A DNA stretch of 64,000 nucleotides from Armigeres subalbatus (taxonomy: Eukaryota > Arthropoda > Insecta > Diptera > Culicidae). The stretch spans positions 5,365,533 through 5,429,532 of the forward strand of contig NC_085139.1 in the NCBI RefSeq assembly GCF_024139115.2, written 5' to 3'. Positions 1-64,000 of this stretch are shown piece by piece. The position numbers were made by a program, and so were the translations under genes. A model generated the notes under the pieces. It did not search any database, was not told the origin of the DNA, and saw only the letters and a list, made by a program, of their open reading frames with translations. Numbering within the stretch: the first letter of the stretch is position 1; each line of letters opens with the position of its first letter.

Positions 1-144
1 CAACACCGGAGCGCCATCACTGCTGATGACGTTGAGCTTCTCGCTCAACGGCGCTCTGATATGCAAGTAAGCTCAACGACTTTGCCGATCTTTCAAGTCG
101 GCCCTTTGCTCCACCGGAGGCGTACAGGACCCATAAGTAAGTAA
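1..144 (+). other. Unassigned open frame at left edge
   Basis: A frame open from the first base runs 47 codons to a TAA at 142-144 and enters from outside the window. It contains the stretch ADDVELLAQRRSDMQ. A GTAAGC at 67-72 could act as a splice donor and would leave a phase-0 exon end. The peptide does not match the basic region that should precede the bHLH exon at 4136. I do not recognise it; it may be the tail of a transposon ORF or chance. Confidence 0.15.
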
Positions 145-639
145 TTAAATAACCTCCATGCTGCTAGATAAAACTGAACTTAACAGTAAAAATCCTCTTC
201 AAAATTGTACAATACCCTTCAACCTACTTCTTTAATAGTTCGACATGGTAGAAAATATTCGGTGGCGTGGTAAATTTGCATACAGCTGCACGCCGACGCG
301 GCGACGGCATAAGAAAATCACAGATCTAACCGGAAGTTGGCCATCTCAAATTTCAAAATGGCGCCAAACACCAATTTCCGGCTTCCGCTAATCGAGCCCG
401 TTCCGGCAATACCCAAGTTTTTGTCAATCAAATAGACTGATAAAATTTTCACTTATCAGTAATTTCTTTTAAGTCTTTTTCAATGAAAAGGACTTAGAAA
501 ATTTTTCGATGGTATTTTTTTACACGGATTTTCGAATTAACGCGGTTTTTTTACACGGTTTTTTTGCGAGGTACGTATCCCCCTCGTAAAAAAAAACCTA
601 GGTGTATATAAAATGACTACTCTCTCTATTTTAGAGTAC
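145..639. other. Intergenic or intronic sequence, nothing recognised
   Basis: AT-rich sequence with no supported gene. Bases 520-600 carry repeats of a short T-rich motif (tttacacggttttt) seen as low-complexity filler. If exon 4136 has an upstream exon to the left of the window, this is intron. Confidence 0.4.
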
Positions 640-2110
640 AGCTCTTTTTGTTTCTCCTCGGCAGCTGAGTGCCACCTAATTAAATAGGAACGAATTCAGT
701 ATCGTTGTTTGCGTATTGCTCTCGAATGCATGCATTCAACGCATAACATGAGCTTCGAGGTGCTTGCTGGAGTCACTCTTGAAAAGCATCATTACTGGAG
801 CCTCACTTAGAATACTGATTAAATGTGGAACAAGTAACAAACTTGTCTTAGAAAACTTTGATAATTCAAAGGTCAAGTTCATCGGTCAAGATACCTGAGA
901 GTCAGTCAGTCAGATCTTTGTCTTCCATGTTATAATCCGCCTAGATTGACTACATTAAAGACAGTTCCTCCATTGAATGCGATCTGCCCATGAAATATGC
1001 TATTAAAGGAATAGCAGATCACCTTCGACAAATATCTATTCCCTATGTATGCAGCCAACGCTACCTTATGGGTTTTAAAATACCACCACCATGTTGCTGA
1101 CCTGGCTTGAGCTTGAGCTTGATTGACTACTCGTAGTTGCTACTCCATTATGACCAGATCAGCTGTTCTTGCACAGGGAACCAACAGATGTTTGCTTGGG
1201 ACTAGCACACATCTTCAATGTACAAGTACTGGTGATCTCATTTGTTAGGTCATACTGGCGCCTGCCACGTCAGAATGCAAGTCAATATAGGGAAGGGGGA
1301 GGTAATGATGATGCAATCACTCGCCCACTGCAAGCCGAATATACCTCTGCACTTGCCACGAGTTCATGCGGAATTTGTTGGAATTTCTGGGTTAGGTTGG
1401 AGAGGCAGAGGTCCGTCTTGGTTAACGAGCTGCCAATGTGATAGATAGGAGAAGGTAACTGATGGAATTTATAATTGGATGTAGGAAAATGATTAATTTT
1501 ATTACCGGCCGCGCAATGCAGAACACAATAATTCGGCCGACCGCGCGATCGTTCTGCTGTCCGGAACAAGAGAGATCACGCACTGAACTCACCACCACCA
1601 TGTTGCTGACCTGGCAGCAATTAACTTCACTTTGGGGATAATTTCCTATCAGCCCGTAGACCATTATTTTATCTTCTTGGATAGATTTAAACTTAGTATC
1701 GAGGTACTCCGATCGATGAAACCATGTTAAGCGTGTATCTTACTTTCTTACAACTTTAAGAGAGCAGATGCGTGACTTGGTAGAATGATCATTGATCATT
1801 CAATATTACCTTTGTATGGGCACATCCCACTGCCTAATCTATGGGAATCTATGAGAAGGCGGACTCGCTAGCAAAGCACACAGGAAGGCGAAGTTTATGA
1901 TAGACAAATCTTGAACAACGAGTTTTTCTCATTAGTCCGTCAGAGTACTCTTGAAAATTGGCAAATGATTTGTTCACACAATTTTCCATAGTTCCAAATA
2001 TATCTGTGCGAGCGTGGTTCAGAGGTGAGGACTTAAGTCGAGGCTTCATACGCGTGATGTCGAGGCTTATGTCCAATCACTATACCATTGGTAGTTTTGT
2101 TAAGGATATT
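640..2110 (+). pseudogene. Decayed I-like non-LTR ORF2, RT tail and RNase H
   Basis: Translated pieces in shifting frames match, in the same order, the better preserved minus-strand copy at 33824-35200. Around 680-760 is the equivalent of its RT tail. Around 1607-1670 are VADLAAINF and QPVDHYFIF, the RNase H region with the ELAAI-type acidic motif altered to DLAAI. Around 2050-2090 is SRLMSNHY, the C-terminal block. Many stops and indels make it non-functional. It is interrupted by a 484-bp insertion at 1107-1590, flanked by a 25-bp direct repeat of the RNase H sequence. RNase H downstream of RT is typical of the I clade; the family name is inferred. Confidence 0.7.
1107..1590 (-). mobile_element. 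Short retroposed repeat with 25-bp target duplication
   Basis: The segment is bounded by an exact 25-bp direct repeat at 1082-1106 and 1591-1615, both beginning accaccaccatgttgctga. The plus strand begins ttgagcttgagcttgattga, so the minus-strand copy ends in a (caagct)n-type tail. About 380 bp (1107-1490) are nearly identical to 53683-54063. The remaining 5' part (1500-1590, minus strand) differs from the tRNA-like head of that second copy. It is read as a retroposed SINE, or as a 5'-truncated LINE 3' end. Confidence 0.75.
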
Positions 2111-2674
2111 TTTTTTCGAATAAATTCATTGTTACATTGTCACCCCTTCGCTGTGAGCGTTGCATATCCTCGTGTTGAAACATAATGAATTTTTAGTTCA
2201 AATTCAAATGAAAAATCGTTCGCTTAGAGCGATCGATTGTTTAGCCGAACGATGGATAAACAATTCAACACTTTTTCTAAAATATCAGATAAGTAAATGC
2301 TAATATTGTTGTATATAAAAATATCCGCACTAATTAATAAAATAGAAGTTGCATATAGGTCACATCATTTTCCATGGTGAATTTTGATCTATGTTTTTGT
2401 TTACCCCGCCCAACTTACCCAACTTCCTTCCCGTGGTAATTGTGGAGATGCAGAGGTATTGTCGGTTTCTTGTAGCAACAATAAACACACGCTAACATTC
2501 CCTTTCTTTCCCAACTGACTGTAAGGACTTAGCGGCCGGCACCTTTATTGATCAACATTTGAGAGCTGCTGGAACCTGCACCCCGAGAATAAATTAGATG
2601 ACAAACTTCAACCACTATTCACTTGGATCGAAGTGCCAGCTCTGATCAATCACGGAGTAGCAACCATTGATATG
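2111..2674. other. No gene recognised
   Basis: AT-rich sequence after the I-like remnant. I see no coding or repeat structure I can name. Confidence 0.4.
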
Positions 2675-3311
2675 TACAGTAGAGTGATTCAAATTTTGAC
2701 TTTTTTGCCCCCCGGTGCTTAAACGATTGCATTTGCCTTTTTATTAACCCACCTAAATTTTTAGCTAATTTGGATGTAAATTGAGTGAGCACGCGCGGTT
2801 TGAAGTTTGTATGAAAATTGCTATGAAAACGGTAACTTTCATGGAAAACCGTTCCCCAACGCTTCCCTTTTAGCTCTAACAACATATGAGTACATAGGCA
2901 ACATAGGAAATTTTACAAGGAAACAGGCCGTCTTTGTTGCGAAACGATTTAATGCTCGCAAGAAAAGTTATTAAAGGAAATACTGAATCGGGGGAATTTC
3001 AATTTAACACGTAAAAGAATAACATCAATATCAATAATGAGCATTTTTGTTTTCTTCATAACTTTGCTTCCAAACGAGAAATCGCTTTGCAACAATAACT
3101 GCCTCTCAGCTTGAGAAGTATTCTGTGTAGGCAATGTGTTGATTATATTTAAATAGTTCATGGACCACCTCTCGGAACGATCTTCCACATAAGGGTCAGT
3201 TTTCACAGTATTTTCCATACAAACTTCAAATGACGTGTGCACAGTCAAATTACATCCAAAATTGCTAAAAATTTAGGAAGTTTATTAAAACTCTAACTAC
3301 ACTCTAATGTA
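2675..3311. repeat. MITE with imperfect terminal inverted repeats
   Basis: The left end tacagtagagtg at 2675 and the right end cactctaatgta at 3311 are inverted copies. The similarity continues inwards: aaatttttagc, ttggatgtaa and ttgaagtttgtatg occur at 2755-2815 and, reverse-complemented, at 3215-3280. The outermost TA could be the target duplication. The short frames inside are not coding. Confidence 0.6.
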
Positions 3312-4135
3312 CAGTCAGTCTAAGCTGCTAAGCTCTACTAAAGTCCCCCCAGCCATGTTCTTAAGTTAGATCAATTTTAAAATTTTGTTCCACATGCAGG
3401 CTCCATATAACCAAACATATATTGCTAGAATCGTATCAGTACAACGCAAACTCCTAGGCCTCGCTTTTCATGGAGAAACCCTTCTGACCTTCCAAAGCAA
3501 TGATGAAAAGTACATATTTCAACATCAACAGTAAGGCCATCTTCAGTGTCTAGTACTTGGCTCGACATGTCGATTAATATCTATCTGTAATTATACTTTA
3601 ACGAATCTCGCGCTAAGAATCATACTCTGCTTTAGACCCTTTATCTCACCAAACCATTACATTACAAACCATTGATAAAAAAACATCGACGAAAAGAAAT
3701 CGATCAATGCAGTTACGCCCATATGATCCTAAGCGCAATAAATGTGATTTTAGGCATCTGATGATGGTTGAAGTGTAGTGAGCCGAAACGCGTAACGCTA
3801 AATTGCTGTTTTGATTTATTTTTCACTGAAAAAAAAAGCCAATTAAAACAACACATAAGTTTCCACGGTGATTAAACCCCAGTTGTGGTAATTCAGGGAT
3901 TTGTCGTATTTTCAACGTCTCTGAAGTGTAACCAAAGTAACTTTATACATGCATGTTCTTCCAAAATTTCTGGCAAACTGACGTATTCAGTAATTGTAAT
4001 CTGTCATGTGTAGATCATCTAGATCGTCTCTCAACAAATTATAATGGAACGACAAGTATACTGCCGTAGTCACTAATTCGTTCTTTTGGCCTTGTGACTT
4101 AATTAATCGCAATCTATCAATTTTCTTTTCTACAG
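3312..4135. other. Intron tail before bHLH exon with foldback remnant
   Basis: Bases 3519-3590 (aacatcaacagtaaggcc, then cttcagtgtc) match the arm of the foldback family at 54858-55094. Bases 3757-3810 carry a gagccgaaacgcg repeat motif. The last bases are a good 3' splice site: the pyrimidine-rich ttttcttttctacag ends at 4135. Confidence 0.5.
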
Positions 4136-4258
4136 GTGAACGAAGCCTTCGAAGTCCTAAAACGCCGCACCAGTACAAACCCAAATCAACGATTACCGAA
4201 GGTGGAAATCCTGAGGAATGCTATTGAATACATTGACAGCTTGCAGGCGCTCCTAGAG
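4136..4258 (+). CDS. nau: MyoD-family bHLH exon (nautilus orthologue)
   Basis: This phase-0 exon of 41 codons starts after the ctacag acceptor and ends at a GT donor (4259). The translation begins [11 protein letters not shown], contains [19 protein letters not shown], and ends SLQALLE. That is helix 1 (last part), the loop and helix 2 of the myogenic bHLH domain, nearly residue for residue as in Drosophila nautilus and vertebrate MyoD. The product is a nuclear transcription factor that dimerises with an E protein (Daughterless in flies), binds E-boxes and acts in muscle founder specification. The upstream exon should supply the basic region ending RLRK; I did not find it in 1-4135. The splice before the valine is inferred from the acceptor and family alignment. 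The two introns immediately flanking this exon are in phase 0. Confidence 0.95.
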
Positions 4259-4327
4259 GTAATGCTACCCCATTAATTTCGATGACATTGAATCCTCAAA
4301 GCCATTCTTACTCGCTCATTTACCCAG
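4259..4327 (+). other. Short 69-bp intron of nau
   Basis: It begins gtaatg and ends tacccag. This is a typical insect minimal intron length, and joining 4258 to 4328 keeps frame. Confidence 0.85.
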
Positions 4328-4414
4328 GAAACGCCCCCTCTGCGACCGAGCTCGGACGATATTCTAACCGATAGCAGCTCGGCGTCCAGCTTTTCGACAC
4401 CCCAGGACTACATG
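4328..4414 (+). CDS. nau: nau linker exon after helix 2
   Basis: Phase-0 exon of 29 codons between the tacccag acceptor and the strong donor gtgagtg (4415). It reads ETPPLRPSSDDIL, then a serine-rich stretch, and ends STPQDYM. In the MyoD family the segment after helix 2 is an acidic and serine-rich linker of low conservation, so the sequence alone is weak evidence. The support comes from position, phase and the C-terminal QDYM. When joined to exon 3 this gives DYM-NCCSNSYL, which aligns with the DYLSSYAGAYL region of Drosophila nautilus. Confidence 0.87.
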
Positions 4415-6369
4415 GTGAGTGAAACGCATATTACCGACTATACGTTCGTCATTCGGTCCTATTAGCAGTGTTTCTCGCTGTGGCTTGCCATGTCAAATCG
4501 CACCTTGATCCATTAGCGCTCAACCGTGTGATCACGCGGTTTCGTTGAATAGGAAGTCGTTCCTCGCGACACTACAACGCGTTGACTTTCTGCAATGACG
4601 ATCGTCGCCTATTGCTCACACAGTAGGCAGGTGGGTGGGCATAATAACTGCGTGGTGATGCGGCGACGATGAAAATATTGTCGTTTAATTTTTGTTGATA
4701 AACACGCGTGTTGGAATCCATTTGTTTTCATTGAAGTACATGAGCACATTTTGAGTTGAGCATTCCGTCAACTAATTGGAAGATTTGTAAAAAGGCTCAC
4801 TCATTGAAGAGTTACAATTTCATTCAAAAGTTTGCTTAGCATTCGTATGCTTGCGTTACTTGTTTTATGGATGGCGCCTGATGCTGCACTGCATTATATT
4901 CCAAACTCTCATTTGCTCATTTGCACACACGATCGGACGCAAAAGTTGATTAATGTCGTTTACGAATGGAATGGCTTGGTAGATCATTAATCGTTCGGAG
5001 ATGATGATGAGGATCAAGGCGAAAAATAAAATGAAACGATAATACTTTGTAGCGAAATTCCATTCGAGTGTGGGGATACTTCTCGTCACAAATGACCGCG
5101 TGACTACACCGAAAAGAAATGAAATCAGGTGCAATATTGTTTGAATGGCTTTTCGTTCATTCATTTAATTATATTATTAAATAAGTATAGTTTTTGTTTT
5201 GTGATGCAATATGATATTTATCATCAACTATTAGTAACGATAATTTTTACCAGATGAAGAATTCCAAACTTCTTTTGTCTGTGGATAATCTTTTTTTTAT
5301 CTTTTGTATAGTGAAAAATCACTGTAGATTGTGTAGGTTACAATAAAATTAATAACCTTACGGGCAACTGCCATTTATCGAACCTCTACGAATTTGTCTA
5401 CTCTGACTTGTTTGCGGAAAAGGTGTGGAAAGCAGAAATCTCAATTAGTGAAAACGAAAACGCCCGCTGACAGTTCTTGTAGCGCAAGTTCGTGACACCA
5501 CGTCACCATGGCATCAGCACCTCCCGACGGCCAGATTTGAAAACATAATTAGTTTCTAAGTGCAGTGATCGCAGTGATCCGGTGTCAACACATTCCCTGA
5601 TGATGCTGACTGACTGCGTTCGGTTTGCTGGGCGGGAGATTCTCCAAAATCTTTCGTCTCAGATCACGGCGCGGCGGCGACGTCGACGACGTCATGCTCG
5701 ATCGCAGGGTACGATGCGGCCGCTGGCTGGAACGCACAAGCCAGAAGGCATGACGGCACAGTACTGAAAAGTAGATGCAGCAGTTTGGGGGGCAGTTGAA
5801 AAATTTCGAACCATTTATTTTGCCGCTAGTCATAATATGTCACGTTGTCATGCTGGCTGACTGTACGGGTGCTCCTGTTCGCCAAGCCAAGCGGGACAAA
5901 TGTCAAAGTGGGTGGCACCGCGACGAGGTGGACAGTTTACAATTGGATAGTTGAGGATATTATTATGTTAGAACGGGTGTTGTTTGGGTTCGGCGACTTG
6001 GACAACATGGACAGAAGTGCCATTGCCATTTTCAACGATGTTTCCCGTGCGTGTCAACAGAAATGTGGAAATTGAGAAATTAGTTTGGTTGGAGGTCGAT
6101 GACGTTGTTGACCTATGCATATGTATGATCTGTCTTTGGTAGAACGATAGTGTTGTTTATATGGGTGAAGCGGGCGTGCGAAATAATAACTCATATAGGA
6201 TACCTTTTCAAAATGTGTCTATATCAATAACACTTTGTTGCCTTTGCTAAGATCTCAGTCAAATTAATCAGAAAAACTCAAACTTGCGCATCGTAGTAAA
6301 AAAAAAATAGTGACTAATTGGGGTTCTGCTAATCCGCATCAAGCATCAATGAAAAATTATCCAATTTTA
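4415..6369. other. Apparently unique 5' part of the giant intron
   Basis: No transposon, tandem repeat or coding region is recognised. It includes more GC-rich stretches (4480-4680, 5460-5930) than the repeat-derived DNA around it. Short open frames at 5582-6075 show no family resemblance. First-intron sequence this close to a developmental gene could hold enhancers; that is inference only. Confidence 0.4.
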
Positions 6370-7000
6370 CGCAGGATCGGCTGCCCATTAATCTTGAGAC
6401 TAGGACCGGACAGATGATGCCGTCCATTGCACACATGACCGCGGACGCTTTTTCCGGCCCACATGGTGAAGCCAACCGACGAGGCCCACCGATGAACTGC
6501 ACTAGCCGCTGTATCCGACTACTACAAGCAGGATGTCGTCCGCGTAGACGAAGATGTAGATGTTCTTGGGAAGGGCATTGAAGACCCCATTCATGGCAAC
6601 CAGAAACAGGGTTACTGCCAGAACAGACCCCTGCGGGACCCCAGTCTCCTCTGGGAAGGTTCTGGAGGCGGAATTGCCGATAAAGACCCGGAAGGACCGG
6701 CGGGTGAGGAAGTTGTGCACAAAAGCTAGGATGTTACCAGTGAAACCCCAGTCCACCAGCTGCTTGAGCACTAGTGGGGTCCAAGTGCGGTTAAACGCCT
6801 TCGAAATATCCAGGGAAACTAGATCGACGTGTTTCCCTTGGTCAAAGGCGATTTAGAGTACGTCTCCTAATCCGGCAAAGTATGAACTTGCCCCATATTC
6901 CGGGCAGAATTATGTCCTGTAAGATTAAAGGACTCTGTGGCACTCTCGGCTCTCTCCCCATCAATCGTTAGGTCGTTCACTTCGTTGATCCAGTTCCTTC
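6370..7000 (-). pseudogene. LOA-type reverse transcriptase, inverted 5' part
   Basis: Minus-strand translation from about 6862 downwards gives GKHVDLVSLDISKAFN (RT motif A, with its catalytic Asp), TGVPQGSVL (motif B), and FVYADDILLVV (the catalytic YADD box). After a frame change come WASSVGFTMWAGKS and LKINGQPIL near 6375-6450. A stop codon precedes motif A (LGDVL then stop). The next residues of the family continue on the opposite strand from about 7003. This is therefore the 5' portion of one element, inverted relative to its 3' portion. The assignment to LOA or a close RNase H-bearing clade is from motif memory. Confidence 0.8.
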
Positions 7001-7002
7001 CT

Positions 7003-7870
7003 TGAATACTCAATTTCGACCCCATCCTACCGAAGTCGGCTGCAAATCAAGGATCAACCTTGTTAAAACTTTATCAAGACCGCATAGGATGAACAACAGG
7101 GCCAATCGGTATCGTATCAGCCAAGCGCTGATTGACAGTAGACTTCTGTACGGACTGGAACTGACTTGTGTAGCACGTTGTGAGCTTGTCAACATACTCT
7201 CCCCAGTATTCAACCAATACCTATGCATAGCTTCCGGACTTCTTTCTCCCACATCCGCTGAGGCTGCCTGCAGGGAAGCAGGTGTCCTCCCATTTCGCCA
7301 TCGTGTACAAATGGCTATTTGCCTAAAATCCGCCGCATACGCTTCCGCCACATCCGAAAACCATAGGAACCCTCTCCTAGCTCAAAGGGGTTCGGATCAT
7401 GCACACGAAGGCCGACGTCAGTTTCTAACCGGTGGCTAGGGTCGACTGGTATGGAGCGAGGAGCTGGCACTCCTCCAGAGTTTAGGGTCCATGAGCATCG
7501 ATACACTGACGGTTCCCTTTCGAGAGAAGGGGTCGGCTTAGGAGTTACTGGGAACAACCTAACGCTCTCGGACAGCCTTTCTACACAATGCAGCGTCTTC
7601 TCGGCGGAAACCACAGCTCCGTTGATTGCCGCTACTACCCCCTCCGACAAACCAGCCCTAGTTCTGACTGATTCCGCTAGTGCCATCGCTGCGGTACAAA
7701 GTGACCACCCGAAACATCCATGGATCCAGGCCATCCTCGCTAGTGAACAACAATCGACAACCTTCGCCTGGATTCCCGGGCACTGTGGGGTGTCAGACAA
7801 CGTCAATGCGGACATTCTGGCAGGAGCCATACCTGGCCATACCCGATTCTTACATAAAAACTTACTCGGA
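7003..7870 (+). pseudogene. LOA-type RT tail and RNase H domain
   Basis: The first frame (7003-7437) carries INLVKTLSRPHR, RISQALIDSRLLYGLEL and EAGVLPFRHRVQ, the RT thumb/connector. The second frame (7451 onward) carries RNase H motifs in order: YTDGS, AETTAPLIAA, TDSASAIAAVQ and WIPGHCGVSDNVNAD, so all acidic residues are present. A stop at 7438 and a frame change separate the two. Similarity fades after about 7850, so the 3' end is truncated. It is the continuation of the inverted part at 6370-7000. Confidence 0.82.
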
Positions 7871-8099
7871 AACTCGCCACCAATTTGCCAGTTTAATCAA
7901 TTCAAATTGATTATCAACTGTAAAAAACTAAAAAGTGAAGCCCAATCGGGTTGTACGCAAAAGTGACGTTGAACTACGTAGCTGTATGTAATGTGAAGGT
8001 TTTCGACTTATCCTGTTGCTTATCATGTGCTCCTGAGATTGAGTGAGCATTATGAAGGATGATAAAAATAAAATCTTCAAATAATTGAGAATTAACAAC
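7871..8099. other. No gene recognised
   Basis: AT-rich spacer between the LOA remnant and the satellite-flank duplication. Confidence 0.35.
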
Positions 8100-9060
8100 A
8101 CTCTCAAGCGATTACATATAAAAATTATCAATTGATAAAAACTCGCTAGAGAGTAAGAATCGTTCGATAACTGTATTGTACGTTTACTTGCTAGGTGGAC
8201 ACGGTCGGTTAGAGTAGCCGTTCCACCAAGTGTTCGTTGAAGTAGTCGCTAGAGTATTCGCTGTTGGTTTGAGCGAGACAAAGTAAACGTCAAACAATTT
8301 CAACCAGCAATCTGAGTGAAAGAGCGAATATTTGTTTAGCTACAACCACGTGATTTTTGGCATTTGCATTTTTGGCGGATAAAAGAATGACCACGTGTCC
8401 CAGTAGTTGAGGGGTAGTTAGATGTATATGATATTTATTACCTGAGCGTGAGATATAAAATGTTTAATACTTGCCCCAAAAAACCGCGAAAAAAATATCT
8501 ACATTATTTCATGAAGTTCTGCGACTGTAATATTGAAGAATTGATTTCATTTGACTAAATATTTGTAATCATTGAAATTAAGTTTTATAGGACATTAACA
8601 TTGCCGTTCCCCTCGATTTTTGCGCTTAGTCTGAGTACCCGTAAAAGTAATCGGGAAAATCTTGATATCGAGTAAATTCACAATATCTCGATTTGAAGCG
8701 TACCAATGCAAAGGCGGGCATAGAAAGTTTTCAATTAATAACTAAAAATAGCTAATAAATTACTAAGTTGAAAAGCAGACCACCGTGTGAAAACCGTGTG
8801 AAAAATCGCATAAAAAGCAATTTGTGTAAAAAACCGAATGGAAAACGATCTCAGTGTACTTTGGGTAGGAAGCGTTGACTCTTCCTTGATCGAATGGTCC
8901 AAGAAAATTGGACATCCATCGAGAAACAGCTAAGATATTAACGATCAAAGTCTATTATATTTTTCTGACGTTTTAGGATTTTTTGCAATCGTACAGGGTA
9001 CCCCAATATAGAAAAGACAGACGTAGTTCTACGTCCAAGGGATATCTTACCAATGCCTTT
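8100..9060. repeat. Left flank of 23-bp satellite, copy A
   Basis: Bases 8110-8180 and 8577-9060 recur in the same order at 10651-10720 and 10728-11212 with only scattered differences. The intervening 8181-8576 is absent from the second copy. It is the non-repetitive portion of a tandem segmental duplication that also includes the satellite. It contains the phrase gttcgataactg, reminiscent of the MITE at 15557. Confidence 0.8.
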
Positions 9061-10650
9061 TGAAAGGAGACTTCCAGGACTCTTGAAAGGAGGCTACCGG
9101 GCCTCTTGATAGGAGGCTACCGGGCCTCTTGAAAGGAGGCTACCGGGCCTCTTGGATGGAGGATTCCGGGCCTCTTGAAAGGAGGCTTCCGGGCCTCTTG
9201 AAAGGAGGCTTCCGGGCCTCTTGAAAGGAGGTTTCCGGGCCTCTTGAAAGGATTCTTCCGGGCGTCTTGAAAAGAGGCTTCCGGGCCTCTTGAAAGAAGG
9301 CTTCCAGGCCTTTTGAAAGGAGGCTTCCAGGCCTGTTGAAAGGAGGCTTCCAGGCCTCTTGAAAGGAGGCTTCCAGGCCTCTTGAAAGGAGGCTTCCAGG
9401 CCTCTTGAAAGGAGGCTTCCAGGCCTCTTGAAAGGAGGCTTCCAGGCCTCTTGAAAGGAGGCTTCCAGGCCTCTTGAAAGGAGGCTTCCAGGCCTCTTGA
9501 AAGGAGGCTTCCAGGCCTCTTGAAAGGAGGCTTCCAGGCCTCTTGAAAGGAGGTTTCCAGGCCTCTTGAAAGGAGGCTTCCAGGCCCCTTGAAAGGAGGC
9601 TTCCAGGCCTCTTGAAAGGAGGCTTCCAGGCCTCTTGAAAGGAGGCTTCCAGGCCTCTTGAAAGGAGGCTTCCAGGCCTCTTGAAAGGAGGCTTCCAGGC
9701 CTCTTGAAAGGAGGCTTCCAGGCCTCTTGAAAGGAGGCTTCCAGGCCTCTTGAAAGGAGGCTTCCAGGCCTCTTGAAAGGAGGCTTCCAGGCCTCTTGAA
9801 AGGAGGCTTCCAGGCCTCTTGAAAGGAGGCTTCCAGGCCTCTTGAAAGGAGGCTTCCAGGCCTCTTGAAAGGAGGCTTCCAGGCCTTTTGAAAGGAGGCT
9901 TCCAGGCCTCTTGAAAGGAGACTTCCAGGCCTCTTGAAAGGAGACTTCCAGGCCTCTTGAAAGGAGACTTCCAGGCCTCTTGAAAGGAGACTTCCAGGCC
10001 TTTTGAAAGGAGGCTTCCAGGCCTCTTAAAAGGAGGCTTCCGGGCCTCTTGAAAGGAGGCTTCCGGGCCTCTTGAAAGGAGGCTTCCGGGCCTCTTGAAA
10101 GGAAGCTTCCAGGCCTCTTGAAAGGAGGCTTCCAGGCCTCTTGAAAGGAGGCTTCCAGGCCTCTTGAAAGGAGGCTTCCAGGCCTCTTGAAAGGAGGCTT
10201 CCAGGCCTCTTGAAAGGAGGCTTCCAGGCCTCTTGAAAGGAGGCTTCCAGGCCTCTTGAAAGGAGGCTTCCAGGCCTCTTGAAAGGAGGCTTCCAGGCCT
10301 CTTGAAAGGAGGCTTCCAGGCCTCTTGAAAGGAGGCTTCCAGGCCTCTTGAAAGGAGGCTTCCAGGCCTCTTGAAAGGAGGCGTCCAGGCCTCTTGAAAG
10401 GAGGCTTCCAGGCCTCTTGAAAGGAGGCTTCCAGGCCTCTTGAAAGGAGGCTTCCAGGCCTCTTGAAAGGAGGCTTCCAGGCCTCTTGAAAGGAGGCTTC
10501 CAGGCCTCTTGAAAGGAGGCTTCCAGGCCTCTTGAAAGGAGGCTTCCAGGCCTCTTGAAAGGAGGCTTCCAGGCCTCTTGAAAGGAGGCTTCCAGGCCTC
10601 TTGAAAGGAGGCTTCCAGGCCTCTTGAAAGGAGGCTTCCAGGCCTCTTGA
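9061..10650. repeat. 23-bp satellite array A, about 69 units
   Basis: Head-to-tail repeats of a 23-bp unit, ggcttccaggcctcttgaaa followed by gga. The core is almost invariant from about 9340 to 10640. Divergent units with ccggg instead of ccagg occur at the left edge (9061-9300) and at 10030-10110. Each unit has a small dyad, CCTC...GAGG. On the minus strand the unit has no stop in any frame. Because 23 is not divisible by 3, every frame reads the same 23-residue peptide (with SFQEAWKPPFKRPG) every 69 bp. The 526-codon open frame is therefore a by-product and I do not call it a gene. Confidence 0.95.
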
Positions 10651-11212
10651 GCGATCACATATAAAAATTATCAATTGATAAAAACTCGCTAGAGAGTAAG
10701 AATCGTTCGATAACTGAAATTAACTGAAATTAAGTTTTATAGGACATTAACATTGCCGTTCCCCTCGATTTTTTGTGCTTACACTGAGTAGCCGTAAAAG
10801 TAATCGGGAAAATCTTGATATCGAGTAAATTCACAATATCTCGATTTGAAGCGTACCAATGCAAAGGCGGGCATAGAAAGTTTTCAATTAATAACTAAAA
10901 ATAGCTAATAAATTACTAAGTTGAAAAGCAGACCACCGTGTGAAAACCGTGTGAAAAATCGCATAAAAAGCAATTTGTGTAAAAAACCGAATGGAAAACG
11001 ATCTCAGTGTACTTTGGGTAGGAAGCGTTGACTCTTCGTTGATCGAATTGTCCAAGACAATTGGACATCCATCGAGAAGCGGCTAAGATATTAACAATCA
11101 AGGTCTATTATATTTTTGTGACGTTTTTGGATTTTTTGCAATCGTAAAGGGTACTCCCAATATAAAAAAGACAGACGTAGTTCTACGTCCAAAGGATATC
11201 TTACCAATGTCT
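10651..11212. repeat. Satellite flank, copy B
   Basis: Second copy of the flank at 8110-8180 plus 8577-9060, joined directly at about 10718 where 8181-8576 is missing. It ends with acagacgtagttctacgtcc and a short run into the second array, as copy A does. Confidence 0.85.
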
Positions 11213-14200
11213 TTTAAAAGGAGGCTTCCGGGCCTCTTGAAAGGAGGCTTCCGGGCCTCTTGAAAGGAGGCTTCCGGGCCTCTTGAAAGGAGGCTTTCGG
11301 GCCTCTTGAAAGGCGGCTTCCGGCCTCTTGAAAGGAGGCTTCCGGGCCTCTTGAAAGGAGGCTTCCGGGCCTCTTGAAAGGAGGCTTCCAGGCCTCTTGA
11401 AAGGATTCTTCCGGGCTTCTTGAAAAGAGACTTCCGGGCCTCTTGAAAGGAGGCTTCCAGGCCTCTTGAAAGAAGGCTTCCAGGCCTCTTGAAAGGAGGC
11501 TTTCAGGCCTCTTGAAAGGAGGCTTCCAGGCCTCTTGAAAGGAGGCTTCCAGGCCTCTTGAAAGGAGGCTTCCAGGCCTCTTGAAAGGAGGCTTCCAGGC
11601 CTCTTGAAAGGAGGCTTCCAGGCCTCTTGAAAGGAGGCTTCCAGGCCTCTTGAAAGGAGGCTTCCAGGCCTCTTGAAAGGAGGCTTCCAGGCCTCTTGAA
11701 AGGAGGCTTCCAGGCCTTTTGAAAGGAGGCTTCCAGGCCTCTTGAAAGGAGACTTCCAGGCCTCTTGAAAGGAGACTTCCAGGCCTCTTGAAAGGAGACT
11801 TCCAGGCCTCTTGAAAGGAGGCTTCCAGGCCTTTTGAAAGTAGCCTTCCAGGCCTCTTGAAAGGAGGCTTCCAGGCCTCTTGAAAGGAGGCTTCCAGGCC
11901 TCTTGAAAGGAGGCTTCCGGGCCTCTTGAAAGGAGGCTTCCGGGCCTCTTGAAAGGAGGCTTCCGGGCCTCTTGAAAGGAAGCTTCCAGGCCTCTTGAAA
12001 GGAGGCTTCCAGGCCTCTTGAAAGGAGGCTTCCAGGCCTCTTGAAAGGAGGCTTCCAGGCCTCTTGAAAGGAGGCTTCCGGGCCTCTTGAAAGGAAGCTT
12101 CCAGGCCTCTTGAAAGGAGGCTTCCAGGCCTCTTGAAAGGAGGCTTCCAGGCCTCTTGAAAGGAGGCTTCCAGGCCTCTTGAAAGGAGGCTTCCAGGCCA
12201 CTTGAAAGGAGGCTTCCAGGCCACTTGAAAGGAGGCTTCCAGGCCTCTTGAAAGGAGGCTTCCAGGCCTCTTGAAAGGAGGCTTCCAGGCCTCTTGAAAG
12301 GAGGCTTCCAGGCCTCTTGAAAGGAGGCTTCCAGGCCTCTTGAAAGGAGGCTTCCAGGCCTCTTGAAAGGAGGCTTCCAGGCCTCTTGAAAGGAGGCTTC
12401 CAGGCCTCTTGAAAGGAGGCTTCCAGGCCTCTTGAAAGGAGGCTTCCAGGCCTCTTGAAAGGAGGCTTCCAGGCCTCTTGAAAGGAGGCTTCCAGGCCTC
12501 TTGAAAGGAGGCTTCCAGGCCTCTTGAAAGGAGGCTTCCAGGCCTCTTGAAAGGAGGCTTCCAGGCCTCTTGAAAGGAGGCTTCCAGGCCTCTTGAAAGG
12601 AGGCTTCCAGGCCTCTTGAAAGGAGGCTTCCAGGCCTCTTGAAAGGAGGCTTCCAGGCCTCTTGAAAGGAGGCTTCCAGGCCTCTTGAAAGGAGGCTTCC
12701 AGGCCTCTTGAAAGGAGGCTTCCAGGCCTCTCGAAAGGAGGCTTCCAGGCCTCTTGAAAGGAGGCTTCCAGGCCTCTTGAAAGGAGGCTTCCAGGCCTCT
12801 TGAAAGGAGGCTTCCAGGCCTCTTGAAAGGAGGCTTCCAGGCCTCTTGAAAGGAGGCTTCCAGGCCTCTTGAAAGGAGGCTTCCAGGCCTCTTGAAAGGA
12901 GGCTTCCAGGCCTCTTGAAAGGAGGCTTCCAGGCCACTTGAAAGGAGGCTTCCAAGAGGCTCTCTTAAAAGGAGGCTTCCAGGAGGCTCTCCTAAAAGGA
13001 GGCTTTCGGGCCTCTTGAAAGGAGGCTTCCAGGCCTCTTGAAAGGAGGCTTGCAGGCCTATTGAAAGGAGGCTTCCAGGCCTCTTGAAAGGAGGCTTCCA
13101 GGCCTCTTGAAAGGAGGCTTCCAGGCCACTTGAAAGGAGGCTTCCAAGAGGCTCTCTTAAAAGGAGGCTGCCAGGAGGCTCTCCTAAAAGGAGGCTTTCG
13201 GGCCTCTTGAAAGGAGGCTTTCGGGCCTCTTGAAAGGAGGCTTCAGGGCCTCTTGAAAGGAGGCTTCAGGGCCTCTTGAAAGGAGGCTTCAGGGCCTCTT
13301 GAAAGGAGGCTTCAGGGCCTCTTGAAAGGAGGCTTCAGGGCCTCTTGAAAGGAGGCTTCAGGGCCTCTTGAAAGGAGGCTTCCGGGCCTCTTGAAAGGAG
13401 GCCTTCGGGCCTCTTGAAAGGAGGCTTCCGGGCCTCTTGAAAGGAGGCTTCCGGGTCTCTTGAAAGGAGGCTTCCGGGCTTCTTGAAAGGAGGTTTCCGG
13501 GCCTCTTGAAAGTAGGTTTCCGGGCTTCTTGAAAGGAGGTTTCCGGGCCTCTTGAAAGGAGGCTTCCGGGCCTCTTGAAAGGAGGCTTCCGGGCCTCTTG
13601 AAAGGAGGTTTCCGGGCCTCTTGAAAGGAGGTTTCCGGGCCTCTTGAAAGGAGGTTTCCGGGCCTCTTGAAAGGAGGCTTCCGGGCCTCTTGAAAGGAGG
13701 CTTCCGGGCCTCTTGAAAGGAGGTTTCCGGGCCTCTTGAAAGGAGGTTTCCGGGCCTCTTGAAAGGAGGTTTCCGGGCCTCTTGAAAGGAGGCTTCCGGG
13801 CCTCTTGAAAGGATGCTTCCGGGCCTCTTGAAAGGATGCTTCGGGCCTCTTGAAAGGAGGTTTCCTGGCCCCTTGAAAGGAGGCTTCCGGGCCTCTTGAA
13901 AGGAGGCTTCTGGCCTCTTGAAAGGAGGCTTCCGGGCCTCTTGAAAGGAGGCTTCTTGGCCCCTTGAAAGGAGGCTTCTGGGCCACTTGAAAGGAGCCTA
14001 CCGGGCCTCTTGAAAGGACTGGTCTGGGCCCCTTGAAACTACGAATCCGGGCCTCTTGAAAGGAGGCTTCCGGGCCTCTTGAAAGGAGGCTTCCAGGCCT
14101 CTTGAAAGGAGGCTTCCAGGCCACTTGAAAGGAGGCTTCCAAGAGGCTCTCTTAAAAGGAGGCTTCCAGGAGGCTCTCCTAAAAGGAGGCTTTCGGGCCT

Positions 14201-15260
14201 CTTGAAAGGAGGCTTCCAGGCCTCTTGAAAGGAGGCTTGCAGGCCTATTGAAAGGAGGCTTCCAGGCCTCTTGAAAGGAGGCTTCCAGGCCTCTTGAAAG
14301 GAGGCTTCCAGGCCACTTGAAAGGAGGCTTCCAAGAGGCTCTCTTAAAAGGAGGCTTCCAGGAGGCTCTCCTAAAAGGAGGCTTTCGGGCCTCTTGAAAG
14401 GAGGCTTCAGGGCCTCTTGAAAGGAGGCTTCAGGGCCTCTTGAAAGGAGGCTTCAGGGCCTCTTGAAAGGAGGCTTCAGGGCCTCTTGAAAGGAGGCTTC
14501 AGGGCCTCTTGAAAGGAGGCTTCAGGGCCTCTTGAAAGGAGGCTTCAGGGCCTCTTGAAAGGAGGCTTCCGGGCCTCTTGAAAGGAGGCCTTCGGGCCTC
14601 TTGAAAGGAGGCCTTCGGGCCTCTTGAAAGGAGGCTTCCGGGCCTCTTGAAAGGAGGCTTCCGGGCCTCTTGAAAGGAGGCTTCCGGGCCTCTTGAAAGG
14701 AGGTTTCCGGGCCTCTTGAAAGTAGGTTTCCGGGCTTCTTGAAAGTAGGTTTCCGGGCTTCTTGAAAGGAGGTTTCCGGGCCTCTTGAAAGGAGGCTTCC
14801 GGGCCTCTTGAAAGGAGGCTTCCGGGCCTCTTGAAAGGAGGTTTCCGGGCCTCTTGAAAGGAGGTTTCCGGGCCTCTTGAAAGGAGGTTTCCGGGCCTCT
14901 TGAAAGGAGGTTTCCGGGCCTCTTGAAAGGAGGCTTCCAAGCCTCTTGAAAGCAGGCTTCCGGGCCTCTTGAAAGGATGCTTCCGGGCCTCTTGAAAGGA
15001 GGCTTCCGGGCCTCTTGAAAGGAGGCTTCCGGGCCACTTGAAAGGAGGCTTCCGGGCCTCTTGAAAGGAGGCTTCCGGGCCTCTTGAAAGGAGGCTTCCG
15101 GGCCTCTTGAAAGGAGGCTTCCGGGCCTTTTGAAAGGGGCTTCCGGGCCTCTTGAAAGGAGGTTTCCGGGCCCCTTGAAAGGAGGTTTCCAGGCCTCTTG
15201 AAAGGAGGCTTCCGGGCCTCTTGAAAGGAGGCTTCCGGGCCTTTTGAAAGGCGGCCTTCG
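11213..15260. repeat. 23-bp satellite array B, about 176 units, with higher-order blocks
   Basis: Same 23-bp unit as array A. Bases 11960-12940 are almost pure. From about 12945 irregular units aagaggctctcttaaaagg and aggaggctctcctaaaagg appear and recur near 13143, 14128 and 14332. Two blocks (about 13200-14390 and 14390-15250) repeat each other with a period close to 1.19 kb, and in them the ccggg variant dominates. The right end decays into diverged units up to 15370. Minus-strand open frames of up to 584 codons follow from the stop-free unit and are not called as genes. Confidence 0.95.
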
Positions 15261-15556
15261 AGCAGCTTGGAAGAACGTTTCCGAGAAGCGTAGAAAGATG
15301 CTTCTAATCCTCTTGCAACGAAACAATCGAGCTTTTCGAAAAAAGCCTGATGCCTCTCAAGCGAAGGCTTCCGAACCTTCAAATTCTAGATTGTAGTTAA
15401 GAAGCATATTCTTCAACATTTTGTTTCGATCAGGTAGATTGCATAGAAGATTTTTTTAATTCGTTCATTTGTTCGATCTTTTGTAACCGTAGCCTTTGGT
15501 TGTGGAGGTCAGGATTCAATTGGCTTTGATTTACTGATCGCTATGCATATTATGTA
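15261..15556. other. Decayed satellite edge and spacer
   Basis: Units degrade between 15261 and 15380, with remnants such as ttgcaacg and ctctcaagcgaaggcttccg. AT-rich spacer follows. No gene is seen. Confidence 0.5.
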
Positions 15557-15795
15557 CAGTAGACGTTCGATAACTGCAAGTCATTTAACTGCAATTCGAT
15601 AGTTGCACCAGTTTTGCAGTTATCGGACCGCTAAACTTCAAATTAATGTCAGACTCAATGGCAGCTGCATTGTGCTGCACATTTAGATGCACTTTTATTG
15701 CATCTGACGTCGATTGACAACCGTCTGACGTCTAAAATGCATTGCAGTTATCGAGCGGCATTCGTAAACATTTTGCAGTTATCGAACGGCTACTG
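15557..15795. mobile_element. pogo/Tigger-like MITE, TA target
   Basis: The ends are cagtagacgttcgataactg and, inverted, cagttatcgaacggctactg. TA lies on both sides (15555-15556, 15796-15797). An internal second copy of tgcagttatcgagcgg lies near 15743. CAGT-starting inverted repeats with TA duplication are usual for pogo-type Tc1/mariner derivatives. No transposase is present in its 239 bp. Confidence 0.8.
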
Positions 15796-16996
15796 TACAA
15801 GACAAAGTTTTGAAATTAAAAAATAAACAATTATCAAAACATTATCAATGTGGTTTGATTGGAATTGTACTAAGTCCGCCATTACACATTTTTTCCGAGG
15901 TACCCCCTGGGGCTAGCAAAGGATTGCAACAATTTTGTTGGACATTTGTTGCAATGTCTCAATATTAGAAATTCTATGAAGTTTATTGGTACTATACCAC
16001 GGAGGCAACTTCAGAATCATTTAAAAAAATTATTTTGAATCCTCTGAAGTGTCTTCCTTATGGTATTGCAATAACTAGACATTATTGGCACAACATACTA
16101 CATGGCTGGTCTAAAAATTTGTTTGTAAATCCAGAATTTGTTCTTAAGACAAAGTTTATAGGTGGATATAGACACTTAATATATTTGTTACATTTCAAAA
16201 TTGGAACAAATTTGGCGTTCAAAATTGGAACAAGTTTGGCGTTTTTTTATTTATCTGGAAGTGCCAGATGCTTCCAAATTGACACTGTAGCTACGTCCTT
16301 GTCCTCGAAATCAGATGGCAGGTTGAAAATTCTGACGTACTAAAACAGTTTACTGGCTATGTCGATTCGTCCGTCTCAAAATCCCAAAAAACTAGTGGAA
16401 GTCATATTTGAATCGCTACTTAGTGAGCGAGAGGGTACTGAGGATCAAGATTACAATAGAATTTTAACTACTGTAAAGCAAATTACACGAATAAAGCCAA
16501 AATGACCATTTAAAAGCCAGTGTTCGTAATATGAGTCATGTTCGGAATTTGAGTCAAAACGGTATTTGTCTACATTCACACCGAGAACAAATTTTCCAAG
16601 ATGGGCGACGTCGCATTGTTTGTAGATCTCACTCTACCGAGAAACTGCTGGCCGCACGGATGATACAAGCCGAGGATGTAACTATACCGAGAGCCACTGG
16701 ACTTGGGGGGGGGAGGTCTGCAACGAATGTTGCCATGCTAGATGGAGAATTTGTTCTGGAAATTCTGGAAAATTTTGGATTAAATTTTTGGAGAATTTCT
16801 TTCGCAGTTTCAGAATAATTTTCTTTAGAAATTGTATGTATTACGATAGTTCGTCATGGTAGTCTTTTTTGTGTAGTTTTATTTATTCAACAAAATGTGC
16901 CGAAGAATATTCATCACATTAACTAAACTCAGGAAATATGTGAAAAACGAAAGAAATGGTGATTAATTATTTTAGAGCGTCTTAGGGGAAATGCTA
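15796..16996. other. No gene recognised
   Basis: AT-rich intron sequence. Short open frames at 16035-16343 and 16531-16818 show no family features. Bases 16745-16800 have small repeats of the type ctggaaattctgg. Confidence 0.35.
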
Positions 16997-17080
16997 CAAG
17001 GTTAAAAGACTATTATTCTTCCATTTACTTCCACTATTAACAGTGGAAGTAAATGGAAGAATAATAGTCTTTTAACCTTG
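16997..17080. repeat. Perfect 39-bp inverted repeat with 6-bp loop
   Basis: The left arm 16997-17035 starts caaggttaaaagactattat. The right arm 17042-17080 is its exact reverse complement. The spacer is attaac (17036-17041). No mismatch was found in 39 pairs. A transcript of the intron would fold into a near-continuous duplex. Confidence 0.9.
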
Positions 17081-19868
17081 AAAGAAATGGGATATGCTTT
17101 GAAGTGCTCTCTTCCCACATGTTAAAAGTTGAAATAGGATTGCGCATCTCTCTGATTTCAAAGCAAAAAATGCTAACCAACAACCAGGAAAAACTTCAGC
17201 CAATGATGATTAGGAAAATGATGTTCTAATTAAATCTAATTAATCATTCAATTTAGGACCAAGCGACGCTTTGATCTTTCCCAGGGAAGATTAATTTACT
17301 ATCCATATTCATCGGATCTGACAGCGTTACCAGCATGCAGAGCACTCATCGCCAGCACTCAAACTAAAATGGCGTTGACCTGACAAAAACACCCCACAGA
17401 TCTAGTTGTTTTATGGTTTTCTGTCCCCTCGGCGAGCAGAAATATTATTAGGCTTGAAACAGTTTTCGCCTCATCACGCTCAATCCGTTGCCAGCGATGT
17501 AATTCTTCTGAAAATTGGACGTTTTGGGCGGCCATTTTTTGCAAGCGCGGCAGACGACCAAGGAATCCCGGTCGCGCCACCATCGCCCGGGTATTTTAAT
17601 CCAGCGAAGCGCGCGTTAATATTTTACGATTGCGGCACACGGATGGCTTCAAACATAATAAATTGATAGCCGTCGCCATAAAATAGCATAAACGCGAGCT
17701 CGGCAAAACGGTTAAGCCGAGCCAAAGCCGGGGAAAATATTTCGAAAACAAACAACGCTTATCCGCGGTAAACGTGCCTGTTATGATCTGTATAAGGAAC
17801 GGATGAGCGACCGAACGAACGTACGTACATACGCCATATTCAAACAAGAAGGGGGTTTTGTTTTTCTTGAAAAGCCTACTTCGTTTTCCTCAACTTATAT
17901 TACATTCAATCGATTACGATAGCTTCCTTTCATAAACCACAAATTTATCATAAGTATAGGTACCTTTTTATAAGCATTTCTAAATATAGAATAGTTTATG
18001 AATTCCGGAGCCCTTTATTCATACTGCGCCGCCATGTGACGACTGCTCGCGCGGTGGTTATCATTTTTTGACACGTACCCGTCAAAAGTCATTTTCCCAT
18101 CCGCCTGCTGCGCAATCTGTAGTCACTGACAAACGTGGAATCGAGGGCGACACATAGTAGCGCTATAGTTGTCACCTCAAATTTCAAGTATCGCTGCTCT
18201 TACTGAAGGGAAATAGGGGAAAAAATCACGGACCGATGGGAGGAAGAAAACGTAAACCGCTGCCGAAGATACAAATAGCTGCCTGTCCGATGGATACATG
18301 ATTTTGTAATATGCGATCTTAAATGCCATCCTAAATCTTACGTTAAGTGGTCCGTATTATGGCTGACACTCTGCACTTTTTTTCGTTTTGTGCGTTGTTC
18401 GTTTCGTTACTCCAAATTTTACGACCTTTTCCTTTGCAGCTTGGTGTTCCGCCCGGTGCTCGCTGCTGTTGAGGTGAGGACAAATATTTTGAGCGGCTGA
18501 AACGTTGTCGGAGTACACCCTCGCCACTTTTCCAGCATGTTGCACGAGCTCCTGAGGGAGCGGTTTTCCTTTCTCAAGTGGGTAGTCAGTATCAGACATG
18601 AAAGTGTAACCCAACGCCACTATTAGAGCTAAGTGATCTTTAATAGCTGACAGCCTACTTGGATACGGGGTTTCAAGTATGTGTCACAAAATTTCGTAGG
18701 AAATTTAGATGTTTAGGATTGTTTGTAACGAGTATTTGACGAAAGCTTGTTGAATATCAACACATCAACCTTTTTATTGGATTACTCAACAAAAAGTGTT
18801 TGAACCATTGCATTCATTTGTTCATATGTAATATGACTCCAGTTTCCGTCCAGAACAATTTTGGAACTTTCTAGATGTTAATAGAATGTAAAGTAGATTA
18901 AGTATTGTCGCATATTATGCAAATTCTCCTAATACAATTTCTAATACGTATTTGTGAAATTCATCATTTACAGACACGAGTCTTCAAATACTTTTTTACA
19001 GACACGAGTCTTCAAATACAATTTCAAAATCCGAACTGTAAATAACAAATTTCAGTTTGGAAATCTTATCAAAATAAAAGTTTCAAACTGCAAATCAGAA
19101 TAGCAATCTCTAAATCTACAATTTTAATTCAATATCTAATTTGAATCACAACTTCAAATTTAATTTCATAATTATCACTCTACAATCAACGATCGATATG
19201 AAACTGATTTTTTCGTGATTCAACTTTCGCATAGAGGTAGTAGTGAAATTCATTTTTATTTAATTTTGAATTTTGGTGTGCAATATTCATACATTTTAAA
19301 TGTTTGGCCTACTTAGCCCTTTTACTTATGATACTTTTTAATACATGTTATTTACTAAGTTTCAATATTCATATAAAGTTTATCATAACCAGGCTCCTGA
19401 CATGCTATTGTTTAGCCCATCACCAGATCGAAGGCACATTGCTTTTTAATTATGACAGCGGGCTATGTCTACTTCATGACACCGCGTTTACCACAGGCTC
19501 GATCATAACGACCTAGAAGAGGCGCTGGTGTTTTGGAAATATGATAACCTAACTACTATGTACATTACACAGGAAGTGGAGCCAATTAAAAAAAAACAAA
19601 ACAGAATATAACCATTTGCGTGTCCTTAGAGCCAAACGACATGTCTCCAATAGATTTCGGCTCGCTGAATCCAAATCTATCTTCAGATATGCTCTAACAC
19701 GTCCAAAAAAACTAAAAATACGTCAAAACTAAATGAATACCACTAATTTGAACAAATTGGAATTTTTCGAAGAACTGTCATGTAATACATAAATATAATT
19801 CTAGGTCAATGAATACCCAAAGCTGTCTAAGCACATCTGATCTAATGATTTATCATCAGATTGGGGTG
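17081..19868. other. Unique intron island with GC-richer core
   Basis: Bases 17230-17870 are not AT-rich like the surroundings, have no detectable repeats and contain several CpG-containing motifs (for example tcgcccgggtatttt). A minus-strand frame at 18357-18620 (87 codons) begins MALGYTFMSDTDYP but matches no family I know. The rest is AT-rich, including a duplicated acagacacgagtcttcaaata at 18974-19020. It is a candidate regulatory sequence by position and composition only. Confidence 0.35.
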
Positions 19869-20066
19869 TTACAAAGATAAAAATGTGTTGTGAATTTAAA
19901 TGTAATTTTATACACATATTTGGAGCATGCATGTAAACGCAACATTTAATCAATCTTAATGTTCTTTTAAATCTTAATAAATTTAAGCAGTGCTTGCTTG
20001 TAAAATTCAATATAATTTAATTGAATATCGAATGTTTTTTTGTTTGTTGGGATTATCTGCAATTGT
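19869..20066. mobile_element. MITE, degraded copy of the 40225 family
   Basis: It shares with 40225-40453 the series ataaaaat, cacatatttggagcatgca, gcttgcttgtaaaattcaat and tttaattgaatatcga in the same order. The terminal repeats are eroded here (acaaagata on the left, ttttgtttgttgg on the right). Confidence 0.7.
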
Positions 20067-21028
20067 TTTTAAAGAGACTGTAAAGGTGTTCGGCCGTACG
20101 GCACACTATTTTTTGTACACACATACACGCTCACATGCACACATATAGCCTAAAGAGACTAATAGAAATTTTTGGATTTGGGCAAAGCTTCTTAGTTGTC
20201 GACCAAGTGTGACTAAGAAGGACGGCAGGGCTGTATGACCCAAGTATCCCAAAATAAACTATTTTTTCATGCGGTGTGAAAATGGGATTTTAGGGGAACA
20301 AATCAATACTTCCAATACGAAACTGAGACCAGTCTGGGTGCTGGTATAGCGAATCCGCACCAGCGGGAGGGCAGAATGTTGGCTTTGGGGGGGGTTGATA
20401 GTAACCAACAGTGCATCATTGAGGGCGGTAGCAGTGCGAATCCGCACCAGCTGGAGCGCAGAATGTTGGCTTTGAGGGGGTTGATAGTAACCAACAGTGC
20501 ATCATTGAGACCCATGTGGGCGGTAGCAGTGCGAAACCGCACCTGCGAGAGTGCAAAATGTTGGCTTTGGGGGGGTTGATAGTAACCAACAGTGCATCAT
20601 TGAGACCCATGTGGGCGGTAGCAGTGCGAAACCGCACCTGCGAGAGCGCAAAATGTTGGCTTTGGGGGGGTTGATAGTAACCAACAGTGCATCATTGAGA
20701 CCCATGTGGGCGGTAGCAGTGCGAATCCGCACCAGCGGGAGCGCAGAATGTTGGCTTTGGGGGGGTTGATAGTAACCAACAGTGCATCATTGAGACCCAT
20801 GTGGGCGGTAGCAGTGCGAATCCGCACCAGCGGGAGCGCAGAATGTTGGCTTTGAGGGGGTTGATAGTAACCAACAGTGCATCATTGAGACCCATGTGGG
20901 CGGTAGCAGTGCGAAACCGCACCTGCGAGAGCGCAAAATGTTGGCTTTGGGGGGGTTGATAGTAACCAACAGTGCATCATTGAGACCCATGTGGGCGGAA
21001 GCAGTGCGAATCCGCACCTGTGGGAGCA
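20067..21028. repeat. Duplicated unit 1: leader plus 95-bp satellite
   Basis: A leader of about 275 bp (starts ttttaaagagactgtaaagg) is followed by about seven copies of a 95-bp unit. The unit contains gtagcagtgcgaatccgcac, atgttggctttggggggg and ccaacagtgcatcattgaga. The first unit lacks acccatgtgg. G-run length and the pair caccagcggg/cacctgcgag vary between units. Frames of about 70-99 codons on both strands recur at exactly 95-bp spacing and are products of the repeat. Confidence 0.93.
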
Positions 21029-21595
21029 TTTTAAAGAGACTGTAAAGGTGTTCGGCCGTACGGCACACTATTTTTTGTACACACATACACGCTCACATGC
21101 ACACATATAGCCTAAAGAGACTAATAGAAATTTTTGGATTTGGGCAAAGCTTCTTAGTTGTCGACCAAGTGTGACTAAGAAGGACGGCAGGGCTGTATGA
21201 CCCAAGTATCCCAAAATAAACTATTTTTTCATGCGGTGTGAAAATGGGATTTTAGGGGAACAAATCAATACTTCCAATACGAAACTGGGACCAGTCTGGG
21301 TGCTGGTATAGCGAATCCGCACCAGCGGGAGGGCAGAATGTTGGCTTTGGGGGGGTTGATAGTAACCAACAGTGCATCATTGAGACCCATGTGGGCGGTA
21401 GCAGTGCGAATCCGCACCAGCTGGAGCGCAGAATGTTGGCTTTGAGGGGGTTGATAGTAACCAACAGTGCATCATTGAGACCCATGTGGGCGGTAGCAGT
21501 GCGAAACCGCACCTGCGAGAGCGCAAAATGTTGGCTTTGGGGGGGTTGAAGGTAACAAACAGTGCATCATTGAGACCCATGTGGGCGGTAACGTT
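21029..21595. repeat. Duplicated unit 2: same leader plus three 95-bp repeats
   Basis: The leader is almost identical to 20067-20345 (offset 962 bp; I noticed one substitution, gagacc/gggacc). It is followed by about three 95-bp units and a broken end at gtgggcggta (21595). Such identity implies a very recent duplication or collapsed/duplicated assembly of a tandem array. Confidence 0.92.
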
Positions 21596-21931
21596 ATTGA
21601 ATTTTCCAATCTATTTGCTGTGTATAACTGATTTCTATTTGGTATTTCTTGGATTTAGTTCTGTGAAAATAACTTATAAATGTTCCATGCAAGTTTGAAA
21701 AACTGGCATGCAAACGCCATCAGCATCAGTTTGAAGCTACCAAAAAATCAACAACATGCGAGCATAGGAACTGGGATATGGAAATGGAGAATAAACCATA
21801 GAGGAACTAGTCAGTTTGTAAAAATATATTTCATTCGACTTTTGACTCAATAACTGTATTCCAGCACACGGAACATTTTCTTATTCATGCTGCTGTTTTG
21901 AAAATTTAGAGAAATGTTCTCCAGCAGCAGT

Positions 21932-23001
21932 TGAGTAATTCTCGCTTTCGGCGAGTATATTAAGGATCCGAGTTAAATTCCTCAGAAAGATAAACCCCTC
22001 GTTAGTTATACACGAAATCGTTTTAATGGACCCCTCGATTTTTGTCAATTCTTGACTCACCAAAACTATCATAACTCCAACATTTCTCAACCGATCGTAG
22101 AGATCAACATATCGTTGGAAAGAGGAAGAGTGTATCCTCAATTTGCAATAGTAAACATAGAAGCAGCCATATTGAATTTGGCCGCCATCTTGGATTTCTT
22201 TTTGAAAACTATTTTTCAGCCAGGTTTGCAACCACCGATTTTGAATAATAATAGATCGATGGAAAGCTTAGCTTATATTGTGCATTGTGTCCAAAAATCT
22301 CAGGTGTATGTTTTTTCTATCAAAAGTTATGTACTATTTACCAATACCAAAATTGTTTAATACAATAACTTGAAAACGGCTCCGTTATGCTGTTGTAGAT
22401 ATGCTTTTCATTTTTGAAACATACTTAGCTTAGAATAGTGTATGAAATCAAGGAACTGACGTCGTAGTACCATATTAACCATAAAAATAATGTTCGTTGG
22501 TTAGATGGCCCTTCAAAAAATAATTTGGTAAATCATACATAACTTTTGATAGAAAAAACATACACCTGAGATTTTTGGACACAATGCACAATATAAGCTT
22601 AGCTTTCCATCGATGTATTAATAATCTAAATCGGTAGTTGCGAACCTAGCGTAAAAATAGTTTTCAAAAAGAAATCCAAGATGGCAGCCAAATTCAATAT
22701 GGCTGCTTCTATTTTTACTATTGCAAATTGAGGATACACTCTTCCTTTTTCCAACGATATGCTGATATCTACGATCGGTTGAGAAATGATAGAGTTATGA
22801 TAGTTTTGGTGAGTCAAGAATTGACAAAAATCGAGGGGTCCATTAAAATGATTTCGTGTATAACTAACGAGGGGTTCATCTTTCGGAAGAATTTAATTTG
22901 GATCCTTAATATACTCGCCGAAAGCTTTCGAAAGAATATAAATTTAGGCATTTTTAAGAACCTCGTGCAAATAGTGGCCCGGTTTCAGCGAGAATTACTC
23001 A
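21932..23001. mobile_element. Foldback element with arms over 400 bp
   Basis: Left end tgagtaattctcgctttcgg; right end inverted gcgagaattactca. The arms 21932-22335 and 22535-23001 are reverse complements with scattered mismatches. They share ggatccgagttaaattc, caattcttgactcaccaaaa and ccatcttggatttc-type blocks. The right arm has an extra block of roughly 60 bp near 22925-22985. The centre of about 200 bp is unpaired. No transposase is seen; open frames inside the arms mirror each other and are not coding. Confidence 0.85.
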
Positions 23002-23279
23002 GTTCTCAACCTTTTCCTTCACTGGTTTCAGACGTTTGCATAGCTTGATGTACACCTTGGATTTTTTTATTTATCTAGAGGTATGTAAAAGTGATAATTT
23101 CGTATTCGATTCTCATGTGGCTTCTATCAAACCGATTGAATTTTCCTAAAATAATTTTGGGCTTCCGAAGAATGTACGTAATTCTACTTCGCTATTTTAA
23201 ACTTTGGTAACTGTTTAGGTTTAATTATAACACGAATGCGTTACGAATATAAAACGAAATTTTAGATACTTGCAATTAA
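23002..23279. other. No gene recognised
   Basis: AT-rich spacer between the foldback element and the 3' end of an I-like element. Confidence 0.35.
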
Positions 23280-24360
23280 AGCGTTAAAAAATGAAGATTT
23301 TTTTAAATCTTTCGTTTATTTGGAAGTCTCATTTGCCGTGAAGCGTTACGGAGCCGAAATCAGGTTTAACAATATATTTCTTGATTCTTATACATAGTGT
23401 TAGTTTTGGGGAACCGAAAGACTCGTGGTTTAGTCGAGGTTAGGGAATACAATAACACGGTAGGAAAGGAAAGGATTTTAGGGTACTTAAGTAATTACAA
23501 TGCTGATGCTCACAAAGTCCACATTCTTCGCGATGTTTCACATCTGTAACGGGACAAACAAACTTTTTTTGGGAGACAACGACGAGAGGAAGACATGCGG
23601 AAGAGATCAACGACAGACATTGAAATGTACAACAAGAGAAAGGCATTCGTAATGGGGTACGACAGACAAGAGAATGGGCAGTCAATAATTACAGTCTTCC
23701 ACCAGCAACTTTTAAAAATTGGTGGACCAGGGACATGTACTCAAGGTCAAGGCCCGACAACACTTTCCTAATAGGCTTTGGTTGTTTTCCTCGGACCCGG
23801 AGATCCCGGAGATGTTCAGTTAGCGCAGATCTGGGCCACGATGCTCCTCGCACGCCCACACGACATGATCGATGTCCTGATAATCCTCGCCGCAAACACA
23901 GAGATTACCTTCCGAGAGTCCCCCCCCTGAACAAATGTGCATTGAAAGTGTAGTGATTGGACATTAGACGACACATGGTTCGAATGAAGTCTCGTCCCAT
24001 ATTCAATTTGTTGAACCATGGACGCTTCGTCACCTCCGGGCGAATTGAATACAGCCATCTACCCAACTCTCCATCTGTCCATTTCTTTTGCCAGCTGTTC
24101 AAGGTTTCCTGGCGAACTAATGTGAAAAATTCAACGAAGGTAATTTTCCTATCGTAAATATCACCTTCCATAGCGCCCACCTTAGCAAAAGAGTCCGCTT
24201 TCTTATTTCCCGGGATCGAGCAATGAGAAGGGACGCAAGCCATGGTGATTGTGTAAGACCGTTGTGATAAGGCACTCAAAGCTTTCCGTATTCCATCCAG
24301 AAGATACGCTGAGTGCTTAACCGGTTTCATTGACCGAACAGCCTCCAAGGAACTTAGATT
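23280..24360 (-). pseudogene. I-like ORF2 RNase H end and 3' region
   Basis: The minus-strand frame 24348-23905 reads MEAVRSMKPVKHSAYLLDGI, then VPSHCSIPGNKKADSFAKVG and MCRLMSNHYTFNAHLF. This is the distal half of an RNase H domain (final acidic residue in KKADS) plus the conserved C-terminal block. It is the same family as 33824-34500. The minus-strand continuation (LAAQ-type tail, then untranslated) ends near 23280, where tcgtttatttggaagtctca parallels the 3' end at 33470. The upstream catalytic motifs are missing. Confidence 0.8.
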
Positions 24361-24889
24361 TTTTGATCCCTACAAGCACCCCTTAGCATAGCATAGCATA
24401 GTTATGGTGTACTTCGTAGATTGGACACTAGTGATACTCATGTTTTTCTTTTGAAATCCTTATTCAGATTGCTATCAGAAATCAAGGTGGGTGTGGTCCT
24501 TGATTTTAATCTAGGATAAAAATCACAAAAGCATGAGGATTACTACTCCTGGCCACGCCCATCTTCACCGTAACTTGGGAGGGGAAGGAAGTGTTGATGT
24601 AGTACTTACTTAACGAGAGGCCCCCGACTCAGCGACACCTTCATAAGTACCACGGAGTTGGATATTGGGGAAGGTATTCGTTGGGTCAGGATTTGCCTGT
24701 AGCTGACAATATGACCGTGGTAGATCTTACACCGTAACACACCACGCAAAGGTGTCTACCCAGCGTTACGGGGATCACATCTGGTGTTAGCAATGTTTCA
24801 CATAAAGCAAAAGCTTCGCATTGTAATTTGTTAACTAAAAATTATCTAATTTTGGAAGAACTCTTCGACAGTTCCACTGTAGAATCGAA
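24361..24889. other. Unassigned insert within I-like remnant
   Basis: It lies between RNase H (below 24348) and an ORF1 C-terminus (above 24890), both on the minus strand. It includes the short tandem agcatagcatagcatag at 24389-24403. No coding signal was recognised. Confidence 0.35.
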
Positions 24890-25406
24890 ATCATGTTACC
24901 CTTAATGACCAAGTTAGACATCGAAGGATACAAATGACTCGAGGAGGGGCATTTTTAAAGCCAGCTGCTTCAGGAGAGGAGTCAGAATAGCAAGAACAGT
25001 TTTGACCATGTTCTTCCATGGGGTCAGAAGCATCAAAGAAGTTGAGGGTGAGCTCCGCGATTCCAGAAAGTGTGAACATTGGAGCGCTCGAGAGTTCTTC
25101 TGCTCGCTCTTAATGCTCTCTTTTTGGCTGATAAATCGCAAAAATTGGGGCATCTGGGATTTTAGATGTTCCCGGAAGCGGTAGAAACTCTCGATCATCC
25201 CGATGTGTAACCACAAAAGCTGAACGTGTTTGAGTATTTCCATCCGCTTTGAATTTAACCATGTTGGATTGGGGCTCACTTTGCGGCTGTTTTCTAGGCT
25301 TTTTCGAGGGTCGCTGGCTCTGTTTTATTAGCTTCCTCGTTGAGCCATTAAAAACAAAGGGAACCCCATTTCCAACCTTAGGGCCTCCCAAAGATGGTGG
25401 TCGCAC
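24890..25406 (-). pseudogene. I-like ORF1 C-terminal part
   Basis: Reading down from 25406 gives GPKVGNGVPFVFNGSTRKL, a basic linker (RPSKKPRKQPQ) and NTQTRSAF. After a frame change it ends in NMVKTVLAILTPLLKQLALK and SFVSFDV near 24914. The ending parallels the plus-strand ORF1 tail at 30242-30622 (LAEIVSFDG). ORF1 products of this group bind element RNA. The copy is frameshifted. It faces the ORF1 at 25415 head to head. Confidence 0.7.
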
Positions 25407-25414
25407 ACGATTCT

Positions 25415-26354
25415 ACCATGCATCTTCTCCTGGGCCTTGGGTTGTTTACTTTCGGCAGAAAGTGAAAAGCCTAGATTTTCTCGGCATTAAGCGAGATTTG
25501 ACACGTCGTTTTCCGAAAACTGATTTCCATCAGGTAAATCGGAACAAACTACGCATAACCGCACCTACATACAAGGATGCAAACGAAATCGCTAAAGACA
25601 AGGCCTACAATGTTCAATATTTGGTTTATGTCCCCTCGCGGGAGGTCGAAATCGAAGGTGTGATAAACGCAGCGAGCCTGACCTGCAAGGATGTACTTGC
25701 AGGAAAAGGTCGTATTAAGAACGCCCTGCAATCTACTGTGGATATTCTGGATTGCAAAGAGTTGCATTCAGCAGCCATGGTAGATGGTAAGAAAGTGTAT
25801 TCTAAGTCAGGCTGACGTTCGCCGGTTCGATTCTCCCAAAATATGTAGATATTGAAAATATGTTATTTCCGGTGCGTCTTTTTGTGCCGAGGGTGTTCAA
25901 TTGTACCAACTGCAAACAGTTGGGGCACACTGCCGAGTTTTGCGACAACAAGCCCCGTTGTGGCAAATGTTTTGAAAAGCATAGGGAGGAGTCCTGTCAA
26001 CAACAAGCTACAAAGTGCGCTTATTGTGGCATGGATCCTCCCCATGGTTTGCAAGAATGCCCGGTGTACAAAAAGCGCACCCAAAAAGTGAAGCGCTCGT
26101 TGGTACAGCGCTCCAAGCAGTCGTATGCGGAAATGGTTAAGTCGCAAGACACATCCGCCACAACCACCGCCACGGCTGCTATTTCAGCTGCCGTTCGAGT
26201 AAGTGATTACTACGATTCTATTGCCACTGATGAATTGGACTCCGACGTAGCTGATATGGATGATTCTTCGGAGGTACACGTGCCCGAAAAGAGGAAGCAA
26301 CCGTCTTCCCCGGGATCGCGCCGTAAGAGAACAAAAGTCATCCATAAAAGCTGA
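25415..26354 (+). pseudogene. I-like ORF1 with CCHC zinc knuckles
   Basis: The frame 25415-25815 gives SSPGPWVVYFRQKVKSLDF, DLTRRFPKTDF and NKLRITAPTYKDANEIAKDK, the N-terminal ORF1 domain. A frameshift near 25812 changes to the frame reading LTFAGSILPKYVDIENM. It continues into knuckles CTNCKQLGHTAEFC, CGKCFEKHREESC and CAYCGMDPPHGLQEC, then a basic and serine-rich tail ending RKRTKVIHKS. The product would be a gag-like RNA-binding protein. The C-terminus resumes at 30200, beyond an inserted DNA transposon. The 5' end is truncated at the junction with the minus-strand ORF1 at about 25410. Confidence 0.85.
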
Positions 26355-26415
26355 GCGATTCCAAGCAACAGCATCAAAATTTAAGAAAATTTTTAATTCA
26401 TGATTTTCTATTGAG

Positions 26416-29400
26416 TTGAAACTTTGCACAGTTTTTCAATTTCATCTAAATCGTCATTTTTCGATATCAAATCTTCATATTGAGTCACGACTAACTTTTC
26501 AAAAGGGTGTATGTGAAAATGGTTCAAAAATATTTAAAAAGCTGCACAGCAAAAACGGAATGTTCGATTGTTATGATTTTTTCAGCAAAGTTAGACAACT
26601 AAATGGTGATTCTTAAGAAAATGTGCACAGTAAAAAAAAAATTTTTTTGCCTTTAAAAATAAAATTATCTCAAAACCCTATCTTTTTTCGAACGTAATTT
26701 TTTTAGGGAAAACGGTCCATTATATTAGCTATCTACCATAAAAATTTGGTGATGGTAAACTAATAAACAAAAAAGTTATGACATTTCAAACATTTCACAA
26801 TTTTCACATATAGTAAACCGTGTATTTTTTTTTTCAAGAATCGCAGTTTGATGCTGATTTTATTGTTAAGGGCCTTGCGTGAGTTAAACAAGTTGTTTGT
26901 ATGATATTCCATATTTATGTATTCATCGATATTATGTATATTATATGTATAAATATTATATGTATAAATAAATAAAAATGAATTAATATTATCCTAAGTA
27001 TTAAATTAAATGTGGCAGTTACACAATGTTGTTATAGAAACTCTAAGAGTTTTGGGTTTGAATTTTAGTATGGGTTATGATATCATGAAAACAGTTTATT
27101 AATACTTATTTTTTATTTATTTTATTCAAATTTTTTAAAATATCGAACACTTTTGAATTATTATCAGCACAGTTTGAGTATAGTTTTGCTTTAATTTTAT
27201 TTTCCGACAATGGAATGAAACAGTGAAATTTTTGGGTTCCTTGGATCGTTTTCGCGTTATTAAATTGCTCGCTGAGCTCTGAAGCCTTTATTTCGTACTC
27301 TTCAGTAGTAGTAAAACAAAATGATAATTTGGTTAAATCTTTTTCTTTTCTACGATTTGCCCAATCAAAAGTTCTTTCGCAGTTTTAATTGGATGCTCAC
27401 GTTCTTTGGCTAAACTTGCTCTTGTGGCCATGCGCTTTATTGTTCCTCCAATAGCATCACAAGGACCTTTGCCATGTGATGTAGCAAAAATGCCATTCTG
27501 CATCAATTCCGTACATTGATTTAAATTGACATAGGCTCGAAAAATTCTTACGATTTTTATACTGCGACGCTGCTCCATCAGACATGAAATATATCTTTTG
27601 ACTTCTTTATGCTTATCAACGCGTAAAAGTTAATCATTTTTTCAATGAACAAGTTTACGGATACTGAATCGTGTCTTAAATCTTCGGAAATTATAATAAA
27701 ACTTAAGTGTTCAATTAGCGTACTTCCATTAAAATAAATAACGAATGGATGAATTGTAGCTTGTTGTACATTCCAGTGATGGGACTGCACTTCATCTTGC
27801 AATACAAAGCTGTAATTTTCAGAAAAATCACAAATGACTAAAAATTCACCATTTTGTAATGTATTTTTCGTATTTTTTAAAAAGCTGGATTGTTCTGTTT
27901 TAATGAAATCGTGAGGAATTAAACTTTCTAATTTCAAGCAAAAATATGACACAAACTCATCTACAGGTTTTACAATAGTTTCTATGTCACACCTATCCGT
28001 GGTCACCCATTGCTCAAATGATAACTGATCAATATATTTTTCTTCAAACTCAGCGAATAAAGTATTTTCCAATGATGAAGAATCTGGACAATCCGAACAA
28101 GATCGTAGATAGCAATTTGATGTTGTATTTTCACACAAAAGACTACCAGTTAACATTTTAATATCCTTTGTTAAATTGATTCTTTTCAAACTATGTAAAA
28201 TAAGATTAATATTCTCATGGGTTGTGCACACACACATTATGTGTTCCTGAATTGGAAAGAAGCTTACATTGCCTTGGCCGAAGGCTTGCAAATGAGGAAA
28301 AACCTATTTTAATATTATCGTGAATTTCCTTGAAGCGTGTGTACGCTTCTTTCAAAGTCGTCATCATTAATCGTTTTTGGACGCTTTCCATCTTTTTTTA
28401 CTGATACATAATCTTTTTGACCAGGCATAGCTCGACTTACTTCATCATCTTCAAAATATTGAACTACTATTTCTTTTGTCTCATCTGTTAATGCAGTACT
28501 AGACCTAGTATTTTTGGTTGAAAGACAGTTATTCTTCAATTGTTTTGCCTCTTTTACTGTATTTCTATTGGTTTTGAACTCATCAATGGCATCCTGAATA
28601 GACCACGAACTTGGCAGCATCGACAAAATCAATAATTTTTCTTTCCTTGTCGTGGCTGCATTCGAGAACCTTTCCTTCATATTTATAATTACCTCATCGT
28701 AGTCTGTATTTTCCACATCATCAGGTCCTAATTTGAAGAGGTTTCTTCGTACAGCTTCGTTTATTTCACGGTATTTTTCTCCGGGTAATAAACGTAGTCC
28801 ATCTTACTCCATTTAATCGGAGTCACTTTTATCCCAGCTATGCCCTCGTTAAAGCGTTCGATGTTGACCTTTTGGATACACTCATCTTCCGATTGATTTG
28901 TTGAAACAGATTTCGCTGATGGTACGGTGGCAAGGCTCTCAGCACTTAATACTTCTGGTAATTCCTCAGTTGTTGTCGATACATCTGGCAATTCCTCAGT
29001 TGCTGTCGTTTTCGAACTTCCTGCGCTCTGCTCAACCGATGATATACAGATTGCTCTTTTGTCAACGTTTAGACGGCAGGACGTGCAAATGCGTAAATTT
29101 GTATTCAATGTGGACATTGGAGCATAACCAGTCGCTTTCAGTTTATCTATGGTGCTTTCGGTGAGATTTCGTAACTCTTTTGAACACTTTTTTCCATCAA
29201 ACGGCCTACAACAGTTGAGAAAGCGGCTACTCATGTTGTTCGTAATATTTCAATAAACAAAATCACTTTTAAGTTTTTACTGACTAGTTTGGTGTCATTT
29301 GCTTGACTGAAGAAAAAAATTACTATAAGATCTTTAACAACCTTAGTAGTAGTAATTTTTTGCTTTTTCGTGAGCATTGTCATGGTATGTTCCTATCATT

Positions 29401-30199
29401 CATTTGTTGTTGTTGAAGATACCCGTTTCCTCCCGATCATAAAGTCTATTCTCTAAGAGGTATATTTTTGCAGGTAAACTATAGACGTACACGTGTATAT
29501 AAATCTTTGATTTTGCAGCTTTTGTCTTAAAAATAACATTTCTGATATGTTTCTATCAACGTTATTATCAACAGGTTTCAACACTATTAAAAGAATTTTT
29601 CGCCAGTCACGTGCAATGAAAATTATGACACTATCAATACTTTTGATCACAACACTGGATCGTGTCTAAGTTTCTTATAGATGCTATGAATAATTAAATC
29701 AAAATATCATGAAAACAACTTGTTTAAATCACGTCCCTTAACAATAAAATCTGCATCAAACTGCAATTCTCGAAATAACTTACACAGAAAAAAATTGTGA
29801 AATGTTTGAAATGTCATAACTTTTTTGTTTATTAGTTTACCATCACCAAATTTTTATGGTAGATAGCTAATATAATGGACCGTTTTCCCTAAAAAAAATT
29901 ACGTTCGAAAAAAGATAGGGTTTTGAGATATTTGAGTTTTTGTGACAAAAATGATATTTTAAAGGCAAAAAAAAATTTTTTTTTACTGTGCGCATTTTCT
30001 TAAGAATCACCATTTAGTTGTCTAACTTTGCTGAAAAAATCATATCAATCGAACATTCCGTTTTTGCTGTGCAGCTTTTTAAATATTTTTGAACCATTTT
30101 CACATACACCCTTTGAAAAGTTAGTCGTGACTCAATATGAAGATTTGATATCGAAAAATGACGATTTAGATGAAATTGAAAAACTGTGCAGAGTTTCAA
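26416..30199. mobile_element. DNA transposon with inverted repeats of about 490 bp
   Basis: The left arm 26416-26908 and right arm 29703-30199 are reverse complements: ttgaaactttgcacag outside; ccgttttgctgtgcagc-type and catcaccaaatttttatgg blocks inside; aacaagttgtttgtatgata at the inner limit. The outermost 20-30 bp are eroded, so the exact ends and target duplication are uncertain. The element splits the I-like ORF1, whose C-terminus resumes at 30200. The interior (26909-29702) holds a decayed minus-strand transposase-like gene. Bases 26909-27330 and 29235-29702 are AT-rich with no coding signal. Confidence 0.85.
27333..29234 (-). pseudogene. Transposase-like gene, broken by frameshifts
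   Basis: Reading down from 29234, the N-terminus MSSRFLNCCRPFDGKKCSKE has paired cysteines (RICTSCRLNVDK further on) and a Ser/Thr/Glu linker. A second frame (28716-28315) has LSMLPSSWSIQDAIDEF and PGQKDYVSVKKDG. Across an apparent frame change come GTHNVCVCTTHENINLIL, VICDFSENYSFVLQDEVQ, HHWNVQQATIHPF and FIIISEDLRHDSVSV. After another shift come IYFMSDGAASQYKN and EWHF, and after a third ATSHGKGPCDAIGGTIKRMA. This motif order is that of a widespread uncharacterised animal family (Hydra, arthropods) that I regard as DDE-type transposases; the superfamily is not certain. Conserved Asp in DFSEN and SDGAA are candidate catalytic residues. At least three frame changes disable it. Confidence 0.75.
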
Positions 30200-30622
30200 A
30201 TATTTTCGAAATGGTCGCTCAGGATCGACTGACATGCCCCCGTGGAATGCCTCAGCTTGCCAAAATCTGAAGGTAATGAGGGATTATTTAAAATCCCGAA
30301 GCAATCTGTCTTCACTGCTCGTTTGGATCCTAGTTGCAGCAAGACATTCCCGCCATTGCATAAAACCGATGTTTCCAAGAAACATCCGGTTAGGAGAATC
30401 AATGAAAGAAAAAATGCAATTCGCACTTCCAGAAAAAATATTCCGTCCAAGCGAGGATTGATCTCCTTTAAGGACCTCGTGGACCGTTTTCTGAATTTGT
30501 TCAATATTCCGAATTCATTGAGGCCACTCATTGACCTCTTTATACCAACAGTAGAAAGTTATCTGAAGCAATTGACTGTTTCATGGCCCCTTCTTGCAGA
30601 AATTGTATCTTTCGATGGATAA
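30200..30622 (+). pseudogene. I-like ORF1 C-terminus, after the transposon
   Basis: The frame 30242-30622 reads MECLSLPKSEGNEGLFKIPK, a basic stretch, then KRGLISFKDLVDRFLNLF, and ends LLAEIVSFDG-stop. It is the continuation of ORF1 from 26354. The stop TAA (30620-30622) overlaps the start of ORF2 at 30615 in the string atggataa, suggesting coupled termination and re-initiation. In-frame stops upstream (before HAPVECLS) mark decay. Confidence 0.75.
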
Positions 30623-30659
30623 TACGGCCATGCAAGATACAATCACTGTGCTGCAGTGG
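30615..30659 (+). pseudogene. First 15 codons of I-like ORF2
   Basis: The ATG at 30615 gives MDNTAMQDTITVLQW, the usual opening of an I-type ORF2, where an endonuclease domain should follow with NCRSL. Instead the sequence switches at about 30660 to a minus-strand RTE fragment. The missing continuation, LKHKLDVFKFLIRNSDCDIF, is at 37410 on the opposite strand. Confidence 0.8.
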
Positions 30660-31105
30660 TATCATATGTGGCTTTGAAGTCGATGAATAGATGATGTGTG
30701 GGCACGTTGTTGTATTCGCGGCATTTCTGCGGTACTTGGCGAATGGCGAACACCTGGTCCGTGGTGGAGCGTTCGCCCATAAAACCCGGGTTTTACTGGT
30801 ACTGCCCCACGAACTCCCTTGCAATTGGTGCTAGTTGACGGCATAAAATTTGGGAGAGTACCTTGTAGGCAGCGTTCAGCACTGTGATTGCGTGGTAGTT
30901 GCTACAATCCAGTAAATCACCTTTTTGTAGATAGGGTACACTACACCATCCATCCACTCCTACGGCAAAACTTCCTCCTCCCAAACCTTGGTAATTACCC
31001 TCCTGGATTTCCTGGATATCCAGAGCCGGTAAAATTATGTCCTGCGCGTGTTCTCCCAGGTTCATCACTGAACCGCCAAACATCGTCACATCGGAATAAG
31101 ACAAA
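30660..31105 (-). pseudogene. RTE-like reverse transcriptase, N-terminal part
   Basis: Reading down from 31104, frames give DCSNYHAITVLNAAYKVLS, LAPIAREFVGQYQ, then AGFMGERSTTDQVFAIRQ and FIDFKATYDT near 30660. FIDFKxxYD is RT motif A with its catalytic Asp. The fragment ends exactly there, and the next residues (DRDQLWQLM) begin on the plus strand at 37411. At least one frame change lies near 30800. Confidence 0.82.
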
Positions 31106-31640
31106 AAGATTGATTATCCGATTTTGATAAAGCTCTACTATTCGAACGCAATACGCTCTACTATTGATAAAGCTCTACTATTCAAACGCAATATGGGTAT
31201 CTGATTACAGAAACATTTTCAGAACGGATTTTTGACCTGTAGCTACAGGTTAGCCGGAAAATTAGTTATAGATGTTTGGTAAATCATAAATTTCTATCAA
31301 ATTTCACGTTACAAACAATGATAAACAATGAAAAAAGCATTTTTAACATACCCTCGAAAAACCCGGAAAATCTCCAATGTTCGTAAATCGATGATTTAAG
31401 TAAAGGATAGAAAACTAGAAGAATTTCTACGTCCGATGGTTTCGGCTTTATCAAATTCGAATTATTATAAGCATTGAGTTTCGTCAAATTTTTGCCAATC
31501 TCAACTTTTTTGTGCAACCCCTGTATATACTTGACTTCTCTATGCAAAATTACTAACCCAAACCGGGTCTAGTCTCGAAACCAGTCAACTTCAGCATGAT
31601 CTGCTTTGTAGCAATGTATAATTTGCTGAGCTTTGCGCTG
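31106..31640. repeat. Tc1/mariner-like terminal fragment and AT-rich sequence
   Basis: Bases 31501-31530 read, on the minus strand, gtatatacaggggttgcaca followed by aaaaaagttg. This resembles the common insect Tc1/mariner-type end ggggttggacaaaa. I could not find the partner end. A 20-bp direct repeat gataaagctctactatt occurs at 31127 and 31164. No gene is seen. Confidence 0.4.
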
Positions 31641-32693
31641 CAGGTCTTCGCATGCACATCACAGCATTATAATCTCTGATTCTCCACTTAAATTCCAAGA
31701 TCCTCAACTCTCAAAAGTTCTATCAAAAACTTCTATCACATTTCTGAGTACAGGAAATCAAATTTTTCAGAAGTTGACTCCTAGTAATATCCTGGAATTT
31801 CGATCAGAATTGCAAAGTTTGATTAAGAATCTCATATTTTAAAAATGTTCTAAAATATTCGAATCTTGAACTAATAAAAAGGTCATTATTTCAATGTCCT
31901 TCTAGAATTTATTTGTTTTTCATCTTTTTGATATTACATAATATACATTGCGATGTTTCAAAGCCAGGTTATTATTTTTGAAATGCTGGCATGATGAAAC
32001 TCTAATGCCCAGGTAAATTCATAAAAAATATAGACCGGACCAGGAATCGAACCCAGCCTCCTTCACTGCTATTGCATCAGAAGACTAAAAGTTTCGGAAA
32101 CTATTTTATTTCCAACATCTCCATTTTTTTTCATTCCACCTCGAGCATCCGTGCGAGACGGTTGTAAGTCGGCGTACGGTCTGCTTCTCATTCGTTTTTT
32201 TTTTATACTGAAGTAAAGGTAGCGATTTTTTTTCCGAAAGATTTTTTTTCGAAAGTTTTTTCCGAAAGAAAGCAAAACTTTGCAGTTCCTTCGGCGTCCA
32301 TCGCAGGCGCAGGCATCATTATCCTACGCCAAAAGTCATCATCCATCGTGCGTCTCCTCCAACACAGACGCTGCCGTCCTGTCACCATCCATCCACTCAG
32401 TTGCAGTGTTGTGTGCAGCGAGAACACCAACAACAGCGTGGTTCGCTTCTACCGCACCACCGGCGAGTGTCTATACAGCCCAGTGTGTGCTGCCAGCACT
32501 GTTAGCCGGCGACACAGCAGTGTGAACGCAAGTATTTACTTGAGCTCCCTCTCATTGTTCCCCTCTCTTCTCCATCTTATTGGAATAGTTTTTTTTCTTT
32601 TTTACTCGTCTTCCCTGTCTCGTCTCGTCTCCACTTTTCCAAATCAATATTTTGTGAATGTGTGTTTTTTTTTTCTGTCCTTGTGAAAATTGT
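31641..32693. other. LINE-type 5' untranslated region (inferred)
   Basis: Bases 32280-32530 are GC-richer and repeat-free, and they precede the ORF1 start at 32962. That is the place and composition of a non-LTR 5' UTR. A tRNA-like B-box in minus orientation (ggttcgattcctggtc) lies at 32038-32056, probably a SINE remnant. The rest is AT-rich with nothing recognised. Confidence 0.35.
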
Positions 32694-32697
32694 TTAA

Positions 32698-32826
32698 CCC
32701 TTAAATGCGCCAAGTTGTTTTAAAACAACAAACCGGAAATACGTTCAATGTTAATAATTTCAATGGTTATTTACGTTAAAAATATTTCCGACGATTTCTA
32801 AAAAAATCGCCTTGCGCCTTTAAGGG
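32698..32826. mobile_element. piggyBac-like MITE, TTAA target
   Basis: TTAA occurs at 32694-32697 and 32827-32830. The ends are cccttaaatgcgccaag and, inverted, cccttaaaggcgcaagg. Length 129 bp. CCC-starting inverted repeats with a TTAA duplication are diagnostic of piggyBac-type insertion. It sits in the presumed 5' UTR of the ORF1 at 32962. Confidence 0.85.
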
Positions 32827-32961
32827 TTAATTTTAAAATAGATTGTGCCTTGCTGCAGCGGCGCATTTCGTGTCCGCAATGCACGAAGGCAAAAATGGCG
32901 GGGGTACTTCGTATACCATGTCTAATGTTTCGTTCATTCGGGTGTTCCAAACCAAAACGAA

Positions 32962-33452
32962 ATGGATACCAGTAACACTAAAATTTCCTCTACGAGCCCC
33001 CGTCCCAAGGTCTACCCTCACGACTCTAGTGGGCCGTATGTTGTTTTCTTTCGACCCAAAGGCAAACGTTTGAATATCAGCCAGATAAGCAAATATCTGG
33101 AAAAGTGATTCTCGTCTGTCAAGACCATCGACATGTTTGGATCCAGTAAACTTCGCGTCACGATCAGTGATCGCAAACAGGCCAACGAGATTGCCACCTG
33201 CGAGCTTTTCACTCTCGAATATAAGGTCTATTTACCGTTAGCAGTGTGTGAGTTCGCGGGGGTGGTGACGAAGGCGACGTTTTGAAACAAGGTTGTTTCG
33301 GTTGTTTCAAAAACGTTTCTTTGCCGCCTGTTGCGATACTGGATTGCAAACAAATATATTCGGTGTCGCAGGAGGGAGAGAAGCGGATTTATTCCCCGTC
33401 TGACTCTTTCTGCGTCACCTTTTCCGGGTCCGCACTTCCTGACTACGTAGTG
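32962..33452 (+). pseudogene. I-like ORF1 N-terminal part, second copy
   Basis: The ATG at 32962 opens MDTSNTKISSTSPRPKVYP, then SSGPYVVFFRPKGKRLNISQ, and meets a stop after SKYLEK (33104). Read-through continues FSSVKTIDMFGSSKLRVTIS and RKQANEIATCELFTLEYKVY. After a frame change come ILDCKQIYSV and SDSFCVTFSGSALPDYVVI, ending abruptly at the poly(T) of the minus-strand element at about 33450. It is the same domain order as 25415-25815, but more diverged. It is decayed and truncated before the zinc knuckles. Confidence 0.8.
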
Positions 33453-36400
33453 ATTTTTTTTTTTCAATTTCGTTTATTTGGTAGGCTCAGGCGTGTATAA
33501 CACTTTACGGAGCCATATTTCTTTGTGATATATACAATTAATGTCATTTTTTTTAGTTAGTAAGAGAGGGATAGGAGCCAGCGTACTCGTGGTGACTCGA
33601 GGTTAGTTTACAATATTAAAGGATGGACGAGGCTTAGGATTCGGAATCAAGGAATTTCGGCTGCTCATCCGGGCATTTGGCGTAAGGGACGATGTGGCGT
33701 GTCGTCGTGCTCGAGGATTGGTTCTACTGGGAGCGTCTTCCGGATGGCCTGAGTAACGGAGATCTACGGAACATAGAGACAGAGACAGTACAAAAAAAAA
33801 AACTTTGACAGAAGAAAAAAAAATTAGATTTTGATGTCAGAATCACAAATGAAACTATAAATGGCCTGCATATAGACCGCATCACGATCCCCCAAAACAC
33901 CTCGAATTTCCCTGAAGGGTTGTTTACCTCGGGCCACTAGGGTATCCAATAGTCGCTCTCTGGAGGCGTCATTTTCCGAGCAGAACCAAACTACGTGATC
34001 GATGTCATCATAACCGGCTCCGCACCTACATAAGTTGCTATCGACAAGGTTTATTCTGTACAGATGTGCGTTTAGTGAATAGTGATTGGACATAAGTCTC
34101 GACATCACGCGAATGAAGCCTCGACTTAAGTCCTTACCTCTGAACCACGCTCGCCCAGAAACTTTTGGAACTATGGAAAATAGCCACCGTCCGAGTTCAT
34201 TGTGTGTCCAATTCCTTTGCCAACTTTGAAGAGTACTCTGACGGACTAATGGGAAAAACTCGTTGCTCGAGAATTGTCTATCATAAACCTCACCTTCCTG
34301 TGCGCCCACCTTTGCCAGCGAGTCTGCCTTCTCATTGCCGTAGATTGAGCAGTGAGATGGGACCCAAACAAAGATAATCTTGAATGATCTTTCGACCAAA
34401 CACGCATCTGCTCTCTTATGTTTGTAAGAAAGTAAGATGCATGCTTAACAGGTTTCATCGACCGGAGTGCCTCGATAGAACTAAGACTATCCGAGAAGAT
34501 GAAATAATGGTCTACGGGCTGATCGGAAATTATCCCCAAAGCGAAGTTAATTGCTGCCAGCTCAGCAACATAAACCGAACACGGTTCCTGAAGTTTTTGG
34601 AAGGTGGTTGAAGTTACATTGAAAACACCGAAGCCAGTGGATCCGTTGATGCGAGAACCATCAGTGAAATATATGTTGTTGCAATTGACATGTTCATATT
34701 TTTCAGAAAAAAGTGAGGGAATAGATATTTGTCGAAGATGATCTGGTATTCCTTGAATAGCATGTTTCATGGACAGATCGTATACAATTGAGGAACTGTC
34801 GTTGGTGAAGTGAACTCGAGGTGGATTATAACACGGAAGACAAAGATCTGACGATATGTAGTTGAGATAAATTCTCAGGAATCGGAATCGGAAAAAACGA
34901 CAAGTTAGTTCAAGCATATTATCGAAGTTATCTAGAACAAGTGTGTTACTTGTTCCACATTTGATGAGTATTCTAAGCGAGAGCTCCCAGTAACGGTGCT
35001 TTAAAGGAGTGACTCCAGCAAGCACCTCCAGGCTCATGTTATGCGTTGAATGCATGCAGCCAAGGACAATACGCAAACAACGATACTGAATTCGTTCCAA
35101 TTTGATCAGGTGGCAATCAGCTGCTGAGAGGAAGCAGAAGGAGCCATACTCTAAAACAGAGAGAATAGTCGTTCTATAGAGTTTGATGAGGTCTTCCGGG
35201 TGAGCACCCCACCATGTTCCGGAGATAGAACGTAGAAAATTGATCCTTTTCCGGCATTTTTGTATCAAATACTTAATGTGGAGTTTCCAGGTACATTTCG
35301 AATCAAACACGACCCCAAGGTATTTAGAAGATAAAGATTGGTTGATGTCATCATTCAACAGCTTGAGTTTCAGTTGAGCAGGATACCGCTTCTTAGTAAA
35401 CACAACCAACTGAGTTTTTTGCGGTGAAAACTCGATCCCTAAATGTCTGGCCCAAACAGTCAGATTATCTAAGGTACTTTGCAATGGTCCTTGCAAGACA
35501 GCTGCACATGGACCTCTTAGAGAGACCACGGCATCATATCTGCAAGTTGTCTGAGCCTTCCAAACAATTGTCAATATCTTTGACATAGAAATTATAAAGC
35601 AAGGGACTTAAACATGAACCTTGGGGAAGGCCCATGTAACTAGTTCTGGAAGTTGTCAGAGTGCCGAGTGCGAAGTTCATTTGTTTTTCTGACAACAAAT
35701 TGTAAAAGAAATTATTCAAAATAATGGGTAATCCATTACTGTGCAGATTGTCTGACAGTACTTCTATGGAAACTGAATCAAAAGCGCCCTTAATATCCAA
35801 GAATACTGAAGCCAATTGCTCCTTGTGCGCAAAGGCCAGTTGTATATCTGAAGAAAGCAACGCTAGACAATCGTTTGTTCCTTTCCCTTTTCTAAATCCA
35901 AACTGAGTATTTGAAAGTAATGCATTTTCTTCGACCCAATGGTCGACTCTTGAAAGGATCATTTTCTCCAATAATTTTCTCATGCATGATAGCATGGCAA
36001 TCGGTCGGTATGAATTGTGATTAGACGCTTTGACCTGTCGCCATTCAGGTGGCACAATGTTGTACTCCATGAAACAGTTGTACAGGTCAAGTAATCGTCT
36101 TTTTCCGATATCTGGGAAGTTTTTCAGAAGATTTAATTTGATGTTATCGCATCCCGGAGCAGAGTTATTCGATGAGAGAAGAGACATAGAAAGTTCCAGC
36201 ATTGTGAATGGGCCACCCAAAGAACCGGGATCAGTGACTGATTCTCGAAATAGCGGTTCTGCTGGTACGGAATCTGGGCAGACCTTTTCACGAAGTTGAA
36301 TATCCATCGATTGGAGTATTCTTCACTCTCATTGGTGGAAATGCGGTTCCGCATGTTGCGAGCCGTTTTCCAAAGTGTTGTCATTGAGGTTTCTCGTGAT

Positions 36401-37410
36401 AGTCCCTCGACAAAACGTCGCCAGTAGCTACGTTTTTTAGCCTTGAGAAGATTTTTGAGTTTTCTTTCGAGCCTCCAATACTCTTCCAAAAGCTCTGACC
36501 TTCCGTGTTTACGGAAGGCCTTGAAGGCATCAGATTTCTCAGAATACAACTTAGTACATTCATCATCCCATCCAGGAGTGGCTGGTCTTCTTATGACAGA
36601 TGTACTTGGAACGCGTCGTTTCTGAGCTTCTAGTGCGCTTTTTGAATCAACTCAGTAAGGAATCGATATTCATCCAAAGGTGGAAGAGTATCAGTTGATT
36701 CAATACCAATTTTACCGCCGATGCAATTTTTTGCCAGTCAATGTTCTTCGTGAGATCGAAAGGAACATTAACTGGCTCAGATTGTTGATAGCCACTCTTA
36801 ATTGTGGTGACTATCGGCATATGGTCACTACCATGGGGATCTTGAATTACCTTCCACGTGCAATCTAATGATAGTGAATTTGAACATAAAGACAGATCAA
36901 TACGGCTTTGTTGACCATTTGGTCCTATTCGAGTTACTTCACCAGTGTTCAAAATATTCAAATTGAAATCGTCACACAAATCATAGAAAATAGGCGCTCT
37001 ATAATCGTCATATCTTTCGCCCCATCCAATACCATGTGCGTTCATATCACCCAATATCAATACTGGAGATGATAGGAGGGAGACTGCGCTCCAAAAATGT
37101 CGACGATTAATAGAGGCATTTGGAGGAATGTACACTGAAGCTATGCAAAGATCTTTATTCTTTACATTTATTTGGCAAGCGACGATCTCTAGGCCATTAA
37201 CAGTCGGAATGGGAATTCTGTAGAAGCAGTAGCACTTTTTGATCCCCAAAAGAACGCCACCATAATGATCATCCCGATCTTGGCGAATAATATTAAAATC
37301 GTAGAAGTTGATTTCATCTTCAGAAGAAAGCCATGTTTCACAAAGTGCAAATATATCGCAATCGGAATTGCGAATCAAAAACTTGAACACGTCTAATTTA
37401 TGTTTCAGTC
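33450..37410 (-). pseudogene. I-like non-LTR ORF2: endonuclease, RT, RNase H
   Basis: Reading down from 37410: an AP-type endonuclease with LCETWLSS, LGDMNAHGIGWGE, SRIDLSLCS and GSDHMPI (37390-36647). Then a linker (36549-36340). Then RT with NSYRPIAMLS, QFGFRKGKGT, FLDIKGAFDSV and GLPQGSCLSPLLYNFYVKD (36307-35570). A frameshift falls at the catalytic box. Then come the thumb and RNase H with YFTDGS, AELAAINFAL, FSDSLSSIEAL and, after another frameshift near 34390, GNEKADSLAKVG (34399-33824). The 3' end shows a poly(A)-type tract (poly(T) at 33452-33461). At least four frame changes inactivate it. The family is inferred to be I clade because RNase H lies downstream of RT. Its first residues are found at 30615. 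Confidence 0.88.
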
Positions 37411-38365
37411 TATGACAATCGGTCGGGACCAGCTATGGCAGCTAATGCACGAACACGGATTTCCGGATAAACTGACACGGTTAATCAATGCGACGATGGA
37501 TTGGGTGATGAGTCCCCTCGAAACGCGCAGAGGGTTACGGCAAGGTGAGGTCTTTCATGTCCGCTATTCAACATCGCTTTGGAAGGGGTAATACGAAGAG
37601 CAAGGATTAAGACGAGTGGTACAATTTTCAATAAGTCCGTCCAGCTATTTGGCTTCGCCGATGACATAGATATTACGGCACGTAACTTTGAGAAGATGGA
37701 GGAAGCCTACATCAGACTGAAGAGGGAAGCTAAGCGGATCGGACTAGTCATCAACACGTCGAAGACGAAGTACATGATAGGAAGAGGTTCAAGAGAAGAC
37801 AATGTGAGCCGCCCACAGCGAGTTTGCATCGGTGGTGACGAAATCGAGGTGGTAGAAGAATTTGTGTACTTGGGCTCACTGGTGACTGATAATGATACCA
37901 GCAGAGAAATTCGGAGACGCATAGTGGCTGGTAGTCCTGGACGGACACGAGATCTGGACGATGCTCGTGGAGGATCAACGCGTACTTGGAGTTTTCGAAA
38001 GAAAAGTGCTACGTACCATTTATGGTGGGGTGCAGATGGCGGACGGTACGTGGAGGTGGCGAATGAACCACGAGTTGCAAGAGCTGCCGGGAGAACCATC
38101 CATCGTTCACACCGCGAAAATCGGATTACTGCGGTGGGCCGGGCACGTAGCCAGAATGTCGGACATTAACCCGGTTAAAATAGTTCTCGACAACGATCCG
38201 ACGGGCACAAGAAGGCGAGGTGCGCAGCGGGCAAGGTGGATCGATCAGGTGGAAGATGACTTGCGGACCCTCCGTAGACTGCGTGGTTGGCGACGTGTAC
38301 CCATGAACCGAGCCGAATATATACCGCACAGACCACTTCGGCCTTAGTCTGAATAAATAAATAGA
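37411..38365 (+). pseudogene. RTE-like reverse transcriptase, C-terminal part
   Basis: Begins tatgacaatcggtcgggacc, i.e. DRDQLWQLMHEHGFPDKLTR directly after motif A. Then come RRGLRQG (motif B, frameshifted), FGFADDIDITA (catalytic box intact), EFVYLGSLV, LLRWAGHVARM and GAQRARWIDQVEDDLR, with a stop near 38346. The 3' end is short with ataaataaata, as usual for RTE elements, which have minimal 3' UTRs. Two or three frame changes inactivate it. The N-terminal half, to motif A, is at 30660-31105 on the other strand. Confidence 0.82.
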
Positions 38366-38369
38366 GGTA

Positions 38370-38530
38370 GTGATCAGAGTCAACGTTCGGACCTCTGAAT
38401 GTCCGCACATCGATAAATTACGAGATGTGGCGCCCATCCACCAGAACATGGTCTATCTGGTTGCAAGTTTCACCATTTAGGTGTCTCCAGGTGTGCTTTC
38501 GGATGTTCTTTTTTCGAGATGGGGCTGCTA
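38370..38530 (-). pseudogene. RTE-like endonuclease fragment
   Basis: Minus-strand translation gives HTWRHLNGETCNQIDHVLVD, then RTFRGPNVDSDHYL, which are the late motifs of an AP-type endonuclease (the S/DH pair). It is a separate fragment, opposite in orientation to the neighbouring RT. Confidence 0.7.
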
Positions 38531-38883
38531 TCTTAGGTATATTTTACGGGGACTAGCATTTCATACTCAGCCGTCGGATACCAGTACAGACGCTGTCTGA
38601 GCCGCACCTTTTTGGTGGATAGATGCTCGATCAGTCGGAACAGATTTGCCTATAGTCCTACTCCAAATCAGGACAGGGATAGTGAGCTTCGAGTGGCACA
38701 AGTCGCTATACGGCAGGGCCTGTTTGCGGATACATGCAGCTTATAAAAGTTCAACACAGCTGTCAAACTGTCAAACCCCACCACATTTAGGTAGACTCCA
38801 CAGGACGCAACCTCTCACTTTAACTGATGTCAGAAGAACAACAGTGCTTAGACTACACTACCAGGTTAGTACACAACGCATAA
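38531..38883. repeat. Retrotransposon remnant related to 57590-57655
   Basis: Bases 38809-38870 (aactgatgtcagaagaacaa, then cagtgct) closely match 57598-57655 in the 5' region of the ORF1-bearing element there. The rest is unassigned. Confidence 0.45.
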
Positions 38884-38884
38884 A

Positions 38885-39286
38885 GCAACGTACACACCAG
38901 TCAAACAGTTTGACGAACATTGACTCCGCCCCCAAGAAAACGCTTCGGTTGCTGCTTTGTTTGAACGTGTGTGAAGTTGTTCGAACAACCATTTGACAGT
39001 TGGCGACTCGGTTGGAAAAAAATAAAACGGTTTGATTTTGGTTTGAGTTGTCGGGGGTGGAGTCAAGGTTCGCCGAACATGTTTGAGCATTTGTAGTGAA
39101 GTTGCACAAACCCCCATATATTTTTTGATGGTTGGTGCTCAAGTTCGCGTTTCGGTCGTTCGTGTGTGATGTTGTTGGTCGAATAAATTGATTGTTCGTG
39201 CCGCTGTTGGTAAAACTTGATGGATGTTTGAACAAACGAGAGGTGGAGTCAATGTTGGTCAAACTGCTTGACCGTGTGTACGTTCC
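38885..39286. mobile_element. Foldback MITE of about 400 bp
   Basis: Left aacgtacacaccagtcaaac and right inverted aacgtacacacggtcaagca. The pairing continues through cagtttgac and aacattgactcc. The centre is partially palindromic too (gtttgaacaa elements). No target duplication could be fixed with certainty. The minus-strand frame of 152 codons is a by-product. Confidence 0.75.
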
Positions 39287-39752
39287 ATAACTGTGGGTCA
39301 TTATCATTGGAATCATAAATTCACCATTGCGTAGTCTGTATGAACACCCAGCCCGCTATAAATACGCGGTGGCGTATCACACAGATTCTGGTTATGGTCA
39401 AGGTTGAAAACTAAAGATTTGAAGAATACCCGCATAATTAAGAACTGTATGTGGATATTTTCCCGTGTGTTCGGCAACAGTATCCATTACTGTTATGACG
39501 CTTACCATTAAGGTTGACAACTGTTAATGAACAAGCTCATATACAGTTTTAACAGTTCTTGGAAAGGTTATTAGACAAATAACATATATGTTGAATGGGT
39601 AGTTACGTTATGCCACCACAAAAAATCGGCCAATTTTGCTCGATAGTATGTTAAAAGGTACAGGAATGCGTTCCGTCATTTCAATGACAACACGCTACAT
39701 AATTACATTTAGTTAAAAAAAAATTATTTTGAGCTTTTAGTGGAATATCTTT
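39287..39752. other. No gene recognised
   Basis: AT-rich intron DNA. It includes tataaatacgcggt (39357), a string repeated at 40701 near the start of the CR1-like element. Confidence 0.35.
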
Positions 39753-39904
39753 ACTTGTCATAAGCCAAGTTCGTACTATCCCATTTAATTCAACCACTTA
39801 ATTGTAACTTTTAAACAGATACGTATTTCGATCCCAACCCCAGTAAGATTATAATCAAGTGGTGGAATTAAATGGGATAGTACGAACTCGTCTTATGACA
39901 AGTG
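39753..39904. mobile_element. Small foldback, related to 54858-55094
   Basis: Left acttgtcataagccaagttc and right inverted acttgtcataagacgagttc. The arms share actatcccatttaattc and ccacttaattgta. The preceding agcttttagtggaat is also shared with the copy at 54834, so the family extends slightly further left. Confidence 0.75.
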
Positions 39905-40033
39905 GTGTGGAATTTAGTATTGATGTAGATTAGTTATGGTTGAGTGGACGGAAAATTAAACGTAAAATCTTACATCGTAATGATGATTCTGACCATATAT
40001 TTTTTTCATTATACGGATACAATGGACCATCAA

Positions 40034-40224
40034 TATGACGAGCTCGGTGGTCTAGTGGCTACCGCTTCTGCCTTATAAGCAGGAGGTCGTGGGTTCAATT
40101 CCCTTTCCTACTTTGTATTTCTATCTTAGTTCTTTCTGTGTTTCACGTTCTACCAAAACGATTCCTACTGTTACAACCTCCCACACAATCCCAAAACCTC
40201 CCGTGGCACCTATGAGAGGTCGTA
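40034..40224 (+). mobile_element. tRNA-headed SINE, part 1
   Basis: Bases 40040-40110 look like a tRNA: A-box-like tggtctagtggctaccgc, a stem ctgc/gcag around the loop cttataa, and B-box gggttcaattccc. The acceptor stem does not close, so it is not a tRNA gene but a Pol III-type SINE head. The body continues to 40224, where a MITE interrupts it. Confidence 0.7.
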
Positions 40225-40453
40225 CACAGATAAAAATATGTTGTGATTTTAAATGTATTTTCATGCACATATTTGGAGCATGCAAATAAACGTAACATTC
40301 AATCGATTTCACTATTCGTTTAAATCGAAATAAATTTAAACGGTGCTTGCTTGTAAAATTCAATCAAATTTAATTGAATATCGAGTGTTAATTCGATTGA
40401 TGGGGTAACCTGCAGTTTTACACGTCGTTGAATTTTCAAAATTATTTGCTGTG
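40225..40453. mobile_element. TA-target MITE inside the SINE
   Basis: Ends cacagataaaaatatg and inverted cacagcaaataattttg, with TA at 40223-40224 and 40454-40455. 229 bp. A degraded relative is at 19869-20066. Confidence 0.8.
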
Positions 40454-40455
40454 TA

Positions 40456-40700
40456 GAGTTCTCTGCATCTTTCTTAAGTAGGTGTCCAACAAACCATCCT
40501 TCCCCTTCCTCAGCATTCGCAAGGACGTGGCCAGGACAGATCTCGACTATTGGAGAGTGCATTGCTTCCATCTAAGAGATAGTGATTAGTCCCAAATCAA
40601 TATCTGTGGTAACGGATGAAAGTGATGCTACTCTCATACGATAGTCTTGGCTTGTACCACCTACGAATTTGTGCGAAATGCTAATGCTATACGGATACAA
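40456..40700 (+). mobile_element. SINE body or LINE leader, part 2
   Basis: Sequence after the MITE up to the CR1-like ORF region. It ends with tatacggatacaat (40688-40701), also found at 40010-40023. This 14-bp direct repeat may be the SINE's own target duplication. Confidence 0.4.
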
Positions 40701-40701
40701 T

Positions 40702-43700
40702 TATAAATACGCGGTGTGCCCATCCCGCCAACGTTCATCAGCCGTCCTGGCCCTGAGGTTGAGTTTGGGGAAGGAGTCTTCCAAAATCAATTATCAGGCG
40801 AGTACCTTCAAGATTCGAACAGTTCGATTCCTCAATCAAACGCCCTTTCCAGTGCATTGTTCAATGGCTTTCAGTCATCGGTCTGCGTGAACAGGATCGT
40901 CACAGCAGAGGACGCCGCTGCAAGTGATTCCCGCTACCTGAGCGTCTACTATCAAAACGTCAGGGGTCTGCGTACTAAGACAACCGTTTTGAAGTTACGA
41001 CTCTCATCCTGCGATTGCGATGTTGTTGTGCTATCAGAAACTTGGCTCAAATCCGATATTTGTAATTCGGAGCTTTCATCGGACTACTCCATTTTTCGTT
41101 GCGACCGTAACGAGTTTACCAGTGGTCTTTCTAGAGGCGGTGGCGTATTGGTTGCAGTCAAACGTGAATTGCAATGTACTGAAGTGTCCCTATCTGACTG
41201 CTGTGCGCTTGAACAAGTCGCAGTCACATTGAAACTCCCTCATAACTCTCTGCATATTTTCGGTATCTATCTTCGCCCGAATTCCGATTGCGAGCTTTAT
41301 GCTACCCACTGTACGGCAGTGCAAAGCTTAATTGATAAATCATCCGTTAATGACGTTTTCCTGCTGCTTGGGGATTATAATCTCCCTCATCTTCAATGGA
41401 TCTTCGATGACGACATCAACGGCTATCTGACAACTAACGCATCTAGCGAGCAAGAAATTTCCCTTAGCGAAGCTATCTCGACATGTGGTTTGGTGCAAAT
41501 CAACCCCTTCGTTAACCGTAACAATAGGCTACTCGATTTGGTTTTCACAAATGCTTCTGACAACATGGACATCTCTCAGCCCGTTCTGCCGCTCATACCA
41601 ATCGACGAGCACCATCCACCGGTAGTGTTACATATCGACACCTGCTGCCTAATACCGCGTTATTCTGACCAGGAACCGGATCCCATGGATTACGACTTTC
41701 GGCGGTGCGATTTTACTTCACTTAATACAGAGCTTTCTGCGGTTGATTGGAGTCATCATTTCCATGGGCACTCAGTAGATGCTAACGTACTGCTGTTCTA
41801 CGACAAGCTGTACGAAATATTGCACCTTATAGCTCCTCGTCGTCGTCGCATTAATCGTGGTGTTAATAACAAGCCTTGGTGGAATGCTCAACTCAGAAAC
41901 CTGCGAAACAGATTGAGGAAGCTACGCAAACAGTACATCGCTAACAAAACTGACGGGAACAGAGTTTCCCTCCATCAGGTAGAAACCTCTTATAACGACC
42001 TCCTCGATGCCAGTTACCGAAGATATATGAACGACCTCCAGTCAAATCTTAAAAATAATCCGTCCAGGTTTTGGAGATTTATCAAATCGTAAAAGACGGC
42101 TAATCAAGTTCCGAACAATGTTGTTTATGGCGACACTACAGCTACCACATCTGATGAAGCTGCGAACCTTTTCGCCGACTTTTTCAGAGTGTGTTCAATG
42201 CGAACCCTCACCCAGGTAGTTTTTCAAATGTTCTACCGCATGATATTAACCTCGCACCCTTTCAGTTCTCCTATCTAGAAGTAATGAAAGCTCTTCGCGA
42301 TTCAGATGCTTCAAAAGGTGCCGGAGTGGATGGCCTAACACCTTTCCTGCTGAAAGCCTGTGCTGAATCACTAGCGGCTCCACTAACACTACTTTTCAAC
42401 AGATCGTTGAGTGAAAAAACGTTCCCTGGACTATGGAAAACAGCAACGATGATTCCAATTCACAAATCTGGAAGTTTGCGCAAAGTTAATAACTACCGTG
42501 GAGTTTCCATTCTTTGTTGTGTTGGAAAACTTCTTGAATCATTAGTTCATAAAGTTTTGTTATCTGCTGTTAAACCACTCATTTCAATTCATCAGCACGG
42601 TTTTCTTCCTCAACGCTCTAGTACAACGAATCTGCTATGCTATTGTATTGCGCTCTTCCGTAAAGTCAGGAAGCGCAATCAGGTGGACTCCGTATACGTA
42701 TTTTCGAGAGCTTTCGACACCGTGCCTCACCAACATGCCGTTGCAAAGTTACGGCACTTGGGTTTCCCTGAATGGATAGCAGATTGGATAATGTCATACC
42801 TGACTGGCAGAAAGGCTTTCGTTCGTGTTGATGCCTCACGGTCTAGGACTTTCAGCATTACCTCGGGTGTGCCCCAGGGCAGCGTGCTGGGACCTTTACT
42901 GTTTATCCTGTATATCAATGACTTGACCAACTGCCTTACCTCTGCAAAGCTTCTGTACGCTGACGACCTCAAAATTTTCAGAGTAATACACTCTTTGCTG
43001 GATTGTGTTGCTCTACAAACTGATATTGACGTACTCCGCCGTTGGTGCGATGAAAACGGAATGAGCGTGAATGTGGCGAAATGTAAAGTCATCACCTTCT
43101 GCCGAATCATATCCCCAATAATGTACAGCTATACTTTTGCCGATGCTGCACTAGAGCGTGTTTCGTCGATTCGTGACTTGGGCGTTACAATGGACTCAAA
43201 ATTGCGGTTCAACGAACATATTTCTGCAATAACGGCGAAGGCATTCGCAGTTTTTGGATTTATTCGTAGGAATGCAGCTCATTTCACCGATGTTTACACC
43301 TTGAAAGCTCTGTACTGTGCACTTGTGAGGAGTATTTTAGAATATGCTGCCCCTATTTGGACGCCGTACCATACGACCCAAGTGATTCGCATTGAACGAG
43401 TTCAAAAGCAGTTCATCCGTTTTGCACTTCGGCACCTACCGTGGAACGATCCAATGCACTTACCTGACTATAGAGCCCGATGTCAGCTAATTAACCTGGA
43501 ACTACTCTCAACAAGACGACTCACCTTCAGAAGACTTGTAGTGTATGACATCATCAGTAGTAACATAGACTGTCCGGACTTGCTCGTGGATGTACAGTTG
43601 AGCATACCTAGCCATAGCCTGCGTCACGCTGATTTACTCGCTGTCCCAACCCACCGAACAACGTACGGATACAATAATCCCTTGAGCTCCTGCCTTAGAG

Positions 43701-43828
43701 CTTTTAATAATGTTTGTAATTTGTTTGATTTTAATGTGTCCAAGTATTGTTTCAAATCTAGAATAAGGAACTTAGAATAAGAGTAGTCTGTACGATCCAA
43801 TCGAAGACGAATAAACAATTAACAATTA
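40702..43828 (+). mobile_element. CR1/Jockey-like non-LTR element, nearly complete
   Basis: A leader, an endonuclease-RT coding region (40716-43780) and a short 3' end of (aattaac) repeats. The string acaatggaccatcaa stands at 40019-40033 and again at 43829-43843, right after the 3' repeats. It is thus a target duplication enclosing the SINE, the MITE and this element. Only one ORF type is seen; no gag-like ORF1 is recognisable. Confidence 0.8.
40716..43780 (+). pseudogene. Endonuclease-reverse transcriptase of CR1/Jockey-like element
   Basis: Endonuclease part (40716-42092): YYQNVRGLRTKT, VVLSETWLKSD, GGGVLVAVKR, LLLGDYNLPHLQW, LLDLVFTN and DEHHPPV. A stop follows FWRFIKS, and a one-base loss near 42186 shifts frame. 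RT part (42191-43780): GVDGLTPFLLKAC, NNYRGVSIL, QHGFLPQRSST, SGVPQGSVLGPLLFILYIND, LLYADDLKIFR and the thumb. Motif A reads VYVFSRAFDTV, one codon shorter than the usual form with Asp before FS, so the catalytic Asp is missing. YADD is intact. Few lesions suggest a young copy. RNase H is absent, which excludes the I and LOA types; CR1 versus Jockey is unresolved. Confidence 0.87.
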
Positions 43829-43986
43829 ACAATGGACCATCAAACATAGAGAAGATTCTTTTTTCGTCTTCTTCTTCAATGGCTCTACATTCCAACTGGA
43901 ACTTCACCTGCTTTGCAACTTAGTATTCTATTAGCATTTCCTCAGTTATTAATTGAAAGCATTTCTATGTCGCCATTGCATGAGTA

Positions 43987-44205
43987 GGGGAAACTGGGGT
44001 AATATGCACCCCCGGGGCAAAACGACCCTTTGGAATTTTTGAGTACATTTTCATCAGTTTTTTCAGAGTATTTACTACAGCGCATGTAGTTCGGATCTTG
44101 AACTACCAATCCAGCAGTAAACATTATTGAAAATATTCCTGGAACAACGCTAAAAATGCCAAAAGGTCGTTTTGCCCCGGAGGTGCATATTACCCCAGGT
44201 ACCCC
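43987..44205. mobile_element. TA-target MITE 1 with 42-bp arms
   Basis: Left ggggaaactggggtaatatg and right inverted ggggtacctggggtaatatg, continuing through gcacc...ggggcaaaacgacc. TA at 43985-43986 and 44206-44207. 219 bp. Confidence 0.85.
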
Positions 44206-44261
44206 TATGCATCTTCTGTAGCAAGTACAATGGATACACTATGCTCAGGGTGTCGAGAAAG

Positions 44262-44345
44262 TTTCCCACCCAAAAACACCCTAGGACCGAAAATCGAACT
44301 CGCCATCTCCGGATTGGCAGTCCTACGCCTTTGCTCGCAAGGCTA
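44262..44345 (-). mobile_element. tRNA-like SINE head
   Basis: The minus strand reads ctccagtagccttgcgagca, a small stem gga/tcc around ctgccaa, then the B-box-like gagttcgattttc. The acceptor stem does not close. It sits between two TA-target MITEs. Confidence 0.5.
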
Positions 44346-44432
44346 CTGGAGACCCCTTCTATTAAGGCTTATTTTACCAAGGCCTCGTTTTACGGAATGA
44401 TTTTGGTCGATTCATTATGTTTTTAATAATAG

Positions 44433-45252
44433 GGTAAGACGGTATAATATGCCCCTCCTAAGGCAACTCCTTGATAAATTTTTACTTTTCAACGCAATTT
44501 ATGCAAACTTTGTGTTATTTGGTAGTCTAGGAAGTCGCAAATGCATTGCCCGTGAGTAGTCATATAAAAATATTACAGATAACACGTAATAAAGCTTTTT
44601 TGAAAAGTCGCGAAAAAATGGATTTCAACAAGTGCCTGGGCAATACGCCCCACCTTAGCCAAAGACGTTTCATAGCCCTTAATTAGTATTTTATCAATCC
44701 CATAATAAAAAGGTTACAAATCCTTATGCGCTTGATATTAAAAAACCAACATAGGTCCATTTAAGCAGGTGTGAATTACATTTCAATATTTTCCATATAA
44801 TTTGGTAGCAACTGCTGCAGGCTCGCTGCGCTTGTGTCCAGTTGGTAAGGGCATATCGTCCTGCCTACACTGGGGCGTTTTGGCCAGTGAAACATGTTTT
44901 CGAAAATCGTTACATTTTTTAAGATGGAAGCAATTTTATATCATATTAACCACTGAGAAAAGTTATTTTGTTGCCCAACTGAGTGTTCCAGTGCAAGTTT
45001 TGTGGACAGTATGCCAGAGTCGCTCCAGAATGTTGGGGTAACAAACATAAAAAGTTACATCAGAACTGTAACTTTTTGTATTTTGCTATTATTTTCATTG
45101 TGTAGTACAAAAATACTTCCACATTCACATAGTATGATGGGTTTATAAATACTTATAGGTACCAACTGATTTTGACCCTTAATTAGTTATAATTTTCTAG
45201 AAATCAAAGGGGGGCGTTTTGGCCAGGTGGGGCGCATTATACCGTCTTACCC
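44433..45252. mobile_element. TA-target element 2, GGGTAAGACGG ends
   Basis: Left gggtaagacggtataatatg and right inverted gggtaagacggtataatgcg, with TA at 44431-44432 and 45253-45254. 820 bp, no transposase. Internal ggggcgttttggcca-type motifs recur (44873, 45211). Confidence 0.85.
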
Positions 45253-45254
45253 TA

Positions 45255-46030
45255 TCATGTGTGTGGGATACCGAAAGTGTCCCTGGTGATATAAAGTAAC
45301 TTCAGTCAAAGGTTGTGCTATAAGTGTTGAGTGAGCACTCTGTAAATGCTACTGGGAGCACTGCAAGCTCCACTTAACATACTACAAACGTACAGAGGCT
45401 GACGTCTCGGCCTCATTCATTCACGGGGTTTCGAGTAGCAAGGTTGTGGCAGTGGAGCGGTTCTTCCCAGCTGGAAATAGGTTTCACAAATGGCGATCCT
45501 GCCAGCCTTTTCTTGAAAAAAATCCAAAGAAAAGTTGAATTATCTGGCTAGTTTATAAGATAGTGGAAGAACCGCTCCTCGCACAACATAAAACGTCGCG
45601 GTGCGGTTCCGTGCAATCGAGTTGTTTGTGCTTTTTTTTTTCATCGAAGTACATCGAGGTGAGTGTAAACAACAGCCTGTTGGTTTCCAATGGTTTCCAA
45701 TAATTAGTCCAGGGGCGTGGCGATTAAGCGGAATAGAAGCGGAGTTTCGTAACCTGTTAGTTAGAGTTTGGATCATTTTATCAAGTGAATTCAACGGTTT
45801 CTTTGCGATGTTGTTGTTTTGCAGACGAGCCGCTTTAGGTCGTTGCCCAAATGTCACATCGCGAAGGAGAGGGAAACAGTGCTGGTTGTTTTGCTAAGGC
45901 AAATGTCGCACGGACGGCTTCCCTGTTCGATGTTGTTGTTTTGCAGACGAGCCGCTTTAGGTCGTTGCGCAAATGTCACAATGTGTAAGTTCATTTTAGT
46001 TCAAACCTAACTCCAACACACCATACGTTT
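45255..46030. other. Unassigned region with 53-bp direct repeat
   Basis: A 53-bp block occurs at 45806-45858 and 45928-45980 with one mismatch. Each contains ttgttgttttgcag, which looks like a 3' splice site. A donor-like gaggtgagt lies at 45656-45664. An inverted pair, agcggttcttcccagct and agtggaagaaccgct, lies at 45457 and 45563. It could be an element 5' UTR or an unrecognised untranslated exon. Confidence 0.4.
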
Positions 46031-47101
46031 GCTTGTATAGAGGTCCTGAAAATATTATCCGCCTAGTAACATTAAGTCCTATATTTCTCTTCGTTTTGCT
46101 AAAATCGGTGACATTCTCCAATTAGCGTCGCATTTTTCACCTCATGTACGACTAAGATAGACTGCTCAAGAATAAACCATCATAATGAACTTCTTGAAAA
46201 ATGATCTTCACAATTTATGTGCTGATCGACCTCAGCCAAGCATACAAAATAAAGAGTCTAACTCCATTGCCATTTTTCCTCTTTATTTTCCCTTCACTTA
46301 CGCTTTTTCTCCGCGCACACAAAGTAAAAGGCACAAGCATAATTTTCCTGCCACCCCATCGGCGATGTCAGCGCGGAATGTGGATAATCGCATTCCACTC
46401 ATCGTCTCATCATCGCAGTATGCGTGCGGTGTGGCCTCCCAGCAGCAGCAGCCCGATTGCTTTGATTAACTCGCGGGCACGTAGATTTCACGTGAGACGA
46501 CGCGGATTTGTGTTTACAGTCTCTTCTAAAAGTATAAATTTGATTTCCAACATCTTCCTTCGCCGATCCGAACCGATTGCGGCAGCGTCTGCCGAAAATA
46601 AACAAAAATAAATGGTGACACTTTTATGTACATGATCGTGAAAGAGGGAATAAACTTGGTTGATGTGAGGCTTGGGGAGGACACGTCACCACATGACGCA
46701 TAACCTTTGGCGACGACGCGGTTCGATTATTGGCTGTTCGGAGCAAAACAGGCGACGACTTGGGGAACATTCGCCATCGAAATGTCGACACTCTTCGGGA
46801 ACAATTTCAACTCTGAATGCCGGCCGTAACTGTATAGTCTTTAGCTACATTCAGCTTGGGTTGATTGATTGAAATCGATCCACTAGTTTTGAACATCTTT
46901 TTCAAATTTATTCAGGTGAAATCTCTGATCTCACATCGGTGGTTCATATAGGATCTGCTGAATGCAGCAATATTAACAGAAGCGTCGATCAAGTAGACAA
47001 GGACTAATTTTGGAAGTTGAAAGATATTGTGCTTGACAATAAAATGAATTTCATTGATGATGTGTCAGAAAAAGAATCCTTATCGGGAGTAGCTTTTTTT
47101 A
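46031..47101. other. Unique intron sequence
   Basis: No repeats recognised. Bases 46310-46510 and 46660-46850 are GC-richer, with a cagcagcagcagcc run at 46439. Open frames here have no family features. Possible regulatory DNA by exclusion only. Confidence 0.35.
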
Positions 47102-47800
47102 TCTTCTATATAATAAAAATGAAATGGTCTGTGTTAGTATCCGCATAACACGAAAACGGCTGGATGGATTCTAATAAAAGTTATTAGCTTTGTGGTCAAC
47201 TTCTTCTCTGCCTTCTTAGATGAAGTTTCGCACCAACTTTATACAACATATTTATGCCACGCAAATGCAGTGGAGCTCACTGCTGCCTACAGTCTCGACA
47301 GGTTCGTAAAATTGTATCTGCACAAAGTCAAGTGACCTTTTTTAGAAAATCTCACATCGAATGTCTGCAGTTCAGACGTCTGTCATAACACTGAGCTGCA
47401 GTCCAACGAGACGTATCTTCTTCACAGAGTTGAACCGCACACGGCGTATGTGTAATCGAATACCTTCTTTCGGCTCATGGTTAACTGCCGCAACGCACCA
47501 TCTGGAACTTCATCTTTCGCTATGCTTGCACAAATGCAACAAGAAAACATGTTACACGTCCCGAGCAGCCGGTCGGGAAATCCGCCTTGCGTATCCTCAT
47601 CCCGTGAGGGGAATGATCTGTGACACGCTGTGAGAGTTGATACAATTTGCATTTGCCCACGCTACGACCCGAAGCAATACCAAGGGTATGCGATACGCGT
47701 TGTTCTTCAACCAGGTGTCAAAGGGAAATTTGATGATGTGTATGTATATGATTTTGGCTTGATCATCGGAGAAAATGAACGTTTTAGTAATCAATCAATA
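47102..47800 (+). mobile_element. Possible Helitron 5' end
   Basis: Starts TC followed by ttctatataataaaaatgaa, then gtccgtgttagtatccgc-type sequence and aaaacggctggatggattc. This resembles the 5' terminus of insect Helitrons (TC after A, AT-rich leader, then a conserved aacggctgga block). The body (47345-47700) has no clear Rep or helicase domain, and I did not find a CTRR end. Confidence 0.4.
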
Positions 47801-48894
47801 TCTTGAATTGCAAACAACTAATTGCATCAAAAGCAACGTACATTAAAGATGATGGATATTGGTGTCCCTGGTGCCACTAGGGGAAACGATGAGTTAAAAG
47901 TAAGAAGTGATATCCTCCATCGTGTCAAGCAAGCTCCCGCGGATAGGAAGGAAAAGCTCCTTGGCCCATTCATATCCGTCGCAATCGAACAAATTGGACA
48001 CGCGCGACCGGGAATGACACAGTTAAAAGAGATGCCGCCGTTCGTTGGATGCTGCAGATGGAAAACGAAAGGAGTCATGTGTGCGCGCGAGTCGCCTGGC
48101 GAAAATTGACTGCTGTCCAAAAAGTCAAAATGTGCTCAAAATTACAACAAAATTAAACACGCTCTGATTCCGCTTTTTCGCCACAACCGCACCGTAACTT
48201 CGCCGTCAAGCGATCCCAAAGGGGTTAATTTTGGAATGGAAATCAGTCGTTCTACGATGGGGAAGGAAAGAAAGAGGGGGCGACGCATTTGCACGAACAC
48301 GCTCTTTAATGAATTTTAATTGCATGTCTCAATAAATATCTCGGCACAAGCGGAGCATCGGATGGTCGGTTCTCAGCTACCGGCAATAGTTCAGCATTTT
48401 CGCAAGGGGAGGGGATATGAAATACATTAAAATTAATGTTTCTGACGAACATTCAGGGTTATACGAATAATTCGGAATTCAAATATGTTTAGTGATATGC
48501 TCTGACTATATGCTTCTTGCATGTTGTTTGACTATCGGACTATTTGACTTACAGTATATGTGAATATCATCTTCACAATTTCGTTATTTCTCGATCACTT
48601 AAGATAGCTTTGGACTCAAAAATCAAGTATCTCTGAAAATTTAAGCAGAAACAAGGAATATGAGTATCTGTTTTTTTTTCTGGATGAAGCTCTTATCTAC
48701 ATCTGCATCTCTACAGAAACCACATGAAAGAATTATTGTTAATCAGAAAGCACCTTGAATGACAATGATAAGAAATGCATCTGTACCACTTTTTAAACAA
48801 TGATTTCATCGAAGTATTTTGATTATTTTATCCTGAATGGTTCAGGAATCACGCTTCTGCAAACAGTGGAGTAGAGGTAATCCGATCCAAAAAT
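47801..48894. other. No gene recognised; part unique
   Basis: A frame at 47822-48109 (95 codons, with KQAPADRKEKLLGPF) shows no family I can name. Bases 48100-48420 are moderately GC-rich and repeat-free. The rest is AT-rich. Confidence 0.35.
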
Positions 48895-49150
48895 CGTCAG
48901 CGGCAGCGTTTATTGCAGTTTTGAGAGACAGAGAGACAGGAACACCGTCTTCAACCAGAGGTCGTACAGACTGAACACTTAACACCTAGACAACGGACAG
49001 AACACATAACACCCAGTGGACCGGTGGAGAATTTTTCGATCACGAAAAGTTTCCTCCTTACCGAGGCGGGAATCGAACCCACGCTTCATAGTCCATGCGT
49101 CTAAACGATTGACGTCGCTAATCGCACGGCCACGAAGCTCGGTGACGCAG
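48895..49150 (-). mobile_element. tRNA-headed SINE
   Basis: The minus strand begins gagcttcgtggccgtgcgat, has a long variable arm region, and contains B-box gggttcgattcccgcc. A body of about 170 bp follows, ending near ctgacgatttttggatcgg. The head is tRNA-Ser-like in spacing. No closing acceptor stem. Confidence 0.6.
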
Positions 49151-50526
49151 CATGGCAATATATTTTTTTTGCCGAAATTTCTAATTTCTTTTTTAAAACT
49201 TCTACAGAAATTCTTCAAAATTTTCAGAAGAAATACTTTAAAAGTTGTATCATGAAACGAAATTTTGCATAAATTTCCAGGGAAAATTGTTTTGAATTTA
49301 CACAAGGATTTTTTTTAAATTTACAAACTTCAAAATATTTATTCAAAATACTTCGAAATTTACACACGAGAATCTTCGGATTTTCCACGAGAGTTTGTTT
49401 AGTATTTTCATGGAAAATTCTTCGGAATTATACGGGAGAAGGTTCAGCAAATTATTCGGAATTTAGACTGGAACTTCTTCAACACATCCGCGAAACATTC
49501 TTCGGAATTTCCACGGGACTGACTAAAACGCATCGGATTTGGAGAATTGTTACAAATGTTAAAAATCGGTAAACTATCCAATCCCGTATGTGCATCGCAA
49601 ACACAGACATCTCCCAAGTAACATTTTAAGTTTTATAACGCTCTTGAAGACCATAATTTACTCTTCAAGGGTGTTATAAAACCAGCATAAAACCAAAATG
49701 TTACAAGGGCTGTAACCGTTCGGCTACAAAATCCTTGCATTTATTTAAAATTATGTGTATGTTGAAATGTTTCCAAACTGTTGTGTCCTTTTTTATTATA
49801 ATTGTGTTGGGTTAGTAGGATTAGGAAAAGACGAATTGTATTAGTAGTAATAAAATCCTGTTCGAAAATGTATGCAAAATTATAAAGGGGTGAGGTTGAT
49901 CAACTGTGGTACGAAATGGGAGAAGGATTCGTGTTGGATGGGTGGAAACAGTCGACATGGAAGGCATGTGGAAGGATAATGGAAGGAGGAAAAATTGCGC
50001 GGGAAACCATATGAAAAGGGGAGCTAGCATACCTTTGGGGAGTAGTTGGCTCATTAGTAAATCGGCGTTCATGCGACACATTTGTGAGTGCGTGATTATC
50101 CAAAGTGCTTTAGCAGTATCCAAAAGTGAAATTGGCTTTAGTGAACGACCTCTTCCCAAAAACTCAAAGTTCCGAAAAACTCGTTCAGGTAAACTAGACC
50201 ACCGGAAATAGCTAAAGCCTAAGTATTAAAGCTTAATTGGTCTTCAGGACCTTTTTTGTTTGTCAAATCATCAGATCTATGAACCGCACAGTGCACGATC
50301 GGTCAATTCAACAAGCTAGTTGAGTTGGCCTAACAGTAAAGGAGCGAAACTCCAGGCCCTACTTCCGCCGGAGAGAACCCTTCTCGGCGTGGCCAATACG
50401 GTCTCGCCCGTGGTCCGTCGATACCGTCAAAGAAGGGAACGCCGTTAATCCCCGACTACTAAGGTAGCCTCTCTGGTGTGCCGCCATCGCGCCAGGCCCA
50501 GAAAGCCTTCGATCCCGCCATTGGAT
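49151..50526. other. AT-rich sequence, small MITE and unassigned GC block
   Basis: Bases 49190-49530 are degenerate attcttcggaattt-type repeats. Bases 49618-49708 form a small inverted repeat (agtaacattttaagttttat with ataaaaccaaaatgttac; inner arms ctcttgaag/cttcaag). Bases 50330-50526 are GC-richer and continue after the polypurine element at 52276, so they belong to an older unnamed element or host sequence. Confidence 0.4.
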
Positions 50527-50535
50527 CGTGCTAAT

Positions 50536-52266
50536 GGTTTAGGGTCATTTGGCCTAATGTCGTTTGGCCGAATGCCATTTGGCCGAAAGGGTCATTTGGC
50601 CGAACGCCATTTGGCAGAATAGTTGAAATACGCTTTCTTACGAAGTGAGAAGTGAGTGGTGAAAAGCAATAAAGAAGAAGGAAGAATAAAGGAAGAAATA
50701 AGGAAAAACAAAGAAAGAAGAAGGAAGAAGAAAGAAGGAAGAAGAAAGAAGGAAGAAGGAAGAAGGAAGGAGGAAGGAGGAAGAAGGAAGAAGGAAGAAG
50801 GAAGAAGGAAGGAGGAAGGAAGAAGGAGGAAGAAGAAAGAAGGAAAAAAGAAGACGAAAGAAGGAAGAAGGAAGAAGGAAGCAGGAAGAAGGAAGAAGGA
50901 AGAAGAAAGTAGGAAGAAAGAAGAAGGAAGAAGGAAGAAGTATGAAGGAAGAAGGAAGAAGCAAGAAGGAAGTAGGAAGAAGGATGAGGGAAGAAGGAAG
51001 AAGAAAGAAGGAAGAAGGAAGAAAGAAGAAGGAAGAAGGAAGAATGAAGAAGAAAGAAGGAAAAAGGAAGAAAGAAGAAGGAAGAAGGAAGAAGGAAGGA
51101 GGAAGAAGGAAGAAGAAGGAAGAAAAACTAAGGAAGAAAGAAGAGGAAAGAAGGACGAAGAAAGCAGAAAGAAGAAAGATGGAAGAAGGAAGAAGAAAGA
51201 AGGAAGAAGAAAGAGGGAATAAGGAGGAATGAAGAAGGAAGAAGGAAAAACGAAGAAAGAAGAAGGAAAAAGGAAGAAGGAAGAAGGAAGGAGGAAGAAG
51301 GAAAGTGGAAGAAGGAAGAAGGAAGAGGAAGGAAGAAAAACTAAGGAAGAAAGAAGAAGAAAGAAGGACGAAGAAAGCAGAAAGAAGGAAGAAGGAAAAA
51401 CGAAGAAAGAAGGAAGAAGGAAGAAGAAAGAAGGAAGAAAGAAGAAGAAAGAAGGAAGAAGGAAGAAGGAAGAAAGAAGAAGGAAGAAGGAACAAGGAAG
51501 AAGGAAGAAGGAAGAAGGAAGAAGAAAGAAGGAAGAAGGAAGAAGGAAGAAGGAAGAAGAAAGAAGGAAGAAGGAAGAAGGAAGAAGGAAGAAGGAAGAA
51601 GGAAGAAGGAAGAAGGAAGAAGGAAGAAGGAAGAAGGAAGAAGGAAGAACGATAAACGAAGAAGGAAGAAGGAAGAAGGAAGAGGGAAGAAGGAAGAAGG
51701 AAGAAGGAAGAAAGAAGAAGGAAGAAGGAAGAAGGAAGAAGGAAGAAGGAAGAAGGAAGAAGGAAGAAGGAAGAAGGAAGAAGGAAGAAGGAAGAAGGAA
51801 GAATGAAGAAGGAAGAAGGAAGATGGAAGAAGGAAGAAGGAAGAAGGAAGAAGGAAGAAGGAAGTAGGAAGTAGAAAGAAGGGAGAAGGAAGAAGAAGGT
51901 AGAAATAAGGAGGAAGGAAGAAGAAAGAAAGAAAAGAAGGAAGAAGGAAGAAGGAAGAAGAAAGAAGAAAGAAGAAAGAAGAAAGAAGAAAGAAGGAAGA
52001 AGGAAGAATGAAGAAGGAAAAATTAAGGAAGAAAGAAGAGGAAAGAAGGACGAAGAAAGCAGAAAGAAGGAAGAAGGGAGAAGGAAGAAGGAAGGCAGAA
52101 GAAGGAAGAAAGTAGAAGGAAGAAGGAAAAAGAAGAAGAAAGAAGGAAGAAGGAATGAGGAGGAAGGAAGAAAGAAGAAGGAAGGAGGAAGAAGGACTAC
52201 TCGTAATCTGAGGTCAATTTTTTTTAACTATTCGGCCAAACGGCATTCTGCCAAATGGCCTGACAC
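50536..52266. mobile_element. Foldback-like element carrying a polypurine tract
   Basis: cgtgctaat (9 bp) stands at 50527-50535 and 52267-52275, so this is an insertion. The left end has repeated catttggccgaatg-type words (50545-50640). The right end has ggccaaacggcattctgcca and ggcctgacac in inverted orientation. About 1.55 kb of G/A-only repeats (gaaggaa/gaagaa) lie between them. Drosophila FB elements also make 9-bp duplications; a relationship is only suggested. Confidence 0.7.
50650..52196 (+). repeat. (GGAAGAA)n-type polypurine microsatellite
   Basis: Almost uninterrupted purines on the plus strand for about 1.55 kb. The cores are gaagaag, gaaggaa and gaggaagg. The purest run, a 7-bp gaaggaa repeat, spans about 51550-51850. 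Very long Lys/Glu/Arg frames on the plus strand and Phe/Leu/Ser frames on the minus strand are artefacts. Mirror-symmetric purine tracts of this kind can form triplex DNA. Confidence 0.95.
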
Positions 52267-52275
52267 CGTGCTAAT

Positions 52276-52907
52276 CCAGCCAACAACCTGCCATCTTAAT
52301 TGGACCAAGTCGTCAAGCTTCTTTTCCGCAACAACAACGAGCGCTCGTCAACGTCGTCGAACATCACCAACGGTACGTACCTACAACGGATGCCACCCAC
52401 CCATATTGACCCCCATTTTGCAAATAGTACAATAAAAACCATTCCTAATCAACAATAGTTTCAAATAAACCCATAGTCAGACCCACACATAAAGTACAGT
52501 TCATCCTAATAATTAAAGAATTCCACAGTTTGCATATCCGTTGTTCCGCGTAGCCCCTCCGAATTACCCAGTAGCATGCCGGCCCTGCGACACAGTTCAG
52601 GGGTCCCATGTTGCTGAGCTAGTTATCCGGGAGTCGTTGTCGTCGTGAGGCTTGAGAGCATCCCGTATAAGTCTAAGATAGTCTCACATCAATAATGCAA
52701 CTTACGGGCAAGGCTCTAATCAATCAAGATTTCACCGAGAGTACTGTCACAACGATGACGCCGGTATCAGCATTCCCAGCAGAAAGCGGATCAACGAATG
52801 GCCGTCGCTAACAGCAGCACCACTCAACAAGGGCGTAGCTAGAGGGGGGCAGTCCTCCCCTAATTGGTGGAAAGATTGAACGGGTACTGAAATGAATTCC
52901 CTTAAAC
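52276..52907. other. Unassigned element flank
   Basis: Continues the sequence interrupted at 50526. GC-moderate, with caataaaaacc near 52431 and a run of unrelated words. No coding domain recognised. It may be an LTR or LINE leader; neither could be shown. Confidence 0.3.
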
Positions 52908-52915
52908 ATGTGCAC

Positions 52916-53626
52916 TAGGGTGGCTCAAATTAGTATGGGAAAAACTTTTTCCAAATTTTTTGATGGGCCGCCCTCTTATTCAGTTCTATTTGATTCCCTG
53001 ATGCTCTGGACAAAATTTCAGCCAAATCGGCCAACGTTGGGGCGGTGCTAAACTCGTTGGATGTTTATATGCAAAAGTGTATGCAGAAACATCCAAAAAC
53101 AGTGAATTGCAGTTGGACGGCACAACTTACGATGAAGAACTATGGTACTCATTCAGATCTTGAAGATTTAAATACAAAATATGTTATGCAGAAAACCGCG
53201 AGAAGATTAAAGTTTGCCCGGCTAAGTTATTAGCATTTCTCTGAAGTGGGGTTTGAGCAAATTTCGTTTCTTTTACCTTTGAAAAGAAATAAATTCACCC
53301 CTACAACCCTCCAGTAAAATGCTAATATCTTTGCCTACCAAACTCTAATCTTCTCGCGGTTTTCTGCATAACATTTTGTATTTTATTCTACAAGAACTGA
53401 ATGAATATCATGGTTCTTGATGGTAAATTGTGCCATCCAACTGCAAATCACTGTTTTTGGATGTTTCTGCATACATTTTTCCATATAAACTTCCAACGAG
53501 TTTAGCACCGCTCAAACGTTGACCGATTTGGCTGAAATTTTGTCCAGAGCATCAGGGCATCAAATAGAACCGAATAAAAGGGCGGCCCATCAAAAAATTT
53601 GAAAAAGTGTTTTTTGAGCCACCCTA
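52916..53626. mobile_element. hAT-like foldback, 711 bp, 8-bp target duplication
   Basis: atgtgcac occurs at 52908-52915 and 53627-53634. The element begins tagggtggctcaaa and ends with its inverse. The arms of about 335 bp each run almost to the centre and share gggccgccct, ctctggacaaaatttcagcc, aaacatccaaaaacagtga and cgcgagaagatta. Eight-base duplications with TAGGG-type ends fit hAT. There is no transposase. Confidence 0.88.
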
Positions 53627-53682
53627 ATGTGCACTTTACGTTCCAATCATATTCAGAAATAGGTGGTTGAAATTCAAAAGAT

Positions 53683-54300
53683 GAGCTTGAGCTTGAGCTT
53701 GATTGACTGCTCGCAGTTGCTACTCCATTATGACCAGGTCAGCTGTTCTTGCACAGGGAACCAACAGATGTTTGCTTGGGACTAGCGCACATCTTCAATG
53801 TACAAGTACTGGTGATCTCATTTGTAAGGTCATACTGGCGCCTGCCACGTCAGAATGCAAGTCAATGTAGGGAAGGGGGAAATGATGATGCAATCACTCG
53901 CCCACTGCAAGCCGAATACACCTCTGCACTTGCCACGAGTTCATGCGGAATTTGTTGGAATTTCTGGGTTAGGTTGGAGAGGCAGAGGTCCGTCTTGGTT
54001 AACGAGCTGCCAATGCGATAGATAGGAGAAGGTAACTGATGAAATTTCTAATTGGATGTAGGAAACGAGCTCTATAGTTCATTTCCAATTCTAGCAGATT
54101 ACTGTTAGAATACTCAAGTTGAAGGTATAGGAATAGTAATGGAAACGGTATGGAAGTCCATTTCCAGTTCTAGCGATTGCTAGAACATGAGAAATAAAGA
54201 GAAAGATACAAAGTAGGAGAATGGAACGGACCTGGGATTGAACCCACGACCTCCTGCGTATGAGGCAGAAGCAGTAGCCATATGACTACCAAGCCCGCTC
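53683..54300 (-). mobile_element. tRNA-headed SINE with long 3' body, 22-bp target duplication
   Basis: The same 22 bp (aggtggttgaaattcaaaag plus at) lies at 53661-53682 and 54301-54322. The minus strand starts gagcgggcttggtagtcata, with B-box gggttcaatccca at about 54235, so it has a Pol III-type head. The 3' body (54063-53683) is nearly identical to 1490-1107 and ends in a caagct repeat tail. Confidence 0.87.
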
Positions 54301-54399
54301 AGGTGGTTGAAATTCAAAAGATTCCTAAAAACTTATTAGGGTATCCAGGACAAATATATGAATATATGAAAAATATATGAAATAAAAAAAATTCAAAAC

Positions 54400-56560
54400 A
54401 ACTCGAAACATTTCGGGCTCAAGAATTCTTCTCGAAATCCTTCTAGAAGCTCCCTTGGGAACTTCTAAATTCCTTCGGAAAGTTTTCCACATACAATTCC
54501 TCTGAAAATCGTTCAAAAATCCTTTTCATGTAATTGTAATTCCTCCTTATCTAAAAAACCATCACTAATTTTTTTTAGGAAATTCATGAGGAAATTCCTT
54601 GAAGATTCCTTTTCTCCTCTCCAAGATTTACTTCTAGAGATTTCTTCTGCTATTCTTCCAGAAAAATCTCCGGCATTTCCTTCAGGAATGCATTCGAGAG
54701 TTTCTTCAAGAATACATACCGAATTGCCTCCCAAAATTCCACCAGAAGTTTCGGATTTCGTTCCATAATTTCACTTGTGAATCTATCAGAAATTCCTTCG
54801 GAAATTCTTCTAGGAAGATAAGAAAATTATGTTAAGCTTTTTAGTGGAATGTTTTCACCTGTCATAAGACGAGTTTAAACAATCCCATTGAATTACACCA
54901 CTTAATTGTATCTTGACAGATACGTATTTCGACCTCAACAGTAAGGCCGTCTTCAGTGTCTCGTACTTGACTCGAGTCGAGTCAAGTACGAGACACTGAA
55001 GACGGCCTTACTGTTGAGGTCGAAATACGTATCTGTCAAGATACAATTAAGTGGTGGAATTCAATGGGATTGTTTAAATTCGTCTTATGACAGGTCTTCT
55101 AGGAACTTTTCCGGGCATTCCTCTAGGAACTCTTCCTCAAATTCCTCCGGGAAAACTTCCAGGAATGTTTCCGAGAATACCTCCATAAATTCAATAGCGA
55201 AATCCTCTAGGATTTCATTCTGGAATTCTTTTCGCAATTACTTCAGAATATGCTTCAAGAATTCCTCTAGAAATTTCTCCAGGAATTCGTCCAAGTATTT
55301 CCCCGGAAAATTTTCCAGGTATTTTCTAGGAATTCCTTCAGGTACTTCTCCGGGAATTTGTCCGCGGAATTGTCCTAGAAATCTTTCCGGACTTCACTCG
55401 AAGTTCACTCCAGAATTTCATTCGGAAATTAATTTGAGAGTTCCTCCAGGATATCTTCCAAGAGGTCTTCCAGGAATTTCTTCTGAAAAAAAAACCGGAA
55501 ACTCCTCCGGTAATTTCTTCAGCAATTCATCTGAGAATACTTCCAGGATTTCATCCGGGAATTTCCTTGTGGGAATTCCTCCGAAAGTGCTTGTGGTAGT
55601 TCCTCCGGGAGCTCCTCCAGGAGTTTTCCCAAGGGTTCCTCTGGAAAACTCTCCAGGAACTTCACTAAGAATTCCTGCAGGATATTTGGCAGGAATTTCA
55701 CGGAAAATGGGATTTCGGAAGTTACTCTAGAAATTCAACTCCGGGTATTCCACCGGCTGTTCCTCTGAAAATTCCTCCGGAAGATCCACCAGTAGTTCCT
55801 CCGGGAATTCATTCAGGCTTTCTTTTAGGAATTTATCTACAAATTTCTCCAGAAGTTCCTCGGAGAATTTCTCTGGAAGTTCCTCCGGGAGGTCCTTTGA
55901 GAATTCTTCCAGGAGTTCCTCCTGAAATTTTTACGAAACTTCATTTGGGATTTCATCCAGGAGTTCTTACGAGAGTTCCTCCAGGATTCCCTCCGGAAAT
56001 TCTTCCTGTAGTTCTTCAAGAAATTCCTCCAGAAGTTCCACCGGCAGTTCCTCCGAGAATTCCTCTGATAATTTATCCAGGAATTCCTCCAGAAATTCCT
56101 CCGGGAATTTCTCCGGAAATTACTGTGGGAGTTCCTCCTCAGAGGAACACCCGGAGGAACTGCCGGTGAAACTTCCGGAGGAATTCTCGTAGAAACTGCC
56201 GGTGGATCTCCCGGAAGAATTCCCGAAGGAACTGCCGGAGGAGCTCCCGTAAGTACTCCCGGAGTAATTTCAGGAGGAACTCCTAGAAGAATTCCAAGAG
56301 GACCTGCCGGAGGAACTCCCAGAGAAACTATCGAAGAACTTCGGGAGGAATTTCCAGCTAAGTTTCTGAAGAAAGCCTAAATGGTTTCTTGAAAAAAGCG
56401 GGAATGATTTCCTGGAGGAGCTACTGGTGGAACTTCCGGAGGAATTCCCGAAGAAACTCCCAGATAAATTGCCTTTGGAATTCCTGGAGGATCTCTCGGA
56501 AGAATTCTTGAAAGAACTCTCGGAGGAATTTCTGAAGAAACTCCCGGGAGAATTTTCCAA
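54400..56560. repeat. Inverted degenerate minisatellite (ttcctccgg family)
   Basis: From 54400 to about 56125 the plus strand is built of degenerate 12- to 24-bp words such as ttcctccgggaattc and ttccaggagttcc. From 56140 to 56560 the same words run in the opposite orientation (ggaggaactcccggagg). The turn is near ttcctcctcagaggaa (56133). The region thus forms a giant imperfect hairpin. Open frames (55014-55730, 55897-56169) are by-products. A separate foldback is inserted at 54858-55094. Confidence 0.8.
54858..55094. mobile_element. Foldback with 118-bp arms and 1-bp spacer
   Basis: The centre is the g at 54976, and the arms 54858-54975 and 54977-55094 are reverse complements with only two mismatches noted. 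The outer end is cctgtcataagacga and the inner end cgtacttgactcga. Related to 39753-39904 and to the fragment at 3519-3590. Confidence 0.92.
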
Positions 56561-56689
56561 CACCCATAGGAACTGTTAGCGAAACTACCAGAAGAGTTTT
56601 CGGAAAAATCTTGGATAATTCATCTTATAGACAAATCTCGTCAAGCTGAAAGCTTTGTAGAGGTATGTAGCTAGACCATGATCATCATC

Positions 56690-57426
56690 AGAGGACCTCC
56701 CGGAGAATTCCGTCTTGATGGCTAGGGCATCACCCCTGGAGCGATTGGCGCCTACCCTAGACTTCTTGCTACCCTCATTCGCCTGGGCCTTCTTTTCGGC
56801 CCATGACGTCTTCGGTTTCCTTTTGTTCTAAACCAGGTGCCCGCGATTACTTGAGCCTCAGTCTGGGTAGACTTTGGTTCCACCGTCTACGCTGGCACGC
56901 CCTCGGTCGATTCAACCTTGCCCGAGTCCACGAATCCTAGGGCCTCAGTCTGGGTAGACCTCGACTCCACGGATTTCACGGGTTTACACTTGGCCGTCCC
57001 GACCGCCCTCTCCAGCTTGGCGTCCAACATCGACTTTCGAAGTTTCAGCAAGCACCTCTTGAGGTCCTTACTGATATTATGCTTCAATGACGCAAAGTCG
57101 ATGATGGCGTCCAGCTTTTCCGTCGCCACCTCGAAGGCCGAAAGCCCATCGCGTTTGCGGTTCATCGCCTCCACAAGCCATGGGCCGTCAATAACCTCTA
57201 CCGGCGTTTTTTTAGCCGAGATGAAGGTTAAGTGACCCACGCTGGCGCTGCGCACTGAGCTGCCGACTATTGCCTCTGGCCTCCTAGGCGGAGACCTGAA
57301 CAACCCATCTCTTGCGAAGGGGTTGTCGCCTATACTACTACCACTAATTGAAGAATTGACTTGGTTTTCCATTTTGGTCCAACGAGTTGGTCGGGAAAAG
57401 AGGTCCACCATGCCAGAGCCCAGCAT
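56690..57426 (-). pseudogene. Non-LTR ORF1 N-terminal part, R1/LOA-like
   Basis: The minus-strand frame 57426-56887 reads MLGSGMVDLFSRPTRWTKME, then DGPWLVEAMNRKRDGLS, LDAIIDFASLKHNISKDLK and SRSTQTEALGF, with a stop at 56887. After a frame change the theme continues as KPKTSWAEKKAQ down to about 56700. Helical ORF1 leaders with an STQTE motif occur in R1- and LOA-type elements of mosquitoes; the exact clade is uncertain. The CCHC end and ORF2 are absent, cut off by the minisatellite. Confidence 0.6.
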
Positions 57427-57660
57427 GACGCGGTAAGGGACAATTACTGTGGAGGGTGCCCAGGTACCCTACAGGCTCCGTTAAAGGCCTAGATCATTAT
57501 TTCACCCCCCTGGCCATGCATCCCCTCGGCACGGGTCGCTTGACGCCTTGGGATTAGGGGTTAGGGACGATGGTCCCCTTGGTCGCACCCACTCACTCTA
57601 GCTGATGTCAGAAGGACAACAGTGCCCAGGCTGCACTACCAGCTAAGTACAAAACCCTTA
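57427..57660 (-). other. 5' region of the ORF1 element
   Basis: GC-richer leader upstream of the ORF1 start (minus strand). Bases 57598-57655 are shared with 38813-38870. No coding function is seen. Confidence 0.45.
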
Positions 57661-58646
57661 GCTGGCGGTCGATTGTCATCGGAAGACCCGTGGAAGCGTG
57701 AGATTGGAACTTGTGAGGACCAGAGCTGTGTAGGTCGCTCCTTCCCAGATGTCAACTCACCATTTCGCAGCCCTTATGTGTGTGTATGTGTGTGTATGTG
57801 TTCAAAATTTAGCATTATCCGATTTATTCGCAACAAGTTGCAATCGACGAGGAATGCGGTCCCATTGTTTGTTATTGAAAATTGGCCCGATCGGACATTG
57901 CATTTCGGAATCATTGAAAAATATTTTTTTCCCTAGGGTTCACGGATTTTTTTTTCAAAAACAAAATTTTGTTTATCCAAAAGTAGTGACAATGCATATG
58001 CAAAAACATGAAAAATGATAGAAACAATGCGAACTAGACCTCTAAAGTGTTTTTTTTTTAACTTTCTAATGTGATTTTTCAATACATTTTATGATGGACA
58101 AGAAAGGCATCATCGCCGCTACACACAAAACAAATCGTTTTGTGTCATTTTTTGAGACGCCATCCACCATGTAAAGCAATAATTGTAGGTTAGTTTTATA
58201 TTACAGCAATTACATTGGCAGAATGATCAAATTTGTAACTAATATTTGCAGTAAAACAGCGTTGTTTACATGTGCCATCTTGGACACAAAGTGTTCTATA
58301 ATATGGACCATCGATCTGAGGTCCAGTTATTTTTTATAATCCAACCTATTTTAGCTTCGATATCATAAAGCGGATTGAAAGCTTTAATCCTAACGATGGT
58401 ATTTATGTATTATTATCGATAATTGATTCAGTTCGTGGCGTTATAAATGTAATTCATTGTTGAGAAAGTGCTCCATAACTGCGGAGGGAGTGTACCATAA
58501 AAATCCGAATTCCTTATGTGAAATAATGGCTGTTTGAATTTATATGAGTATATATTTTACACCGTGCATGTGTATCATTTCGATTCCATAATGCTCTACC
58601 TTAGTTTTCTTGCGTTCCGGTTACAGTTTGTAACGCACATGTTGTA
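57661..58646. other. Unassigned; short TG microsatellite
   Basis: Bases 57776-57803 are (tg)n-like with tatgtgtgtgtat interruptions. The rest is AT-rich without a recognised gene. Confidence 0.4.
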
Positions 58647-60024
58647 GGGTAACGGCTGTATTTTGGACCGGGCTCATATTTTGGACCACCCAGCTGAATT
58701 TTGTATTTATATCACACAAAACTAAATAAAACATGCAACATTTAAATGTTATTGCAAAACGAAACTATCCATAAAGTATTTCCTACATTTGTTTCTTAAA
58801 AAATATTGCAATTATTAAAAATATTTGCACGCATTTACCCATTCTGGCTGGATTAGACCAAAACTAAGACGACATTGTAAAATTGAAGTCAACTTTCAAA
58901 AGCTGTAAGTTTATTTGTACATAGATTTAAAACATGTGAATGATGTTGTTGACTTATTACAACCTAATAGAAGCAGTTTCCTATCTCGAGCAAAACATTG
59001 TAAGTTTAAAAACAGTATTCTGAGGCATGTCCAAAATAGGTTCATTTTTCATTGAGCCGAACAAATTTTCGACATATCTTCTTTTTAAGTTCTAGATCTC
59101 TTAAACTTTTGTTTTTACCAACCATTTGTTTCTCTAGTATCAAATCATTAATAAATTACTGTTCATATAGCATTTATAAATTACCGTTCATTGATGTAGA
59201 AAAATGAAAGACATTAAAAAATGTCTATCAACCCAACATGTAAATGTTTTTATTATTTCCATACGAAAATACTGCCTATTATCGCATATCAGTCCCATCT
59301 TTACTGAAATTCCTATCCATATGGGACAAATATGCTATTGTGGGCAGAATAGTTAAGAAAGCTCCATGACAAGAATCAATCTTTGCTAGAGCTCTCCGTC
59401 TGTGCTCCGTCTTGCCAATGCAACAGAGTTTCGCGTTCTACGATTAGGAGGAGCAAGGAGCAAGAAAGAACCGGCCATCCCACTACTATCAATGGCGCAA
59501 ATGGAACAGATCTGGCAAACTACATAAACCAGGTGCATACATCACGGCCATGGGCCGCACGTTTGTTTTGCTTTCATGATGCTGTACTGAGTGGTACTGA
59601 AATTGATATTAGTTTCAATACCCTTAGCTTGTAGATATCTAAGCTTTTGAGTGCTTATAAACATGGATTGCTTAACAAGGACTTTCAGGATGAAAACCCC
59701 AAAAATGCTGGAGATCACTAATTTAATCTAATAGTAACATAACTTTGCAAGCAATACAAAATTATTGGAGTGGTCCAAAATATGTTCAATAGGTGGTCCA
59801 AAATAAAAACAGGCGGTCCAAAATTAAATCTTACATATCTTCAGAATTTATGATAGTTTGGTTCTTTCAGTGGGACTTACAACATTTTGACCTACAAATC
59901 CTACCTAGCATTCACCACTTTATAGTTTCATAGGGTATTGATCAAGCATTATTACCACATCTAACTTTTATTCGAAAAATCGTTCGGCCATCTCCTACAG
60001 CGGTCCAAAATACCTCCTTTACCC
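58647..60024. mobile_element. TA-target element 3, GGGTAA ends, 1.38 kb
   Basis: Left gggtaacggctgtattttgg and right inverted gggtaaaggaggtattttgg. TA at 58645-58646 and 60025-60026. Internal ggtccaaaat words recur near the right end (59772-59822). No transposase was found. The ends resemble element 2 at 44433. Confidence 0.8.
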
Positions 60025-60026
60025 TA

Positions 60027-61881
60027 CATGTGGTGCTGACTTCTTTGAAACTGAAACTACCGAAAAATTACTCATTGATGTCCCACGAGGCCAATTCGTC
60101 CTACGCTGAGCGGCAATTTGAGCGATAATCGATCTCGTGGTAATTGCTTTCAAAATATTGTTCCCCGCAGGGACCGTAAATCATCTTGTTGTTAGAGCAG
60201 AACTTTGCGGTTTGCGCTTCAGCAAAGGAAATTTCAAACGATTGATACAGACGGTTCACATAGCGTGGTAACATTCAGAATAAATAGTTGCAGATTCGCT
60301 CCAGTTCGAAGACATCAAACCAAAACAAGCGATACAACCAACTTTCCACTAATTAATTGCACTGAGTGTAAATTCTAATTTCCTAATTAATCAAATGCAC
60401 TGATCCAAGTAGCCCCGAAAGAAAGCGTCATGTAAGAAGATGTCGCTAAGGCGACAAACGAAGACGGCGGTACCATTCAGGAAATATTCTCCTTTGAACT
60501 TCGAGTAACGATGATCGTATACGGGAGGCGGTTACCAACAACGGACGCGAGTGTGGGGGCGACGGGATCCAATGTGATCGTCTGTTGAAAGGATCATAAA
60601 ACTTGCGGGAATTGTGCGATAGGGCTGCACATACGCACTATATGCTATGTGTTGGTGGTGTAAATCTGCGGCAGCGACACGCCCTCTGACACTGTTTAAT
60701 GCAATTAGCACTTACTCATTAGTTCGGGTCGGGCGGTTGTTCGTCCGTCGGATGCGCGTAAGCGCGTGCGGAAAAACGTTTAGTTTAATTGGACCTTACA
60801 GTTTGCGGTGAAATTTCGCCGCCGTCGTTTAACAGATGCCGTGAAACTCTTTGAACTCTCGGCTCGCAACGCCGTGCTGTGAGATGAGTGGGAAATTTAT
60901 TTTGACAGGAAGCCAGCTCTTTGGAATTTAGGAGTTCATACGCAGGCGGCAGGTTATCTTATCCTATGAACGGCCAAACAAACATACATCGTTCGAACAC
61001 TTTTGAGGGTTCTCTCCATCCTTTCCATCATTTTCCAGGTTCCCTGCTTGTCTGGAGATAAATGCCTTATATTGATCTTCAATGTAGATAAAATCCCTAA
61101 ATTACTTGAATTTGATGTGGCATGTGCTCCTCTAATTCAATCATGCACAGTTCTAGCAAAATAAAGTTATTTGCTATGCATTCACATCAGCTGGAGCGCG
61201 GAAAACACGTTTGATAGTTGTTAAATTCGAGATTATTAAATAGTAAGCAAAAAATTAATTGGATATTTATTTTGCGTGGTATAAAATGCAGTCGATCATT
61301 GTCGTGACCTGTCGTGACCATCTTTAGTCCTTAACAAATTTCTTTTCTCCTATAATATTTCTCAACAACATTAGAAAACCGATCAAAACAAGCTTGCTGA
61401 ATAACACAATTGATAGTTCACCCATAATTCCGGCTTGAAATCAAATTGCAGAGTTCCAAAAATAGACCTACAGCCGTACCTTTTCCGCAGTGAAGATCTA
61501 TTTGTACGACTACTCACTCAGCCTTCGCCGAAGCACGAACAGTGGAAAGAGCATATCCCCACCAAAAGTTACGACTTCATTCTATTTTACTACCGAATGT
61601 CATCTTTTTAATTGACGATATAGAAGTGTCGTAAAACTGTCCCCCCTTCGAAAGTCTCTTCCGAGTTATGAGACGTTTCCCGAGATGAACTGAAAAGTTG
61701 TCGGCTTTCGTGTGTTCGTTTAAATTAGGGCTATTTTGTTGCCGCTTCAATTTTGTTGTGAGGTTTCGATGCTATTCAAAGACGGATCAAAATGCCATTT
61801 GACTACAATGTTCACCGTAACATCGGATTTGTCAGACAATATCGACTTATCTTGTTTTTGTTTCTTTTCTATAACTTTCAG
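60027..61881. other. Unique 3' part of the giant intron
   Basis: Bases 60060-61000 are repeat-free and richer in GC than the transposon regions. They contain gtgtgggggcgacgggatcc and CpG-rich words. 61000-61740 is AT-rich. The last 30 bp are the polypyrimidine tract of exon 3. It is a candidate for regulatory sequence by exclusion. Confidence 0.4.
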
Positions 61882-61960
61882 AACTGCTGCTCCAACAGTT
61901 ACCTGCGTGAACGGTTACACCAGCTAAGCAAGGATAGCGATCGATATTCACCGATCACCG
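61882..61960 (+). CDS. nau: nau C-terminal-region exon
   Basis: The exon lies between the ctttcag acceptor (61881) and the donor gtaagtt (61961). It reads NCCSNSYLRERLHQLSKDSD then RYSPIT, and leaves one base (g) of a split codon (phase 1). Joined to exon 4328-4414 it gives QDYM-NCCSNSYLRERL, which aligns with the DYLSSYAGAYLEDKL segment and following KYGQFT region of Drosophila nautilus. In that protein this precedes the conserved SLDCLNLIV block, which should lie in the next exon, outside this window. The open frame and phase agree with the 57-kb splice. A different upstream partner cannot be ruled out without transcript data. Confidence 0.85.
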
Positions 61961-62035
61961 GTAAGTTACAAGTATAACAATAACTAGCCAGTCCTGCTCA
62001 AGTTAATTCGAACACTGACTCGACGTTGATTATAT

Positions 62036-62290
62036 GGTGAAGTTGAGGAACCGGCCTTTGATCCTCAACCTGCACATTCTCTCAATGATGGGCTACCACT
62101 CGATCACGCGCCGTTGCATATCGTCCATCACTATGAAAGCTGTTCCCAGCTCGTGTGTGTTGTCGCAGCTCTGGTAAATGGTATGGTTACATCTAAACGT
62201 TCGCACCATTGATCCCTTCCAACAAACCTCCTGCAACGTTTCGATACTGAAACCGCGGTCCTTGAGCACTTCGGCGAGCATGCACACTTA
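62036..62290 (-). pseudogene. RTE-like endonuclease N-terminal fragment
   Basis: The minus-strand frame 62287-62093 reads KDRGFSIETLQEVCWKGS, then HTIYQSCDNTHELGTAFIV and RRVIEW-stop. LQEVxW and HELGTAFIV are early AP-endonuclease motifs of RTE elements. Isolated fragment. Confidence 0.75.
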
Positions 62291-62522
62291 ATTTTTTTAC
62301 CGGGATTTCAGCAAAATGTTGAACTTTTACCGAGATTCGCACAGCCGTGTCCTAGCAAACATGTTTTTGCAGAGATTTCTGTCAAAATTGCTGAAAATCA
62401 GCAAATATTTTGCCGAGGATCAGCTAACAAACGCTATTTTTGCTGAAAAATCAGTTTTTTATTTTGCTGGCGCACGGCTGTGCAGGTTTTTGCCGAGCTG
62501 CAGAAATAAAAACTAAGTGTGT
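62283..62522. mobile_element. MITE with CACACTTA ends
   Basis: Left cacacttaatttttt and right inverted cacacttagtttttatt. Internal tttgctga/tcagcaaa words pair across the centre. About 240 bp. The target duplication is not clear. Confidence 0.7.
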
Positions 62523-62664
62523 GCGTGTGCTCCCGATGAAGTTGAAAGATTTGCAGCTCAATCAAAGTTAATTGCCTATGTTTCCGACTTGGACATTAAT
62601 TTACAATGTTCTGAAAACTCAGATGTGATTATGTACATTATGTGGATGATAATGATTTGAAAAA

Positions 62665-62745
62665 TGTATTGGAGGTACTCGAACCCACGACCCTCAGTAC
62701 GCTAGACTGGAGTTTTAACCAACTAAGCTACGAAGGACCTCCTTC
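62665..62745 (-). mobile_element. tRNA-like SINE head
   Basis: The minus strand shows ccttcgtagcttagttggtt (A-box-like), stem cagt/actg around ctagcgt, and B-box gggttcgagtacc. No closing acceptor stem, so it is not called a tRNA gene. Confidence 0.6.
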
Positions 62746-64000
62746 GGCTTTTTCGCAACTTTGCGGCTACTGAATGAGCACGAGATTCTCAAATCGGACG
62801 CATACACATGTGGAAGGTTTGGTTTGACAATGAATTGTGAGTGATTTTACTATGCGTATGTATTGGAACATGATTTGAATGTGCAGAATTTTGTTCTGAT
62901 GTGTTCCCTAATAAATCATATGAATTATCTTATTATCATATTGTCTTACCTTATTATCTTATAATCCTTTGAGTCTATAGAGATGGGATAGATTGAAAAC
63001 GTCAAAACAATCTCTCTTTGGTGGTAATAATGGCAGAAGAGTCCTTGCACTCAAACGCCATGGGGTAGGATAGTTATGGGTTGAAGTGAGGCTCGACACT
63101 AATGCAAAATGTAAGTGAATGCAAATTAGTCCATGATCAAAGGGTTGAAATGATTATATTAAACCACAATTCTATTACAATTTAGTAGTTTTCAAATAAC
63201 TATTTAAAATGCAACGTTTTTTTTTTGACTCGGAAGGAGCTATTTCGATATGGTTTGAAAAGTCATATAGTCAATTATTCAAATAATTTAGTTTGTAAAA
63301 GCTTATTGCGTATTAGTGTTTTATTTGATTAGTTTTAATTAAGCAGAGGTACGGCAAATACTGGGTAAAGCGTACCATTGCACAGTGTTTTATTTCGTCA
63401 TTTTCACGATCGAAATTCAAAAACTCGAAAAGTGTTGATTTTGGATATAGGGTTTGTTCACAGAAGTTTCAAGATATTTAGGAGCGCATCTTTCGAGAAA
63501 AACAGTTTGATGATTAATCCCCCTAAAAGTAAGTTGAGAAAATTATTCTCCACCAGAATGAAATAGACACGTAGTGTCTTCCGCAAAGTTGTAGTAAATG
63601 TTAATACGAGCAACTTTGCTGAACATCCCGAGTTTCTATCTCTCATATATAACAAACTTAAGTCGTTTTATGTAAAAACCCCATTAAAATCTTATTTTTC
63701 ATATTTCTCTTTCCAAGGATTTTTTCCATTTTCCGTCTTTTCTACAAAGTTGTCAAACAAGCAAAATTACATGTTTTTGCTAAACATTGTAACATTCCAT
63801 CTCACATACAACAAAAGTTATCTTTAAATTATACATATTTTTAGAGGTATTTCCACCTGTGATTACTCCCTTAATTGCAAAAAGTCGCAAATTTCTTCAC
63901 GATTTGCTGAAAATCGCTTATTTCATTTTCATACTGACATTGAAAACTTTTGTCGACAAGAGTCTTCTCGATTACTGTGTTTAAAACTTGTAAAACCATA

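Follow-up and report, generated by a model that had tools for sequence, protein, structure and literature searches.

Two retrotransposons broken at the same two points support a 6.76-kb inversion in Armigeres subalbatus

The window, by which we mean the whole stretch of 64,000 nucleotides of Armigeres subalbatus DNA that was analysed, is packed with dead transposon fragments. Three retroelements are of concern here: a Loner/I-like element (I-a), an RTE-like element and a third element (I-b). Their parts, a DNA transposon that interrupts I-a and the segment proposed to be inverted are as follows, with strands as printed.

23286–23298, minus strand: proposed target-site duplication of I-b, 3' copy, ATCTTCATTTTTT on the minus strand.
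23299–25383 (right edge approximate), minus strand: remainder of I-b, with the ORF1 C-terminus, ORF2 residues 1–51 and about 1002–1222, 3'UTR and tail.
25384–26354, plus strand: I-a ORF1, N-terminal and CCHC part, placed by tblastn of ORF1 relatives.
26405–30210 (edges approximate), no strand assigned: DNA transposon with long inverted repeats (I2–I5, I8, I10 and I12), inserted in I-a ORF1 and outside the inversion.
30233–30622, plus strand: I-a ORF1, C-terminal part, lying behind the DNA transposon of about 3.8 kb; residues 333–456 of relative P0241 match 30254–30619.
30616–30659, plus strand: start of I-a ORF2, MDNTAMQDTITVLQW, cut at the left breakpoint; relatives continue W-N.
30658–31105, minus strand: left half of the RTE-like element, ending at RT motif A (FIDFKATYDT), inverted and 5'-truncated; relatives reach 31001 and the edge near 31105 was set by eye.
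30660–37417 (right edge 37417–37419), no strand assigned: inverted segment supported by alignments of split relatives.
32117–32129, plus strand: proposed target-site duplication of I-b, 5' copy, ATCTCCATTTTTT.
32132–33453, plus strand: I-b 5' end (by eye), 5'UTR and N-terminal part of ORF1, inside the segment and adjoining the I-a 3' tail; matched by 25 of 26 ORF1 relatives.
33454–37420, minus strand: I-a ORF2 from the residue after W to the 3' tail (endonuclease, RT, weak RNase H), inverted; placed by Pfam and relatives P0001–P0016.
37418–38363, plus strand: right half of the RTE-like element, from IGRDQLWQLM to the 3' tail AATAAATAAATA (tail by eye); placed by relatives and PF00078.

I-a has the organization of a Loner/I-type element, that is, an ORF1 with CCHC motifs (read by eye) followed by an ORF2 with endonuclease and reverse transcriptase (RT). 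Its 5' end is only approximate, as the matches of relatives begin between 25345 and 25402. In ORF1, residues 11–324 of P0241 match 25384–26327 in two pieces (tblastn); Pfam gave no match to this ORF, in which three CCHC-like knuckles are visible by eye. In ORF2, Pfam recognized PF14529 (1.5e-19) and PF00078 (8e-23), while PF00075 for RNase H was found at an E of 0.002–0.005, below the curated cut-off, and is carried by the best relatives. Of the best 120 of 155 relatives, the first 16 are 49–74% identical, and the named sources near the top are mosquitoes (Anopheles, Topomyia and Aedes albopictus). UniRef names among the relatives include 'i-11 aae' and, for ORF1, 'Putative loner ele1' of Aedes albopictus. 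I-a is like Loner and other I-type elements in its ORF1 with three knuckles and in an ORF2 with endonuclease, RT and a weak match to RNase H. Unlike intact ones, it is a dead copy, truncated at its 5' end, interrupted by a DNA transposon and, in our reading, cut by an inversion. Comparison of its 5' region (25260–25399) with its 3' flank revealed no convincing target-site duplication. The DNA transposon within it (26405–30210) has subterminal inverted repeats, including arms of 170 bp at 94%, 91 bp at 98% and 107 bp at 100%. Pfam on four of its degenerate minus-strand ORFs gave one weak match, below cut-off, and no clear target-site duplication was seen for it.

The second element is cut at RT motif A and is one that we take to belong to the RTE clade, as in a preliminary description of this DNA. 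An RT is present (PF00078, 3.6e-8 for the ORF at 37549–38169) and relatives were found; no relative name among the matches listed says RTE. Its RT halves are 63–78% identical to P0122, P0123 (source label Metarhizium majus) and P0131 (Toxorhynchites). Unlike an intact element of this type, the copy is 5'-truncated near 31105, frameshifted and cut at motif A. A search for a target-site duplication, comparing the 3' flank with 30990–31350, found none that was convincing. Directly behind its 3' tail, on the minus strand at 38364–38540, is a stretch with a 39-residue reading that looks like the end of an RTE endonuclease; no continuation of it was seen by eye across the RTE.

Both proteins are broken where the preliminary description had placed them, and the joints were read again in the sequence. 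For I-a, the left piece ends on the plus strand with GTG CTG CAG TGG (VLQW) at 30648–30659, and ORF2 resumes on the minus strand at 37420 with GAT TGT CAT AGA CTG AAA (DCHRLK). Relatives were collected with a query that omitted the start of ORF2 and also the next four residues, so that the missing half was unused, and 25 of the 40 best were chosen because W-[NS][CASV][RH]S occurs close to the beginning of their sequence. In all 25, this W is followed by N, which falls at exactly 37420 on the minus strand in 21 of them; three more are in register and start further in, and a single one (P0030) is out of register. As 21 of 25 relatives align at 37420 and VLQW ends at 30659, the cut lies between Trp and the next residue and nothing was lost between them, although GAT stands where relatives have Asn, so that one base of that codon was lost or changed. 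The relative of highest identity, P0015 (74%), reads NCHSLKPKLDLF where the window has DCHRLKHKLDVF.

For the RTE-like element, whose minus strand ends ...LFIDFKATYDT at 30658, the relatives were found with the right half only; the 42 that carry the motif-A pattern, from the best 120 of 248, were split there. Their left halves end at 30658 in 38 cases and one codon short, at 30661, in three, and the remaining relative (P0128, with 11 residues on the left side) has no left match. On the right, 25 of the 42 begin at 37418 with residue 1 and another three at 37424 with residue 3; in 14 the first right-hand match begins only from about 37549. Both sides of the split are exact in 23. A single flip of the segment thus puts both split proteins back in order and in phase, as had been proposed, and relatives split at the cut residues keep register. 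The flanking pieces are co-linear once the segment is turned back, as they are in a simple inversion.

These alignments also fix the edges of the segment, which was originally drawn at 30660–37410. The left edge stands, at 30659/30660. The right edge moves to 37417–37419, from the I relatives that align at 37420, and the RTE, said to resume at 37411 on the plus strand, does so on that strand with IGRDQLWQLM at 37418. The bases 'ATC' at 37418–37420 can be read as either element: on the plus strand they encode Ile in the RTE, and on the minus strand they are the GAT of I-a. The right edge is for this reason given as a range, 37417–37420. The inversion reading, in which 30660 to about 37417–37419 is one inverted segment of about 6.76 kb, is supported. 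Two details of the earlier account were not borne out. The I element was thought to have lost about 10 bp; judged from protein relatives, the loss or change would affect no more than one base, in the Asn codon. A duplication of about 7 bp (tatgaya) had been assigned to the RTE; the bases tatgac at 37411–37416 are instead read as I-element sequence, where the minus strand encodes Cys-His. They are not in the reading frame of the RTE and are therefore no RTE duplication. TATGA occurs near the break in both elements (37411–37416 in the I element and 30660–30669 in the RTE), probably by chance, and this had suggested the duplication.

If the two halves of the RTE were parts of one copy, their divergence should be alike, and the preliminary description had named halves of different divergence as grounds for refuting the inversion. 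Left and right identities to the same relatives were similar in magnitude and gave a rank correlation of 0.80 at the protein level, for the 31 of 42 relatives with more than 40 and more than 100 aligned residues. P0123, for example, is 78% identical on the left and 73% on the right, and P0126, whose match reaches 31001 in the left half, 66% and 63%. The identities of the RTE halves go together, and the inversion is therefore not refuted by this comparison. The I-a ORF2 start, with 15 residues, is too short to be compared in the same manner.

A third element, I-b, behaves likewise. Of 27 ORF1 relatives that had been found, 26 were used in the I-b test. The N-terminal part lies inside the segment on the plus strand, and the C-terminal part, matched by five of the 26 at 25379–24920, lies outside it on the minus strand; the two cover distinct, ordered parts of ORF1. 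Left of the I-a 5' end, the same strand continues with the start of ORF2, then with the ORF2 end and a 3' tail at 23299. As printed, the halves are opposite in orientation; the same flip makes I-b co-linear, with its halves co-oriented around I-a. Once flipped, they can be read as a single copy that I-a interrupts and that has lost most of its ORF2. About 110 residues of I-b ORF1 are absent where I-a sits, and nesting of I-a in I-b therefore requires a target deletion. Most alignments of the N-terminal part extend to 33479, beyond the I-a tail edge at about 33454; this is taken for chance because 33456–33489 resembles the I-b 3' end (family D6).

A repeat of 13 bp with a single mismatch, ATCT(C/T)CATTTTTT, is common to the 20 bases just outside the I-b 5' end and the 20 just outside its tail. 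It is direct when the segment is flipped and not before; as printed, the best match with one mismatch is 5 bp. An equally good match arose in 14 of 20,000 shuffles and in 5 of 20,000 random 20-mers of the window. These figures carry some choice, because the repeat was found in an open search and the 5' end, earlier placed near 32120, was set at 32132 after the match had been seen. In that first search (a 230-base against a 131-base region) one of 30 shuffles reached 13, and the repeat is T-rich.

Two readings without any inversion can be weighed against these results. One is that unrelated fragments of different copies became nested or clustered by chance, and the window is indeed full of such fragments. 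Here, though, the two proteins break off at the same two points and continue from them in register, the RTE halves are matched in divergence and I-b agrees. The earlier judgement that a real inversion, or an inverted piece of assembly, is likelier than chance nesting is upheld by all three observations, and we give chance nesting almost no credence. The other reading concerns I-a. Twin priming, a 5' inversion during retrotransposition, gives 5'-inverted LINE copies and could have been the origin of the I-a arrangement. In such a case the inverted parts of I-a should be adjacent, whereas they are separated by 6.7 kb with I-b and RTE sequence, and a second, unrelated element cut at the same two points would have no account. 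Twin priming is refuted by the RTE halves and by the orientation of I-b, and its probability is negligible.

The sequence at the breakpoints bears on how the inversion was made. The two breakpoints, each taken with its 1-kb surroundings, show no similarity to one another (blastn, E up to 0.01), and the left region matches only the DNA-transposon repeat at 26416–26455, on the same outer side. Within 50 bp of the breakpoints, there is no inverted match of at least 6 bp, and there are two direct ones of 6 bp. No inverted duplication of ancestral sequence was found at the ends of the segment. Ectopic recombination and staggered breaks were rejected on these grounds. Ectopic recombination between inverted repeats finds no repeat copies common to both breakpoints, and the absent inverted match also speaks against an invertible element with terminal inverted repeats. 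Staggered breaks would be expected to leave an inverted duplication, and the 7-bp 'duplicate' is read as I-element sequence. As no repeat common to the breakpoints was found and the window contains no N bases, the best fit is a pair of breaks repaired by end joining.

An error of assembly, in which the 6.76-kb piece was sequenced correctly and then put in the wrong way round, would mimic much of this, since a balanced, near-lossless exchange would look much alike and the region is repeat-rich. In Aedes aegypti, only 32 of more than 500 inversion candidates of all sizes are reported to have been confirmed at both breakpoints (PMC7068900). Against an artefact, the absence of N bases weighs against a contig turned within a scaffold, no inverted repeat or shared sequence that could mislead an assembler was found at the breakpoints, and the joints, as judged from protein relatives, appear to be a few bases off a perfect cut and flip. 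We regard an artefact as unlikely. The sequence favours a real inversion, and we infer that the chromosome itself is flipped here, not the assembly alone. It is highly probable that a small inversion of the chromosome took place, made by two double-strand breaks and end joining.

The following history is proposed for it, with the ancestral codons taken from protein relatives. Ancestrally, an I-b copy on the minus strand would have held the 5'-truncated I-a on the plus strand, followed to the right by the 5'-truncated RTE, also on the plus strand. One break would have fallen in I-a ORF2 between the Trp and Asn codons and a second at the Thr codon that follows motif A in the RTE. The freed piece of about 6.76 kb would then have been rejoined in reverse by non-homologous end joining, with a net loss of about 5 bp. 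If the ancestral codons were Asn (AAT) and Thr (ACN), 12 bases around the cuts would have become 7, and up to four of the roughly five bases of net loss could be shared bases (GG and AT). The RTE is at most two bases of its Thr codon short, and those may be shared with the GG of the I element. It is also conceivable, and very doubtful, that the elements caused the inversion, the breaks being made by retrotransposon endonuclease or reverse-transcription intermediates on the nested copies, and that the inversion may still segregate in the species.

The only sequence recognized inside the segment, outside 31106–32116, is transposon. The case is like the microinversions of Aedes aegypti, which are too small to be seen cytologically, occur in a mosquito genome rich in TEs and are reported to be abundant: 23 below 500 kb, with a median of 43 kb, were confirmed, and 11 of the microinversions were reported to be gene-free (PMC7068900). 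Those inversions were established with linked and long reads from several colonies, whereas the one here, at 6.76 kb, is smaller and comes from one assembly, its order being read from dead transposons. It is also like the Drosophila inversions attributed to breakage and end joining, joined without recombination between repeats (PMC3355041). In Drosophila mojavensis, staggered breaks are reported to have left inverted duplications of kilobases; here none was found, and a net loss of about 5 bp would have occurred.

Small inversions are a known kind of change, and what sets this one apart is chiefly the clarity with which the earlier arrangement can be recovered. It shows that retrotransposons that are nested and dead can preserve the trace of a small inversion almost to the base: one assembly suffices to read the original order, the two breakpoints and the scar left by repair, with no need of an outgroup genome. 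Annotation is corrected as well, since many fragments here belong to three copies. A limited search of the literature, on non-LTR elements at the breakpoints of mosquito inversions and on nested insertions in small inversions, returned no description of such a case. In viral contigs, pattern searches for DNA-level relatives gave 13 and 8 matches, of which none proved to be a relative, and the observed left joint and a degenerate RTE motif each gave 0 matches.

Other repeats were observed elsewhere in the window. At 14499–15385 is a tandem repeat of about 23 bp in which all three minus-strand frames are open, with KRPGSLLSRGPEASFQEARKPPF-like repeats and ORFs of 252–287 residues. A 95-bp tandem array at 20067–21680 is broken by a stretch of at least 300 bases that is present twice (100%, 962 bases apart), as either a recent segmental duplication or a duplication in the assembly. 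A foldback-like inverted repeat spans 21944–22925, with arms of 401 bp at 94% and a spacer of 180 bp. On the plus strand at 40707–43429 lies another non-LTR element, with endonuclease and RT matches and an identity of about 23–33% to the I-a relatives.
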